A model generated the notes under the pieces. The model had not been told where the DNA came from, made no database searches, and was given only the letters and a program-made list of their open reading frames with translations. Shown one piece after another: positions 1-64,000 of a stretch of DNA of 64,000 nt. The stretch covers positions 3,386,645-3,450,644 of the forward strand of contig OU696585.1 of the NCBI GenBank assembly GCA_916048095.2, written 5' to 3'. The DNA is from Sacculina carcini. Lineage: Eukaryota > Arthropoda > Thecostraca > Sacculinidae. Each line of letters opens with the position of its first letter. Position 1 is the stretch's first letter. Made by a program: the position numbers and the translations under genes.

Positions 1-3000
1 ACACCGACGCCACCACTAAATCGAAGATGTCTGGCAAAGTTGGTGTTGACACATTGGAGCCGGTACTCGTGGTAGTCTCCACCAGCAACGAGTCGGTCTG
101 TGTGGATCTAGCTCCTGCTGGGACCGCGACCGAGGCGATGGACGCGGCCACATCATCACCACCATCATCACCAGTAACATCATCGCCATCATCTCAGCTA
201 CTTAAGCCGTGGCGATTTCTTCGTCACGGTACGCTTAGCCTTGTTTCGCGTAAGAAGTTATTGAAGAGAAAGCGCTCTGGAAAGCTACCATCACCACGAT
301 CACGACCATCATCTCCATCATCAACAGGGGCACCCTCATCACAATCACCACGACTACAATCACCGCCATCACCACCATCATCACAACCATCATCGCCCCG
401 ACTACCATCACCATCATCGCCCCGACTACCATCACCATCATCACCACTATCACCATCATATCGAACATCAACAGTATCATCATCACCACCATCATCTCCG
501 CTACTACAGCCGTGGCGATTTCTTCGTCACGGTACGCTTAGCCTTGTTTCGCGTAAGAAGTTATTGAAGAGGAAGCGCAATGGCAAGCTAGCGGCACAGA
601 CGCATCTGCACTCTGACTCAACCAACGGTAAACCCCACACCGACACCACCACTAAGTCGGGCAATGTTGGTGTTGACGCGGTGGAGCCGGCTCTCGCCGT
701 CGTCCCCACTAGCAAAGGGACGGTCAGTATGGACTTGGTTCCTGTTGGGACCGCGACCGAGGCGACAGACGCGGCCGCACACCCCATCCAATATTCACTG
801 AACGATTTTGAAATGATCCGGGTGATTGGACGCGGCGGCTATGGTAAGGTTTTGATGGTGGAGCTGCGACGAAATCGGCGCGTCTACGCCATGAAGGTGA
901 TCAAGAAGAAGCTGATCACCGACAACAAAGATATCGGTCGGGTGCAGACCGAGAAACACGTGTTTGAGACGGCGTCCAACCACCCGTTCCTGGTAGGAAT
1001 GCACTCTTGCTTCCAAAGTCCCAGTCGGCTGTTCTTCGTGAATGAGTTTGTGAGCGGCGGCGACCTCATGTTTCACATGCAGCGCTACGGCAAACTGTCC
1101 AAGAAGCAGGTCAAGTTCTACTCGGCAGAGCTCTGCCTGGCGCTCAACTTTCTGCATGGAAACGGTATCATCCACCGTGACCTCAAGTTGGAAAATGTCC
1201 TGATCGACCAAGAGGGACACATTAAGCTCAATGACTACGGCATATGCAAGGAAGGAATGCGGCCAGGTGACACAACGTCCACATTCTGCGGCACGCCCCG
1301 CTACATGGCGCCGGAGATGGTGCTTGACAAGGGTTATGGCTTCAGTGTGGACTGGTGGGCGTTGGGCGTGCTCATGTTCGAGATGCTGACTGATCGCAAT
1401 CCGTTCGAAATTGGTAATCATTCTGAAGCACCCAATGAGAATAACATCGACTATCTCTATCGAATGCTCGTCAAGACCATCCACATTCCGCGCTCTATGT
1501 CGGTGAATGCGCGACAAATCCTGAAGGGGCTTCTAAAAAACAACCCGGTGGAGCGACTGGGCTGTCATCCGGACACCGGCTTCAAAGACATCGTTGGACA
1601 TGCGTTCTTCAATAGTGTCGACTGGCAGCGTTTGGAGCAGAAGCAAGTGACGCCCCCGTACAAGCCACGCGTCAAGACCGAACTTGATCTGGCCAACTTT
1701 CCGTCCCTCATCACAGACGAGCCGGTGCGACTGACAACCGAAAACACAAGCGCCATTGAAAAAATCGACCAGAGCCAATTTGACGGTTTTGATTATGTTA
1801 GCCCGTTGCAAATATCGCTATCAATGTCATCACCCACACCATCTGCACGACCACCATCTCCATTACAATCACCATCACCACATATATCTCCGCTACAACC
1901 GTCGCCATTTCCTCGTCACCCTACGTTGAGGCCAGTGTCGCGTAACAAGTTATTGAAGGGAAAGCACGCTGGCAAACCAGTGGCGCGGAAGCATCTGCGC
2001 TGTGACCCAACCAAGGGTAAACTACACACCAACACCACCACGAAGTCGATGAAGATATCGGCCAAAGTTGGAGTTGACGCGGTGGAGCCGGCTCTCGCCG
2101 TTGTCCCTACCATCACTAAAACGGCCAGTGTGGACCCGGTTCCTGCTGGGGCCAAGGCCATTCTCCCCAGTCAGTATTCGCTGGCCGATTTTGATCTGAT
2201 CCGCGTGATTGGACGCGGCGGATTCGGCAAAGTGATGATGGTGGAATTACGACGCACTCGGCGCGTCTACGCCATGAAGGCGATCAAGAAGAAGCTGATC
2301 AAGAATGCCAAGGATAAAGGCCGAGTGCAGACCGAGACACGCGTGTTTAAGATGGTGTCCAACCACCCGTTCCTGGTGGGAATGCACTCGTGCTTCCAAA
2401 GTCCCAGTCGGCTGTTCTTCGTGATTCAGTTTGTGCGCGGCGGCGACCTCATGTTTCATATGGAGCGTCACGGCAAACTGCCGGAGGAGCACGTCAAGTT
2501 CTACTCGGCGGAGCTGTGCCTGGCGCTTTACTTTCTGCATGATAACGGCATTATCCATCGTGATCTGAAGCTGGAAAATGTGCTGATCGACCACGAGGGA
2601 CATATTAAGCTTATCGACTACGGCCTTTGCAAGGAAGGAATGCGACCAGGCAACACAACGTCCACCTTCTGCGGCACACCTCACTACATCGCTCCGGAGA
2701 TACTGCTTGGCCAGAAATATAACTTCAGTGTTGATTGGTGGTCGCTGGGCGTGCTCATGTTTGAGATGCTCACTAATCGCATTCCGTTCGAAACTGGCCA
2801 TCATTCTAAAGCACAAAATGAGAAAACAAAGAACCATCTGTATCGGATAATTATCGAGAAGACCATCCGCATTCCACCCTCTTTGTCGGCGAATGCGCGC
2901 AAAATCCTGAGAGGTCTTCTAAAAAAGAACCCGGTAGAGCGACTGGGCTGTCAAACGAACACCGGCTTCAAAGACATCGTTGAACATGAGTTCTTCAACA

Positions 3001-3935
3001 GTGTTGACTGGCAGCTTTTGGTGCGGAAGCAAGTGAAACCGCCGTATAAGCCACACGTCAAGACCGAACGTGATCTGGCCAACTTTCCGTCCCTCTTCAC
3101 AGACGAGCCGGCGCGGCTGACACCCGACAACACAAGCGCCATTGAAAAAATCGACCAGAGGCAATTTGACGGTTTTGATTATGTCAACCCGTTGCTAATA
3201 TCGCTATCACCGTCATCACCCACACCATCTGCGCGACCACCGTCTCCATTAAAACCACCATCACCACATATATCTCCGCTACAACCGTCGCCATTTCCTC
3301 GTCACCCTACGTTGAGGCCAGAGTCGCGTAACAAGCAATTGAAGAGAAAGCACACTGGCAAACCAGTGGCGCAGAAGCATCTGCGCTGTGACCCAGCCAA
3401 GGGTAAACTCCACACTAACACCACCACTAAGTCGATGAAGATATCGGCCAAAGTTGGAGTTGACGCGGTGGAGCCGGCTCTCGCCGCTGTCCCTACCATT
3501 ACTAAAACGGCCAGTGTGGACCCGGCTCCTGCTGGGGCCGCGGCCATTCTCTCCAGTCAGTATTCGCTGGCCGATTTCGATCTGATCCGCGTGATTGGAC
3601 GCGGCGGATTCGGCAAAGTGATGATGGTGGAATTACGACGCACTCGGCGCGTCTACGCCATGAAGGCGATCAAGAAGAAGCTGATCAAGCTGACCATACT
3701 GCTCCAGACGAGACATGATAGTCGTGAGCAGGCGTTCGTGCTGATCGTGAGAATTCGATGCGAGCAGCAAATCGTCCATATAGCAGAATACGCCGTCGAT
3801 ATCGCGCAGAACACCGTCCATAAAACGCTGAAACGTCTGCCCGGCGTTCCTCAAGCCAAACGGCATGCGTACATACTCGTAGAGGCCGAATGGTGTCATG
3901 ATTGCCGTTTTGGGAATATCGGCCGTGAAGCTTAG
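1..3935 (+). pseudogene. Triple-aPKC fusion gene copy 1: 5' cut by window edge, 3' truncated in kinase domain 3
   Basis: The reading frame is open from base 1, which is the second base of a codon and corresponds to base 22221 in copy 2, through to a stop at 3935. It holds the last two basic modules before the first kinase ([15 protein letters not shown] type), kinase domain 1 (about 792-1820), kinase domain 2 (about 2175-3190) and only the start of kinase domain 3. After the catalytic lysine segment [12 protein letters not shown], homology to copies 2 and 3 stops at 3689/3690, and the frame continues for about 80 codons through antisense gypsy pol before the stop. Domain 3 therefore lacks its HRD, DYG and activation loop. 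Up to 3689 the sequence is almost identical to copy 2; the two differences I noticed (near 1250 and 1798) are both silent. Domains 1 and 2 keep all catalytic residues, so a shortened two-kinase protein is possible, but I treat the copy as broken. An assembly misjoin at 3690 is an alternative. Confidence 0.85.
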
Positions 3936-4896
3936 CGGAAAAATCTCGCAGGTACGGCAGCGGGTATTGATCGGGCACGGTGCGGTTATTCAAGGCGCGA
4001 TAATCTCCGCATGGTCTGAAATCACCGTTTGATTTCGGGGCTAAGTGAAGTGCTGATGCCCACGCGCTGTTTGATGGACGCAAAATGCCGAGTTTCAGCA
4101 TCTTGTCAATTTCACGCTTTGCGATGCTGGCTTTTTCAAGCTCTAGACGACGTGGGCGACAAGAAACCGGTGGTCCGTGCGTGATAATGTGGTGAGTCAC
4201 GTCATGTTTCACCGCTACAGGACCCATCGGGGCTGTTGTCACCGCTTTGAAGCGCTGCATGATTTGTTCGTACCGCGAAACTGTCGCAACACGAATGCCG
4301 ACTGAAGAAATCGTCGAGGTTCTTGCCGAAGTACAAACGTTGCCTCTGTGTAAGAGGCGCTTGTTACGCAAGTCGATCAGGATGTGCTGCGCGTGCAGAA
4401 AATCAGCTCCGATGATTGCCATGTTGACTTGCGCAACTACGAAAGCCCATTGAATCTTTTCACCGTTTTCAAAGCGGATGGTGATGCTGCGCTTGCCGTA
4501 AACTCGAATTTCGGATCCGTTTGCGGCGGTGAGTCGCTGTGTCGTCGGTGTCAGGTTTTGTTTGTGGTGCGGCGTCGGTGGTACCACACTCACTTGAGCG
4601 CCAGTATCCACAAGATACTTTGTTCCGCTGGTCTTGTCACAAATGATGTCGCACAAATGAGGCGCGTCGGTAGAGCAGCCTCCCAAGCATTGCGCTACAT
4701 GCTGGGGGCTGTCTAGTTTAAAGACCAAGAGCAAGGTGGTCTGCAGCGACGCGCGGCCGCGCCAAACTGCTCGTGGTACCAGCAGAGAGTTGATGGTGGC
4801 TGGACGTACGTTTGTGCAGGTGAGTGTGTTCGTGCTGACTGACCTCGTCGTGGAGATGGCGACTGCTGACGAACAGATTGGCGTAATGTCGATCAT
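3690..4896 (-). pseudogene. Gypsy pol fragment: protease and damaged reverse transcriptase
   Basis: The upstream part contains the retropepsin active-site motif LVDTGAQ followed by a second protease block (MAIIGADFL). It leads into RT with the linker KMLKLGILRPSNSAWAS and the motif FRPCGDYRALNNRTVPD. Just after LHG the frame breaks, and the RT continues in another frame at [14 protein letters not shown] with the catalytic FCYMDD. Compared with the usual gypsy RT layout, the block between these two points, which carries the first catalytic aspartate (motif A), is missing. This is therefore a deletion plus a frameshift, not a simple one-base slip. The element cannot encode an active RT. It overlaps antisense with the 3' tail of the copy 1 frame. 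Confidence 0.85.
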
Positions 4897-5699
4897 GCGC
4901 GGCTCTCACTCCTTGGGGCGAATCGTGGCTCGCGCTCTGCAGATCTCGCGGCCAGTGCGGACTCCAGGCGTATGTTGGTCAATTCGAGCTGTTGGACAGT
5001 GTCCACCAGCGAAGATACAGCTTGGCACAAATCGCTGCGACCGTTGTCCGTTCTCTCCTGAGCGTGTGGCACTGACTGCACATGATTGGCTGCTAGTTGT
5101 GGCGTATTAATGCCGCTGGCTTCCATGTATCGATCAGCAGCTCCGGCCAGCTCGTCGAGAGGGGTAGTCGCAGGCAGTAGGGACAAGGCCGCTCGTGCTG
5201 CCTGTGGGAGTCTTTGCAAAAATAGTGTCCTGAGCAGCCCTGAGTCTGCAGGTACGTTGCCGGCGATCAACAGCTCGTGTCGCATAGACCGCAGAAGAGT
5301 CGTCGGTTTTTGGTCGCCGAGCTGCTGCTTTGAAAGCATTGCTTCAAGGCGACTGGCGTGTGATTGAGCCAGACGTTCCTGCAGGGCCGTGCTGAGAGCG
5401 GAAAACGATTTGGGCCCGCGTAAAACATCACGGACCTGTGTGGCGATGTGTGCTGGTAAGTTGGCGACCACCAACTTGAAACGCGTTTCGTCGTTGTCGA
5501 TGCCGGCGACATCGAAAGCACACTCGACCTGGACCAGCCAAACTTCGGGGTCTTCAGGTAAAAACGTAGGCAGTCTAAATGTCGTTGCTGGCCTGCAAGG
5601 CTGGGACGATTGCGCGCTGGCGATCTGCGTGTCGGTGGCTGTGTTCAACTCGGGGTCACCAGTGTTGGTAGACATTGCTACGCCAATGCTGACAAACAC
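4893..5699 (-). CDS. Gypsy gag-like protein (268 aa, intact frame)
   Basis: This is an uninterrupted minus-strand frame of 268 codons directly upstream of the protease/RT region, slightly overlapping it. Residues about 40-140 have the usual gag capsid style: a FRLPTFLPEDPEVWLVQVE segment, then alternating helices with LPAHIATQVRDVL and LERLAQSHASRLEAM-like patterns. No CCHC zinc knuckle is visible before the end of the frame. The tail is rich in Arg and Ser. It would form the structural capsid of the retrotransposon. The first methionine is at 5699, and a second in-frame one about eight codons later (MSTNTGD) is equally plausible. The frame is intact but the element around it is truncated, so no transposition is expected. 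Confidence 0.7.
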   Translation of the reverse strand: MFVSIGVAMSTNTGDPELNTATDTQIASAQSSQPCRPATTFRLPTFLPEDPEVWLVQVECAFDVAGIDNDETRFKLVVANLPAHIATQVRDVLRGPKSFSALSTALQERLAQSHASRLEAMLSKQQLGDQKPTTLLRSMRHELLIAGNVPADSGLLRTLFLQRLPQAARAALSLLPATTPLDELAGAADRYMEASGINTPQLAANHVQSVPHAQERTDNGRSDLCQAVSSLVDTVQQLELTNIRLESALAARSAEREPRFAPRSESRA

Positions 5700-5719
5700 G
5701 CGTGTGTCAACGACACCGG

Positions 5720-6199
5720 AAACGCTCTGTCTATTGCGTTAAATTCGCTTAGTCTTTACAAAGACTGTACAATGCGTTGAATTCGCAACTGACAATTCGC
5801 CTTTAAAAAGGCGGGGTTAAATTATTCGCCAATTAAATGCTCTTGAAAGAGCAGCTTGATGTATCTGGCCGATTAGCAGAAAACACGAGTTTTCTCGAAC
5901 GTTATATTGGCGCCGTCCGCAAACAATACAAATAGTCGTCGATGACACACACAGATCGACGATATACACAGGATGATGATACACACGGCGAAAATGAGCG
6001 AGTCGAAAAGGGCGAGATCTTGAGGCACTTAACAGCGAGCGATGAGCGGTCCCTCACAGCGCTCTGCGCGTGACTAAGTGTATTTCGGATTTATGCCAGT
6101 ATCGGATAATGAGCGCGCTCACCGGAAGTTGTCCGGTACTCACATAAATCCGCGCTGCATGGGTCTACTTGCGCAATGCGCAGAATGATATGTTGTACA
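5720..6199 (-). repeat. Candidate 5' LTR / leader of the gypsy element
   Basis: On the minus strand the stretch upstream of gag starts near a TGTACAACATATC (6199) and contains several short hairpin-forming blocks (CTTTAAAAAGG at about 5800, CTCTTGAAAGAG at about 5843, CTTTACAAAGAC at about 5755). No second LTR survives for comparison, so the boundaries are a guess. The same style of short hairpins occurs at about 31480-31590, which may be a related solo LTR. Confidence 0.35.
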
Positions 6200-6669
6200 G
6201 GGAACGAGACGCGAGACAACAATTGCACACATCAAGCAATGCACAACACACTCAATAACATATACATGCAATAACATACGTTCCGCAAATATAGACATGT
6301 ATGCTTGTGCGTTTATATAGTGATATTAAATAAAACATTAATACATCATATCATACATCATACATGTATATGTATGTACATGTACATGTACACATACATG
6401 TACACATATCATACATCATATCATCATACATTAATACATCATAACACACATATAAATATAAACAACAGTGTACCTTTAAAATAACACAATACATTAATTA
6501 CCATGACACGTGAACAAATAAGTAAAATATGCACGCGTGCAGCGCCTACAAGGTTACGGTTCACATACTTCTAGGTTGAGGTTGACATTGGGGGTATTAC
6601 CAGGGCTATTCCAATCGATGAGATGATCATAAAGTATTACGGCTATCACAATATGAAGCAGTTCAGTAG
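6200..6669. repeat. AT-rich spacer with CATA/TGTACA microsatellite
   Basis: AT-rich DNA with imperfect runs of ATACATG, TGTACA and CATCATA (about 6290-6450). No gene is seen. It separates the gypsy fragment from the 3' end of the I-like LINE. Confidence 0.6.
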
Positions 6670-6845
6670 GTTCGTTATTTCGTTCGTTATTTGTGTTATG
6701 GGGTGCACCGGCCTCTGGGACCATACGGCACCCCCCAGTCTATTCACAACCCAAACACCCTAAAATGATGGACATGATGAATGGAATGATGAAATAAATA
6801 AGTGTGATAGTGAACAAAATGAATGTGAAAGTCAAGAAATAAAAC

Positions 6846-9623
6846 TCAATAAATAATTCTAAAAGGCAAAAGCCGTAGAAACTCAAAAATGCGGCCCTCA
6901 ATGACCGCCGATTGCTCCTGTCCGAGAACATCGTGAATAGTCCGAACGGATCCAAGAAAACGTTGACGCGCCTCTGAGAATGATGTGCATTCCACCAGGA
7001 TGTGCTGCACGGAGAGACGTGCATTACATGCGCTGCACGTGGGTTGAGGTTGTCCGAGTAGAAGATGGCGATGCGTATCGTACGTGTGACCCACACGCAG
7101 ACGACAGAGCGCCACTTCCTCGGACCTCTTCCGGCGACAAGAGCACATCCAATGTCCGATTTCGGGCTTCACAGCTTTAAATTTGTTAGAACCACATTCG
7201 TCCCAGGAGAGCTGCCAGCGAGGACGGATAAAACGATGTATAATAGGATAAAAGTCCGAATACGGAATGGGAAAGTCAAAATAAAATGAATAAAAGTCTC
7301 GTTCAGCACCTCTTTTTGCGGCTCTGACAGCTCGCTCGTTGCCCAAAATACCAATATGGGCCGGAATCCAGCAGAACTTTACACGCTTGCCCTGGTGGTG
7401 GATGATGTCAAGAGAGATAAAAACCCTCTGTATAAGAGGATGTAAGGAGAAAGACGATAATGAAGTTAAAGCACTAAGGGAGTCAGATAAAACTAAAAAC
7501 AATGAAAAAGAAGATGAGCGAATAAAAACCAGGGCCAGCAGGATAGCGTGAAGTTCAACCGTGTAAATGGAGGTGCTCGGTGGCAGCGTGCTCGAGCGGC
7601 ACGTACCTCCACTTACAAACGCACAACGCACACCACTGGCCGACTTAGATCCATCAGTGTACACGGCAGTAAACCGTCCGTAAGAATGAATTCGCTCCAG
7701 TGTGTTTGAGCGAAGCACACTGGGCACTGTACGGTGTTTCGGCAGAGCTGCTAGCGAGACGTCAACCTCGGGTGTGACCAATTCCCAGGGTGACTCCGCC
7801 GTGTATTCTTGTCTGAGGATGCCGTTAGCACCCATCCCGCATGACTCCAGCAGTGCCTTCATTTTGCTGCAAAACAGCACAGAACACTGAGGTCCTGGAA
7901 GGTGCTGCTGCTCAGGCACATGCTGGGAAAATACCACGTCATAAGCGGGGTTTTCATTGGTGCTTGCCAGCTTGCAAGAATAACGCATGCCCAGCTCTTG
8001 ACGACGGAGCGCCAGCGGAGCCTCCTCAGCCTCAACGAGGAGGCTGACGATTGGCGACGTGCGAAACGCGCCGGTGGCAATGCGTATCCCTGCGTGGTGT
8101 ACGACATTCAAACGGCTTTTTGCTGACTCCGAAGCCAGATCATATACAATGCTTGCGTAATCGAGACGCGACCTGACTAACGAGCGGTACAGAAGGAAAA
8201 GGGACTGTCGATCTGCTCCATACCGCATGCGGGAAACAGTCTTCAGCACATTCAGTGCCTTTAGACATGTGGTTCTCAGCTGTGAAATATGGTCGGTGTA
8301 GGTCAAGCGCGAGTCCAGCGTGACCCCTAAAAGCCGAACCGTGCGTTGGAATGAGAAAGCACTGCCGTACAATTCCACTTCCATGTCAGGGCAGGCACCT
8401 CGACGGCGGCAGAAGTGTGCACCGACCGTTTTGGACGTCGAAAAGCGGAAGCCGTTACGCGTTCCCCAAGTCTCTATTTTATTCATCGCCAGCTGCAGTT
8501 GACGCTGGACAGCAACAGTGCTGCGGGAAGAACACCATACGGCAAAATCGTCCACAAATAGAGACCGTCCAATCGAGGGAGGCAAATGATTGTCAATGTC
8601 GTTGATCATTATGGCAAAAAGGGCCACGCTGAGCACACTACCCTGTGGAACGCCTTCTGCCTGATCGAACGGACGAGACAAGGAGTTCCCCACACGCACA
8701 CAAAATGTGCGGTGCAAAAGGAAATTGTGTACGAAACTCCCCATGTTGCCTCTGACACCACAGCGATGCAGTTTGCGAAGAATACCATGTCGCCATGTGG
8801 TGTCATATGCCTTCTCGATGTCGAAGAATATCGCCCCGACGTGGTGACCTCGCGCGAAACTTTCACGTACGCGAGAGTCAATGGTCACCAAGTGGTCTAA
8901 CGTTGAGCGACCTTGGCGAAATCCGCACTGAGCATCATTGAACAGCCGACCGCGTTCCAGAAGCCATACCAGCCGTCTGCAAACCATTTTCTCAAACAGT
9001 TTGCAGAGACTGGAGGTCAGCGATATCGGGCGATAGTCAGACAGGTGATCGCCCGATTTGCCCTGTTTTGTGATGGGTATCACGATTGCCCGTCGCCAGG
9101 AGGCTAGAAACTGTCCACCATTCCACAGATCATTGAAGACCTGCAGCAAAGTGGACAGCACTGCGGGCGACAGATGTTTCAGCATGAGGTTGTGAACCTC
9201 ATCAGGGCCTTCAGCCACATCGCGAAGCGATCGCAAGGCTGTTCTCAGCTCAGATGCTGAAAAATCGCTGTTGATTGGCAGCTGACAGTTGGTGGAGAAA
9301 TCAACGGGTGATCTCTCGCACTGCTGTTTGATCGCCGCAAAATCAGGTTCGTCTACGTTTGCACGACAGCGCTCCGCTAAATATCGGCCAATTTCGTCAG
9401 CAACATGCTCCGGATATATCACGTCCACGCCACTGATCTTCAGAGAAGGCAGTGGAGTGGGACGGTACTTCCCAGAGATGCGCTTTATACGGTCCCATAT
9501 GGTGGATATAGGACAATGCCGATTAATGCTGGACACATAGGACACCCACGAGGCCCGTTTCGCCTCGCGAAAGGTCCATCGAGCATGTGCGCGAGCGTGG
9601 CGAAAGCAAAGCATGTTTGCCAC
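6846..9623 (-). pseudogene. I-like LINE ORF2: reverse transcriptase plus RNase H, endonuclease missing
   Basis: An open frame of 925 codons. It begins in the post-endonuclease linker (TFREAKRASWVSYVSSI) and then has a full RT with DYRPISLTSSLCKLFEKMV, FFDIEKAYDTTW (motif A), AEGVPQGSVLSVALFAI (motif B) and LFVDDFAVWC, where the usual YADD is FVDD. RNase H follows with YTDGSKS, YTVELHAILLAL, LSDSLSALTSL and FCWIPAHIGILGNE. In the last motif the usual Asp after GNE-x is changed (GNERAVRAA), so the fourth RNase H acidic residue appears lost. A cysteine-rich C-terminus (CSACNARLSVQHILVEC) matches the CCHC-like tail of I-group elements. Without an APE domain the protein could not nick DNA by itself. 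The frame is otherwise intact, so the deletion is probably recent. Confidence 0.85.
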
Positions 9624-9760
9624 CGTGCTGTTGCGCCGGAAGCGACCCCAGCAGCGGCGACCTGCTGGGGTCGCCGCTCAGCAGCCTTTTCAGGCTGCTG
9701 GGGAGCGGCCGCCTTGGGCCGCTGGGTTGCGGCCGTCTGAGGCCGCTGGGTCGCGGACGC

Positions 9761-10922
9761 CTAGGACCGTTGGGGTGCGGCCGTTGGCGACCGCGACACG
9801 GCAGCCTCCTCAGGCCGCCGATCAACCGGTGTTGGTTCATGCTCATGTTTGTCAACCTCAGGTACGACCAGCTTCAAGCCCATTCGTCCCGCCAGCTTCA
9901 AGAAGTCTCCCACAGTCAGCTTCTCCAGAAACGAGTCGACAGACTGTGGAGGCTGAGCCGACTTCGTGACGACGCCGACAAAAGACGGGCCTGATGGATG
10001 CGAGCTGCGATATACAGCACGAGCCTCGCCGAAACTGCAGCGCTGGGCAGCGCCGATAGCCAGAATTTCTTTTTCTTTCAGCCATTCCGGGCAGTCACGC
10101 GACGAGGATGCATGACCTGCAATTGACGCAGAAATATTCATTGTCGCAATCAGCAGCGGTGTGCCGTTCGGATGAGCAGAGTCCGCAGATCTCAGCACGG
10201 TTGCAGCGGGAGCTCGTATGCCCGAAACGTTGGCACCTGTAACATCGCATTGGGTTGGGTACGTAGGGGCGGACACGGATACGCTGACGGATGTCACCGA
10301 TCTTGATGTCGTCCGGCAGAACAGCTACGTCAAACGTGAGGAAGAAAGAGTGCGTTGGCACCTCGCTACCCTCACGCCGTCGGACGATGCACTCCACGCG
10401 GATGACACCCTGTGATGCCAATCCGTCGCAAATCTCTTCATCATCGACGCCCTCTAGCGCACTGCAGAACAGAACACCTCTGGCGTGGTTCATTGTCGAG
10501 TGCGCACACACCGAGATGGGGGTGCTCACCCAACGCTTATTTTTGCCCGTACCTACGCGATAACGGAACGTAGTTGCCTTTATCGCGCGGGTTGCTGCCG
10601 TCTCAGTGCCGTATTTAACCATCAACGATCCATCACGTTGTCTGTTGGTCTCGACAGGCACGTCGCCAATGTTTTTGAAACCGTCCATGCGACGGAACGG
10701 GTTCAATGAAGACAGTTTTATTTTCTCATCGGTGCTGGCAAACACCAACACCATCGGAGTCGGAGCAACACGAGTGTCGTCCTGGTCGTGTCTCAATGTA
10801 CGACCACCTTTCGGCGGCCGTGGCCGATCGCCCGATGGACGACCAGCAGTTGGGGTGGTTGTAGGTTTTGAAGCCATGAATTGTGTGTTTGTCTCTGCGC
10901 GCACGACCACCCACCTCTGCAC
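9761..10922 (-). pseudogene. I-like LINE ORF1 (gag-like, CCHC zinc knuckles), frameshifted
   Basis: The 10922-10095 frame carries an RNA-binding-like region followed by zinc knuckles CYRCQRFGHTSSRC and CGLCSSERHTAADC. A third knuckle starts as CVNC and is interrupted by a frameshift near 10110-10130. The rest (AGHASSSRDCPEWLKEKE) continues in the neighbouring frame down to 9761. ORF1 proteins of this kind coat the element RNA. Past the third knuckle the tail has short Pro/Arg/Ser repeats (region 9650-9800), encoded by a GC-rich imperfect tandem repeat. Confidence 0.8.
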
Positions 10923-11639
10923 GGGGCCCTACTGGGGGGACGGGCAGAGCCAGCATGGGATGTCACGCCAGTGGTGGTGCGCGCTGTACGGGCACCGAAT
11001 ACCCCTGAGCTCGCTGCGAGCTCCGCCCGGTACGAGTCCGCGGGAGCTACAGCGCCGGGCCCGGACCAGTGACCCCCACCGGTCCATCTGGACCCGGCAG
11101 CTGCAGCCCCACTGCAAACGGCGGACACTGCACCGGGCGGGACCCCCCTCGAGCACCAGGCACCTCACCCTTGACCCTCTTGAGTCCTATCCGGCCACCC
11201 GTGCCGACGTCGGACCATTCTCTCCACTGTCGAGGAGCCAAACAGCGGCCCCGTCGGGGTTCGACGCGCAGGCCAAAGACGAGTGTTGCGTCACGCCACC
11301 ACTATACCCCGGGCGACGTGACACTCAGCGGCCAGGATCCTATTTGCCGATCCGACGGGGGAGGGTTTCCAGATGGCCGTTGGCTGCTAAACAGCTCATC
11401 CTCCCTTTGACAGGTGTTGTTTTTCTTCCTGCTGGGTGTCTGGCCACCCTCCTCACTGGCATAAGCCAGTGGGGGGCCGGATTAGTCGCCGACATTCCGA
11501 CCATGCGGCTGGTTGTACCGGGTTACATGTTACCAGTAGCAGGCCGAAACCTGACCAGACATGTTCTACCACTATACAAAAGCAGTTCAGTCCATTTCGA
11601 CGTTTATCTTCAATATATTTTTTACGAATGACAAAGAAA

Positions 11640-11682
11640 TTGTCTTACAAAAAACAGCAAAAAGCTGGGTTTTTGTGAGTAA

Positions 11683-11715
<33 letters not shown>

Positions 11716-11891
11716 TCTCATTCAGACAAACGAGATTAAACTGGATTGCCGCTTTGCAGTTTTCAATCTTCTTCTTTGTCGTCTCGATCGCTCGTGCGAG
11801 TTTTTGATGATCGCTGTTGAGCTTGTGCAGTAATTCGCCGATGTGTAACGTTTCGGAGCAGCCGGTCTCCATCCTCAGACAATGTGGTCAA

Positions 11892-11948
<57 letters not shown>

Positions 11949-11950
11949 TA
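11640..11950. repeat. (TA)n microsatellites with promoter-like repeat fragment
   Basis: Two long TA runs (about 11688-11715 and 11895-11948) flank non-repetitive sequence. Just before them, ACAAAAAACAGCAAAA...GGGTTTTTGTGAGTAATA (about 11648-11685) resembles the block found about 270 bp upstream of each kinase gene start (for example 18460-18490). It looks like a stray fragment of that upstream repeat. Confidence 0.6.
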
Positions 11951-11954
11951 GCAT

Positions 11955-14900
11955 TAAAACCCGCCCGTTGTGCGGAGCAATTCATAAAAATATTGCAAAT
12001 TAAAAATAAATAAGGCAAACTCATAAGTACCTTAATCAATTAAAAAGTCTAAATTTCATTATTTTTAATTTTATTTTGACAAAATATTTTCACTCAGCCC
12101 GCCTGATATTTAAACCCGGCCGACGTGCGGAATAATTCAGAACTCAAACACCATCCGTTCTGGTTCTTGAAATCAAATCCATTAGTTTTGTATATGAATT
12201 CATTCTACACTGTGAAATTGAACGTTTTATTGCTGCCCGCGGGACATTTTTATTTCATACAAATGAGCCATCGCTTCGTTTGCGTTTGAAGCCCCTGATC
12301 ATTGAACCAGCGAACCATGAACCAGCGCAATTATGTCACCTCATATTCAAGCATACATACACAGACAGACAGATAATTTCCTCTTTATGTATATATAGCA
12401 TTGAAACCCGCCCGTTGTGCGGAACAATTAATAAAAATATTGCAAATTAAAAATAAATAAGGCAAACTCATGAAGACCTTAATCAATTAAAAAGTCTAAA
12501 TTTCATTATTTTTAATTTTATTTTGACAAAATATTTTCACTCAACCCGCCTCATATTTAAACCCGCCCGACGTGAGGAATAATTCAGAACTCGAGCACCA
12601 TCCGTTCTGATTCTTGAAGTCAAATCCATTAGTTTTGTATATTAATTCATTGTATACGTTGAAATTGAACGTTTTATTGCTGCCCGCGGGATATTTTTAT
12701 TTAATAAAGATGAGCCATCGCTTCGTTTGCGTTTCAAGCCCCTGATCATTGAACCAGCGAACCATGAACCAGCGCAATAATGTCACCTCATATTCAAGCA
12801 TACATACACAGACAGACAGATAATTTCTTCTTTATGTATATATATAGCATTAAAACCCGCCCGTTGTGCGGAGCAATTCATAACATGAAATTCATATTCA
12901 ATTCATAAAAAAATATGGAAAAATATAAATGAAATAGGGTACACTCATAAAAATATTAATCAATTGAAAATTATAAGTTTAATAATTTTTATTTCGACAA
13001 AATATTTCCCCTCAGTCCGCCTGAGTCATTTTTATACCCGCCCGTCGTGCTGAATAATTCAGAACTCGAACACGATCCGTTCTGCACCTTGAAGTCAAAT
13101 CCATTGGTTTTGTGTATGGATTAATTCTACAGGGTAAATTGAACGTTCTATTGTCTATAGTTGCTGCCCGCGGAGCATTTTTATTTTTAAAAAAATACTT
13201 TTTTTTAAATGAACCATTTGAAAAAAATGAACTAAAAAATGGAAACACTTTTTTAAACCCGCCCGTCGTGCGGAACAATTCATACAATAAAATTCATATT
13301 TGAAGTCAAATCCATTGGTTTTGTGTATGGATTAATTCTACAGGGAAAATTGAACGTTCTATTGTCTATAGTTGCTGCCCGTGGAACATTTTTATTTTTT
13401 TTAAAAATTACCTTTTTTAAATAAACCATTTGAAAAAATGATCTAAAACACTTTTTTAAACCCACCCGACGTGCGGAACAATTCATACAATAAAATTCAT
13501 ATCAAATCCATAAAATATAATGAATACAAATTGAAAACCAAAAAATGTAACCTATAAATATCTTAACCAATAGAAAAGTCTAAATGTGAATATTTTTGTT
13601 CTTATTTTGACAAATATTATCCCTCAACCCGCCTGATATATAAATCTGCCCGTCGTGTGGTATAATTCAGAACACAAACACGAAACAAACAATGAAAGAT
13701 GATGAAATCTTTTCATCAGAATGTTTCCAAACTATATTTATTACTTAACATCATTCCCCAATATCATTTGCTTAAGCACTATTTTACTTTTACCGCTATA
13801 ATATTTATTGCTAAAATTTATATATTTTCCGCTATCATTAAAACCCAATATAACCTGAGTCAAACCTACCCAACCCAACCCAACAATCCAATCTTGACCG
13901 CACTCAGCCTAGTCTGAGGTGATTTAACTTATTAGTTTGTGATCACAAAATATACTGATGCGATCATAATTTGTAATCAGAAGACTGAGATTATCTACCC
14001 CAGGGGTCCCAAACACGCGGCCCACAAATACTTATCTCTCAACCCGCCAATATAGTATCGGAACCAAACTGTAAGGCAGCTAAATTCACATTTGTTGCAT
14101 AATGCGATATAATTATACACCATTATCATATTATCTCATAATTCCCGGTTAATGCTTCCACTAATGCATCATATTCATACAGTTGTTATTTTTTGGATTA
14201 CACCGATATTAAAGCCCTTGATATTACAGCCGATATTATATTATGCAATCTATATTCTGCTACGTATTATTCGTAATACATATATCATCAGATCGCAAAA
14301 TATATTTAAAGGTTCACATCATTCTCCAAAATCATTTGCTATTCTACTTTTATCGCTAGAATATTTACTGCTAGCAAAATATCATATACCTCGCTATCAT
14401 TTAAACCCACTCTTTATAGATACATTTAAGCCCGCCCGTCGTGCGGAACAGTTCATTAAATATAATTAATATTCAATTCATAAAAAAATTAGTTAAAATT
14501 GAAAAAGAAAAACAAACCCATAGGAACGTTTAGCCAATATGAAAGTCTAAATGTGAAATTTATGTTTCAATTTAGAAAACATGTTTTTCCACAACCCGCC
14601 TCATATTTAAAGCTGCCCGTCGTGCGGAATAATTCAGAACTCAAACACGAAACAAACACAAAGAAAATTGATGAAAAACGACCAATAGAAAAAGTGAAAT
14701 TTGTATATTCTTGTTTTAATTATTGACGATGTTTTTCCCTCAACACTGCTCAAATTCACACCCGTCCTTCGTGTGTAGTAATTCAGAAGTGTAACACTAT
14801 CAAAACAATGAAACTTTCTGTCATCTCTATAATTCCAGATTTATGCGTCCGCTAAAACAGCATATTCATATAGTTGGCATTGCATGATATTACAACCCAT

Positions 14901-15025
14901 ATCCTTATGCAACTTAAGCTTATGCAACTTGAAATTAAACCAATTAAATTATACAGTAAAATTCAGTAGTTAACTTTGTTCCCAGTAGTATTTTACCCGC
15001 CCGTCGGGCGGAACAATTCATGTGT
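11955..15025 (+). repeat. Dispersed-tandem array with CCCGCCCGTCGTGCGGAA core
   Basis: A core reading roughly ACCCGCCCGTCGTGCGGAA followed by CAATTCATA or TAATTCAGAAC occurs at least 13 times (about 11959, 12114, 12404, 12560, 12854, 13036, 13257, 13461, 13645, 14430, 14612, 14759, 14994). Two alternating core types are spaced about 150-180 bp. The first three type-1 cores repeat with a period near 445 bp and share ACAGACAGACAGATAA plus a short TATATA run. The units diverge rightwards. No coding frame is credible. A shortened copy lies at 32261-32843. Confidence 0.75.
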
Positions 15026-15031
15026 AAATAT

Positions 15032-16008
15032 GGAGACTACCCCATTTGAGACACGGACTATTTGAGACAAACCTCACGGCCGCTCTCAACCTCTACATAA
15101 TCCGACCCGTGCCATGGGCGCGGCAAGACCATACCGCAGTTTGAAGTGACAGTTAGAGACAATCCGATAGAGGGCGCTGAAACTGGCCGTTTGAGACAAA
15201 AAGCGAGAGTGCGGGAGGACTAATTCGCTAGGCAGAGCGTGTGATAATAAGCCGCTCAGGCAACTTGCCGTTGTTAACGAGTGTTCATTTGACGCAGTCG
15301 AGTCTAGATATACGCCGTCAAAATTCACCGACTACATCCGACTAAACGGATACTGAATATGTTTACTTACTAATTTGTATGTTTACGGATACAATACTTT
15401 GCATACGAAAAAAGTAATTTGTACGGATGCTGAATATGTTTACTGATTACTTTGTATGTCTATTTGTCAAGGAACCAATATATATGGAACTAAGAAACTA
15501 GATACACGTACGAAATATAAATAATTGCGAGCTTTTTGCAGTTACGTTTACTATTAAGTCTCTGGTTAGGTTAGGCTCTGGTTATTTTCATTTTATTTAT
15601 CTCCATTATTATTAATTTTTTTCCTTTCTGTGAATTTTCTACTTCTTTTCTCACATCTTGATATCGTGTACTGTTGTTTCTAATTGTTGTCTCTTTCGCG
15701 CTTGTTTCTGTGTGAGCGCTATACAAATACATTGTTGTTGTTGTTGTTGTTGTAGGCTGTTTTCAGCCCTAGTAATAGGTAGTACACGTTCTGTGCAAAA
15801 CGAACTCTTCCTACAACAGCTATTGGTTAGGTTAGGTTAGGTTAGGCAAAACACTGATGCCGTATATTTCATATACACTTTTAGCTCCAGCACTAGTATT
15901 ACTTGTGTGCGCCTATGCTGCCAGCTGGATTAGGACGGCAAAGAGAGAGTATGGGAGCGCAAGGGAAGTTTGTCTCAAATAGACTTTGTTCCAAATGGCT
16001 CCATGTCC
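15032..16008. mobile_element. TIR element, copy 1 (8-bp target duplication, internal TTAGG)
   Basis: The element is flanked by an 8-bp direct repeat GTAAATAT (15024-15031 and 16009-16016). The empty site is present once at 32806-32813 in the duplicated block. It begins GGAGACTACCCCATTTGAG and ends with the inverse of a similar end (ACTATTTGAGACAAAC on both sides). It has no transposase frame and carries TTAGG tracts (about 15560 and 15825-15845). A LINE 3' tail is nested in it. A TSD of 8 bp is typical of hAT or P superfamilies; which one is unknown. Confidence 0.85.
15585..15755 (+). mobile_element. L2/CR1-group LINE 3' tail nested in the TIR element
   Basis: The stretch ends GCGCTATACAAATACATTG followed by (TTG)n, and it matches the 3' UTR of the LINE fragment at 51357-51925 (shared TCTCACATCTTGATA and TGTACTGTTGTTTCT). 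It is absent from the two other TIR elements, so it inserted after that element spread. Only the 3' UTR is left. Confidence 0.7.
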
Positions 16009-16019
16009 GTAAATATTGA

Positions 16020-18175
16020 GGACAATAAAGCCATTCTATTCAGTATAGTGTAGCATTAATTAAACTGTACCCAATAAAACCACACCATCCATGCTTGGAG
16101 CTAATATGATGCATTCTTAATTGTGATTGGGCTTCAGTGAAATTTAATCGGTGTATATTCCTGTGTAATCGCAAGTGCGCATAATAGCTGTCAAATTGGT
16201 AATATGTGCTTTTGACTTTACACCGCCGTAACTTCCTTCAGATACACTTTGGAAAATTACAAATTATACCGTATTGTAGAAAACAAGATTTCTAGCACGA
16301 TGATATAATTTATTTTTATGTGTTACAAATATTTACTGAGAAATAGTAGAAAAAGGAATAAATTTCAGTCGCCCGGTGTTCAAGTGCAATTTTGGATGTA
16401 TTTGAGAATTTTGCCAATTTTACACGTTTTTTGTATAATTTGTGGGTATAAATTATAGCTTATCTTGTAGAACACAAAACTATCTACACAGTAGTATATT
16501 CCTGTGTAATCGCAAGTGCGCATAATAGCTGTCAAATTGGCAATATGTCCTTTTGACTTTACACCGCCGAAACGTCCTTCAGATACACTTTGGAAAATTA
16601 CAAATTATACCGTATTGTAGAAAACAAGATTTCTAGCACGATGGTATAATTTATTTTTATGTGTAACAAATATTTACTGAGAAATAGTAGAAAAATGAAT
16701 TTATTTTAGTCGCCCGGTGTTCAAGTGTAATTTGGGATGTATTTGAGAATATTGCCAATTTTACACGTTTTTTTTATCATTTGTGGGTATAAATTATAGC
16801 TTACCTTGTAGAACACAAAATTCTCTACACAGTAGTATATTTTTGTGTAATCGCAAGTGCGTAAATTGTGATTGGACTTCAGTGAAATTAAATCAGTGTA
16901 TATTCATGTGTAATCGCAAGTGCGCATAATAGCTCTCAAATTGGCAACATGACATTTTGACTTTACACCGCCGTAACTTCCTTCAGATACACTTTGGAAA
17001 ATTAAAAATTCTACCGTATTGTAGAAAACCAAATTTCTAGCACGATGGTATAATTCATTTTAATTTGTGACAATTAGTTATTGAGAAATACGTAGAAAAA
17101 TGAATTAATTTTAGTCACCCGGTGTTCAAGTGAATTTGGGATGTATTTGCGGATTTTGCCAATTTTACACGTTTTTTGTATCATTTGTGGGTATAAATTA
17201 TAACTTATCTTGTAGAACACAAGATTATCTACACAGTAGTATATTCCTGTGTAATCGCAAATGCGCATAATAGCTGTCAAATTGGCAAAATGTCTTTTTG
17301 ACTTTACACCGCCGTAACTTCCTACAGATATACTTTGGAAAATTAAAAATTATACCGTATTGTAGAAAACAAAATTTCTAGCACGATGAGACAATTTATT
17401 TTCATATATAACGAATATTTACTGATAAATAGTAGAAAAATAAATATATTTTAGTCACCCGGTGTTCAAGTGTAATTTTGGATGTATTTGAGAATTTTGC
17501 CAATTGTACACGTTTTTTGTATCATTTGTGGGTATAAATTATAACTTTTCTTGTAGAACACAAAATTATCTACACAATAGTATAATTTTTATAGCTGTAC
17601 CATTGCTGGTTTATGAGGAATAGATAGCGGAATATTGACCAAAATATTCACGTTTTTTGTGCTAATTTTGCCTTTTTGCTTTTTTGTTATTTACACTTCA
17701 CACCGCCGTAACTTTTGTTTAATACACTTTCGAAAATTAAAAATTATGCCGTGTTGTAGCAAACAAAATTCCCAGCATGATGGTATTATTTATTTAGATG
17801 TGTGATTATTAGTTTTTGAGAAATAGAGAAAAAAGTATAGAAAATCGGACGCGTGGAGTTTAAATAAAATTTTGAATGTAGATTGATTGTTTTCCGTTTT
17901 ACATGTTTTATATTCAATTTTTGGGTATAAATTATAATTCGTTGAGTAGAAAAGAAAGTTTTCTACACAGTGGTATACTTTTTATAGTTGTACTATTGCT
18001 GGTTTAGGAAGAGTAGTCTTCAGAAAATTGACCAAAATTTTCGCATTTTTCAGGGTTAATTTTGTCTTTTCACCGCTATAACTTTTTTATTTCGTTTTTG
18101 AAATTTAAAATTTAATCTAAAGTGTAGACAAGAAAATTTCAAACGTGATGGTATAAATTGTTAGCGAGTAGGCTA
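16020..18175. repeat. AT-rich tandem repeat, unit about 340 bp
   Basis: Blocks such as TGTGTAATCGCAAGTGCGCA recur at about 16165, 16505, 16905 and 17250, and GGGTATAAATTATA / TTGTAGAACACAAAA blocks recur in step. The last about 600 bp are more diverged units. No gene is seen. The whole array is repeated at 33870-35995 upstream of copy 3 but is missing upstream of copy 4, so it is not required for the conserved proximal region. Confidence 0.8.
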
Positions 18176-18224
18176 AGTGGTGGCCGAATAATAGCTGATA
18201 GAAAATGGACCAAGGAGGGTCGAA

Positions 18225-18315
18225 CAGACACACAGACACACACACAGACACACACACACACACACAGAGGATCTCTTTTATATATATAGATATATATATA
18301 TATATATATATATTC
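18225..18315. repeat. CA/CAGA and TA microsatellite
   Basis: Runs of ACAGACACACA and TATATA directly upstream of the conserved kinase-gene leader. The corresponding site before copy 3 is interrupted by the LINE at 36066-38663. Confidence 0.8.
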
Positions 18316-18727
18316 ACCGAAAACTTTGAAACAAACCTTTCTATATATGCTTAATTTTACCCGGATTATTCTAACCTCAAGTACCTATTAGTTATTTTTC
18401 ACGAGATTTCATTGGGGATATTTTTACGAAATAAATAGTTTTTTATGTATTGAACAAAAAACAGCAAAATCTGGGTTTTGTGAGTAATAGACTCACTGAA
18501 AACTGTGAAACAAACATTTATATATAATTAATTTACCGAATTATTTTAACCTCAAGTGCCGATTACCTGTTTTCCACGAGTTTTCACTGGGAATAATATT
18601 TACGAGATAGCGAGTATAGTAGTTGTGGTTGACGCAGTCATTCCTGAACTGAATTGCGGTAGTGAAGCATCGTTTTCACACACTGTCAATTTTGATCTAG
18701 CGTCGAAGGTGAATACCTGAAGACACC
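18316..18727 (+). promoter_or_regulatory. Conserved proximal upstream region of kinase copy 2
   Basis: About 410 bp directly before the start codon is nearly identical before copies 2, 3 and 4, although the DNA further out differs. Inside it two related blocks follow each other: GAAAACTTTGAAACAAAC...ACCTCAAGTACC...TTCA-TGGG and, about 175 bp later, GAAAACTGTGAAACAAAC...ACCTCAAGTGCC. This looks like a duplicated control element. No clear TATA box sits at a fixed distance. The start codon context is AGACACCATGC, with a second in-frame ATG four codons in. Promoter function is an inference from conservation and position. Confidence 0.5.
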
Positions 18728-21700
18728 ATGCAAGCAATGCACAGCAAAAGCGATATTGATGAAGCATTCATCAAACACCTAGCCTGGACCGGTGTTACCG
18801 AAGAGGCAGCAAAGTTATGTGTCCACTACAACATCTCTTCAAAGTGGAGCATGCTTTCCAACTGGAGGAAGACCATCCGCCAGTGTCCCGCGCACTATGT
18901 GCGCTATATCAAGATCTACTCGGCGAAAATGATCACCCAGAAGCCCAGCAAAGTTCTCGCCATGTGTGGCAAGCATACCACTTTGCTGAAGGATTTGGAG
19001 ATTTCGCTACGTATGTACACCAGATGGTGGCAATTAGATTTTGTACAGCAGCAACAAGGGGTCATTGTTCTGCTCGACTACATGAATATTGTACTGTCGG
19101 CCAAAGAACGCGTTGACCAAAAAGAGAAAACAGCCGTTCAAACCTGCTGTATGCAGATCTTCAAAACATCAAACACCAAAAAGACCACTCGGATGGCCAA
19201 TGCACAACAGGTGTTAAGCCTATGTGTGCTCTGCCTCAAAGCAATAGTCAGTGAGAGGCAATCACTCAGCAAAATTGTGCTGGATCGGGATAATACCCTG
19301 GTACTGGTACGTTGCGTGGACTTTATCCAGCAAGAGGCCACTGCATCGACCATTATGGGCATTTTGAAAAAGCTGGCCAAAATCAACCCGTATGTCAGCG
19401 CAACAATTCAAGAAGTTCGCTACGTGGATCTCAGCACGCGTGAGATTGGTCAGTTGAGCAAGTTAGTCACGAATTTCGATGAGCCTGGACCTCGATCACC
19501 ATACATCGATTACTCTGATATTCCTCGGGTACTAAACTGGGTTGTTTGTGAGGATATCGGAATATCTAGCCGTCAGTGTGACATACAGCCAATAAGCAGA
19601 ACAGTAATGCTCTTCAGTGAAATGTTAAAGGCATTGGACCTGATAGAAAACATATGTTCAGACAGTGTAATGAACAAACATCAGGCCAACGAAGACGTTA
19701 GGAAATCTACGAACAACGGTATTGGTAGAAAGAGCAGAAACGCAACCGATAAAGTGGTTTTTGTAAATAGTGACGTGTCACTGTCAATGTCCACTGATTT
19801 CATAATACCACCGCCATCATCACGATCACTATCATTACTACCACAACCACAACCACTACCATCACCTTCACCACTACCACCACCATCACCATCGTCGTCG
19901 ACCCTTCCATCAGCTGTTGTGTGCCGAGGAGACCCGCAGCCCTTCCTTGGACCAGCCGAGTCGACGCGCCCAGGCGACCAGCAGACCGGCCATCTCGACC
20001 GGGCGTCGCCACAGGTCCTCCAGCTGAAGACCCGTGGGCATGTTTGGGCAGCGGAACAGATGGGGAATTGTTCCACTACATATTTGACATGTCGAGGGTC
20101 CCGGATTCTCCTCGATGTCACCAGCGGGGCAGATGAAGTTCACCGGCCACGCTCCGGCACGCGAAGATCGACCGACACAAAAAATGATGCAGGGCTTCCA
20201 GATTTTGGATGCGGGAGAGATTTACATGATTTGAGCAGAGTCCCTCTGGGTATGCTGCAGTCCAACCGCGTGCAGACCGAGGACCTCCGGACTCTACCGT
20301 CACCATCACCACCACAATCACCACGACTACAATCACCATCATCACCACAATCATCATCATCATTATCATCACCACAATCATCATCACCACCACAATCATC
20401 ATCACCACCACAACCATCATCATCACCATTATCACCACAATCATCATCATCATCATCATCACCACCACAACCATCATCATCACCATTATCACCACAATCA
20501 TCAACATCACCGACATCATCTCCGCTACTTCCACCGTCGCGATTTATTCCTCACGCTACATCTAGTCTTGTTTCGCGTAATAAGTTATTGAAGAGAAAAC
20601 GCACAGGCGAGATAGTGGCGCAGACACATCTGAGCTCTGACTCAACAAATGGTGAACTTCACACCGACACCAGCACCAAGTCGATGAAGATGTCGGACAA
20701 AGTTGGTGTTGACGCGGTGGAGCCGGCACTCGTGGTCATCCCCACCAGCAACAAGACTGTCAGTGTGGATCTGGTTCCTGCCGGGACCGTAACCGAGGCG
20801 ATGGACGCGACCACACCATCGCCACCATCATCATTAGCATTATCAACATCATCTCCATCATCATATCCGCTACTTCAACCGTGGCGATGTCTTCGTCACG
20901 CTACGTTTAGTATTGTTTCGCGGAACAAGTTATTGAACAGTAAGCGTACTGAAGAGCTATCATCATCACCGACACAACCATCATCCCCCAGACTGCCATC
21001 ACCTCCATCACCATCACCAGTATCATCACCATCAACAGTATCATCATCACCACCATCATCTCCGCTACGTCAACCGTACCGATTTAGTCGTCACGCTACG
21101 TTTAGTCTTGTTTCGCGTAACCAGTTATTGAAGAGAAACCGCACAGGCCAGCTACTGGCGCCGACGCATCTGCGCTCTGACTCAATCAATGGTGCACTTA
21201 ACACCGACACCATCACTAAGTCTATAAAGATGTCCGGCAAAGGTAGTGTTGACGCGGTGGAGCCGGCACTCGTGGTCGTCTCCACCAGCAACGAGACGGT
21301 CAGTGTGGATCTAGCTCCTGCTGGGACCGCTAACGAGACGATGGACGCGGCCACATCATCACCACCATCATCACCACTATCACCATCACCAGTATCATCA
21401 TCATCTCGAACATCAACAGTATCATCATCACCACCATCATCACCAGTAACATCATCGCCATCATCTCCGCTACTTAAGCCGTGGCGATTTCTTCGTCACG
21501 GTACGCTTAGCCTTGTTTCGCGTGAGAAGCTATTGAAGAGAAAGCGCTCTGGAAAGCTACCATCACCACGATCACGACCATCATCTCCATCATCAACAGG
21601 GGCACCCTCATCACAATCACCACGACTACCATCACCGCCATCACCACCATCATCACAACCATCATCGCCCCGACTACCATCACCATCATCACCACTATCA

Positions 21701-24700
21701 CCATCATCTCGAACATCAACAGTATCATCATCACCACCATCATCTCCGCTACTACAACCGTGGCGATTTCTTCGTCACGGTACGCTTAGCCTTGTTTCGC
21801 GTAAGAAGTTATTGAAGAGAAGGAACAATGGCGAGCTAGTGGCGCAGACGCATATGACCTCTGACTCAATCAGCGGTAAAATCCACACCGACACCACCAC
21901 TGAGTCGATGAAGATGTCAGGCAAAGCTGGTGTTGACGCGGTGGAGACGGCAGCCGTGGTCGTCTCCACCATCAAAGAGACGGTCAGTGTGGACCAGGAT
22001 CCTGCTGGGACAGCGACGGAGGCGATTAACGCGGTCACACTATCGCCACCATCATCACCACTACCATCATCGCCATCATCTCCGCTACTTAAACCGTGGC
22101 AATTTCTTCGTCACGGTACGCTTAGCCTTGTTTCGCGCAAGAAGTTATTGAAGCGAAAGCGCAATGGCAAGCTAGTGGCGCAGACGCATCTTCGCTCCAA
22201 CTCAATCAACGGTCAAATCCACACCGACGCCACCACTAAATCGAAGATGTCTGGCAAAGTTGGTGTTGACACATTGGAGCCGGTACTCGTGGTAGTCTCC
22301 ACCAGCAACGAGTCGGTCTGTGTGGATCTAGCTCCTGCTGGGACCGCGACCGAGGCGATGGACGCGGCCACATCATCACCACCATCATCACCAGTAACAT
22401 CATCGCCATCATCTCAGCTACTTAAGCCGTGGCGATTTCTTCGTCACGGTACGCTTAGCCTTGTTTCGCGTAAGAAGTTATTGAAGAGAAAGCGCTCTGG
22501 AAAGCTACCATCACCACGATCACGACCATCATCTCCATCATCAACAGGGGCACCCTCATCACAATCACCACGACTACAATCACCGCCATCACCACCATCA
22601 TCACAACCATCATCGCCCCGACTACCATCACCATCATCGCCCCGACTACCATCACCATCATCACCACTATCACCATCATATCGAACATCAACAGTATCAT
22701 CATCACCACCATCATCTCCGCTACTACAGCCGTGGCGATTTCTTCGTCACGGTACGCTTAGCCTTGTTTCGCGTAAGAAGTTATTGAAGAGGAAGCGCAA
22801 TGGCAAGCTAGCGGCACAGACGCATCTGCACTCTGACTCAACCAACGGTAAACCCCACACCGACACCACCACTAAGTCGGGCAATGTTGGTGTTGACGCG
22901 GTGGAGCCGGCTCTCGCCGTCGTCCCCACTAGCAAAGGGACGGTCAGTATGGACTTGGTTCCTGTTGGGACCGCGACCGAGGCGACAGACGCGGCCGCAC
23001 ACCCCATCCAATATTCACTGAACGATTTTGAAATGATCCGGGTGATTGGACGCGGCGGCTATGGTAAGGTTTTGATGGTGGAGCTGCGACGAAATCGGCG
23101 CGTCTACGCCATGAAGGTGATCAAGAAGAAGCTGATCACCGACAACAAAGATATCGGTCGGGTGCAGACCGAGAAACACGTGTTTGAGACGGCGTCCAAC
23201 CACCCGTTCCTGGTAGGAATGCACTCTTGCTTCCAAAGTCCCAGTCGGCTGTTCTTCGTGAATGAGTTTGTGAGCGGCGGCGACCTCATGTTTCACATGC
23301 AGCGCTACGGCAAACTGTCCAAGAAGCAGGTCAAGTTCTACTCGGCAGAGCTCTGCCTGGCGCTCAACTTTCTGCATGGAAACGGTATCATCCACCGTGA
23401 CCTCAAGTTGGAAAATGTCCTGATCGACCAAGAGGGACACATTAAGCTCAATGACTACGGTATATGCAAGGAAGGAATGCGGCCAGGTGACACAACGTCC
23501 ACATTCTGCGGCACGCCCCGCTACATGGCGCCGGAGATGGTGCTTGACAAGGGTTATGGCTTCAGTGTGGACTGGTGGGCGTTGGGCGTGCTCATGTTCG
23601 AGATGCTGACTGATCGCAATCCGTTCGAAATTGGTAATCATTCTGAAGCACCCAATGAGAATAACATCGACTATCTCTATCGAATGCTCGTCAAGACCAT
23701 CCACATTCCGCGCTCTATGTCGGTGAATGCGCGACAAATCCTGAAGGGGCTTCTAAAAAACAACCCGGTGGAGCGACTGGGCTGTCATCCGGACACCGGC
23801 TTCAAAGACATCGTTGGACATGCGTTCTTCAATAGTGTCGACTGGCAGCGTTTGGAGCAGAAGCAAGTGACGCCCCCGTACAAGCCACGCGTCAAGACCG
23901 AACTTGATCTGGCCAACTTTCCGTCCCTCATCACAGACGAGCCGGTGCGACTGACAACCGAAAACACAAGCGCCATTGAAAAAATCGACCAGAGCCAATT
24001 TGACGGTTTTGATTATGTAAGCCCGTTGCAAATATCGCTATCAATGTCATCACCCACACCATCTGCACGACCACCATCTCCATTACAATCACCATCACCA
24101 CATATATCTCCGCTACAACCGTCGCCATTTCCTCGTCACCCTACGTTGAGGCCAGTGTCGCGTAACAAGTTATTGAAGGGAAAGCACGCTGGCAAACCAG
24201 TGGCGCGGAAGCATCTGCGCTGTGACCCAACCAAGGGTAAACTACACACCAACACCACCACGAAGTCGATGAAGATATCGGCCAAAGTTGGAGTTGACGC
24301 GGTGGAGCCGGCTCTCGCCGTTGTCCCTACCATCACTAAAACGGCCAGTGTGGACCCGGTTCCTGCTGGGGCCAAGGCCATTCTCCCCAGTCAGTATTCG
24401 CTGGCCGATTTTGATCTGATCCGCGTGATTGGACGCGGCGGATTCGGCAAAGTGATGATGGTGGAATTACGACGCACTCGGCGCGTCTACGCCATGAAGG
24501 CGATCAAGAAGAAGCTGATCAAGAATGCCAAGGATAAAGGCCGAGTGCAGACCGAGACACGCGTGTTTAAGATGGTGTCCAACCACCCGTTCCTGGTGGG
24601 AATGCACTCGTGCTTCCAAAGTCCCAGTCGGCTGTTCTTCGTGATTCAGTTTGTGCGCGGCGGCGACCTCATGTTTCATATGGAGCGTCACGGCAAACTG

Positions 24701-26809
24701 CCGGAGGAGCACGTCAAGTTCTACTCGGCGGAGCTGTGCCTGGCGCTTTACTTTCTGCATGATAACGGCATTATCCATCGTGATCTGAAGCTGGAAAATG
24801 TGCTGATCGACCACGAGGGACATATTAAGCTTATCGACTACGGCCTTTGCAAGGAAGGAATGCGACCAGGCAACACAACGTCCACCTTCTGCGGCACACC
24901 TCACTACATCGCTCCGGAGATACTGCTTGGCCAGAAATATAACTTCAGTGTTGATTGGTGGTCGCTGGGCGTGCTCATGTTTGAGATGCTCACTAATCGC
25001 ATTCCGTTCGAAACTGGCCATCATTCTAAAGCACAAAATGAGAAAACAAAGAACCATCTGTATCGGATAATTATCGAGAAGACCATCCGCATTCCACCCT
25101 CTTTGTCGGCGAATGCGCGCAAAATCCTGAGAGGTCTTCTAAAAAAGAACCCGGTAGAGCGACTGGGCTGTCAAACGAACACCGGCTTCAAAGACATCGT
25201 TGAACATGAGTTCTTCAACAGTGTTGACTGGCAGCTTTTGGTGCGGAAGCAAGTGAAACCGCCGTATAAGCCACACGTCAAGACCGAACGTGATCTGGCC
25301 AACTTTCCGTCCCTCTTCACAGACGAGCCGGCGCGGCTGACACCCGACAACACAAGCGCCATTGAAAAAATCGACCAGAGGCAATTTGACGGTTTTGATT
25401 ATGTCAACCCGTTGCTAATATCGCTATCACCGTCATCACCCACACCATCTGCGCGACCACCGTCTCCATTAAAACCACCATCACCACATATATCTCCGCT
25501 ACAACCGTCGCCATTTCCTCGTCACCCTACGTTGAGGCCAGAGTCGCGTAACAAGCAATTGAAGAGAAAGCACACTGGCAAACCAGTGGCGCAGAAGCAT
25601 CTGCGCTGTGACCCAGCCAAGGGTAAACTCCACACTAACACCACCACTAAGTCGATGAAGATATCGGCCAAAGTTGGAGTTGACGCGGTGGAGCCGGCTC
25701 TCGCCGCTGTCCCTACCATTACTAAAACGGCCAGTGTGGACCCGGCTCCTGCTGGGGCCGCGGCCATTCTCTCCAGTCAGTATTCGCTGGCCGATTTCGA
25801 TCTGATCCGCGTGATTGGACGCGGCGGATTCGGCAAAGTGATGATGGTGGAATTACGACGCACTCGGCGCGTCTACGCCATGAAGGCGATCAAGAAGAAG
25901 CTGATCAAGAATGCCAAGGATATCGGCCGCGTGAAGACCGAGACACACGTGTTTAAGATGGCGTTCAACCACCCGTTCCTGGTGGGACTGCACTCGTGCT
26001 TCCAAAGTCCCAGTCAGCTGTTCTTCGTGATTCAGTTTGTGCGCGGCGGCGACCTCAGGTTTCATATAAAGCGTAACGGCAAACTGCCGGAGGAGCACGT
26101 CAAGTTCTACTCGGCGGAGCTCTGCCTGGCCCTGAACTTTCTGCACGAGTACGGCATTATCCATCGTGATCTGAAGCCGGAAAATGTGTTGATCGACCAC
26201 GACGGACATATCAAGCTTATCGACTACGGCATTTGCAAGAAAGGAATGCGACCAGGTGACAGAACGTCCACCTTCTGCGGCACGCCCCACTACATCGCGC
26301 CGGAGATGTTGCTTGGCCAGAAATATAACTTCAGTGTTGATTGGTGGTCGCTGGGCGTGCTAATGTTTGAGATGCTCACTAATCGCAGTCCGTTCGAAAA
26401 TGGCCATCATTCTAAAGCACCCAATGAGAAAACCAAGAACCATCTGTATCGGATAATTCTCGAGAAGACCATCCGCATTCCGCCCTCTTTGTCGGCGAAT
26501 GCGCGCAAAATCCTGAGACGTCTTCTAAAAAAGAACCCGGTAGAGCGACTGGGCTGTCATCCGGACACCGGCTTCATAGACATCGTTGGGCATGAGTTCT
26601 TCAACAGTGTTGACTGGCAGCTTTTGGTGAGGAAGCAAGTGAAGCCGCCGTACAAGCCACGCGTCAAGAGCGAACGTGATCTGGCCAACTTTCCGTCCCT
26701 CTTCACCGACCAGCAGGTGCGGCTCACACCCGAAAAGAAATGCTGCATCGAACAAATCGACCAGAGACAGTTTGACGGATTCGATTATGTGAACCCGTTG
26801 ATGATGTAG
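18728..26809 (+). CDS. Giant fusion protein, copy 2: formin GBD/FH3-like N-terminus, 10 basic modules, three aPKC-type kinases (2693 aa)
   Basis: A single uninterrupted frame. Residues about 1-320 resemble the GTPase-binding/FH3 region of FMNL-type formins: SKW at 38-40, [10 protein letters not shown] at 86-95, GVIVLLDYM at 111-119, CVLCLKAIV at 166-174. A Ser/Pro-rich region (about 350-1425) contains eight basic modules; modules 9 and 10 lie before kinases 2 and 3. The kinases start at Y1429, Y1890 and Y2352. Each has a glycine loop (GRGGYGKV or GRGGFGKV), the VAIK lysine (K1463, K1924, K2386), the HRD aspartate (D1558, D2019, D2481), DYG (D1576, D2037, D2499) and a PDK1-type threonine in TSTFCGTP (T1592, T2053, T2515). 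DYG, the EGMRPG activation loop and the [10 protein letters not shown] tail, with Asp at the hydrophobic-motif phosphosite, are aPKC hallmarks. In kinase 1 the turn motif reads LTTEN, lacking the usual +1 proline. PB1 and C1 are absent. All three domains look catalytically complete. Expression and processing are not visible. Confidence 0.85.
19913..20290 (-). mobile_element. Antisense LINE ORF1 fragment with 2A-like motif, inside copy 2 coding sequence
   Basis: Between two Ser/Pro trinucleotide tracts the coding frame crosses about 125 codons of non-repetitive sequence. On the opposite strand this reads a 2A-like GDIEENPGP (20122-20096), followed by CQIC and more cysteines. 2A motifs near the N-terminus of ORF1 are known from non-LTR retrotransposons of invertebrates. 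The sense kinase frame runs straight through ([11 protein letters not shown] over the 2A codons) and stays open. The fragment is therefore exonised in reverse, so the kinase protein itself contains no 2A motif. Confidence 0.75.
20300..22990 (+). repeat. Coding tandem repeats: basic modules in Ser/Pro tracts, copy 2
   Basis: Eight modules of the form [23 protein letters not shown] lie between residue about 602 and 1360. Each is followed by a semi-conserved linker ([41 protein letters not shown]), or by nothing, before the next (TCA/CCA)n Ser-Pro tract. The DNA tracts are CATCAC/CATCAT microsatellites in frame. Each module has Thr at +3 after an Arg (R-H-G-T-L) and a Ser followed by RKK, matching basic AGC-kinase site logic; KKLLKRKR could also be a nuclear localisation signal. 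Confidence 0.85.
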
Positions 26810-27570
26810 CTCGAGCACCGTGTGTTACCACCAACCAGCATACGCTGTTCTCTTGTCGCCGCGGTTGTCTGTGTGTGAGTGGGTTGCTTGCTTGTAAGGA
26901 TATTACCCCCATCATTATCCATATTATCTTCGCCATCATCCAAATAATAATGACCAGAACATTCCAGTTACATCACCATCTAGGTCAAGACCACCGCCAC
27001 GCCAACATCAACATGCACCCACAATGTATACGAAGCATATACAACAACATGGACAACACAATTGTCCACCAGTGTATTATATAAAGCTTGTACACACATT
27101 GGGTGCAGTTCAATACATTCAAACAAATATTCAACGTGTTTTCATTATTTAACCTTATCAACCGAATACGTAGAATTGGCTGGTCGAGGTATAAGCCAGT
27201 CATATATTACTGGAAAATTGAATTATCGAAAGCAAACATTCCTACAACATTCAAGACGTTTATCATTTCTATCATCAGTGGTTGCCGCGTGCGATAAAAT
27301 GAGCGATACGGCAGTGGTTCTTAACCTGTGCGAAATTTGCCACTGGTGGGGAATGGAAGAGTTGCCATGTTGAAATCCAAATGTCGGACAGAAGAACAAA
27401 TGCGTGTTTTTATCAATTCAAATAAGCTTATTTTTGTTTCTAATGACCTCTTGTCATTCAATTTAATGTAACAACTGAGTTTATTGAATTTGTGGCGCCT
27501 GCGCAAATGTAGGGCAACAACATTTGCCCATACACCACAAACACACCCTACCAGCGCTTTAGCGGTACGC
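26810..27570 (+). other. 3' flank of kinase copy 2
   Basis: About 760 bp of ordinary non-coding sequence, nearly identical to that after copy 3 (47819-48579). It starts CTCGAGCACCGTGTGTTACC. No AATAAA is seen within the first 600 bp. The 3' end of the transcript cannot be placed. Confidence 0.6.
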
Positions 27571-27739
27571 GTCCCGGAGGTGTATATCCCCTGCACACAG
27601 ACACACACCACGGACAAACACCAGCCAGCCCGCACCAGCCCGGTACAGTGTCGCGTCTCGGAGGTGTATGTCCCCTGCACACAGACACACACCACGGATA
27701 AACACCAGCCAGCCCGCACCAGCCCGGTACAGTGTCGCG
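27571..27739. repeat. 84-bp tandem repeat (two units, third at 28260-28350)
   Basis: The unit GTC(T/C)CGGAGGTGTAT...CCCGGTACAGTGTCGC occurs at 27571 and 27655, and a third diverged unit begins at 28260 beyond the TIR element. The array was split by that element. Confidence 0.85.
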
Positions 27740-28259
27740 GGAGACTACCCACTTAGCGACAATGGCATTTTGATACAGACTTCACGGCCGCTCTCAACCT
27801 CTACATAATTCGACCCGTGCCATGGGCGCGCGAAGACCATACCGGAGCTAAAAAAAGTCCCTTTGAGACAATCCGCTAGAGGGCTCTGAAACTGGCCGTT
27901 TGAGACAAAAAGCGAGAGTGCGGTAAATGCGCTAAGCAGAGCCTGTGATAATGAGCCGCTCCTCGCGATTAACGTAGGTTAGGTTTGGTTAGGTTAGGTT
28001 ATGTGGGCTGCTTAGGTTTGGTTAGGTTAGGTTAGGTTGGTTAGGTTAGGTTAGGTTAGGTGACAAGACCAACATGCTCATATTTATTGACAATTTATAC
28101 AGACAGCGCCCTAAGTAGGATTTTTTCTCGAATTTCAAATTTTAGCTCCAGCACTAGTTAAACTTGTGTGCGCCTATGCTACCTACCGGACTAGGACGGC
28201 AAAGAGAGAGTATGAGAATTAGGCCTCAAATGACACTGCCGCTAACAGGTCTATATCCA
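27740..28259. mobile_element. TIR element, copy 2 (8-bp target duplication, TTAGG tracts)
   Basis: It begins GGAGACTACCC like the copy at 15032 and shares internal blocks with it (CACGGCCGCTCTCAACCTC, GCCATGGGCGCG, TTTTAGCTCCAGCACTAGT). The right end mirrors the left (TTAGCG-CA-TG-CATTT). GTGTCGCG flanks it on both sides (27732-27739, 28260-28267). Imperfect TTAGG runs lie at about 27975-28062. No coding frame is seen. Confidence 0.8.
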
Positions 28260-29653
28260 GTGTCGCGTCTCGGAGGTGTATGTCCCCTGCACACAGACAT
28301 ACACCACGTACAAACATCAGTGAGTGCGCACCAGCCCTCTTCAGTGTCAGGGCCAACATCTGGTTCGCATCCGCCTGACCACATCCTCACCCAGGGATGC
28401 AGCAGCCATCGAAGGCAATCCATCGCTCTCTCCAGAGCGCTCACGCGCTGCTGGCTTGCAGGAGCATCGCGCCACTGGGCGCGGCTTCAAGCGTTTGCGG
28501 ACGTTTCCGCCAGGCGCCGCCACGGGCACTGGCTGCGGAATCTGGCGTGTTTGTATGTGTGTGTGTATTTGTGTGTTTCACTGGTGTAGCGAGGCGGAAC
28601 AAAAGGACGAAACACACAGATGGATATATATAGAGAAGTTATATTAGTAACAACAATAAGTCAAAAATAATAATAAAAATAATTATTAATTTTTTTAGCT
28701 GACTATCACGTTAGCCCATCCACACAGCCTGAAACTTGCTTGAAAGCACAAGTTCCGCACCATTACCCCATTTACCCCATCATTACTCCCTTTGTCCCAA
28801 TAGTACACTTTTACCACAGAAACATCCTTTTCTCCAACATTACTCACTTTTACCCCATCGTTACCCCTTTACCCCTTACAACTCGTGATTCTACAACTCT
28901 ACTCAATTATACAACTCATGATTTATATACAGGACTTTATTAGTAGTGTTGAGTGTTAAATAAGTGTCAGTTTATATTCTTACCTGGATGTAATCCTCAA
29001 TAAAATATTTCACTATACTGTTGAATTTCTTATTATATACGATTGGGATAAAAATATTCACAATCATATGTACACTGTGTATTGAATACGATAAACGCTC
29101 TACAAATTTTTACTATAAAAATTAAAAAGCCTCCAGAAATAATACACAACACGACTGAAACAACGAAAATACAACAAAAAATTATTCCACAGGCAGGGAA
29201 AATTCAAGAGTTAATCTTAGCAAAAAACCGTCATATACTTGAAGACACAAAATGAAACATTTTCACAAACCACAAATTCGCCACCAACGCATACCGGCCT
29301 CTTAATAAACAAACGACCAGGCAGCACGCGTACAATAACACTAACACACTTGCACGCTACGTATCAAAATACATCCAACCTCAATTGTCCATATATGAAC
29401 ATACACTCACATTTGAACCCCACACACACACACATACAAACAGCATTTAATGCCAATTCCACAAGCACACACACACACACACACACACAAACAAACAACA
29501 GTGTAGCAGAAAATGACGTAGCATACATATGCGTGCGTGTGTGTTAGTGGGGTCAGTGGAAATATGACGTAACCATGACAATACACACATAATATTAATT
29601 ATCAATTACGTATAAGATACACATACTGACATAACACACACACCCATATATAT

Positions 29654-29746
<93 letters not shown>

Positions 29747-30006
29747 AAATGAACAAGTCCAGGGGCTTTCAAACATACAAAACACTCGGCTACGCACATA
29801 GACTTGATAATTTCATTGAGAGCAGGTATTCTATTGAATTATGTACACCTCTGCTCTGCTAATGATAATAGAAACAAGAAATACGCTGGCCGTGGAAAAA
29901 ATACCCCATACAAACTAACACTAACACACACACATACCTACACACACACTAACACACAAACAAAGGCAAATATACACACACACACTAACACATAACCACT
30001 CAAATA

Positions 30007-30044
<38 letters not shown>

Positions 30045-30162
30045 CACACACATACATATACACAGACAGTACTGTGTGAAAAAAGTTTCGCCGGTTCTAC
30101 GATTCGAACTCGCCAACTCACTTTACACGCAGACACACACGGCCAGGCAATTATAACACAGT
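28260..30162. other. Non-coding spacer with microsatellites
   Basis: It holds the third 84-bp unit, unique sequence, a TTACCCC-rich stretch (about 28760-28890), CA runs (29420-29490, 29920-30060) and a long TA run (about 29645-29742). It is shared with 49274-51173 after copy 3, differing mainly in microsatellite lengths. No gene is seen. Confidence 0.7.
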
Positions 30163-30332
30163 CTACATGACATTGACAAAATACTCGTGCTGAGCTGTTG
30201 AAGACGCCCCCGCCCCTGCCGCCGCTGAAGTGACAGACGGACCGTCGGAGCCCGCAATAGCTGCGTGATTCACCGGCTGTCCGAATAGATGGCGCTGCGA
30301 GCCAGCCGTCGATGAAGCGCCGCTGCTGCCAC
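30163..30332 (-). pseudogene. Duplicated last exon of dishevelled (orphan copy behind kinase copy 2)
   Basis: It matches the dishevelled terminal exon at 51174-51343. Minus strand: acceptor TATTATAG, then coding from GTGGCAGCAGCGG to the C-terminal EYFVNVM and TAG. The one coding difference I noticed is silent (Leu CTA versus TTA). The matching upstream exons (DEP, proline-rich) are not found between here and the next gene copy, and similarity to the 51-kb locus ends about 15 bp into the intron. It is therefore an exon carried along in the segmental duplication and probably not used. Confidence 0.8.
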
Positions 30333-30349
30333 CTATAATATACACACAC

Positions 30350-31100
30350 GTATGTTGTCAAATCTCTACTTGAACGGCACCTGGGGGAACAGTTGAAAAA
30401 TAGAACATCCTCTAATTCAGAGGTTCTCAACTAATTCGCTAATTACAGAAAATAGATGTTTTTGCATATAGTGTATATTTTTCAAGGAAAAGTAACCTCC
30501 GCCTATTCATCTTGAAAGTGTTGTTATTAAGTCGATTGTATTTATATATTTTTCATATTTCCTGTTAGTCTACGTTTTGGTGTTACTCTGATTCTGTTAT
30601 TGGTCCCTTATTGTTTAATCTATATATGTATCTTATATCTGTCCTATTTTTCGACAGCATTCCATTACTTTCAAGGTCTACGTTGATGACATACAATTCC
30701 GTCTTCCACTTCATCAACAGTCGTTTTGTAGGCGCCATTCGTTCCTTGTAAATATTGATGTGTTATATTATTGTATTTAGGCGCGCACTTTCATTACATA
30801 CATACATGCTACGTTATTCGTTACACTGTACTATGAATTCGATGTAAAATGTTGTAGCACGTTATTCCAAACTATTGTCTGCGCGAAACATGTGTAGTGT
30901 ATTGAACCATGTCCTAGGGAACCACGCATAATTAAAACATATTCTTGTTTTGTGTTTAAATGTTTTGTATGTATGCATAAGTGACGTTTGTATAGTTTTT
31001 TAATTGTGTACGTCCATGTTCGCTTGTTCATATGCATCAACGTGCATGTGTATTTGCTATTCATGTATGTTGCCTATTTAGATATACTGTAATGTATTGT
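30350..31100. other. Unique AT-rich spacer, nothing recognised
   Basis: Sequence present only once in the window, lying between the two duplicated blocks. It includes a weak LINE-like remnant at about 30590-30720. No credible gene. Confidence 0.5.
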
Positions 31101-31660
31101 GTATGTGGATGTACGTGTTGCACCCCGGTCCTCTATGCATTTAGTCGCGTGCTTTGCGCAAAAGCACAACCGTTTAGACCAATATCAGCTCGAGTTTATG
31201 TGGTTGTCGGACACACTTTCGACGCGCTCCGACAACGGCATGAATCATCGGGCTATATAAGGGGGCACAGAATGCTGAGTGAACTCATTTGTTCCTGCGC
31301 ACTCGCCACTCTCTCCAGCAACACTGCAAGCACACCGCCAGCTGCTCCTCTGCAATACTCGCCTTGTGTTTAATGTTATTTCACCGTGCTGTTTTGCCAG
31401 TCTACGCTGTACTTGCTAATACACTGGAAAACCCCAGCTGCTTTTTCTGCATTGTAACTTACCCCTCGCATCTCTTCACGCCTTTTTAAAGGCGCACTCG
31501 TTTAGCGATTACCCCTCATAGGCGCCTTTATAAAGGCCAATTTTGTCAACGAATTCCGCAATTTTACGCCTTGCTAAAGGCGACTAATTAGTGAATTCTT
31601 GCGCAATCGCGGTGGCCGTGTGCAACACTCCGTGCAGCGGGTTATTCACGCCGGTTGCCA
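31100..31660 (+). repeat. Candidate solo LTR with TATA box and hairpin series
   Basis: A promoter-like GGCTATATAAGGGGG at 31251-31265 is followed 200-330 bp later by short self-complementary blocks (GCCTTTTTAAAGGC at about 31480, GCCTTTATAAAGGC at about 31525, GCCTTGCTAAAGGC at about 31572). The gypsy leader at 5720-5850 has the same style (CGCCTTTTTAAAGGCG on its own strand). No internal region is attached. The ends are not defined. Confidence 0.35.
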
Positions 31661-32260
31661 TGGCTACCAACAGTTTCTCTCTGACTTGCTCTCTGAAATT
31701 TCCTCCTGGGCTGCGTCTAGAGATGCCACCTAAAAAACCGATGGTTTTGTCTTATTTAAAAATCCGGTTTCCCCCCAAAAAAAACCTCGACCAAAAACAC
31801 GTTCTTTTTTGTTTTTAAGAGTCATGCAAATAATTCAAATTATGGAAAAGATATAATTGGGATGTTAAATGAATAATTTTTTATCAACACATGAGTTATT
31901 CATGCTATTAGTGACCCTATCAAATTGAATTGTCATTAAATATGCACAATACAAGTGTTATAATGTGTCTGAAAGCCATAATATCATTGTTGCACGGTAC
32001 TGCGCGGCACTTCTATGTACAGTACAGCTTTGCATTCAATTATTGAGTTAATCAGTGTGTAAGAAAGCAGGCTAAAAACTGAAACCGTATTAAAAAACAA
32101 CAACGGGTGGCATAATTTATGATTTCTTTACACATTATGTCATAAGTGTACGAACACATTTGCTCCTCTGACCTCTTCCACTCTAAAGGGCCCACTGAAC
32201 AGCGGGTCAAGACTACCACGAGCTTCCTGTTTGGTGTAAACCCAATCGCCTTTTCAGATA
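31661..32260. other. AT-rich spacer, nothing recognised
   Basis: No gene, no clear repeat. At 32261 the sequence resumes homology with 13430 onward. Confidence 0.5.
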
Positions 32261-32843
32261 TTGAAAAAATGATCTAAAAACACTTTTTTAAACCCACCCG
32301 TCGTGCGGAACAATTCATACAATAAAATTCATATCAAATCCATAAAATATAATGAATACAAATTGAAAAGCAAAAAATGTAACCTATAAATATCTTAACC
32401 AATAGAAAAGTATAAATGTGAATATTTTGCGAAACAAACACAAAGAAAATTGATGAAAAACGACCAATAGAAAAAGTGAAATTTGTATATTCTTGTTTTA
32501 ATTATTGACGATGTTTTTCCCTCAACACTGCTCAAATTCACACCCGTCCTTCGTGTGTAGTAATTCAGAAGTGTAACACTATCAAAACAATGAAACTTTC
32601 TGTCATCTCTATAATTCCAGATTTATGCGTCCGCTAAAACAGCATATTCATATAGTTGGCATTGCATGATATTACAACCCATATCCTTATGCAACTTAAG
32701 CTTATGCAACTTGAAATTAAACCAATTAAATTATACAGTAAAATTCAGTAGTTAACTTTGTTCCCAGTAGTATTTTACCCGCCCGTCGGGCGGAACAATT
32801 CATGTGTAAATATTGAGAACAATAAAGCCATTCTATTCAGTAT
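32261..32843 (+). repeat. Duplicate of the CCCGCCCG array (shortened)
   Basis: It corresponds to about 13430-15031 but lacks roughly 1 kb in the middle (join near 32425, where 13590 meets 14645), and it lacks the TIR element. It contains three of the cores (about 32290, 32540, 32778). Confidence 0.8.
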
Positions 32844-33869
32844 GATGATGATGATGATGATGTACGCATATATTACACCCAGCTGGAGCAGGAGGTGCAA
32901 TGCGCTATAGCCACATTCAAAAATGAATCACTGGTGTGTCAGCCGGTTCCACTGCAGGCGATCAGTAGCCGTTGCAGCTGCACTACTAAGCGTCAGACCG
33001 AGCCGCTGCAGGTCTTCCTCCATCTGCTGCCGGTAAGTGAAACGCAGGGCACCGCCCCGACGTCGTGGCTCGGTAGGCGGACTGGACAACACGACAGCCA
33101 GCGGCACATCAGGCCGGCGCAGCACATGTCCCAGTAGTGTCAGTCTCCTCGTGCGCAGAGTACGAGACACCTGCACCGCGCCAGTCTGAGCGTAGAGGCT
33201 GCTGCTGGTAACAATTGTTGGGTAGCGGACACCAGCGCAATACCGTAGGAGAGCACGATGTCCCGCATCGACTTCCTCACTCAGCGTCTCTGTTAATGCC
33301 CACGTTTCGCCACCATAAATCAGTGTGGACTGCACACAGGCAGCGAACAGACCAATTTTGGCCTGTATTGATGCGTTTGAAGTCCAAACACTGGAAAGGA
33401 TACCGAGATAGGAAAAGTCAGCGGTGAGTTTTAGCAGAGCACCCGATTTCGTCTTGATGGTGGCTGTGTCTTCGCTGCCTACCGCCATGTATTCACATTT
33501 GGCTTCATTTAAATGCAGCCCGACCGTTGATGCAACGTCCTCGAACCGGTCCAGCTGACTCTGCGCGTCTGCTGCATTGTCGGCAACAATGGCGATATCA
33601 TCAGCATATGCCAGAGCGCAGAATCTAACTGCAGGATATCGTGATGACAGTCGGCGGCGCACTGTGTAGGCACTACTGTCCAGCAGACTGCGTCGCATTA
33701 CGTAGACCATGACTATGATGAATAAATATGGCGCCAGAGTATCGCCCTGCAAAACGCCAGTGCTTGTGTCGAATGGCTTCGTCAGACCGCAGGGTGTCCG
33801 CACACGAGCGGTGGTGTCCGTGTAGAGGCTCATGACGGCGTCGACAAACATTTTGGAGTCACAGTAAAT
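32844..33869 (-). mobile_element. 5'-truncated LINE with LQGDTLAP-type reverse transcriptase
   Basis: An intact minus-strand frame (33851-32928) holds the second half of an RT: GVLQGDTLAPYLF, LAYADDIAIVADNA, LNEAKCEYM, YLGILSS, STLIYGGETWAL and a C-terminal LLGHVLRR block. The 3' tail is (ATC)n. LQGDTLAP is typical of R4/NeSL/HERO-like groups; the exact clade is uncertain. A 6-bp CAGTAT flanks it (32838-32843, 33870-33875), and the empty site is at 16041-16046. Confidence 0.85.
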
Positions 33870-35995
33870 CAGTATAGTGTAGCATTAATTAAACTGTACC
33901 CAATAAAACCACATCATCCATGCTTGGAGCTAATATGATGCATTCTTAATTGTGATTGGGCTTCAGTGAAATTTAATCGGTGTATATTCCTGTGTAATCG
34001 CAAGTGCGCATAATAGCTGTCAAATTTGTAATATGTGCTTTTGACTTTACACCGCCGTAACTTCCTTCAGATACACTTTGGAAAATTACTAATTATACCG
34101 TATTGTAGAAAACAAGATTTCTAGCACGATGATATAATATATTTTTATGTGTTACAAATATTTACTGAGAAATAGTAGAAAAAGGAATAAATTTCAGTCG
34201 CCCGGTGTTCAAGTGCAATTTTGGATGTATTTGAGAATTTTGCCAATTTTACACGTTTTTTTATAATTTGTGGGTATAAATTATAGCTTATCTTGTAGAA
34301 CACAAAACTATCTACACAGTAGTATATTCCTGTTTAATCGCAAGTGCGCATAATAGCTGTCAAATTGGCAATATGTCCTTTTGACTTTACACCGTCGAAA
34401 CTTCCTTCAGATACACTTTGGAAAATTACAAATTATTCCGTATTGTAGAAAACAAGATTTCTAGCACGATGGTATAATTTATTTTTATGTGTAACAATTA
34501 TTTACTGAGAAATAGTAGAAAAATGAATATATTTTAGTCGCCCGGTGTTCAAGTGTAATTTTGGATGTAATTGAGAATTTTGCCAATTTTACACGTTTTT
34601 GTATCATTTGTGGGTATAAATTATAACTTATATTGTAGAACACAAAATTCTCTACACAGTAGTATATTCTTGTGTAATCGCAAGTGCGTAAATTGTGATT
34701 GGACTTCAGTGAAATTAAATCAGCGTATATTCCTGTGTAATCGCAAGTGCGCATAATAGCTGTCAAATTGGCAACATGACATTTTGACTTTACACCACCG
34801 TAACTCCCTTTAGATACATTTTGGAAAATTAAAAATTCCACCGTATTGTAGAAAACCAAATTTCTAGCACGATGGTATAATTCATTTTAATTTGTGACAA
34901 TTAGTTATTGAGAAATACGTAGAAAAATGAATTAATTTTAGTCACCCGGTGTTCAAGTGAATTTGGGATGTATTTGCGGATTTTGCCAATTTTACACGTT
35001 TTTTGTATCATTTGTGGGTATAAATTATAACTTATCTTGTAGAACACAAGATTATCTACACAGTAGTATATTCCTGTGTAATCGCAAATGCGCATAATAG
35101 CTGTCAAATTGGCAAAATGTCTTTTTGACTTTACACCGCCGTAACTTCCTACAGATATACTTTGGAAAATTAAAAATTATACCCTATTGTAGAAAACAAA
35201 ATTTCTAGCACGATGAGACAATTTATTTTTATATATAGCGAATAGTTACTGAGAAATACAAGAAAAATAAATAAATTTTAGTCACCCGGTGTTCAAGTGT
35301 AATTTTGGATGTATTTGAGAATTTTGCCAATTGTACACGTTTTTTGTATGATTTGTGGGTATAAATTATAACTTTTCTTGTAGAACACAAAATTATCTAC
35401 ACAATAGTATAATTTTTATAGCTGTACCATTGCTGGTTAATGAGGAATAGATAGCGGAATATTGACCAAAATATTCACGTTTTTTGTGCTAATTTTGCCT
35501 TTTTGCTTTTTTGTCATTTACACTTCACACCGCCGTAACTTTTGTTTAATACACTTTCGAAAATTAAAAATTATGCCGTGTTGTAGCAAACAAAATTCCC
35601 AGCATGATGGTATTATTTATTTAGATGTGTGATTATTAATTTTTGAGAAATAGAGAAAAAAGTATAGAAAATCGGACGCGTGGAGTTTAAATAAAATTTT
35701 GAATGTAGATTGATTGTTTTCCATTTTACATGTTTTATATTCAATTTTTGGGTATAAATTATAATTCGTTGAGTAGAAAAGAAAATTTTCTACACAGTGG
35801 TATACTTTTTGTAGTTGTACTATTGCTGGTTTAGGAGAAGTAGTTTTCAGAAAATTGACCAAAATTTTCGCATTTTTCAGGGATCATTTTGTCTTTTCAC
35901 CGCTATAACTTTTTTTGATTTCATTTTTGAAATTTAAAATTTAATCTAAAGTGTAGACAAGAAAATTTCCAACGTGATGGTATAAATTGTTAGCG
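33870..35995. repeat. Duplicate of the about 340-bp tandem repeat array
   Basis: It is colinear with 16041-18175, with scattered substitutions and small indels. No gene. Confidence 0.85.
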
Positions 35996-36065
35996 GGTAG
36001 GCTGAGTGGTGGCCGGATAATAGCTGATAGAAAATGGACCAAGGAGGGTCGAACGGACACACAGA

Positions 36066-36225
36066 CACACACATTACATTACATTACATTAAGACATTTA
36101 TATCGCGCTTTTCACCCGAGGGTCTCAAAAGCGCTCACACACACACACACACACTCAAGCACAAGAGTCATACACATACACAATCACGAACATACACAAT
36201 CACACATACACATACACAATCACCT

Positions 36226-36256
<31 letters not shown>

Positions 36257-38663
36257 AAACAAACAAGTACATATACGCACAAACACAAACATACACTCAC
36301 GTTTAAATACTCAGAAACACAAAAATACACACGCACACACACATACATATTGGATAAGATAGTACAGCAGACATAAAGCACATAAGACAACACAACATAC
36401 AACACATTAAGACAACACAGCAAGCATACAACGACATACACTCAGATTGACAAATCACAACATAAATGAGACACAAATACAAACCAGAAAACACACCATA
36501 ACAGACACAAAAAGACATACACTAAAACAAATAGACAGAGAACATAACACATCAGACACACAAACACAGATAACAGAGCTCAACACAACAACACACAGAG
36601 AGCATACAATAGAGAAACATACATACACAAGAACGGAAAACACACGCATGAAGCACATACACAAAGAAGACAGAATTAGGAAACAATCAGACCTTATATT
36701 CAGTACTAATATATACAATATTATTAAGACAGTAGTAAGACTTAGTGAGAAAGAAATTTTTAGTATGTTTTTTGAAAAGAGATAGAGATTTGATTGAGCG
36801 TATTGAGGGAGATAGCCTATTGTAGATACGAGGTCCTAAGATAGAGAAACAACGATTGTAGTGAGAATGCCTAGAAGGAAAGGAAGGTTCAACTAGTAGA
36901 AAAGGATCGTTAGAAGACCTAAGAGAAAGAGATGAGGTTTTATAAGAGAGGAGGTCAAACAGATACGCAGGCTTACAAAGATGAAGAGCTGAATGAATAA
37001 TTAAACAAATACGATACTCAACGAGAGCCTTAATGGGAAGTAACTTAAGTTTTTGTAGAGAAGAAGAGACATGAGAGCCCGAAGGAAGATTAAATATCAT
37101 ACGACAGGCCTTATTAATAATAGATTGAAGTTTCCTAAGCTGGCGGTGGTTGAGCGATAGGAGAAGAGAACAGCAATACTGAGTTTTACTAAAGATGAAT
37201 GAATTAGCTAACTTAAAGGCAGCAGAGGTAGTTATATATCTACGAATGGAATAGATACGCCTAAGTTGATAGTTACAGCACCTGATAATGTCAGAGATGT
37301 GTGAATCAAAAGAAAGAGAGCTATCGAGAATGATACCAAGACTACGTACAGAGCAGGATAGAGGTATACTAAGAGAAGTAGTACCATTAGAAGATGGAAA
37401 GAGAATATACTTAGTCTTATCAGGATTAAGTTTGAGATGACGAGTGAACGCCCATCTTTCTATATCAGATATAATAGAACTTACTGAAGAGTGAGAAATA
37501 GACTCAGACGAGAGAATGATTTGAATGTCGTCAGCGAATATTTGGAAGGACACATCGTGACGACGAAGAACTTTCCCTACAGAGGTAAGATACATATTGA
37601 AGAGGAGAGGACCTAAGACAGAGCCTTGAGGTACACCACAAGTTAGTGGGCAAGCCTCACTACAGGAATCAGCAGAGGTAGAAACAAACTGAAGTCTATC
37701 AGAAAGATAAGAGCGAAAGAAAGAGAGAGCTGTGTCGCTGATGCCTAAGTCTAACAAGGTATCAATAAGAAGCAGATGATTAACAGTGTCAAATGCAGCA
37801 GAGAAGTCTAGTTGTATAAGTAGAACATCATTACCAGAGAGAGTAGATTTGATAATAGAATCATAGAGAAAAATGAGAGAAGTTTCAGTAGAGTGAAAGT
37901 GACGGAAACCAGACTGCTCAGGAAGAAACAAATTGTTAGATTCAAGATATCCAGATATCTGTATGTAGGCAGCCATTTCAAGAACTTTGGACAGCCAAGG
38001 AATTCTAGAGATAGGTCTATAGTTAGAAAGCGTGTTAGCATCCAGATCAGATTTCTTAAGTATAGGGAGAATACTGGCAGTTTTACATGCCAGAAATTGC
38101 CCATGAGTGAAAGAAGCATTGATGAAGTTAGTTAAGAAAGGAAGAAGCAGCTCAATAGAGTGAGGAATCCTGGAAAGATCAATGGGGTCGAGAGATGAAG
38201 AATGAATTTTAACATGCCTTAAAATAGCTCTACAGTCAGAGATGGTTACTAAAGCAAAAGAGTTAAAAACAGATGAGGTTGAGCACGGAGAGGATAATGG
38301 TAGAACAGAAGGGAACAAGCAACGAATCTTATCAATTTTGGATTGAAAAAAATTCATAAATAAAGAAGGTAATTGGTTAGATGCCAAATCAGGAAGGATG
38401 AGACTACGGGAATTACCTAAGAGACTGTCAAAAAGCTTCCAAAGTTTCTTAGAATTGAGACAGGAAGAGATTTTAGAATTATAGTAAGATTTTTTGGCGG
38501 AATCACAGAGAAGGTGATGATGCCGACGAGCAGAACAGAAAGTTTGCCAAGAAGAGTCAGTCTTGAGACGGCGCCATTGACGCTCAAGACGACGAAGGGA
38601 GATTTTAGAGTTTTTAATATCAGAGTTAAACCAAGGACAGCGAGTATTAGATGAACGGAAGAC
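36066..38663 (-). mobile_element. L2/CR1-group LINE, 5'-truncated, intact RT frame
   Basis: The minus-strand frame is open from the truncation near 38660 to 36687. It starts in the endonuclease-RT linker (KLWKLFDSLLGNS) and covers the whole RT: NYRPISRIPWLSKVLE, QLDFSAAFDTVNH, CGVPQGSVLGPLLFNMYL, FQIFADDIQIIL, LNPDKTKYILF, RSLGIILDSSLSF. The 3' UTR (36100-36690) is CA/GT-rich and ends GCGCGATATAAATGTCTTAA with TAATG repeats, the tail form known from L2 elements. It sits in the microsatellite between the 340-bp array and the conserved leader of copy 3. Confidence 0.85.
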
Positions 38664-38679
38664 TTATATATATAGATAT

Positions 38680-38728
<49 letters not shown>
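38664..38728. repeat. (TA)n microsatellite upstream of copy 3
   Basis: The right half of the microsatellite split by the LINE; it corresponds to 18283-18315. Confidence 0.75.
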
Positions 38729-39139
38729 CCGAAAACTTTGAAACAAACCTTTCTATATATGCTTAATTTTACCCGGATTATTCTAACCTCAAGTACCTAT
38801 TAGTTATTTTTCACGAGATTTCATTGGGATTATTTTTACGAAATAAATAGTTTTTATGTATTAAACAAAAAACAGCAAAATCTGGGTTTTGCGAGTAATA
38901 AACTCACTGAAAACTGTGAAACAAACATATATATATAATTCATTTGACCGAATTGTTTTAACCTCAAGTGCCCATTAGCTGTTTTCCACGAGTTTTCACT
39001 GGGAATAATATTTACGAGATAGCGAGTATAGTAGTTTTGGTTGACGCAGTCATTCCTGAACTGAATTGCGGTAGTGAAGCATCGTTTTCACACACTGTCA
39101 ATTTTGATCTAACGTCGAAGGTGAATACCTGAAGACACC
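38729..39139 (+). promoter_or_regulatory. Conserved proximal upstream region of kinase copy 3
   Basis: It corresponds to 18316-18727 with few changes and has the same internal duplication (ACCTCAAGTACC and ACCTCAAGTGCC blocks). The LINE insertion about 70 bp further out cuts it off from the 340-bp array. Function is inferred from conservation only. Confidence 0.5.
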
Positions 39140-42100
39140 ATGCAAGCAATGCACAGCAAAAGCGATATTGATGAAGCATTCATCAAACACCTAGCCTGGA
39201 CCGGTGTTACCGAAGAGGCAGCAAAGTTATGTGTCCACTACAACATCTCTTCAAAGTGGAGCATGCTTTCCAACTGGAGGAAGACCATCCGCCAGTGTCC
39301 CGCGTACTATGTGCGCTGTATCAAGATCTACTCGGCGAAAATGATCACCCAGAAGCCCAGCAAAGTTCTCGCCATGTGTGGCAAGCATACCACTTTGCTG
39401 AAGGATTTGGAGATTTCGCTACGTACGTACACCAGATGGTGGCAATTAGAGTTTGTACAGCAGCAACAAGGGGTCATTGTTCTGCTCGACTACATGAATA
39501 TTGTACTGTCCGCCAAAGAACGCGTTGACCAAAAAGAGAAAACAGCCGTTCAAACCTGCTGTATGCAGATCTTCAAAACATCAAACACCAAAAAGACCAC
39601 TCGGATGGCCAATGCACAACAGGTGTTAAACATATGTGTGCTCTGCCTCAAAGCAATAGTCAGTGAGAGGCAATCACTCAGCAAAATTGTGCTGGATCGG
39701 GATAATACCCTGGTACTGGTACGTTGCGTGGACTTTATCCAGCAAGAGGCCACTGCATCGACCATTATGGGCATTTTGAAAAAACTGGCCAAAATCAACC
39801 CGTATGTCAGCGCAACCATTCAAGAGGTTCGCTACATGGATCTCAGCACGCGTGAGATTGGTCAGTTAAGCAAGTTAGTCACGAATTTCGACGAGCCTGG
39901 ACCTCGATCACCATACATCGATTACTCTGATATTCCTCGGGTACTCAACTGGGTTGTTTGCGAGGATATCGGAATATCTAGCCGTCAGTGTGACATACAG
40001 CCAATAAGCAGAACAGTAATGCTCTTCAGTGAAATGTTAAAGGCATTGGACCTGATAGAAAACATATGTTCAGACAGTGTAATGAACAAACATCAAGCCA
40101 ACGAAGACGTTAGGAAATCTACGAACAACGGTATTTGTAGAAAGAGAAGAAACGCAACCGATAAAGTGGTTTTTGTAAATAGTGACGTATCACTGTCAAT
40201 GTCCACTGATTTCATAATACCACCGCCATCATCACGATCACTATCATTACTACCACAACCACAACCACTACCATCACCTTCACCACTACCACCACCATCA
40301 CCATCGTCGTCGACCCTCCCATCAGCTGTTGTGTGCCGAGGAGACCCGCAGCCCTTCCTCGGACCAGCCGAGTCGACGCGCCCAGGCGACCAGCAGACCG
40401 GCCATCTCGACCGGGCGTCGCCACAGGTCTTCCAGCTGAAGACCCGTGGGCATGTTTGGGCAGCGGAACAGATGCGGAATCGTTCCACTACATATTTGAC
40501 ATGTCGAGGGTCCCGGATTCTCCTCGATGTCACCGGCGAGGCAGATGAAGTTCACCGGCCACGCTCCGGCACGCGAAGATCGACCGACACAAAAAATGAT
40601 GCAGGGCTTCCAGATTTTGGATGCGGGAGAGATTTACATGATTTGAGCAGAGTCCCTCTGGGTATGCTGCAGTCCAACCGCGTGCAGACCGAGGACCTCC
40701 GGACTCTACCGTCTCCATCACCACCACAATCACCACGACTACCATCACCATCATCACCACAATCATCATCATCATTATCATCACCACAATCATCATCACC
40801 ACCACAATCATCATCATCACCATTATCACCACAATCATCATCATCATCATCATCATCACCACCACAACCATCATCATCACCATTATCACCACAATGGTCA
40901 ACATCACCGCCATCATCTCCGCTACTTCCACCGTCGCGATTTATTCCTCACGCTACATCTAGTCTTGTTTCGCGTAATAAGTTATTGAAGAGAAAACGCA
41001 CAGGCGAGATAGTGGCGCAGACACATCTGAGCTCTGACTCAACAAATGGTGAGCTTCACACCGACACCAACACCAAGTCGATTAAGATGTCGGACAAAGT
41101 TGGTGTTGAGGCGGTGGAGCCGGCACTCGTGGTCATCCCCACCAGCAACAAGACTGTCAGTGTGGATCTGGTTCCTGCCGGGACCGCAACCGAGGCGATG
41201 GACGCGACCACACCATCGCCACCATCATCAGCAGCATCATCAACATCATCTCCATCATCATATCCGCTACTTCAACCGTGGCGATGTCTTCGTCACGCTA
41301 CGTTTAGTATTGTTTCGCGGAACAAGTTATTGAACAGTAAGCGTACTGAAGAGCTATCATCATCACCGACACCACCATCATCCCCCCGACTGCCATCACC
41401 TCCATCACCATCACCAGTATCATCACCATCAACAGTATCATCATCACCACCATCATCTCCGCTACGTCAACCGTACCGATTTAGTCGTCACGCTACGTTT
41501 AGTCTTGTTTCGCGTCACCAGTTATTGAAGAGAAAACGCACAGGCCAGCTACTGGCGCCGACGCATCTGCGCTCTGACTCAATCAATGGTGCACTTCACA
41601 CCGACACCATCACTAAGTCTATAAAGATGTCCGGCAAAGGTAGTGTTGACGCGGTGGAGCCGGCACTCGTGGTCGTCTCCACCAGCAACGAGACGGTCAG
41701 TGTGGATCTAGCTCCTGCTGGGACCGCTAACGAGACGATGGACGCGGCCACATCATCACCACCATCATCACCACTATCACCATCACCAGTATCATCATCA
41801 TCTCGAACATCAACAGTATCATCATCACCACCATCATCACCGCTACTACAACCGTGGCGATTTCTTCGTCACGGTACATTTAGCCTTGTTTCGCGTAGGA
41901 AGTTATTGAAGAGAAAGAGCAATGGAGATCTAAGGGCGCAGACGCATATGAGCTCTGACTCAATCAGCGGTAAAATCCACACCGACACCACCACTAAGTC
42001 GACGAAGATGTCAGGAAAAGTTGGTGTTGACGCGGTGGAGTCGGCAGCCGTGGTCGTCTCCACCATCAAAGAGACAGTCAGTGTGGACCAGGTTCCTGCT

Positions 42101-45100
42101 GGGACAGCGACAGAGGCGATGATCGCGGTCACACTATCGCCACCATCATCACCACTATCATCATCGCCATCATCTCCGCTACTTAAACCGTGGCAATTTC
42201 TTCGTCACGGTACGCTTAGCCTTGTTTCGCACAAGAAGTTATTGAAGCGAAAGCGCAATGGCAAGCTAGTGGCGCAGAAGCATCTGCGCTCCGACTCAAT
42301 CAACGGTCAACTCCACACCGACGCCACCACTAAATCGAAGATGTCTGGAAAAGTTAGTGTTGCCACATTGGAGCCGGTACTCGTGGTAGTCTCCACCAGC
42401 AACGAGTCGGTCTGTGTTGATCTAGCTCCTGCTGGGACCGCAACCGAGGCGATGGACGCGGCCACATCATCACCACCATCATCACCAGTAACATCATCGC
42501 CATCATCTCCGCTACTTAAGCCGTGGCGATTTCTTCGTCACGGTACGCTTAGCCTTGTTTCGCGTAAGAAGTTATTGAAGAGAAAGCGCTCTGGAAAGCT
42601 GCCATCACCACGATCACGACCATCATCTCCATCATCAACAGGGGCACCCTCATCACAATCACCACGACTACCATCACCGCCATCACCACCATCATCACAA
42701 CCATCATCACCACTATCACCATCATCTCGAACATCAACAGTATCATCATCACCACCATCATCTCCGCTACTACAACCGTGGCGATTTCTTCGTCACGGTA
42801 CGCTTAGCCTTGTTTCGCGTAAGAAGTTATTGAAGAGAAGGAGCAATGGCGAGCTAGTGGCGCAGACGCATATGACCTCTGACTCAATCAGCGGTAAAAT
42901 CCACACCGACACCACCACTGAGTCGATGAAGGCAAAGTTGGCAAAGTTGTCAGGCAAAGTTGGTGTTGACGCGTTGGAGTCGGCAGCCGTGGTCGTCTCC
43001 ACCATCAAAGAGACGGTCAGTGTGGACCAGGTTCCTGCTGGGACAGCGACGGAGGCGATGAACGCGGTCACACTATCGCCACCATCATCACCACTACCAT
43101 CATCGCCATCATCTCCGCTACTTAAACCGTGGCAATTTCTTCGTCACGGTACGCTTAGCCTTGTTTCGCGCAAGAAGTTATTGAAGCGAAAGCGCAATGG
43201 CAAGCTAGTGGCGCAGACGCATCTTCGCTCCAACTCAATCAACGGTCAAATCCACACCGACGCCACCACTAAATCGAAGATGACTGGCAAAGTTGGTGTT
43301 GACACATTGGAGCCGGTACTCGTGGTAGTCTCCACCAGCAACGAGTCGGTCTGTGTGGATCTAGCTCCTGCTGGGACCGCGACCGAGGCGATGGACGCGG
43401 CCACATCATCACCACCATCATCACCAGTAACATCATCGCCATCATCTCCGCTACTTAAGCCGTGGCGATTTCTTCGTCACGGTACGCTTAGCCTTGTTTC
43501 GCGTAAGAAGTTATTGAAGAGAAAGCGCTCTGGAAAGCTACCATCACCACGATCACGACCATCATCTCCATCATCAACAGGGGCACCCTCATCACAATCA
43601 CCACGACTACAATCACCGCCATCACCACCATCATCACAACCATCATCGCCCCGACTACCATCACCATCATCACAACTATCACCATCATCTCGAACATCAA
43701 CAATATCATCATCACCACCATCATCTCCGCTACTACAGCCGTGGCGATTTCTTCGTCACGGTACGCTTAGCCTTGTTTCGCGTAAGAAGTTATTGAAGAG
43801 GAAGCGCAATGGCAAGCTAGCGGCACAGACGCATCTGCACTCTGACTCAACCAACGGTAAACCCCACACCGACACCACCACTAAGTCGGGCAATGTTGGT
43901 GTTGACGCGGTGGAGCCGGCTCTCGCGGTCGTCCCCACTAGCAAAGGGACGGTCAGTATGGACTTGGTTCCTGTTGGGACCGCGACCGAGGCGACAGACG
44001 CGGCCGCACACCCCATCCAATATTCACTGACCGATTTTGAAATGATCCGGGTGATTGGACGCGGCGGCTATGGTAAGGTTTTGATGGTGGAGCTGCGACG
44101 AAATCGGCGCGTCTACGCCATGAAGGTGATCAAGAAGAAGCTGATCACCGACAACAAAGATATCGGTCGGGTGCAGACCGAGAAACACGTGTTTGAGACG
44201 GCGTCCAACCACCCGTTCCTGGTAGGAATGCACTCGTGCTTCCAAAGTCCCAGTCGGCTGTTCTTCGTGAATGAGTTTGTGAGCGGCGGCGACCTCATGT
44301 TTCACATGCAGCGCTACGGCAAACTGTCCGAGAAGCAGGTCAAGTTCTACTCGGCAGAGCTCTGCCTGGCGCTCAACTTTCTGCATGGAAACGGTATCAT
44401 CCACCGTGACCTCAAGTTGGAAAATGTCCTGATCGACCAAGAGGGACACATTAAGCTCAATGACTACGGCATATGCAAGGAAGGAATGCGGCCAGGTGAC
44501 ACAACGTCCACATTCTGCGGCACGCCCCGCTACATGGCGCCGGAGATGGTGCTTGACGAGGGTTATGGCTTCAGTGTGGACTGGTGGGCGTTGGGCGTGC
44601 TCATGTTCGAGATGCTGACTGATCGCAATCCGTTCGAAATTGGTAATCATTCTGAAGCACCCAATGAGAATAACATCGACTATCTCTATCGAATGCTCAT
44701 CAATACCATCCACGTTCCGCACTCTATGTCGGTGAATGCGCGACAGATCCTGAAGGGGCTTCTGAAAAACAACCCGGTGGAGCGACTGGGCTGTCATCCG
44801 GACACCGGCTTCAAAGACATCGTTGGACATGCGTTCTTCAATAGTGTCGACTGGCAGCGTTTGGAGCAGAAGCAAGTGACGCCCCCGTACAAGCCAAGCG
44901 TCAAGACCGAACTTGATCTGGCCAACTTTCCGTCCCTCATCACAGACGAGCCGGTGCGACTGACACCCGAAAACACAAGCGCCATTGAAAAAATCGACCA
45001 GAGCCAATTTGACGGTTTTGATTATGTCAACCCGTTGCTAATATCGCTATCACCGTCATCACCCACACCATCTGCACGACCACCGTCTCCATTACAATCA

Positions 45101-47818
45101 CCATCACCACATATATCTCCGCTACAACCGTCGCCATTTCCTCGTCACCCTACGTTGAGGCCAGTGTCGCGTAACAAGTTATTGAAGGGAAAGCACGCTG
45201 GCAAACCAGTGGCGCGGAAGCATCTGCGCTGTGACCCAACCAAGGGTAAACTACACACCAATACCACCACGAAGTCGATGAAGATATCGGCCAAAGTTGG
45301 AGTTGACGCGGTGGAGCCGGCTCTCGCCGTTGTCCCTACCATCACTAAAACGGCCAGTGTGGACCCGGTTCCTGCTGGGGCCGCGGCCATTCTCCCCAGT
45401 CAGTATTCGCTGGCCGATTTTGATCTGATCCGCGTGATTGGACGCGGCGGATTCGGCAAAGTGATGATGGTGGAGTTACGACGCACTCGGCGCGTCTACG
45501 CCATGAAGGCGATCAAAAAAAAGCTGATCAAGAAACCCAAGGATAAAGGCCGAGTGCAGACCGAGACACGCGTGTTTAAGATGGTGTCCAACCACCCGTT
45601 CCTGGTGGGAATGCACTCGTGCTTCCAAAGTCCCAGTCGGCTGTTCTTCGTGATTCAGTTTGTGCGCGGCGGCGACCTCATGTTTCATATGGAGCGTCAC
45701 GGCAAACTGCCGGAGGAGCACGTCAAGTTCTACTCGGCGGAGCTGTGCCTGGCGCTTAACTTTCTGCATGATAACGGCATTATCCATCGTGACCTGAAGC
45801 TGGAAAATGTGCTGATCGACCACAAGGGACATATTAAGCTTATCGACTACGGCCTTTGCAAGGAAGGAATGCGACCAGGCAACACAACGTCCACCTTCTG
45901 CGGCACACCTCACTACATCGCTCCGGAGATATTGCTTGGCCAGAAATATAACTTCAGTGTTGATTGGTGGTCGCTGGGCGTGCTCATGTTTGAGATGCTC
46001 ACTAATCGCATTCCGTTCGAAACTGGCCATCATTCTAAAGCACAAAATGAGAAAACAAAGAACCATCTGTATCGGATAATTATCGAGAAGACCATCCGCA
46101 TTCCGCCCTCTTTGTCGGCGAATGCGCGCAAAATCCTGAGAGGTCTTCTAAAAAAGAACCCGGTAGAGCGACTGGGCTGTCAAACGACCACCGGCTTCAA
46201 AGACATCGTTGAGCATGAGTTCTTCAACAGTGTTGACTGGCAGCTTTTGGTGCGGAAGCAAGTGAAGCCGCCGTATAAGCCACACGTCAAGACCGAACGT
46301 GATCTGGCCAACTTTCCGTCCCTCTTCACAGACGAGCCGGCGCGGCTGACACCCGACAACACAAGCGCCATTGAAAAAATCGACCAGAGGCAATTTGACG
46401 GTTTTGATTATGTCAACCCGTTGCTAATATCGCTATCACCGTCATCACCCACACCATCTGCGCGACCACCGTCTCCATTAAAACCACCATCACCACATAT
46501 ATCTCCGCTACAACCGTCGCCATTTCCTCGTCACCCTACCTTGAGGCCAGTGTCGCGTAACAAGCAATTGAAGAGAAAGCACACTGGCAAACCAGTGGCG
46601 CAGAAGCATCTGCGCTGTGACCCAGCCAAGGGTAAACTCCACACTAACACCACCACTAAGTCGATGAAGATATCGGCCAAAGTTGGAGTTGACGCGGTGG
46701 AGCCGGCTCTCGCCGCTGTCCCTACCATTACTAAAACGGCCAGTGTGGACCCGGCTCCTGCTGGGGCCGCGGCCATTCTCTCCAGTCAGTATTCGCTGGC
46801 CGATTTCGATCTGATCCGCGTGATTGGACGCGGCGGATTCGGCAAAGTGATGATGGTGGAATTACGACGCACTCGGCGCGTCTACGCCATGAAGGCGATC
46901 AAGAAGAAGCTGATCAAGAATGCCAAGGATATCGGCCGCGTGAAGACCGAGACACACGTGTTTAAGATGGCGTTCAACCACCCGTTCCTGGTGGGACTGC
47001 ACTCGTGCTTCCAAAGTCCCAGTCAGCTGTTCTTCGTGATTCAGTTTGTGCGCGGCGGCGACCTCAGGTTTCATATAAAGCGTAACGGCAAACTGCCGGA
47101 GGAGCACGTCAAGTTCTACTCGGCGGAGCTCTGCCTGGCCCTGAACTTTCTGCACGAGTACGGCATTATCCATCGTGATCTGAAGCCGGAAAATGTGTTG
47201 ATCGACCACGACGGACATATCAAGCTTATCGACTACGGCATTTGCAAGAAAGGAATGCGACCAGGCGACAGAACGTCCACCTTCTGCGGCACGCCCCACT
47301 ACATCGCGCCGGAGATGTTGCTTGGCCAGAAATATAACTTCAGTGTTGATTGGTGGTCGCTGGGCGTGCTAATGTTTGAGATGCTCACTAATCGCAGTCC
47401 GTTCGAAATTGGCCATCATTCTAAAGCACCCAATGAGAAAACCAAGAACCATCTGTATCGGATAATTCTCGAGAAGACCATCCGCATTCCGCCCTCTTTG
47501 TCGGCGAATGCGCGCAAAATCCTGAGAAGTCTTCTAAAAAAGAACCCGGTAGAGCGACTGGGCTGTCATCCGGACACCGGCTTCATAGACATCGTTGGGC
47601 ATGAGTTCTTCAACAGTGTTGACTGGCAGCTTTTGGTGAGGAAGCAAGTGAAGCCGCCGTACAAGCCACGCGTCAAGAGCGAACGTGATCTGGCCAACTT
47701 TCCGTCCCTCTTCACCGACCAGCAGGTGCGGCTCACACCCGAAAAGAAATGCTGCATCGAACAAATCGACCAGAGACAGTTTGACGGATTCGATTATGTG
47801 AACCCGCTGATGATGTAG
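39140..47818 (+). CDS. Giant fusion protein, copy 3: formin GBD/FH3-like N-terminus, 12 basic modules, three aPKC-type kinases (2892 aa)
   Basis: Same layout as copy 2 and fully open. The 199 extra residues lie in the Ser/Pro region, which has ten basic modules before kinase 1 instead of eight. The kinases start at Y1628, Y2089 and Y2551, with lysines K1662, K2123 and K2585, HRD aspartates D1757, D2218 and D2680, DYG aspartates D1775, D2236 and D2698, and loop threonines T1791, T2252 and T2714. Kinase 1 has a normal turn motif LTPEN, unlike copies 1 and 2 (LTTEN). Other changes against copy 2 sit on the surface or in linkers: KLSEKQ for KLSKKQ, LDEGYG for [15 protein letters not shown] for [15 protein letters not shown] for IKNAKD, NFLHDN for YFLHDN. 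Catalytic residues are unchanged in all three domains, which argues for selection on the protein or for very recent duplication. Confidence 0.85.
40325..40702 (-). mobile_element. Antisense LINE ORF1 fragment with 2A-like motif, inside copy 3 coding sequence
   Basis: Same position and orientation as in copy 2; GDIEENPGP on the minus strand is at 40534-40508. A few bases differ from copy 2 and both strands' frames remain open. The insertion predates the duplication of copies 2 and 3. Confidence 0.75.
40712..44005 (+). repeat. Coding tandem repeats: basic modules in Ser/Pro tracts, copy 3
   Basis: Ten modules before kinase 1. Against copy 2 there is an extra repeat of the module types [17 protein letters not shown] and [17 protein letters not shown] with their linkers, and one linker contains a short in-frame duplication ([10 protein letters not shown], about 42930-42950). 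The change in module number between neighbours is best explained by unequal exchange or slippage in the CATCAC tracts. Confidence 0.85.
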
Positions 47819-48579
47819 CTCGAGCACCGTGTGTTACCACCAACCAGCATACGCTGTTCTCTTGTCGCCGCGGTTGTCTGTGTGTGAGTGGCTTGCTTGC
47901 TTGTAAGGATATTACCCCCATCATTATCCATATTATCTTCGCCATCATCCAAATAATAATGACCAGAACATTCCAGTTACATCACCATCTAGGTCAAGAC
48001 CACCGCCACGACAACATCAACATGCACCCACAATGTATACGAAGCATATACAACAACATGGACATCACAATTGTCCACCAGTGTATTATATAAAGCTTGT
48101 ACACACATTGGGTGCAATTCAATACATTCAAACAAATATTCAACGTGTTTTCATTATTTAACCTTATCAACCGACTACGTAGAATTGGCTGGTCGAGGTA
48201 AAAGCCAGTCATATATTACTGGAAAATTGAATTATCGAAAGCAAACATTCCTACAACGTTCAAGACGTTTATCATTTCTATTATCAGTGGTTGCCGCGTG
48301 CGATAAAATGAGCGATACGGCAGTGGTTCTTAACCTGTGCGAAATTTGCCACTGGTGGGGAATGGAAGAGTTGCCATGTTGAAATCCAAATGTCGGACAG
48401 AAGAACAAATGCGTGTTTTTATCAATTCAAATAAGCTTATTTTTGTTTCTAATGACCTCTTGTCATTCACTTTAATGTAACAACTGAGTTTATTGAATTT
48501 GTGGCGCCTGCGCAAATGTAGGGCAACAACATTTGCCCATACACCACAAACACACCCTACCAGCGCTTTAGCGGTACGC
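47819..48579 (+). other. 3' flank of kinase copy 3
   Basis: Nearly identical to the flank of copy 2 (26810-27570). No gene and no clear polyadenylation signal close to the stop. Confidence 0.6.
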
Positions 48580-48748
48580 GTCCCGGAGGTGTATATCCCC
48601 TGCACACAGACACACACCACGGACAAACACCAGCCAGCCCGCACCAGCCCGGTACAGTGTCGCGTCTCGGAGGTGTATGTCCCCTGCACACAGACACACA
48701 CCACGGATAAACACCAGCCAGCCCGCACCAGCCCGGTACAGTGTCGCG
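48580..48748. repeat. 84-bp tandem repeat, duplicate of 27571-27739
   Basis: Two units before and one beyond (from 49274) the TIR element, as in the first block. Confidence 0.85.
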
Positions 48749-49273
48749 GGAGACTACCCACTTAGCGACAATGGCATTTTGATACAGACTTCACGGCCGC
48801 TCTCAACCTCTACATAATTCGACCCGTGCCATGGGCGCGCGAAGACCATACCGGAGCTAAAAATGTCCCTTTGAGACAATCCGCTAGAGGGCTCTGAAAC
48901 TGGAGGTTTGAGACAAAAAGCGAGAGTGCGGTAAATGCGCTAAGCAGAGCCTGTGATAATAAGCCGCTCCTCGCGATTAACGTAGGTTAGGTTTGGTTAG
49001 GTTAGGTTAGGTGGGCTGCTTAGGTTTGGTTAGGTTAGGTTAGGTTAGGTTGGTTAGGTTAGGTTAGGTTAGGTGACAAGACCAACATGTTCATATTTAT
49101 TGACAATTTATACAGACAGCGCCCTATGTAGGATTTTTTCTCGAATTTCAAATTTTAGCTCCAGCACTAGTTAAACTTGTGTGCGCCTATGCTACCTTCC
49201 GGACTAGAACGGCAAAGAGAGAGTATGAGAATTAGGCCTCAAAATGACACTGCCGCTAACAGGTCTATTTCCA
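48749..49273. mobile_element. TIR element, copy 3 (same insertion as 27740-28259)
   Basis: Same ends, same flanking GTGTCGCG (48741-48748, 49274-49281) and the same internal TTAGG-type tracts (about 48983-49073), with small length changes in these tracts. It was copied by the segmental duplication, not by a new transposition. Confidence 0.8.
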
Positions 49274-50477
49274 GTGTCGCGTCTCGGAGGTGTATGTCCC
49301 CTGCACACAGACATACACCACTTACAAACATCAGTGAGTGCGCACCAGCCCTCTTCAGTGTCAGGGCCAACATCTGGTTCGCATCCGCCTGACCACATCC
49401 TCACCCAGGGATGCAGCAGCCATCGAGGGCAATCCATCGCTCTCTCCAGAGCGCTCACGCGCTGCTGGCTTGCAGGAGCATCGCGCCACTGGGCGCGGCT
49501 TCAAGCGTTTGCGGACGTTTCCGCCAGGCGCCGCCACGGGCACTGGCTGCGGAATCTGGCGTGTTTGTATGTGTGTGTGTATTTGTGTGTTTCACTGGTG
49601 TAGCGAGGCGGAACAAAAGGACGAAACACACAGATGGATATATATAGAGAAGTTATATTAGTAACAACAATAAGTCAAAAATAATAATAAAAATAATTAT
49701 TAATTTTTTTAGCTGACTATCACGTTAGCCCATCCACACAGCCTGAAACTTGCTTGAAAGCACAAGTTCCGCACCATTACCCCATTTACCCCATCATTAC
49801 TCCCTTTGTCCCAGTAGTACACTTTTACCACATAAACATCCTTTTCTCCAACATTACTCACTTTTACCCCATCGTTACCCCTTTACCCCTTACAACTCGT
49901 GATTCTACAACTCTACTCAATTATACAACTCATGATTTATATACAGGACTTTATTAGTAGTGTTGAGTGTTAAATAAGTGTCAGTTTATATTCTTACCTG
50001 GATGTAATCCTCAATAAAATATTTCACTATACTGTTGAATTTCTTATTATATACGATTGGGATAAAAAATATTCACAATCATATGTACACTGTGTATTGA
50101 ATACGATAAACGCTCTACAAATTTTTACTATAAAAATTAAAAAGCCTCCAGAAATAATACACAACACGACTGAAACAACGAAAATACAACAAAAAATCAT
50201 TCCACAGGCAGGGAAAATTCAAGAGTTAATCTTAGCAAAAAACCGTCATATACTTGAAGACACAAAATGAAACATTTTCACAAACCACAAATTCGCCACC
50301 AATGTATACCGGCCTCTTAATAAACAAACGACCAGACAGCACGCGTACAATAACACTAACACACTTGCACGCTACGTATCAAAATACATCCAACCTCAAT
50401 TGTCCCATATATGAACATACACTCGCATTTGAACCCCACACACACACATACAAACAGCATTTAATGCCAATTCCACA

Positions 50478-50551
<74 letters not shown>

Positions 50552-50697
50552 ACAGTGTAGCAGAAAATGACGTAGCATACATATGCGTGCGTGTGTGTTA
50601 GTGGGGTCAGTGGAAATATGACGTAACCATGACAATACACACATAATATCAATTATCAATTACGTATAAGATGCACATACTGACATAACACACACAC

Positions 50698-50752
<55 letters not shown>

Positions 50753-51173
50753 AAATGAACAAGTCCAGGGGCTTTCAAACATACAAAACACTCGGCTACG
50801 CACATAGACTTGATAATTTCATTGAGAGCAGGTATTCTATTGAATTATGTACACCTCTACTCTGCTAATGATAATATAAACAAGAAATACGCTGGCCGTG
50901 GAAAAAATACCCCATACAAACTAACACTAACACACACACATACATACACACACACTAACACACAAACAAAGGCAAATATACACACACACTAACACATACC
51001 CACTCAAATACTAACCCACACACGCACACACACACATACATACATATACACAGACTGTGTACTGTGTACTGTGTACTGAGTACTGCATGAAAAAAGTTTC
51101 GCCGGTTCTACGATTCGAACTCGCCAACTCACTGTACACGCAGACACACACGGCCAGGCAATTAAAACACAGT
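49274..51173. other. Non-coding spacer with microsatellites, duplicate of 28260-30162
   Basis: It differs mainly by microsatellite lengths: a longer CA run (about 50480-50547), a shorter TA run (50701-50750) and a TACTGTG repeat near 51055. No gene. Confidence 0.7.
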
Positions 51174-51343
51174 CTACATGACATTGACAAAATACTCGTG
51201 CTGAGCTGTTGAAGACGCCCCCGCCCCTGCCGCCGCTGAAGTGACAGACGGACCGTCGGAGCCCGCAATAGCTGCGTGATTCACCGGCTGTCCGAATAAA
51301 TGGCGCTGCGAGCCAGCCGTCGATGAAGCGCCGCTGCTGCCAC
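51174..51343 (-). CDS. dsh: Dishevelled, terminal coding exon
   Basis: Minus strand: acceptor ATTATAG at 51344-51350, then 2 bases completing a codon and 56 codons including the stop. The protein ends AQHEYFVNVM. Dishevelled proteins end in a conserved (E)FFVD(V/I)M-type tail, which this resembles closely. Entry phase fits the exon at 54677-54907 (T + GT = Cys). The body is Ser/Ala/Gly-rich, as in other Dsh C-termini. Dishevelled is the cytoplasmic hub of Wnt and planar polarity signalling. Confidence 0.8.
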
Positions 51344-51356
51344 CTATAATATACAC

Positions 51357-51925
51357 AACAACAATGTATTTGTATAGAAACAGGCGCCAAGGAGAGAACA
51401 ATGAGAAACAACAGTACACAGTATCAAGATGTGAGAATCGAAGTACAAAATTCACAAAAATTAAAACAAAATGGAGATAAATAAAAAGAAAATGAATAAA
51501 AACATAAGTAATTGTAAGTTAGTCATAGGGAAGCGTAAGGTGTAAGAGTGCGAGAAGTGGGATAACAAAAATTTAGCAAAAATATATACGAAGTGAGGAG
51601 GAAAATCTACTAAAGGATAAAGAGGAAGTGATTGAGAAAGTAAGATCATTGTAGACCCGAGGCGCATAGAAAGAAAAGGATTTTGCGGACCAAGGTGACT
51701 CGTTGATAGCGCGAGGACAGAATAAAGGACGATGAACACGAGAATAAAAGTTACTAGAAGAAAATAGAAGATCAACAAGATAGAACGGGGAAGAGCTAGT
51801 GTGAAGAATTTTATATATGAGACAACACAACCGAAAATGAATCCTAGGAATGATGGGAAGCCAGTGGAATTGGACCAAGAAATGAGAGGTATGACGGTAA
51901 AGAGTAGAATGGAGCACATGTAGTG
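51357..51925 (-). mobile_element. L2/CR1-group LINE 3' fragment in the last dishevelled intron
   Basis: The minus strand holds the RT C-terminal region in damaged frames (FHWLPIIPRIHFRLCCLIYK, RAINESPWSAKSFSFYAPR), then the 3' UTR and a (TTG)n tail at 51357. It is the same family as 57633-58908. It starts 13 bp from the exon, exactly where similarity to the duplicated exon region at 30345 stops. Confidence 0.8.
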
Positions 51926-52162
51926 TGATCGTGTGCAGTGAGAGAGTGTGTGAGAGATTGTTTCTACTTTGACTGAGATCGTGTGTGCGTGAACGTGTTA
52001 GTGTGATCGTGTACAGTAGAATTGCGTATTGCGTGCGAGAGTGTGTGAGCGAGTGTGTATAGCTGTGTCGCTGTGTGTGTTTGTCAAGGGTGGATGCCCC
52101 GCGGCGGCAGGGCGAGTGACCGGCTCGCCGCTGGTTGGTTGTGGTGGTGCGCGTCAGGTCTA

Positions 52163-52200
<38 letters not shown>

Positions 52201-52965
52201 CCCGTGTGTCACGGTGTGAGCTTGGAGTCGTGTTTGTGGTCTGGTCTGGTTGTGAACTTAGGTAGGCGCGCGTGGGGCAGTGATGCCCACGCGCGCCTGT
52301 CTGAATATAACCTAGATTTTTTGGTTTCTTTTGCAGCACACAACGACAGGATTGGTTAAGTATTTTTTGAAAGATTTTCAGAGATTTGTTGGTTAGAGTG
52401 TGGTGGAGTGAGCTTCGGCTACTATCATCTTTAGCAGAAGCACAGTGCCTGTTCCATCAGCACACCACCCTCAGCCACCCTGCACATGGGTCATGGCCAA
52501 TCCACTTGTCACACATTGAGAATACTTCTCGTTTCGTGAGCGTTGCAGGTATAGCCGGCAGAGTACACTCCCTACTCCACTGGAATCCACTCGGGGTATT
52601 ATCAATTCGTAGACCGAGTATATTTCCGCTGCCTAGTGGCTGAGGTTCCTTAGTAACCATCTCAGATGGATCTGCACGTCACGAGGTCTGATTTTGCCAC
52701 TATCGACAATGACATCATCGATGTAGGAATCAACAACGCCACGAAACAGAGGGAAGTCTTCAAGTATGAGCTTCATGACGGCACACATCACTTTAGGAAC
52801 AATGCTGGCCGAAGCCCGAAGCCCAGTATGATTGTCTATGTGATTGTATATACTTATCTATGCCAATGTGTGCATATATGTATGTATGTGCTAGTAAGTG
52901 TGTATCAGTGTGTATGTGTGTGTGTGCGTATGTGTGTGTGTGTGCATGTATGTGTGTGTGTGTGC
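51926..52965. other. Dishevelled intron, unique part with GT microsatellite
   Basis: GTGTGA-rich stretches (51930-52080, 52165-52200, 52850-52965) and unique sequence at 52260-52850, which includes a weak retroelement-like remnant (about 52620-52810, SDFATIDNDIIDVGINNA). No host exon is seen. Confidence 0.5.
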
Positions 52966-52969
52966 GCGT

Positions 52970-54650
52970 CAGTGATCAGTGTCAGTGTCAGTGCCACTGT
53001 TAGTGTGTCAGTGTTAGTGGATCAGTGTTAGTGTGTCAGTGTTAGTGTGTCAGTGTTAGTGTGTCAGTGTTAGTGTGTCAGTGTTAGTGTGTCAGTGTTA
53101 GTGTTAGTGTGTCAGTGTTAGTGTGTCAATGTCAGTGCTAGTGTTAGTGTGTCAGTGTTAGTGTGTCAGTGTTAGTGTGTCAGTGTTAGTTTGTCAGTGT
53201 TAGTGTGTCAGTGTTAGTGTGTCAGTGTTAGTGTTAGTGTGTCAGTGTTAGTGTGTCAATGTCAGTGCTAGTGTTAGTGTGTCAGTGTTAGTGTGTCAGT
53301 GTTAGTGTGTCAGTGTTAGTGTGTCAATGTCAGTGCTAGTGTTAGTGTGTCAGTGTTAGTGTGTCAGTGTTAGTGTGTCAGTGTTAGTGTGTCAGTGTTA
53401 GTGTGTCAATGTCAGTGCTAGTGTTAGTGTGTCAGTGTGTCAGTGCTAGTGTTAGTGTGTCAGTGCTAGTGTGTCAGTGTTAGTGTGTCAGTGTTAGTGT
53501 GTCAGTGTTAGTGTGTCAGTGTTAGTGTGTCAATGTCAGTGTATCAGTGTCAGTGGGTCAGTGTGTCAGTGTTAGTGTGTCAGTGTTAGTGTGTCAGTGT
53601 TAGTGTGTCAGTGTTAGTGTGTCAATGTCAGTGTGTCAGTGTCAGTGGGTCAGTGTGTCAGTGTTAGTGTGTCAGTGTTAGTGTGTTAGTGTTAGTGTGT
53701 TAGTGTTAGTGTGTCAGTGTTAGTGTGTCAATGTGTCAGTGTTAGTGTGTCAGTGTTAGTGTGTCAGTGTTAGTGTGTCAGTGTGTCAGTGTTAGTGTGT
53801 CAATGTCAGTGTGTCAGTGTCAGTGGGTCAGTGTGTCAGTGTTAGTGTGTCAGTGTTAGTGTGTCAGTGTTAGTGTGTCAGTGTTAGTGTGTCAGTGTTA
53901 GTGTGTCAGTGTCAGTGTGTCAGTGTTAGTGTGTCAGTGTTAGTGTGTCAGTGTTAGTGTGTTAATGTTAGTGTGTCAATGTGTCAGTGTTAGTGTGTCA
54001 GTGTGTCAGTGTTAGTGTGTCAATGTCAGTGTGTCAGTGTCAGTGGGTCAGTGTGTCAGTGTTAGTGTGTCAGTGTTAGTGTGTCAGTGTTAGTGTGTCA
54101 GTGTTAGTGTGTCAATGTCAGTGTGTCAGTGTCAGTGGGTCAGTGTGTCAGTGTTAGTGTGTCAGTGTTAGTGTGTTAGTGTTAGTGTGTTAGTGTTAGT
54201 GTGTCAGTGTTAGTGTGTCAATGTGTCAGTGTGTCAGTGTTAGTGTGTCAGTGTGTCAGTGTTAGTGTGTCAATGTCAGTGTGTCAGTGTCAGTGGGTCA
54301 GTGTGTCAGTGTTAGTGTGTCAGTGTTAGTGTGTTAGTGTTAGTGTGTTAGTGTTAGTGTGTCAGTGTTAGTGTGTCAGTGTTAGTGTGTCAGTGTGTCA
54401 GTGTTAGTGTGTCAATGTCAGTGTGTCAGTGTCAGTGGGTCAGTGTGTCAGTGTTAGTGTGTCAGTGTTAGTGTGTCAGTGTTAGTGTGTCAGTGTTAGT
54501 GTGTCAGTGTTAATGTCAGTGTTAGTGTGTCAGTGTTAGTGTGTCAGTGTTAGTGTGTCAGTGTTAGTGTGTCAGTGTTAGTGTGTCAGTGTTAGTGTGT
54601 CAGTGTTAGTGTGTCAGTGTTAATGTCAGTGTTAGTGTGTCAGTGATCAG
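52970..54650. repeat. GTGTCAGTGTTA satellite, about 1.65 kb
   Basis: A 12-bp unit GTGTCAGTGTTA with variants (GTGTCAATGTCAGTGCTA, GTGTCAGTGGGTCA) repeated over 1.6 kb, with visible higher-order repeats. It ends about 25 bp before the donor of the dishevelled exon at 54677. Confidence 0.95.
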
Positions 54651-54676
54651 TGATACAGCACACAGCTGACACGTAC

Positions 54677-54907
54677 AGTTGGCCACGTTGAGGCGAGAGC
54701 CGCCGCAGTAGACACCAGTCGCCAACACCGCCGCTGAGCCGGCCTGATCCAGAGCAAAGTCAGCACTGCTGGTGTTGGTGGCCGCCACGAGAGAGCCGGG
54801 TGGGGGAGGGGGAGGAGGTGGTGGGGGAGCGGCGCATTCATACAACTCGTGTGTCAATGTGTTGTGTGTGTTGGAGCCCCCCGTCACACCAGCACCACCA
54901 CTGCCAC
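54677..54907 (-). CDS. dsh: Dishevelled, exon after DEP (proline-rich)
   Basis: Minus strand: acceptor GACGCTCAG before 54907 and donor AACT|GTACGT at 54677. 231 bp, phase 1 at both ends, joining exon B (ACA G + GT) and the terminal exon. It encodes GGSGGAGVTGGSNTHN, then a run of ten prolines and a Ser/Ala/Gly region. Such a low-complexity proline-rich part follows DEP in Dsh/Dvl proteins. Sequence conservation alone would not identify it; the call rests on phase and position. Confidence 0.65.
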
Positions 54908-54969
54908 CTGAGCGTCACACACACACACATTAAATACAAATAAAACCTAGATAAAAATAAATACTTTAA

Positions 54970-56275
54970 CGTATTAATAGTTCAGTGTATGAGTAGTTCA
55001 ATATATCAGTGGTTCAATGTATCAATGGTTCAATGTATCAGTAGTTCAATGTATCAATAGTTATATGTATCAATAGTTCAATGTATCAGTAGTTCAATGT
55101 ATCAATAGTTCAATATATCAGTAGTTAAATGTATCAGTAGTCCAATGAATCAGTAGTTCAATGTATCAATAGTAAAATGTATCAGTGGTTCAATGTATCA
55201 ACAGTTCAATGTATCAATAGTTCAATGTATCAATAATTCAATGTATCATTAGTTCAATGTATCAATAGTTCAATGTATCAATAGTTCTATGTATCAATAG
55301 TTAAATGTATTAGTGGTTCAATGTATTAGTGGTTCAATTTATCAATAGTTCAATGTATCAATAGTTCAATGCATCAATAGTTCAATGTATTAGTGGTTCA
55401 ATGCATCAATAGTTCAATGTATCAATAGTTCAATGTATCAATAGTTATATGTATCAATAGTTTAATGTATCAGTAGTTCAATGTATAAGTAGTTCAATGT
55501 ATCGGTAGTTCAATGTATCAATAGCGCAATGTATCAATAGTTCAATGTCTCAATAGTTCAATGTCTCAATAGTTCAATGTATCAATAGTTCAATGTATCA
55601 ATAGTTATATGTATCAATAGTTTAATGTATCAGTAGTTCAATGTATCAATAGTCCAATGAATCAGTAGTTCAATGTATCAATAGTAAAATGTATCAGTGG
55701 TTCAATGTATCAATAGTTCAATGTATCAATAGTTCAATGTATCAATAGTTCAATGTATCAATAGTTCAATTTATCAATAATTCAATGTATCAATAGTTAT
55801 ATGTATCAATAGTTTAATGTATTAAAGTTCAATGTATCAGTAGTTGAATGTATCAGTAGTTCAATGTATCAATAACTCAATGTATCAATAGTTCAATGCA
55901 TCAATAGTTCAATGTATTAGTGGTTCAATGCATCAATAGTTCAATGTATCAATAGTTCAATGTATCAATAGTTATATGTATCAATAGTTTAATGTATCAG
56001 TAGTTCAATGTATAAGTAGTTCAATGTATCGGTAGTTCAATGTATCAATAGTTCAATGTATCAATAGTTCAATGTATCAATAGCGCAATGTATCAATAGT
56101 TCAATGTCTCAATAGTTCAATGTCTCAATAGTTCAATGTATCAATAGCGCAATGTATCAATAGTTCAATGTCTCAATAGTTCAATGTATCAATAGTTCAA
56201 TGTATCACTAGTTCAATGTATCAATAGTTCAATGTCTCAATAGTTCAATGTCTCAATAGCGCAATGTATCAGTAG
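54970..56275. repeat. TTCAATGTATCAATAG satellite, about 1.3 kb
   Basis: A 16-bp unit with variants (CAGTAG, GCGCAATG, TTATATG) fills nearly the whole intron between the exons at 54677-54907 and 56280-56528. Confidence 0.95.
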
Positions 56276-56279
56276 TTAC

Positions 56280-56528
56280 CTGTTACAGTAGTCAGTGCCG
56301 AAGTAGTTTGTTCCGCCGGCGGTGGCGCGGCGCTGGTTGAAGTCGTGCTAGCAGTCGTTGGTCGCTGCAGATCGCCAAACACATAGTAGCACTGCTCGGA
56401 GAAACTGTGCTTGTTCACTGTGTGCCGGATGAAGCCGGCGCGCAGCAGGTGACACGTGTACTTGCGAGCCTCGCGTCGCTCACTGAAACCGCCCACGTGT
56501 GAGTACAGCCAGTCGACCACGTCGCTAC
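56280..56528 (-). CDS. dsh: Dishevelled, exon B (most of the DEP domain)
   Basis: Minus strand: acceptor GCGTGCAG, donor ACAG|GTAACT. The translation [18 protein letters not shown]... continues with [20 protein letters not shown] and [12 protein letters not shown], which is the diagnostic second half of the Dsh/Dvl DEP domain. The basic patch and the hydrophobic core residues used for membrane and Frizzled contacts in the family are kept. After DEP comes a Thr/Ser/Pro-rich stretch. It joins exon A in phase 1 (G + GT = Gly). Confidence 0.92.
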
Positions 56529-56689
56529 CTGCACGCCACAACAAGAAAACACCAAACACATACACAATGTGTGTATAATTGTGTGAGTGTGTGTATATGT
56601 ACTTTTGTATGTTACAAGGTATAAGCTAGGCATAAGGTATAAGGTGGTATAAGGTATAAGGGTTAAGGTATAAGCTATACCTTATCCCT

Positions 56690-57000
56690 TATCCTCACAG
56701 ACACAGATACATAGAAACACACACACACACACACACACTCACACACACTCACAAACATAAACACAGACATACAGAGAGAGAGAGGGAGGGAGACACGCAC
56801 ACCTAGAGACACACACACACTCACACACATAAACACAGACATACAGAGAGAGAGAGGGAGGGAGACACGCACACCTAGAGACACACACACACTCACACAC
56901 ATAAACACAGACAAACAGAGAGAGAGAGGGAGGGAGACACGCACACCTAGAGACACACACACACTCACACACTCACACACATAAACACACAGAGAGATGG
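56690..57000. repeat. 72-bp tandem repeat in the dishevelled DEP intron
   Basis: CAGAGAGAGAGAGGGAGGGAG units at about 56771, 56843 and 56915, mixed with ACACACTCACACACATAAACACAGACA. Before it, a TATAAGG-rich stretch (56620-56690). Confidence 0.85.
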
Positions 57001-57034
57001 AGAGGGAGACACACATACACAGTGGTTGACTGAC

Positions 57035-57163
57035 CAATGAACGCGTTGGCGATGGTGATTTTCAGCCACATACGGTCCCGTACTTCCAGCCCACTGCCGA
57101 CTGCAGCCATTGCACGAACCACCGCCAACATGCCCGACTCTACTGTTAATGGCTCATCTGCGC
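57035..57163 (-). CDS. dsh: Dishevelled, exon A (start of the DEP domain)
   Basis: Minus strand: acceptor TGTGTGTGCAG before 57163 and donor ATTG|GTCAGT at 57035. It encodes [20 protein letters not shown] and then [20 protein letters not shown], the conserved start of the Dsh/Dvl DEP region. The DIX and PDZ exons would lie at higher coordinates but are not found before the window ends; kinase copy 4 lies there instead. Confidence 0.92.
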
Positions 57164-57604
57164 CTGCACACACACATACAGGATTGATAAGGCAAGAAAA
57201 AAGAAGGGGGTAAGGTGAGAAGCTCCTAAAATCAGGATGCAAAAGATATAAGAAGTACGGTTTTCAATTAAAACCTGGATGACAAATTACACAGGACTAT
57301 CGTAGAGGCCAGAAACATATGGCTGAGTTTAACCCATTAATCGGCCACGATAAAATTAATGAAGTTATCTCATTAATGAAGTTATCAGAGTGTTGCTTCG
57401 GCTGTGTTAGCGAGTGGACGTTCATTTTTGTGATCCTAAATATTTGACAGTTTTCAGGGTAATTTTAACAGTTTTCTAGGGTTGTTTTGCTCCAAATTAT
57501 TTTAGAGAGTGTGCACGTCATTTGGTGTTCGTCGGTGCATTCAGAATTGTCATCCCTGGTGCTGTAGAGGCAGGAAAAGTGTGATTTTTTCGCAAGTTTT
57601 GTTG
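57164..57604. other. Spacer upstream of dishevelled exon A
   Basis: Unique AT-rich sequence. No exon is recognised. Confidence 0.4.
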
Positions 57605-57632
57605 TATTTCGGGCGATTTTGAATGAAATACT

Positions 57633-58908
57633 ATCCATCTTTCATCAGGTGTCCCTCAGGGATCTATTCTTGGTCCGATACTCTTTAACCTTCACATGTC
57701 CTCCCTCTGTCCTATCCTTCGTAAGTATTCTATCTCATTTCATATCTACGCTGATGACATTCAGTTATATATCCCTCTTCCTTTTCCTTCTCCGTCTTTT
57801 CTCTCTGAAATCCTATCCACCATCTCTTCTTGGGCGTCGTCCCATCACCTTCTCCTCAACTCGTCCAAGTCTGAGTTTCTGGCTCTTCATCCTCCTCGTA
57901 TTCTTCCTCCTCGCTTACCTCTTATCCCATCATCGACAGTTCGCAATCTCGGAGTTATTTTTGACTCATCTCTCTCTTCCTCCGACAACATCCTCTCTGT
58001 CGCCCGCACTTGTCGTCTTATCTTGAGATCCCTCTATCCTATACGCTCATATCTCGACAGACCTTACGCAATCAAACTTATTCACTCTCATGTATTCTCT
58101 AGACTTGACTATTGTAATTCTTTGTACATCCATGCTCCTCGTCGTTCTCTTAAAATCCTACAACGCGTTATTAATCAATCTTGTCGTTTTGTCCTTCATC
58201 CTGTTCCTTGTCGTCACACTTCTCAATTTCTTTTTCAATTTCGCTGGCTCCCTATTATTCCACGTATTCACTTTCGCCTGTGCTGTCTGATATATAAGCT
58301 TCTCTACGATCCTCATCAGCCATCCTATCTCCGCCTTCTCCTCACTCCTTGCCTCACTCCTTCCCGAATTCCTCTTCCCCTTGTATACCCTCGTGCTGTA
58401 AATGAATCTCCTTGGTCCTCCAAATCATTCTTTTTTTCCGCTCCTCGCCTTTACAATTCCATCCCAGTTCACATTACTTCTTCTCTTTCCTACAATTCTT
58501 TCCGCTCTAAGCTCTCCAAACACTTTTTTGACCTCTCTTTTGACCCAGTCTCCCACACTCTCACACCTTTTGCATCACTATAACATGTTAATTTAGCCTG
58601 CTCATACTCGTATTCCTTCTCTCATTTGCATGCTTACTTTATCTACGCTATGACTATATTCTCCCGAGTTGTGTTTGCTGTGTTGTGTTGTCATAATGTT
58701 TCAGTCGTGTTGTCTTGTCCGTAATGTCCGTCTGCTTTGTATGTTTTGCCCATATTTTGTCTCTATATTTATTGTCATTTATTGCATATTTGTAGTTTAC
58801 TTCTTTTGCATCTGTCCTGTTATTGGTATTCCGTGTTCCCAACTGTTATAATCGTGTCGCGCCCGAGCCCTTCGGTGCGCTATAACAAATACATGTTGTT
58901 GTTGTTGT
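57633..58908 (+). mobile_element. L2/CR1-group LINE, 5'-truncated, with 28-bp target duplication
   Basis: The plus frame starts SGVPQGSILGPILF and runs through FHIYADDIQLYIPL, VRNLGVIFDSSLSS, HVFSRLDYCNSL and WLPIIPRIHFRLCCLIYK to a stop near 58583. The 3' end GCGCTATAACAAATACATG + (TTG)n is at 58908. A 28-bp direct repeat (TATTTCGGGCGATTTTGAAT...ACT) flanks it at 57605-57632 and 58909-58936. The RT half is intact but lacks everything upstream of motif B. Confidence 0.9.
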
Positions 58909-59044
58909 TATTTCGGGCGATTTTGAATGAAATACTTTTCTCGGCTAAAACTTCTGCGCAAAAAACGTGTTTTCATCCGATAAGCAACCCGCGAAACGAA
59001 CAATGTTTTTAGACTATTTTATATTCTTCTCAACTTCACCACTT

Positions 59045-59215
59045 CAGTCTACCGCTTCCACTTCAGTCTACCACTTCAGTCACTTCAGTATACCGCTTCC
59101 ACTTCAGTCTACCACTTCAGTCACTTCAGTCTACCGCTTCCACCTCAGTCTACCACTTCAGTCACTTCAGTCTACCGCTTCCACCTCAGTCTACCACTTC
59201 AGTCACTTCAGTGTT
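59045..59215. repeat. 41-bp tandem repeat
   Basis: ACCGCTTCCAC(T/C)TCAGTCTAC-ACTTCAGTCACTTCAGT units at about 59051, 59092, 59133 and 59174. Confidence 0.9.
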
Positions 59216-59289
59216 GTAGCGGCGCCAATGGCAGCACGCACCACAGTGGTTTGTGTGTGTTTGTCCGTGTGTTTGTGATTGGAACAGTG

Positions 59290-62200
59290 ATTACCGTGGT
59301 TTTTGTACTTATCAAGTGCTTGTGCTGTGCTTTTCGTCTGTCTTTTTAATTGTTTTTTATTTACTATGGATTTTATGACATGGATTTTATCTACGTTTTA
59401 TGCCATCAAAGTCGACACCACCGCATTCGTCGCCGTCGAGCCCGCAGAGGCAAGAGAGCTAATTATCGAGGATGTCGGGCTGGTTCTTACAGACGTATCC
59501 ATGTGCACGACGGTTTCAGACCACCACGCAGAACTTCTCGTGCAGTCAACCACGGCGTGCTGATACATGTGAGTCGCACATTTTTTTCTTGCGATGGAAG
59601 TGCGGCTGGTGGTTCGTCTCGGAAAGAAGAAAGAGCAAGATACCGCAACATTCGTGTCATGCACGTGAACGCAGTCAGCACTACCCAAGATAGATGAAAT
59701 AAATCTCCTGGTTAGTGAAAAACGCATAGACATTCTCTGCATATCCGAGAGTTGGTTCAAGTCCTCGCTATCCAACAAATTCATTATAGTTCCTGGCTAC
59801 CAGTGTGGCGATGTGACAGGACAAAAGGCAGAGGAGGCGGAGTCGCTATTCTGTGTCGTACTGAACTGAAGGTCAACAAATTTGACATTGTGAGTGACTG
59901 TGATACTATAGAGGCACTATTCTTGACAGTGAAAAAAAACGCTGTGATGCCGTCACCGTAAGTGTAATATACAGGTCACCGAACTCGCCTGTCACAGCTA
60001 GCTTGAAGTGCATGAACACATTATTTCAGTCGGCGCTAGCAGTACCTCAGCCGCTCATACTGACTGGCGATATGAACTTCAATCTACTGAATGACACGTT
60101 ATCCTAGCGTTTCGTCACATTACTACATGATTTCAACATGAAACAGCTGATCAGTAAACCCACACATCTGCTGCCCACTGAATCCTTGCTCGATGTTATC
60201 ATGACTAGCATCGAAGATGACAGGGTGCACGACGTGGCTGTGCACGACGAGCCTCTTGCCGATCATCTGCCAATATCACCCTCGTTTGATATTGGCAAGA
60301 TTGAATGCCGCCGTCGACGAATCACTTTCCGCCCTTGGCGCACAGCTAATTGGGACCTGATGTGTGTGAATCTGCTGTGGTCAGAATGGTCTCGATTTGA
60401 ACAAATGACCAATGTCGACGAAATGTTGAGCGAATTCACAAAAAAATGGAACGTGTGTGTCGACCTAGTGTATCCAATGAAAACCGTTTTAGTCAGAAAG
60501 ACTCCTAAACCATGGATCAGAGATGGCTCTATCGCAAAATCAACGCGAAAAATAATCTGTATTGGCACTGGCGGAGAACAAAGGACCCCGCTAAACTTGC
60601 CGAGTTTCGAAAGATGAGAAACTTGGTAAAAGCTGAGATCGAGGCAAAGCGACTGAGTTATCTCACGCAACAAATGCAACGAGGCACACAAGAATTCTGG
60701 GCAGGCTTGTGGCGTTTAATTGTCATCGGGAAAAACGACCAGTCCTGCCAACCAAAAATTACAGAATCGGCGGAGACAGCAGATATGTTCAACTCATTCT
60801 ACTCCAGCGTCACTCGGTCTATTGCAGACGAGCTCGACAATTTTCCAACATCTAGACGCGTTGAGATTAGACCAGTATCGGTCGTTTCGGATGATTTTTC
60901 TCTACAACACATCACCTTGCCTAAATTGTCAAATCACTTGAACTCCATCAAGTCAAAGTCGTCCATTGGAACAGACGGTATACCTCTTTTTGCCATCAAA
61001 AAATGTTTCCCTGTGATAGGACTCTAAGAACTATAATCATCGCTAAATTAGGCAATCACACAACTGGCAACTTGAGGATGTAAGGCGGAGATGGTGAAGT
61101 GAATTTTGGGAGTGGTGATTCGTTTTTTTGGGAGCAACGTGTGTGGCAATCAACTGGGCAGTCAATTGAGTCAGATCGAGTCATATTCACGGGGAATTCA
61201 ACTCTGGAGATTCAGCAGTCGTTCCTCAAATTCAATCGTCAAGTTTCATCATCGTCAATCAAATCGTTCGAGCACTCAAATGTTCAAATAAGGTTGATCG
61301 AGGAAACTCCGTAGAACAACTATTTCTACAAAGACACAGGCTACAGAGAAAATATTTCAGGTTAGTCCACAGTTCTCACAAGGACCATACCTGCTCAAGA
61401 TCGTGAATTGTTCTCTCCGAACATCGATATTTCCATCTGACTGGAAGTCAGCTGTTCTGGTCCCGCTGCCTAAGTCAGGGGATACCTCAAAGCCCGAGAA
61501 CACTCGACCAATATCAATTCTGTGTGGTCTGAGCAAGGTGCTTGAGCGAGCAGTCAGTGAGCAGCTCAGTGACTACCTGCGGCGATGCAACATAATATTC
61601 GCAGACCAGTTCGCTTACCGTAAAGGGTGTTCATGCGAAGACTTGCTCCTGGTGCTCTCCGACTATATATCACGGGCAATGGACTGAAAACAACTAGCCA
61701 TAATAGCTTCACTTGATGTCAGTACGGCATTTGACTGTGTGCATAGAGAAAATATCTGCCGTAGATTGGAGTGGTGCGGAGTTGAGTCTTCCTGGTTCAA
61801 CAGTTATCTGAGCAAACAGACACAAATTGTGCGCGGCGGAACTGTCACACTCCCAATAGAATATGGCGTTCCTCAAGGCTCTGTTCTCGGCCCGCTGTTA
61901 TACTTGGTAGCTGTCAACGACCTGATGTGCCACATACCATACGGTCGAATGTTCGCGTACGCCGACGATATTCAACTAGTCATCACTTCACCTCAGGAAC
62001 AACTTTCGACCAATGGAATCTACGAGGCGGAACGTCAGTTGGAGATTAGTTTGCGAGCTGCTACACACTGGTACAATGCAAACGGGCTCAAGATAAACGC
62101 CAAAAAGACAAAAATTATGGTATGCGGCACGCAATCGTCGCTCTCAAACTTGCCTCTATGCGCCAGACTCAACAAAGTCACCGAAATGAAAGTATTGGGC

Positions 62201-62370
62201 GCCATTGTTTATGAGACTCTCAGTTCGAGCGCGCACGTGTCACACGTCGTCAGATGCTGCAGTGCTGTGCTGGTCACAATCGCCAAACTGAGAAAAACGC
62301 TCAGCACGCCGATCGTCAAATCCCTGGTGGCTTCCTACGTTTTCTCTAGGCTGCGATATTGTCTAATACA
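59290..62370 (+). pseudogene. CR1-like LINE ORF2 (endonuclease + RT), decayed and 3'-truncated
   Basis: Fragments in order: APE endonuclease (RIDILCISESWFKSSLSNK at about 59720, GGGVAILC, LILTGDMNFNLL at about 60055, LADHLPI at about 60255), the RT linker (KNNLYWHWRRTKDPAKL), motif SSIGTDGIPLFAI, FPSDWKSAVLVPLPKSGD, TRPISILCGLSKVLE, SLDVSTAFDCVH, YGVPQGSVLGPLLY, MFAYADDIQLVI and LKINAKKTKIMV. It is broken by frameshifts near 59690, 59945 and 60520, stops at about 60104 and 61684, and a 358-bp insert at 61023. It ends near 62360 without the RT C-terminus or a 3' tail, at the TA microsatellite before kinase copy 4. Confidence 0.85.
61023..61380. mobile_element. Short insert in the CR1-like LINE, 5-bp target duplication
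   Basis: The LINE frame stops being recognisable at VIG and resumes at YLLKIVNCSLRTS. AGGAC flanks the insert (61018-61022, 61381-61385). Leaving out the insert and one AGGAC makes the LINE frame continuous. The insert ends (TCTAAGAACTATA and the inverse of CAGTTCTCACA) are weakly inverted. No coding frame is seen. A small non-autonomous DNA element is likely; the family is unknown. Confidence 0.75.
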
Positions 62371-62401
62371 CTTGTCAATATATATATAACTATAACACTT
62401 G

Positions 62402-62403
<2 letters not shown>

Positions 62404-62444
<41 letters not shown>
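62404..62444. repeat. (TA)n microsatellite upstream of copy 4
   Basis: Corresponds in position to the TA runs before copies 2 and 3. Confidence 0.8.
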
Positions 62445-62448
<4 letters not shown>

Positions 62449-62861
62449 CCGAAAACTTTGAAACAAACCTTTCTATATATGATTAATTTTACCCGGATTA
62501 TTCTAACCTCAAGTACCTATTAGTTATTTTTCACGAGATTTCATTGGGGATATTTCTACGAAATAAATAGTTTTTTATGTATTGAACAAAAAACAGCAAA
62601 ATCTGGGTTTTGTGAGTAACAGGTTCTCCTGAAAACTGTGAAACAAATATTTTTATATAATTAATTTGACCGAATTATTTTAACCTCAAGTGCCCATTAC
62701 CTGTTTTCCACGAGTTTTCACTGGGAATTATATTTACGAGATAGCGAGTATAGTAGTTGTGGTTGACGCAGTCATTCCTGAACTGAATTGCGGTAGTGAA
62801 GCATCGTTTTCACACACTGTCAATTTTGATCTAGCGTCGAAGGTGAATACCTGAAGACACC
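62445..62861 (+). promoter_or_regulatory. Conserved proximal upstream region of kinase copy 4
   Basis: It matches 18316-18727 and 38729-39139, including the duplicated internal block. Everything further upstream differs (LINE sequence instead of the 340-bp array), so this about 415 bp is the only upstream DNA shared by all three visible gene starts. Confidence 0.5.
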
Positions 62862-64000
62862 ATGCAAGCAATGCACAGCAAAAGCGATATTGATGAAGCA
62901 TTCATCAAACACCTAGCCTGGACCGGTGTTACCGAAGAGGCAGCAAAGTTATGTGTCCACTACAACATCTCTTCAAAGTGGAGCATGCTTTCCAACTGGA
63001 GGAAGACCATCCGCCAGTGTCCCGCGTACTATGCGCGCTATATCAAGATCTACTCGGCGAAAATGATCACCCAGAAGCCAAGCAAAGCTCTCGCCATGTG
63101 TGGCAAGCATACCACTTTGCTGAAGGATTTGGAGATTTCGCTACGTACGTACACCAGATGGTGGCAATTAGAGTTTGTACAGCAGCAACAAGGGGTCATT
63201 GTTCTGCTCGACTACATGAATATTGTACTGTCGGCCAAAGAACGCGTTGACCAAAAAGAGAAAACAGCCGTTAAAACCTGCTGTATGCAGATCTTCAAAA
63301 CATCCAACACCAAAAAGACCACTCGGATGGCCAATACACAACAGGTGTTAAACCTATGTGTGCTCTGCCTCAAAGCAATAGTCAGTGAGAGGCAATCACT
63401 CAGCAAAATTGTGCTGGATAGGGATAATACCCTGGTACTGGTACGTTGCGTGGACTTTATCCAGCAAGAGCCCACTGCATCGACCATTATGGGCATTTTG
63501 AAAAAACTGGCCAAAATCAACCAGTATGTCAGCGCAACCATTCAAGAGGTTCGCTACATGGATCTCAGCACGCGTGAGATCGGTCAGTTAAGCAAGTTAG
63601 TCACGAATTTCGATGAGCCTGGACCTCGATCACCATACATCGATTACTCTGATATTCCTCGGGTACTCAACTGGGTTGTTTGTGAGGATATCGGAATATC
63701 TAGCCGTCAGTGTGACATACAGCCAATAAGCAGAACAGTAATGCTCTTCAGTGAAATGTTAAAGGCATTGGATCTGATAGAAAACATATGTTCAGACAGT
63801 GTAATGAACAAACATCAAGCCAACGAAGACGTTAGGAAATCTACGAGCAACGACATCGGTAGAAAGAGCAGAAGTGCAACCGATAAAGTGGTTTTTGTAA
63901 AAAGTGACGTATCACTGTCAATGTCCACTGATTCCATAATATCACCGCCATCATCACGATCACTATCATTACTACCACAACCACAACCACTACCATCACC
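62862..64000 (+). CDS. Giant fusion protein, copy 4: N-terminal part, continues beyond the window
   Basis: 379 complete codons are open to the window edge. They cover the whole formin GBD/FH3-like region ([37 protein letters not shown]) and the start of the Ser/Pro region. Differences from copies 2 and 3 include YYARYIKIY, PSKALAMC, AVKTCC, MANTQQVLNL, QQEPTAST and KINQYVSA, so this is the most diverged N-terminus in the window. No stop or frameshift is seen. Whether it keeps the antisense LINE fragment and the kinases cannot be told. Confidence 0.85.
   Translation, partial: MQAMHSKSDIDEAFIKHLAWTGVTEEAAKLCVHYNISSKWSMLSNWRKTIRQCPAYYARYIKIYSAKMITQKPSKALAMCGKHTTLLKDLEISLRTYTRWWQLEFVQQQQGVIVLLDYMNIVLSAKERVDQKEKTAVKTCCMQIFKTSNTKKTTRMANTQQVLNLCVLCLKAIVSERQSLSKIVLDRDNTLVLVRCVDFIQQEPTASTIMGILKKLAKINQYVSATIQEVRYMDLSTREIGQLSKLVTNFDEPGPRSPYIDYSDIPRVLNWVVCEDIGISSRQCDIQPISRTVMLFSEMLKALDLIENICSDSVMNKHQANEDVRKSTSNDIGRKSRSATDKVVFVKSDVSLSMSTDSIISPPSSRSLSLLPQPQPLPS

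Follow-up and report, generated by a model that had tools for sequence, protein, structure and literature searches.

An intronless multigene family of Sacculina carcini joins an FMNL-type formin GBD/FH3 module to aPKC kinase domains that are probably placed by a GTPase without Par6

Within the window, by which we mean the whole 64,000-nucleotide stretch of Sacculina carcini DNA analysed here, an FMNL-type formin GBD/FH3 region is followed by three aPKC kinase domains in a single forward-strand frame of 2693 codons (copy A, 18728–26809). The frame is uninterrupted on re-reading, as an earlier note on this DNA had described it, and a simple base-composition model puts the chance of an open frame of this length at about 3e-51. 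The same note took the locus for a single novel gene. The fusion itself is real, but the gene belongs to a family spread over the genome, in which the module precedes one to four kinases or other C-termini. We think it probable that this is a lineage-specific, intronless chimeric family combining an FMNL GBD/FH3 with aPKC kinases, and that its products would be placed by a GTPase without Par6.

The order of parts, GBD/FH3 and then three aPKC kinases in one frame, was confirmed by Pfam (three Pkinase, three Pkinase_C and one Drf_GBD match in copy A) and by matches to FMNL and PKC iota, with every feature on the forward strand. The GBD/FH3 region (18731–19492) leads into a serine- and proline-rich linker (22% and 14%; 19778–23008), recognised by its composition, its tandem repeats and its matches to the hinge of the animal's own aPKC. 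The linker contains repeated aPKC-hinge units, four of which (20579–20821, 21119–21352, 21791–22054 and 22127–22369, within 20579–22369) have no kinase behind them and match the own aPKC hinge by blastp with E values from 2.3e-16 to 2.7e-25. Further units stand before each kinase at 22763–23005 (E 1.5e-20), 24164–24379 (E 3.1e-21) and 25550–25765 (E 5.1e-20). The kinase domains with their C-tails occupy 23009–24028, 24392–25414 and 25778–26800, the first identified by its PKC iota match and the other two by Pfam, and catalytic residues are present in all three. The hinge of the own aPKC matches copy A at seven places by blastp and, judged by these matches, the linker is a multiplied aPKC hinge.

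Pfam places Drf_GBD at residues 5–215 of copy A (18740–19372) with E 1.2e-4 and a score of 22.1 bits, where the curated cut-off is 30.1, and scores 25.9 bits (E 8.5e-6) in copy B. Compared with the PDB as a single sequence, residues 1–351 of copy A match FMNL2 (1.9e-8) and FMNL1 (2.5e-7), while a family profile built from 24 of 35 GBDs, with 11 left out, matches FMNL2 at 2.8e-25, FMNL1 at 3.3e-25, INF2 at 1.5e-4 and Diaphanous at just 0.04–0.27. The FMNL type is also supported by two independent family members. The FMNL-like character proposed for the N-terminal part is thus borne out by both profile and single-sequence matches and, on this evidence, the weak Pfam match in copy A is a genuine formin match. 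The outcome named beforehand as one that would refute the reading, a lack of any formin match in this segment, thus did not occur. Diaphanous and DAAM were rejected as sources of the GBD: by tblastn, neither the family GBD nor L045, a sister gene that keeps an FH2 nearest that of FMNL3, matched the two intron-bearing loci compared, L013 and L011, which we take to be Diaphanous-like and DAAM-like formins respectively. Two structure predictions that drew on window sequences alone (alignments of 3 and 8 rows) reached pLDDT values of just 33.1, for the GBD, and 31.0.

Kinase 1 scores 512 bits against human PKC iota and 331 against the next PKC, and the window kinases are 60–63% identical to PKC iota. 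Together with the position of the fused kinases inside the aPKC tree, this upholds the aPKC identity proposed for all three domains; the motifs that had been quoted as aPKC marks are present with small differences, kinase 3 reading KGMRPG and the end of kinase 1 also differing slightly. The catalytic lysine, HRD aspartate, DYG and APE are found in 8 of 8 window kinases, as is FDGFDYV, in which an acidic residue replaces the phosphorylated hydrophobic-motif site. Across the family the catalytic lysine is kept in 32 of 33 kinases, the HRD aspartate in 33 of 33 and DYG in 28 of 33 (DYH in the other five). These residue counts, like the dN/dS values below, exclude kinases with fewer than 300 matched query positions (split kinases of L020, L021 and L046, pieces of L019 and L047, and kinase 3 of copy 0) as well as the overlapping or sister loci L001–L008.

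Pfam finds neither PB1 nor C1 in copies A and B, which agrees with the earlier description of the gene as free of both, but a degenerate C1 tail persists in the linker. Genome-wide, PB1 (PF00564) occurs in two places, on contigs C26 and C8, and in no member of the fusion family; the C8 gene is the animal's own aPKC, which carries PB1, a pseudosubstrate (SIYRRGARRWRKL) and C1. The homology of the fusions to this gene starts at the end of C1, with its Cys/His residues gone. By these comparisons, PB1 and the pseudosubstrate are lost from the fusions.

A phylogeny of the kinases against metazoan aPKC, proposed earlier as a check, places the fused kinases within the aPKC tree, beside the animal's own aPKC. 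In that tree, built without the copy-0 kinases and P0021, the fused kinases (31 of 31) form one clade (support 100/99) that is sister to the genome's own aPKC, and from this topology the kinases of the fusions share a common origin. The nearest named outside aPKC is that of the barnacle Pollicipes. This position fits a thecostracan crustacean, perhaps a parasitic one, and speaks against a lepidopteran source, which the chromosome number had at first suggested. The GBDs of the kinase fusions also form one group (support 82/53; tree without L044, L048 and the copy at 62862), which lends weak support to a single origin of the fusion from the GBD side. In a search with the kinase, 3697 of 7985 scored proteins matched at 1e-60, and Drf_GBD was found in none of the 120 listed, as judged by precomputed domains among candidates of up to 1339 aa. 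Protein searches with the GBD region returned 0 of 1180 candidates at E 1e-3 and 0 of 1084 at 0.01; since ordinary FMNL formins were also missed, these searches exclude only fairly close relatives.

The window holds further copies, all on the forward strand. Copy B (39140–47818; 2892 codons) has the layout of copy A by Pfam. Copy 0 (3–3689) is the 3′ part of another copy whose 5′ part is outside the window, to its left; it is 99.9% identical to 22221–25909, and its kinase 3 is interrupted by a retroelement. The GBD/FH3 start of one more copy lies at 62862–64000 and continues past the window end. These belong to a tandem array whose duplicated unit (18279–30346) matches 38691–51357 at about 97%, its 5′ end also matching 62411–64000. 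The first kilobase of 3′ flank is 99.1% identical between A and B and the coding domains 98.2–99.6%; comparing coding and flanking identity was therefore uninformative as a test of constraint, since a flank as similar as the domains gives no sign of it. In copies A and B the 1.5 kb that follow the stop contain neither AATAAA nor ATTAAA, and Rfam gave no matches.

Across the 264-Mb genome, Drf_GBD has 135 matches on 25 of the 43 contigs, at least four of them ordinary formin exons. Among 511 candidate kinase matches 119 were scored, and 88 of these share a frame with a listed GBD, giving at least 46 fusion frames; kinase and GBD were assigned to one frame when they agreed in strand, phase and span and their frame lengths differed by at most 20 aa. 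Listed kinases per frame number one in 18 frames, two in 15, three in 12 and four in 1. In sister genes the module is combined with a SUMO-protease-like domain (C48) or a formin FH2 by Pfam, or with a PI-PLC-like domain by a weak match, and some members consist of GBD alone, or two GBDs, without an enzyme. Some copies are broken, several family frames containing stops and copy 0 being interrupted. By dS class, median dN/dS is 0.25–0.40 for kinase pairs and 0.32–0.54 for GBD pairs (526 of 528 and 398 of 595 pairs kept, respectively, dropping those under 150 codons or saturated), and among diverged copies the median is about 0.3–0.4. By these ratios, the family is under coding constraint.

The linkers also contain short sites of the form F-x-R-x-x-T-(L/F), which resemble aPKC substrates. 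Copy A has eight (21083–25534; starts at 21083, 21488, 21767, 22103, 22436, 22739, 24128 and 25514), where 1000 shuffles of the linkers average 0.04, although they are duplicated from one another and so are not independent. Copy B has ten, and two of the six proteins scanned have none. In the available text of PMC4998004, F-x-R is an anchor in aPKC substrates, and the peptide FKRQGSVRRR is such a substrate.

These observations enabled us to propose a model for the origin and working of the family. An FMNL-type GBD/FH3 would have fused, in what looks like a single event, with the final exon of the animal's own aPKC gene, comprising the C1 tail, hinge, kinase and C-tail; hinge and kinase would then have multiplied within the gene, and whole copies of the gene would have accumulated in tandem arrays and on different chromosomes. 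The usual route from Cdc42 to aPKC in animals passes through Par6 and PB1. The kinases of the fusions, by contrast, are most likely positioned by a Rho-type GTPase without Par6: GBD/FH3 would bind a Cdc42-like member of the Rho family and thereby place active aPKC kinases at membranes, release them, or both. The F-x-R repeats, lying beside basic stretches, may provide the adjacent kinases with sites of autophosphorylation or of membrane release. Furthermore, GBD/FH3 seems to serve this animal as an address module of general use, given the related genes in which it comes with other C-termini. Tentatively, and with somewhat more doubt than belief, we extend this to a retrocopied FMNL GBD/FH3 acting as a common GTPase-addressed chassis whose catalytic half is swapped (one to four aPKC kinases, a SUMO-protease-like domain, a PI-PLC-like domain, or nothing), yielding a private, multigene Cdc42-type branch that would reach aPKC without Par6 and use self-phosphorylating F-x-R repeats as membrane switches.

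The genes could instead be functional with a GBD/FH3 that no longer reads a GTPase and acts as a scaffold, dimeriser or localisation module, the kinases being constitutively active or controlled by nothing but the hinge repeats. According to the available text of PMC4432619, FMNL2 residues contacting Cdc42 include K73, E111, H222 and R261, glycine-2 is myristoylated, and the FMNL GBD/FH3 is an all-helical repeat scaffold, a fold that would suit such a role. Of the four mappable contacts, the window protein retains two (R51 in place of K73, and E91) and has lost two, with S164 for H222 and A204 for R261; a histidine equivalent to H222 is retained in many paralogues. The window protein starts MQAM and has no N-terminal glycine. 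The lost contacts favour this alternative, as do the members with one or two GBDs and no enzyme, yet residues 8–123, the GBD proper, are the segment best conserved with FMNL2, and the GBD is under purifying selection comparable to that on the kinases. We consider loss of GTPase reading unlikely, though deserving of attention.

Carriage by a mobile or viral element, as selfish or junk DNA not serving the animal, might be suspected from the many copies on 25 contigs, the retroelements within the array and the repeat-rich organism. We regard it as very improbable: no shared terminal repeats were seen, between-chromosome homology dies away no more than a few hundred bases beyond the frame, the long frames are under constraint, and a Pfam scan of window frames brought up no virus hallmark. 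Descent from a virus, nimavirus-like or other, was suggested by the long intronless frames and was rejected, the viral collection yielding three pattern matches and no relative, and the kinases deriving from, and nesting with, the animal's own aPKC. Likewise, there is little likelihood that the proteins work beyond the cells of the animal itself, for example on the host of a parasitic barnacle, since the frames open directly with the GBD, no signal peptide is obvious by eye, and the GBD-FH3, SENP-like and aPKC parts are all cytosolic; this is despite a lineage that adjoins barnacles in the aPKC tree and two most expanded families that, in the available part of PMC9582164, are among the kinases of S. 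carcini. It is scarcely credible that the N-terminal part and the kinases belong to different genes, or that what is read is decayed copies, for although some copies contain stops, two copies of differing length have stop-free frames of 2693 and 2892 codons, the same order recurs across many contigs in no fewer than 46 frames, and dN/dS is mostly well below 1.

The preferred reading, of GTPase-placed aPKC fusions, has precedents in design. PKN, ROCK and PAK are Rho-effector kinases with a GTPase-binding N-terminus ahead of an AGC or other Ser/Thr kinase, as the fusion would work, and they use HR1, RBD or CRIB modules; to our knowledge none has a GBD/FH3 of formin type or a series of consecutive kinase domains, and Pfam finds no PKN-type HR1 in copies A and B. 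With aPKC (PKC iota/zeta) the fusions share the kinase domain, the C-tail with its acidic hydrophobic motif, the activation-loop and turn-motif threonines and the C1–kinase hinge, but they lack PB1 and pseudosubstrate, reduce C1 to a degenerate tail, place a formin GBD/FH3 in front and, in many members, carry two to four kinases per molecule. They share the GBD/FH3 N-terminus with FMNL1–3, whose FH2 survives in L045, whereas in the window gene kinases replace FH1/FH2 (Pfam finds no FH2 in copies A and B), the N-terminal glycine is missing and two of four mapped Cdc42 contacts are changed.

A lineage-specific expansion of kinase-domain genes has been described from a 298-Mb draft of this barnacle (PMC9582164), and the fusion family, itself such an expansion, could account for it. 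In the available main text of that paper "formin" does not occur and the architecture behind the expansion is not explained. The expansion is thus already known; the formin GBD–aPKC architecture, found in no paper in the literature searched, is the new part. A natural fusion possibly bypassing Par6 and PB1, present in dozens of copies, would make testable the long-standing question of why that step is needed. If our reading is true, the family shows how fast a core polarity kinase is rebuilt by exon capture and internal multiplication and, if the proteins work as they look, it would represent a new way to steer cell-polarity signalling.

Copy A, at 18728-26809 on the plus strand, is an uninterrupted frame of 2693 codons, and the single long frame described in the earlier note is real. 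Pfam assigns three Pkinase and three Pkinase_C domains to its product. The Drf_GBD match over residues 5-215 is significant, yet at 22.1 bits it falls below the curated cut-off of 30.1; the identity of this segment was instead settled by comparison with PDB, where the copy A sequence matched FMNL2 (1.9e-8) and FMNL1 (2.5e-7), and where a profile built from 24 family GBDs matched the same two proteins at 2.8e-25 and 3.3e-25, with INF2 and Diaphanous far weaker. The note's suggestion of an FMNL-like N-terminus is thus supported. So is the aPKC identity claimed for the kinases, as kinase 1 scores 512 bits with PKC iota against 331 for the next PKC, and all 31 fused kinases in a tree of 44 fall into one clade (support 100/99) beside the ordinary aPKC of the same genome, followed by P0005 (source 'lgn') and then the stalked barnacle Pollicipes. 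This placement of the animal beside Pollicipes is accompanied by a TTAGG array, as in arthropods, at one of seven contig ends examined.

The animal's own aPKC gene, located on contig C8 by a PB1 search, encodes PB1 and a pseudosubstrate in its first part; C1, the hinge between C1 and kinase, and the kinase itself follow in what tblastn blocks indicate is a single long exon. The hinge matches the window protein at seven places (2.3e-16 to 2.7e-25), three preceding kinases and four kinase-less; therefore, the linker is multiplied hinge. A 12-residue stretch of the linker repeats aligns to the C1 end of the own aPKC, with no confident alignment for the F-x-R part preceding it. In the family member L026 a kinase tail is stranded inside the linker, indicating that kinases were lost as well as gained, and kinase number increased independently in two branches (the C20/C24/C31 and C2/C15/C35 groups). 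In the GBD tree the kinase fusions cluster with weak support (82/53), and genes with other C-termini form separate groups. It is plausible that an FMNL retrocopy came first, that the aPKC exon then replaced its FH1-FH2 region, and that multiplication within the gene preceded spread of the fusion. A candidate starting point is the intronless formin L045:189-2789, possibly itself a retrocopy, with a GBD, a proline-rich FH1 and a Pfam-recognized FH2 closest to FMNL3 (3.5e-21; DAAM1 2e-20).

Within the window, the duplicated unit spans approximately 18279-30346. Copy B (39140-47818) has 2892 codons, a further copy begins at 62862, and copy 0 (3-3689) is 99.9% identical to 22221-25909 before being broken by retroelement sequence. 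The retroelement that splits it (3690-10922, minus strand) encodes a gag-like DUF7041, an aspartyl protease, RT/RNase H and a zinc knuckle. Satellite-like repeats of ~340 bp lie upstream of copies A and B (16153-17584 and 33982-35411 respectively), and two minisatellites occupy 52979-54645 (14-bp unit, ~124 copies) and 54960-56277 (16-bp unit, ~82 copies). Among the matches listed, OU696585.1 carries nine frames with kinases between 3.261 and 3.457 Mb, which places the window in a tandem array with units of ~20-30 kb.

Across the genome (264 Mb, 43 contigs), PF06371 gave 135 matches on 25 contigs, a lower bound as copy A itself is missing from them; 112 sit in frames of at least 500 aa, and exons of ordinary formins with introns (L011, L013) account for at least four. 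With kinase 1 as query, 119 of 511 candidates were scored, all at or below 2e-149 and one being the own aPKC; this too is a lower bound, since members on C4, C25, C26, C11, C32 and C3 carry kinases outside the 119. Likewise as a minimum, 88 of these 119 kinases lie in the same open frame as a listed GBD, for a total of 46 frames with one (18), two (15), three (12) or four (1) listed kinases.

Reading 34 fetched stretches revealed alternative C-termini behind the same N-terminus. Pfam identifies a C48 peptidase in L028 (SENP1, 7.8e-8) and L038, which L040 and L042 resemble and group with; these Ulp1/SENP-like genes are intronless frames of 631-759 aa (C18, C22, C9, C6, C24), and C18, C22 and C9 carry several more GBD frames of 631 aa that are probably of the same kind. 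L009 has two GBDs by Pfam, and it and its sister loci (C9, 7.48-7.68 Mb) show a tandem GBD pair followed by a long Ser/Pro-rich tail without an enzyme domain. No further domain was found beyond the GBD module in L036, L037 and L049. The C-terminal region of L043 (frame L043:543-3383) matches PI-PLC weakly (E 0.0063) and without a Pfam match to it, and has motifs that we take to fit PI-specific phospholipase C.

Grouped by dS class, kinase pairs have median dN/dS values of 0.25-0.40 (single pairs up to 0.89) and GBD pairs of 0.32-0.54 (up to 1.06). For copy A against copy B the values are 0.23 for the GBD and 0.56, 0.18 and 0.28 for kinases 1, 2 and 3. An easy reading of these values as constraint is countered by the similarity of copies A and B in their 3' flank, which is as high as in the coding parts, and by stop codons in some family copies. 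Catalytic residues are intact in all eight window kinases; of the 33 family kinases examined, the Lys is missing from one, and DYG is replaced by DYH in five, which all belong to C15/C35/C2/C19 members. L017, L018, L024 and L025 each have at least one DYH kinase next to intact DYG ones, and the sequences suggest that the former may be partner pseudokinases, possibly in pseudokinase-kinase tandems. The single kinases of L020, L021 and L046 contain an insertion that breaks the match into two. Most pairs of family members from different chromosomes share a 5' block of ~75-230 bases (~460 between closest relatives), and therefore a promoter or 5' UTR moved along with the genes. On many contigs the conserved 5' flank, which may be a common promoter, has a repeated CAAGTGCC..ATTAGT..CACGAGTTTT motif.

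The draft genome of the parasitic barnacle Sacculina carcini is 298.35 Mb, and its paper, in the text available, reports kinase domains in the two most expanded families, with no mention of formin in the main text (PMC9582164). An expansion of this sort makes it likely that the animal studied here is a rhizocephalan. We found no GBD-aPKC fusions or such expansions in the open-access literature searched, and rate this as an arrangement of known domains without precedent in that literature and of unusual scale.

The linker itself may bear on regulation. According to the available part of PMC4998004, aPKC substrates use F-x-R anchoring, with FKRQGSVRRR a substrate peptide; FLRHGTL/FPRHPTL repeats match this pattern at eight places in copy A, ten in B, five in L027 and three in L026; L015 and L024 have none. 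Because these sites duplicate each other, their excess over shuffles says little on its own. The repeats adjoin basic stretches, resembling the membrane-binding sites which, in the same account, are turned off by aPKC. As for the N-terminus, the FMNL2 residues contacting Cdc42 include, in the portion of PMC4432619 available, K73, E111, H222 and R261 (offset by two from the PDB chain, confirmed by residue identity); copy A keeps the first two (R51, E91) and lacks the others (S164, A204), with the His equivalent to H222 retained in many paralogues. The domain parts themselves are established; in the proposed mechanism, GTP-bound Cdc42 or a relative would dock on the GBD/FH3, which would bring active aPKC domains to a membrane without PB1 and Par6.
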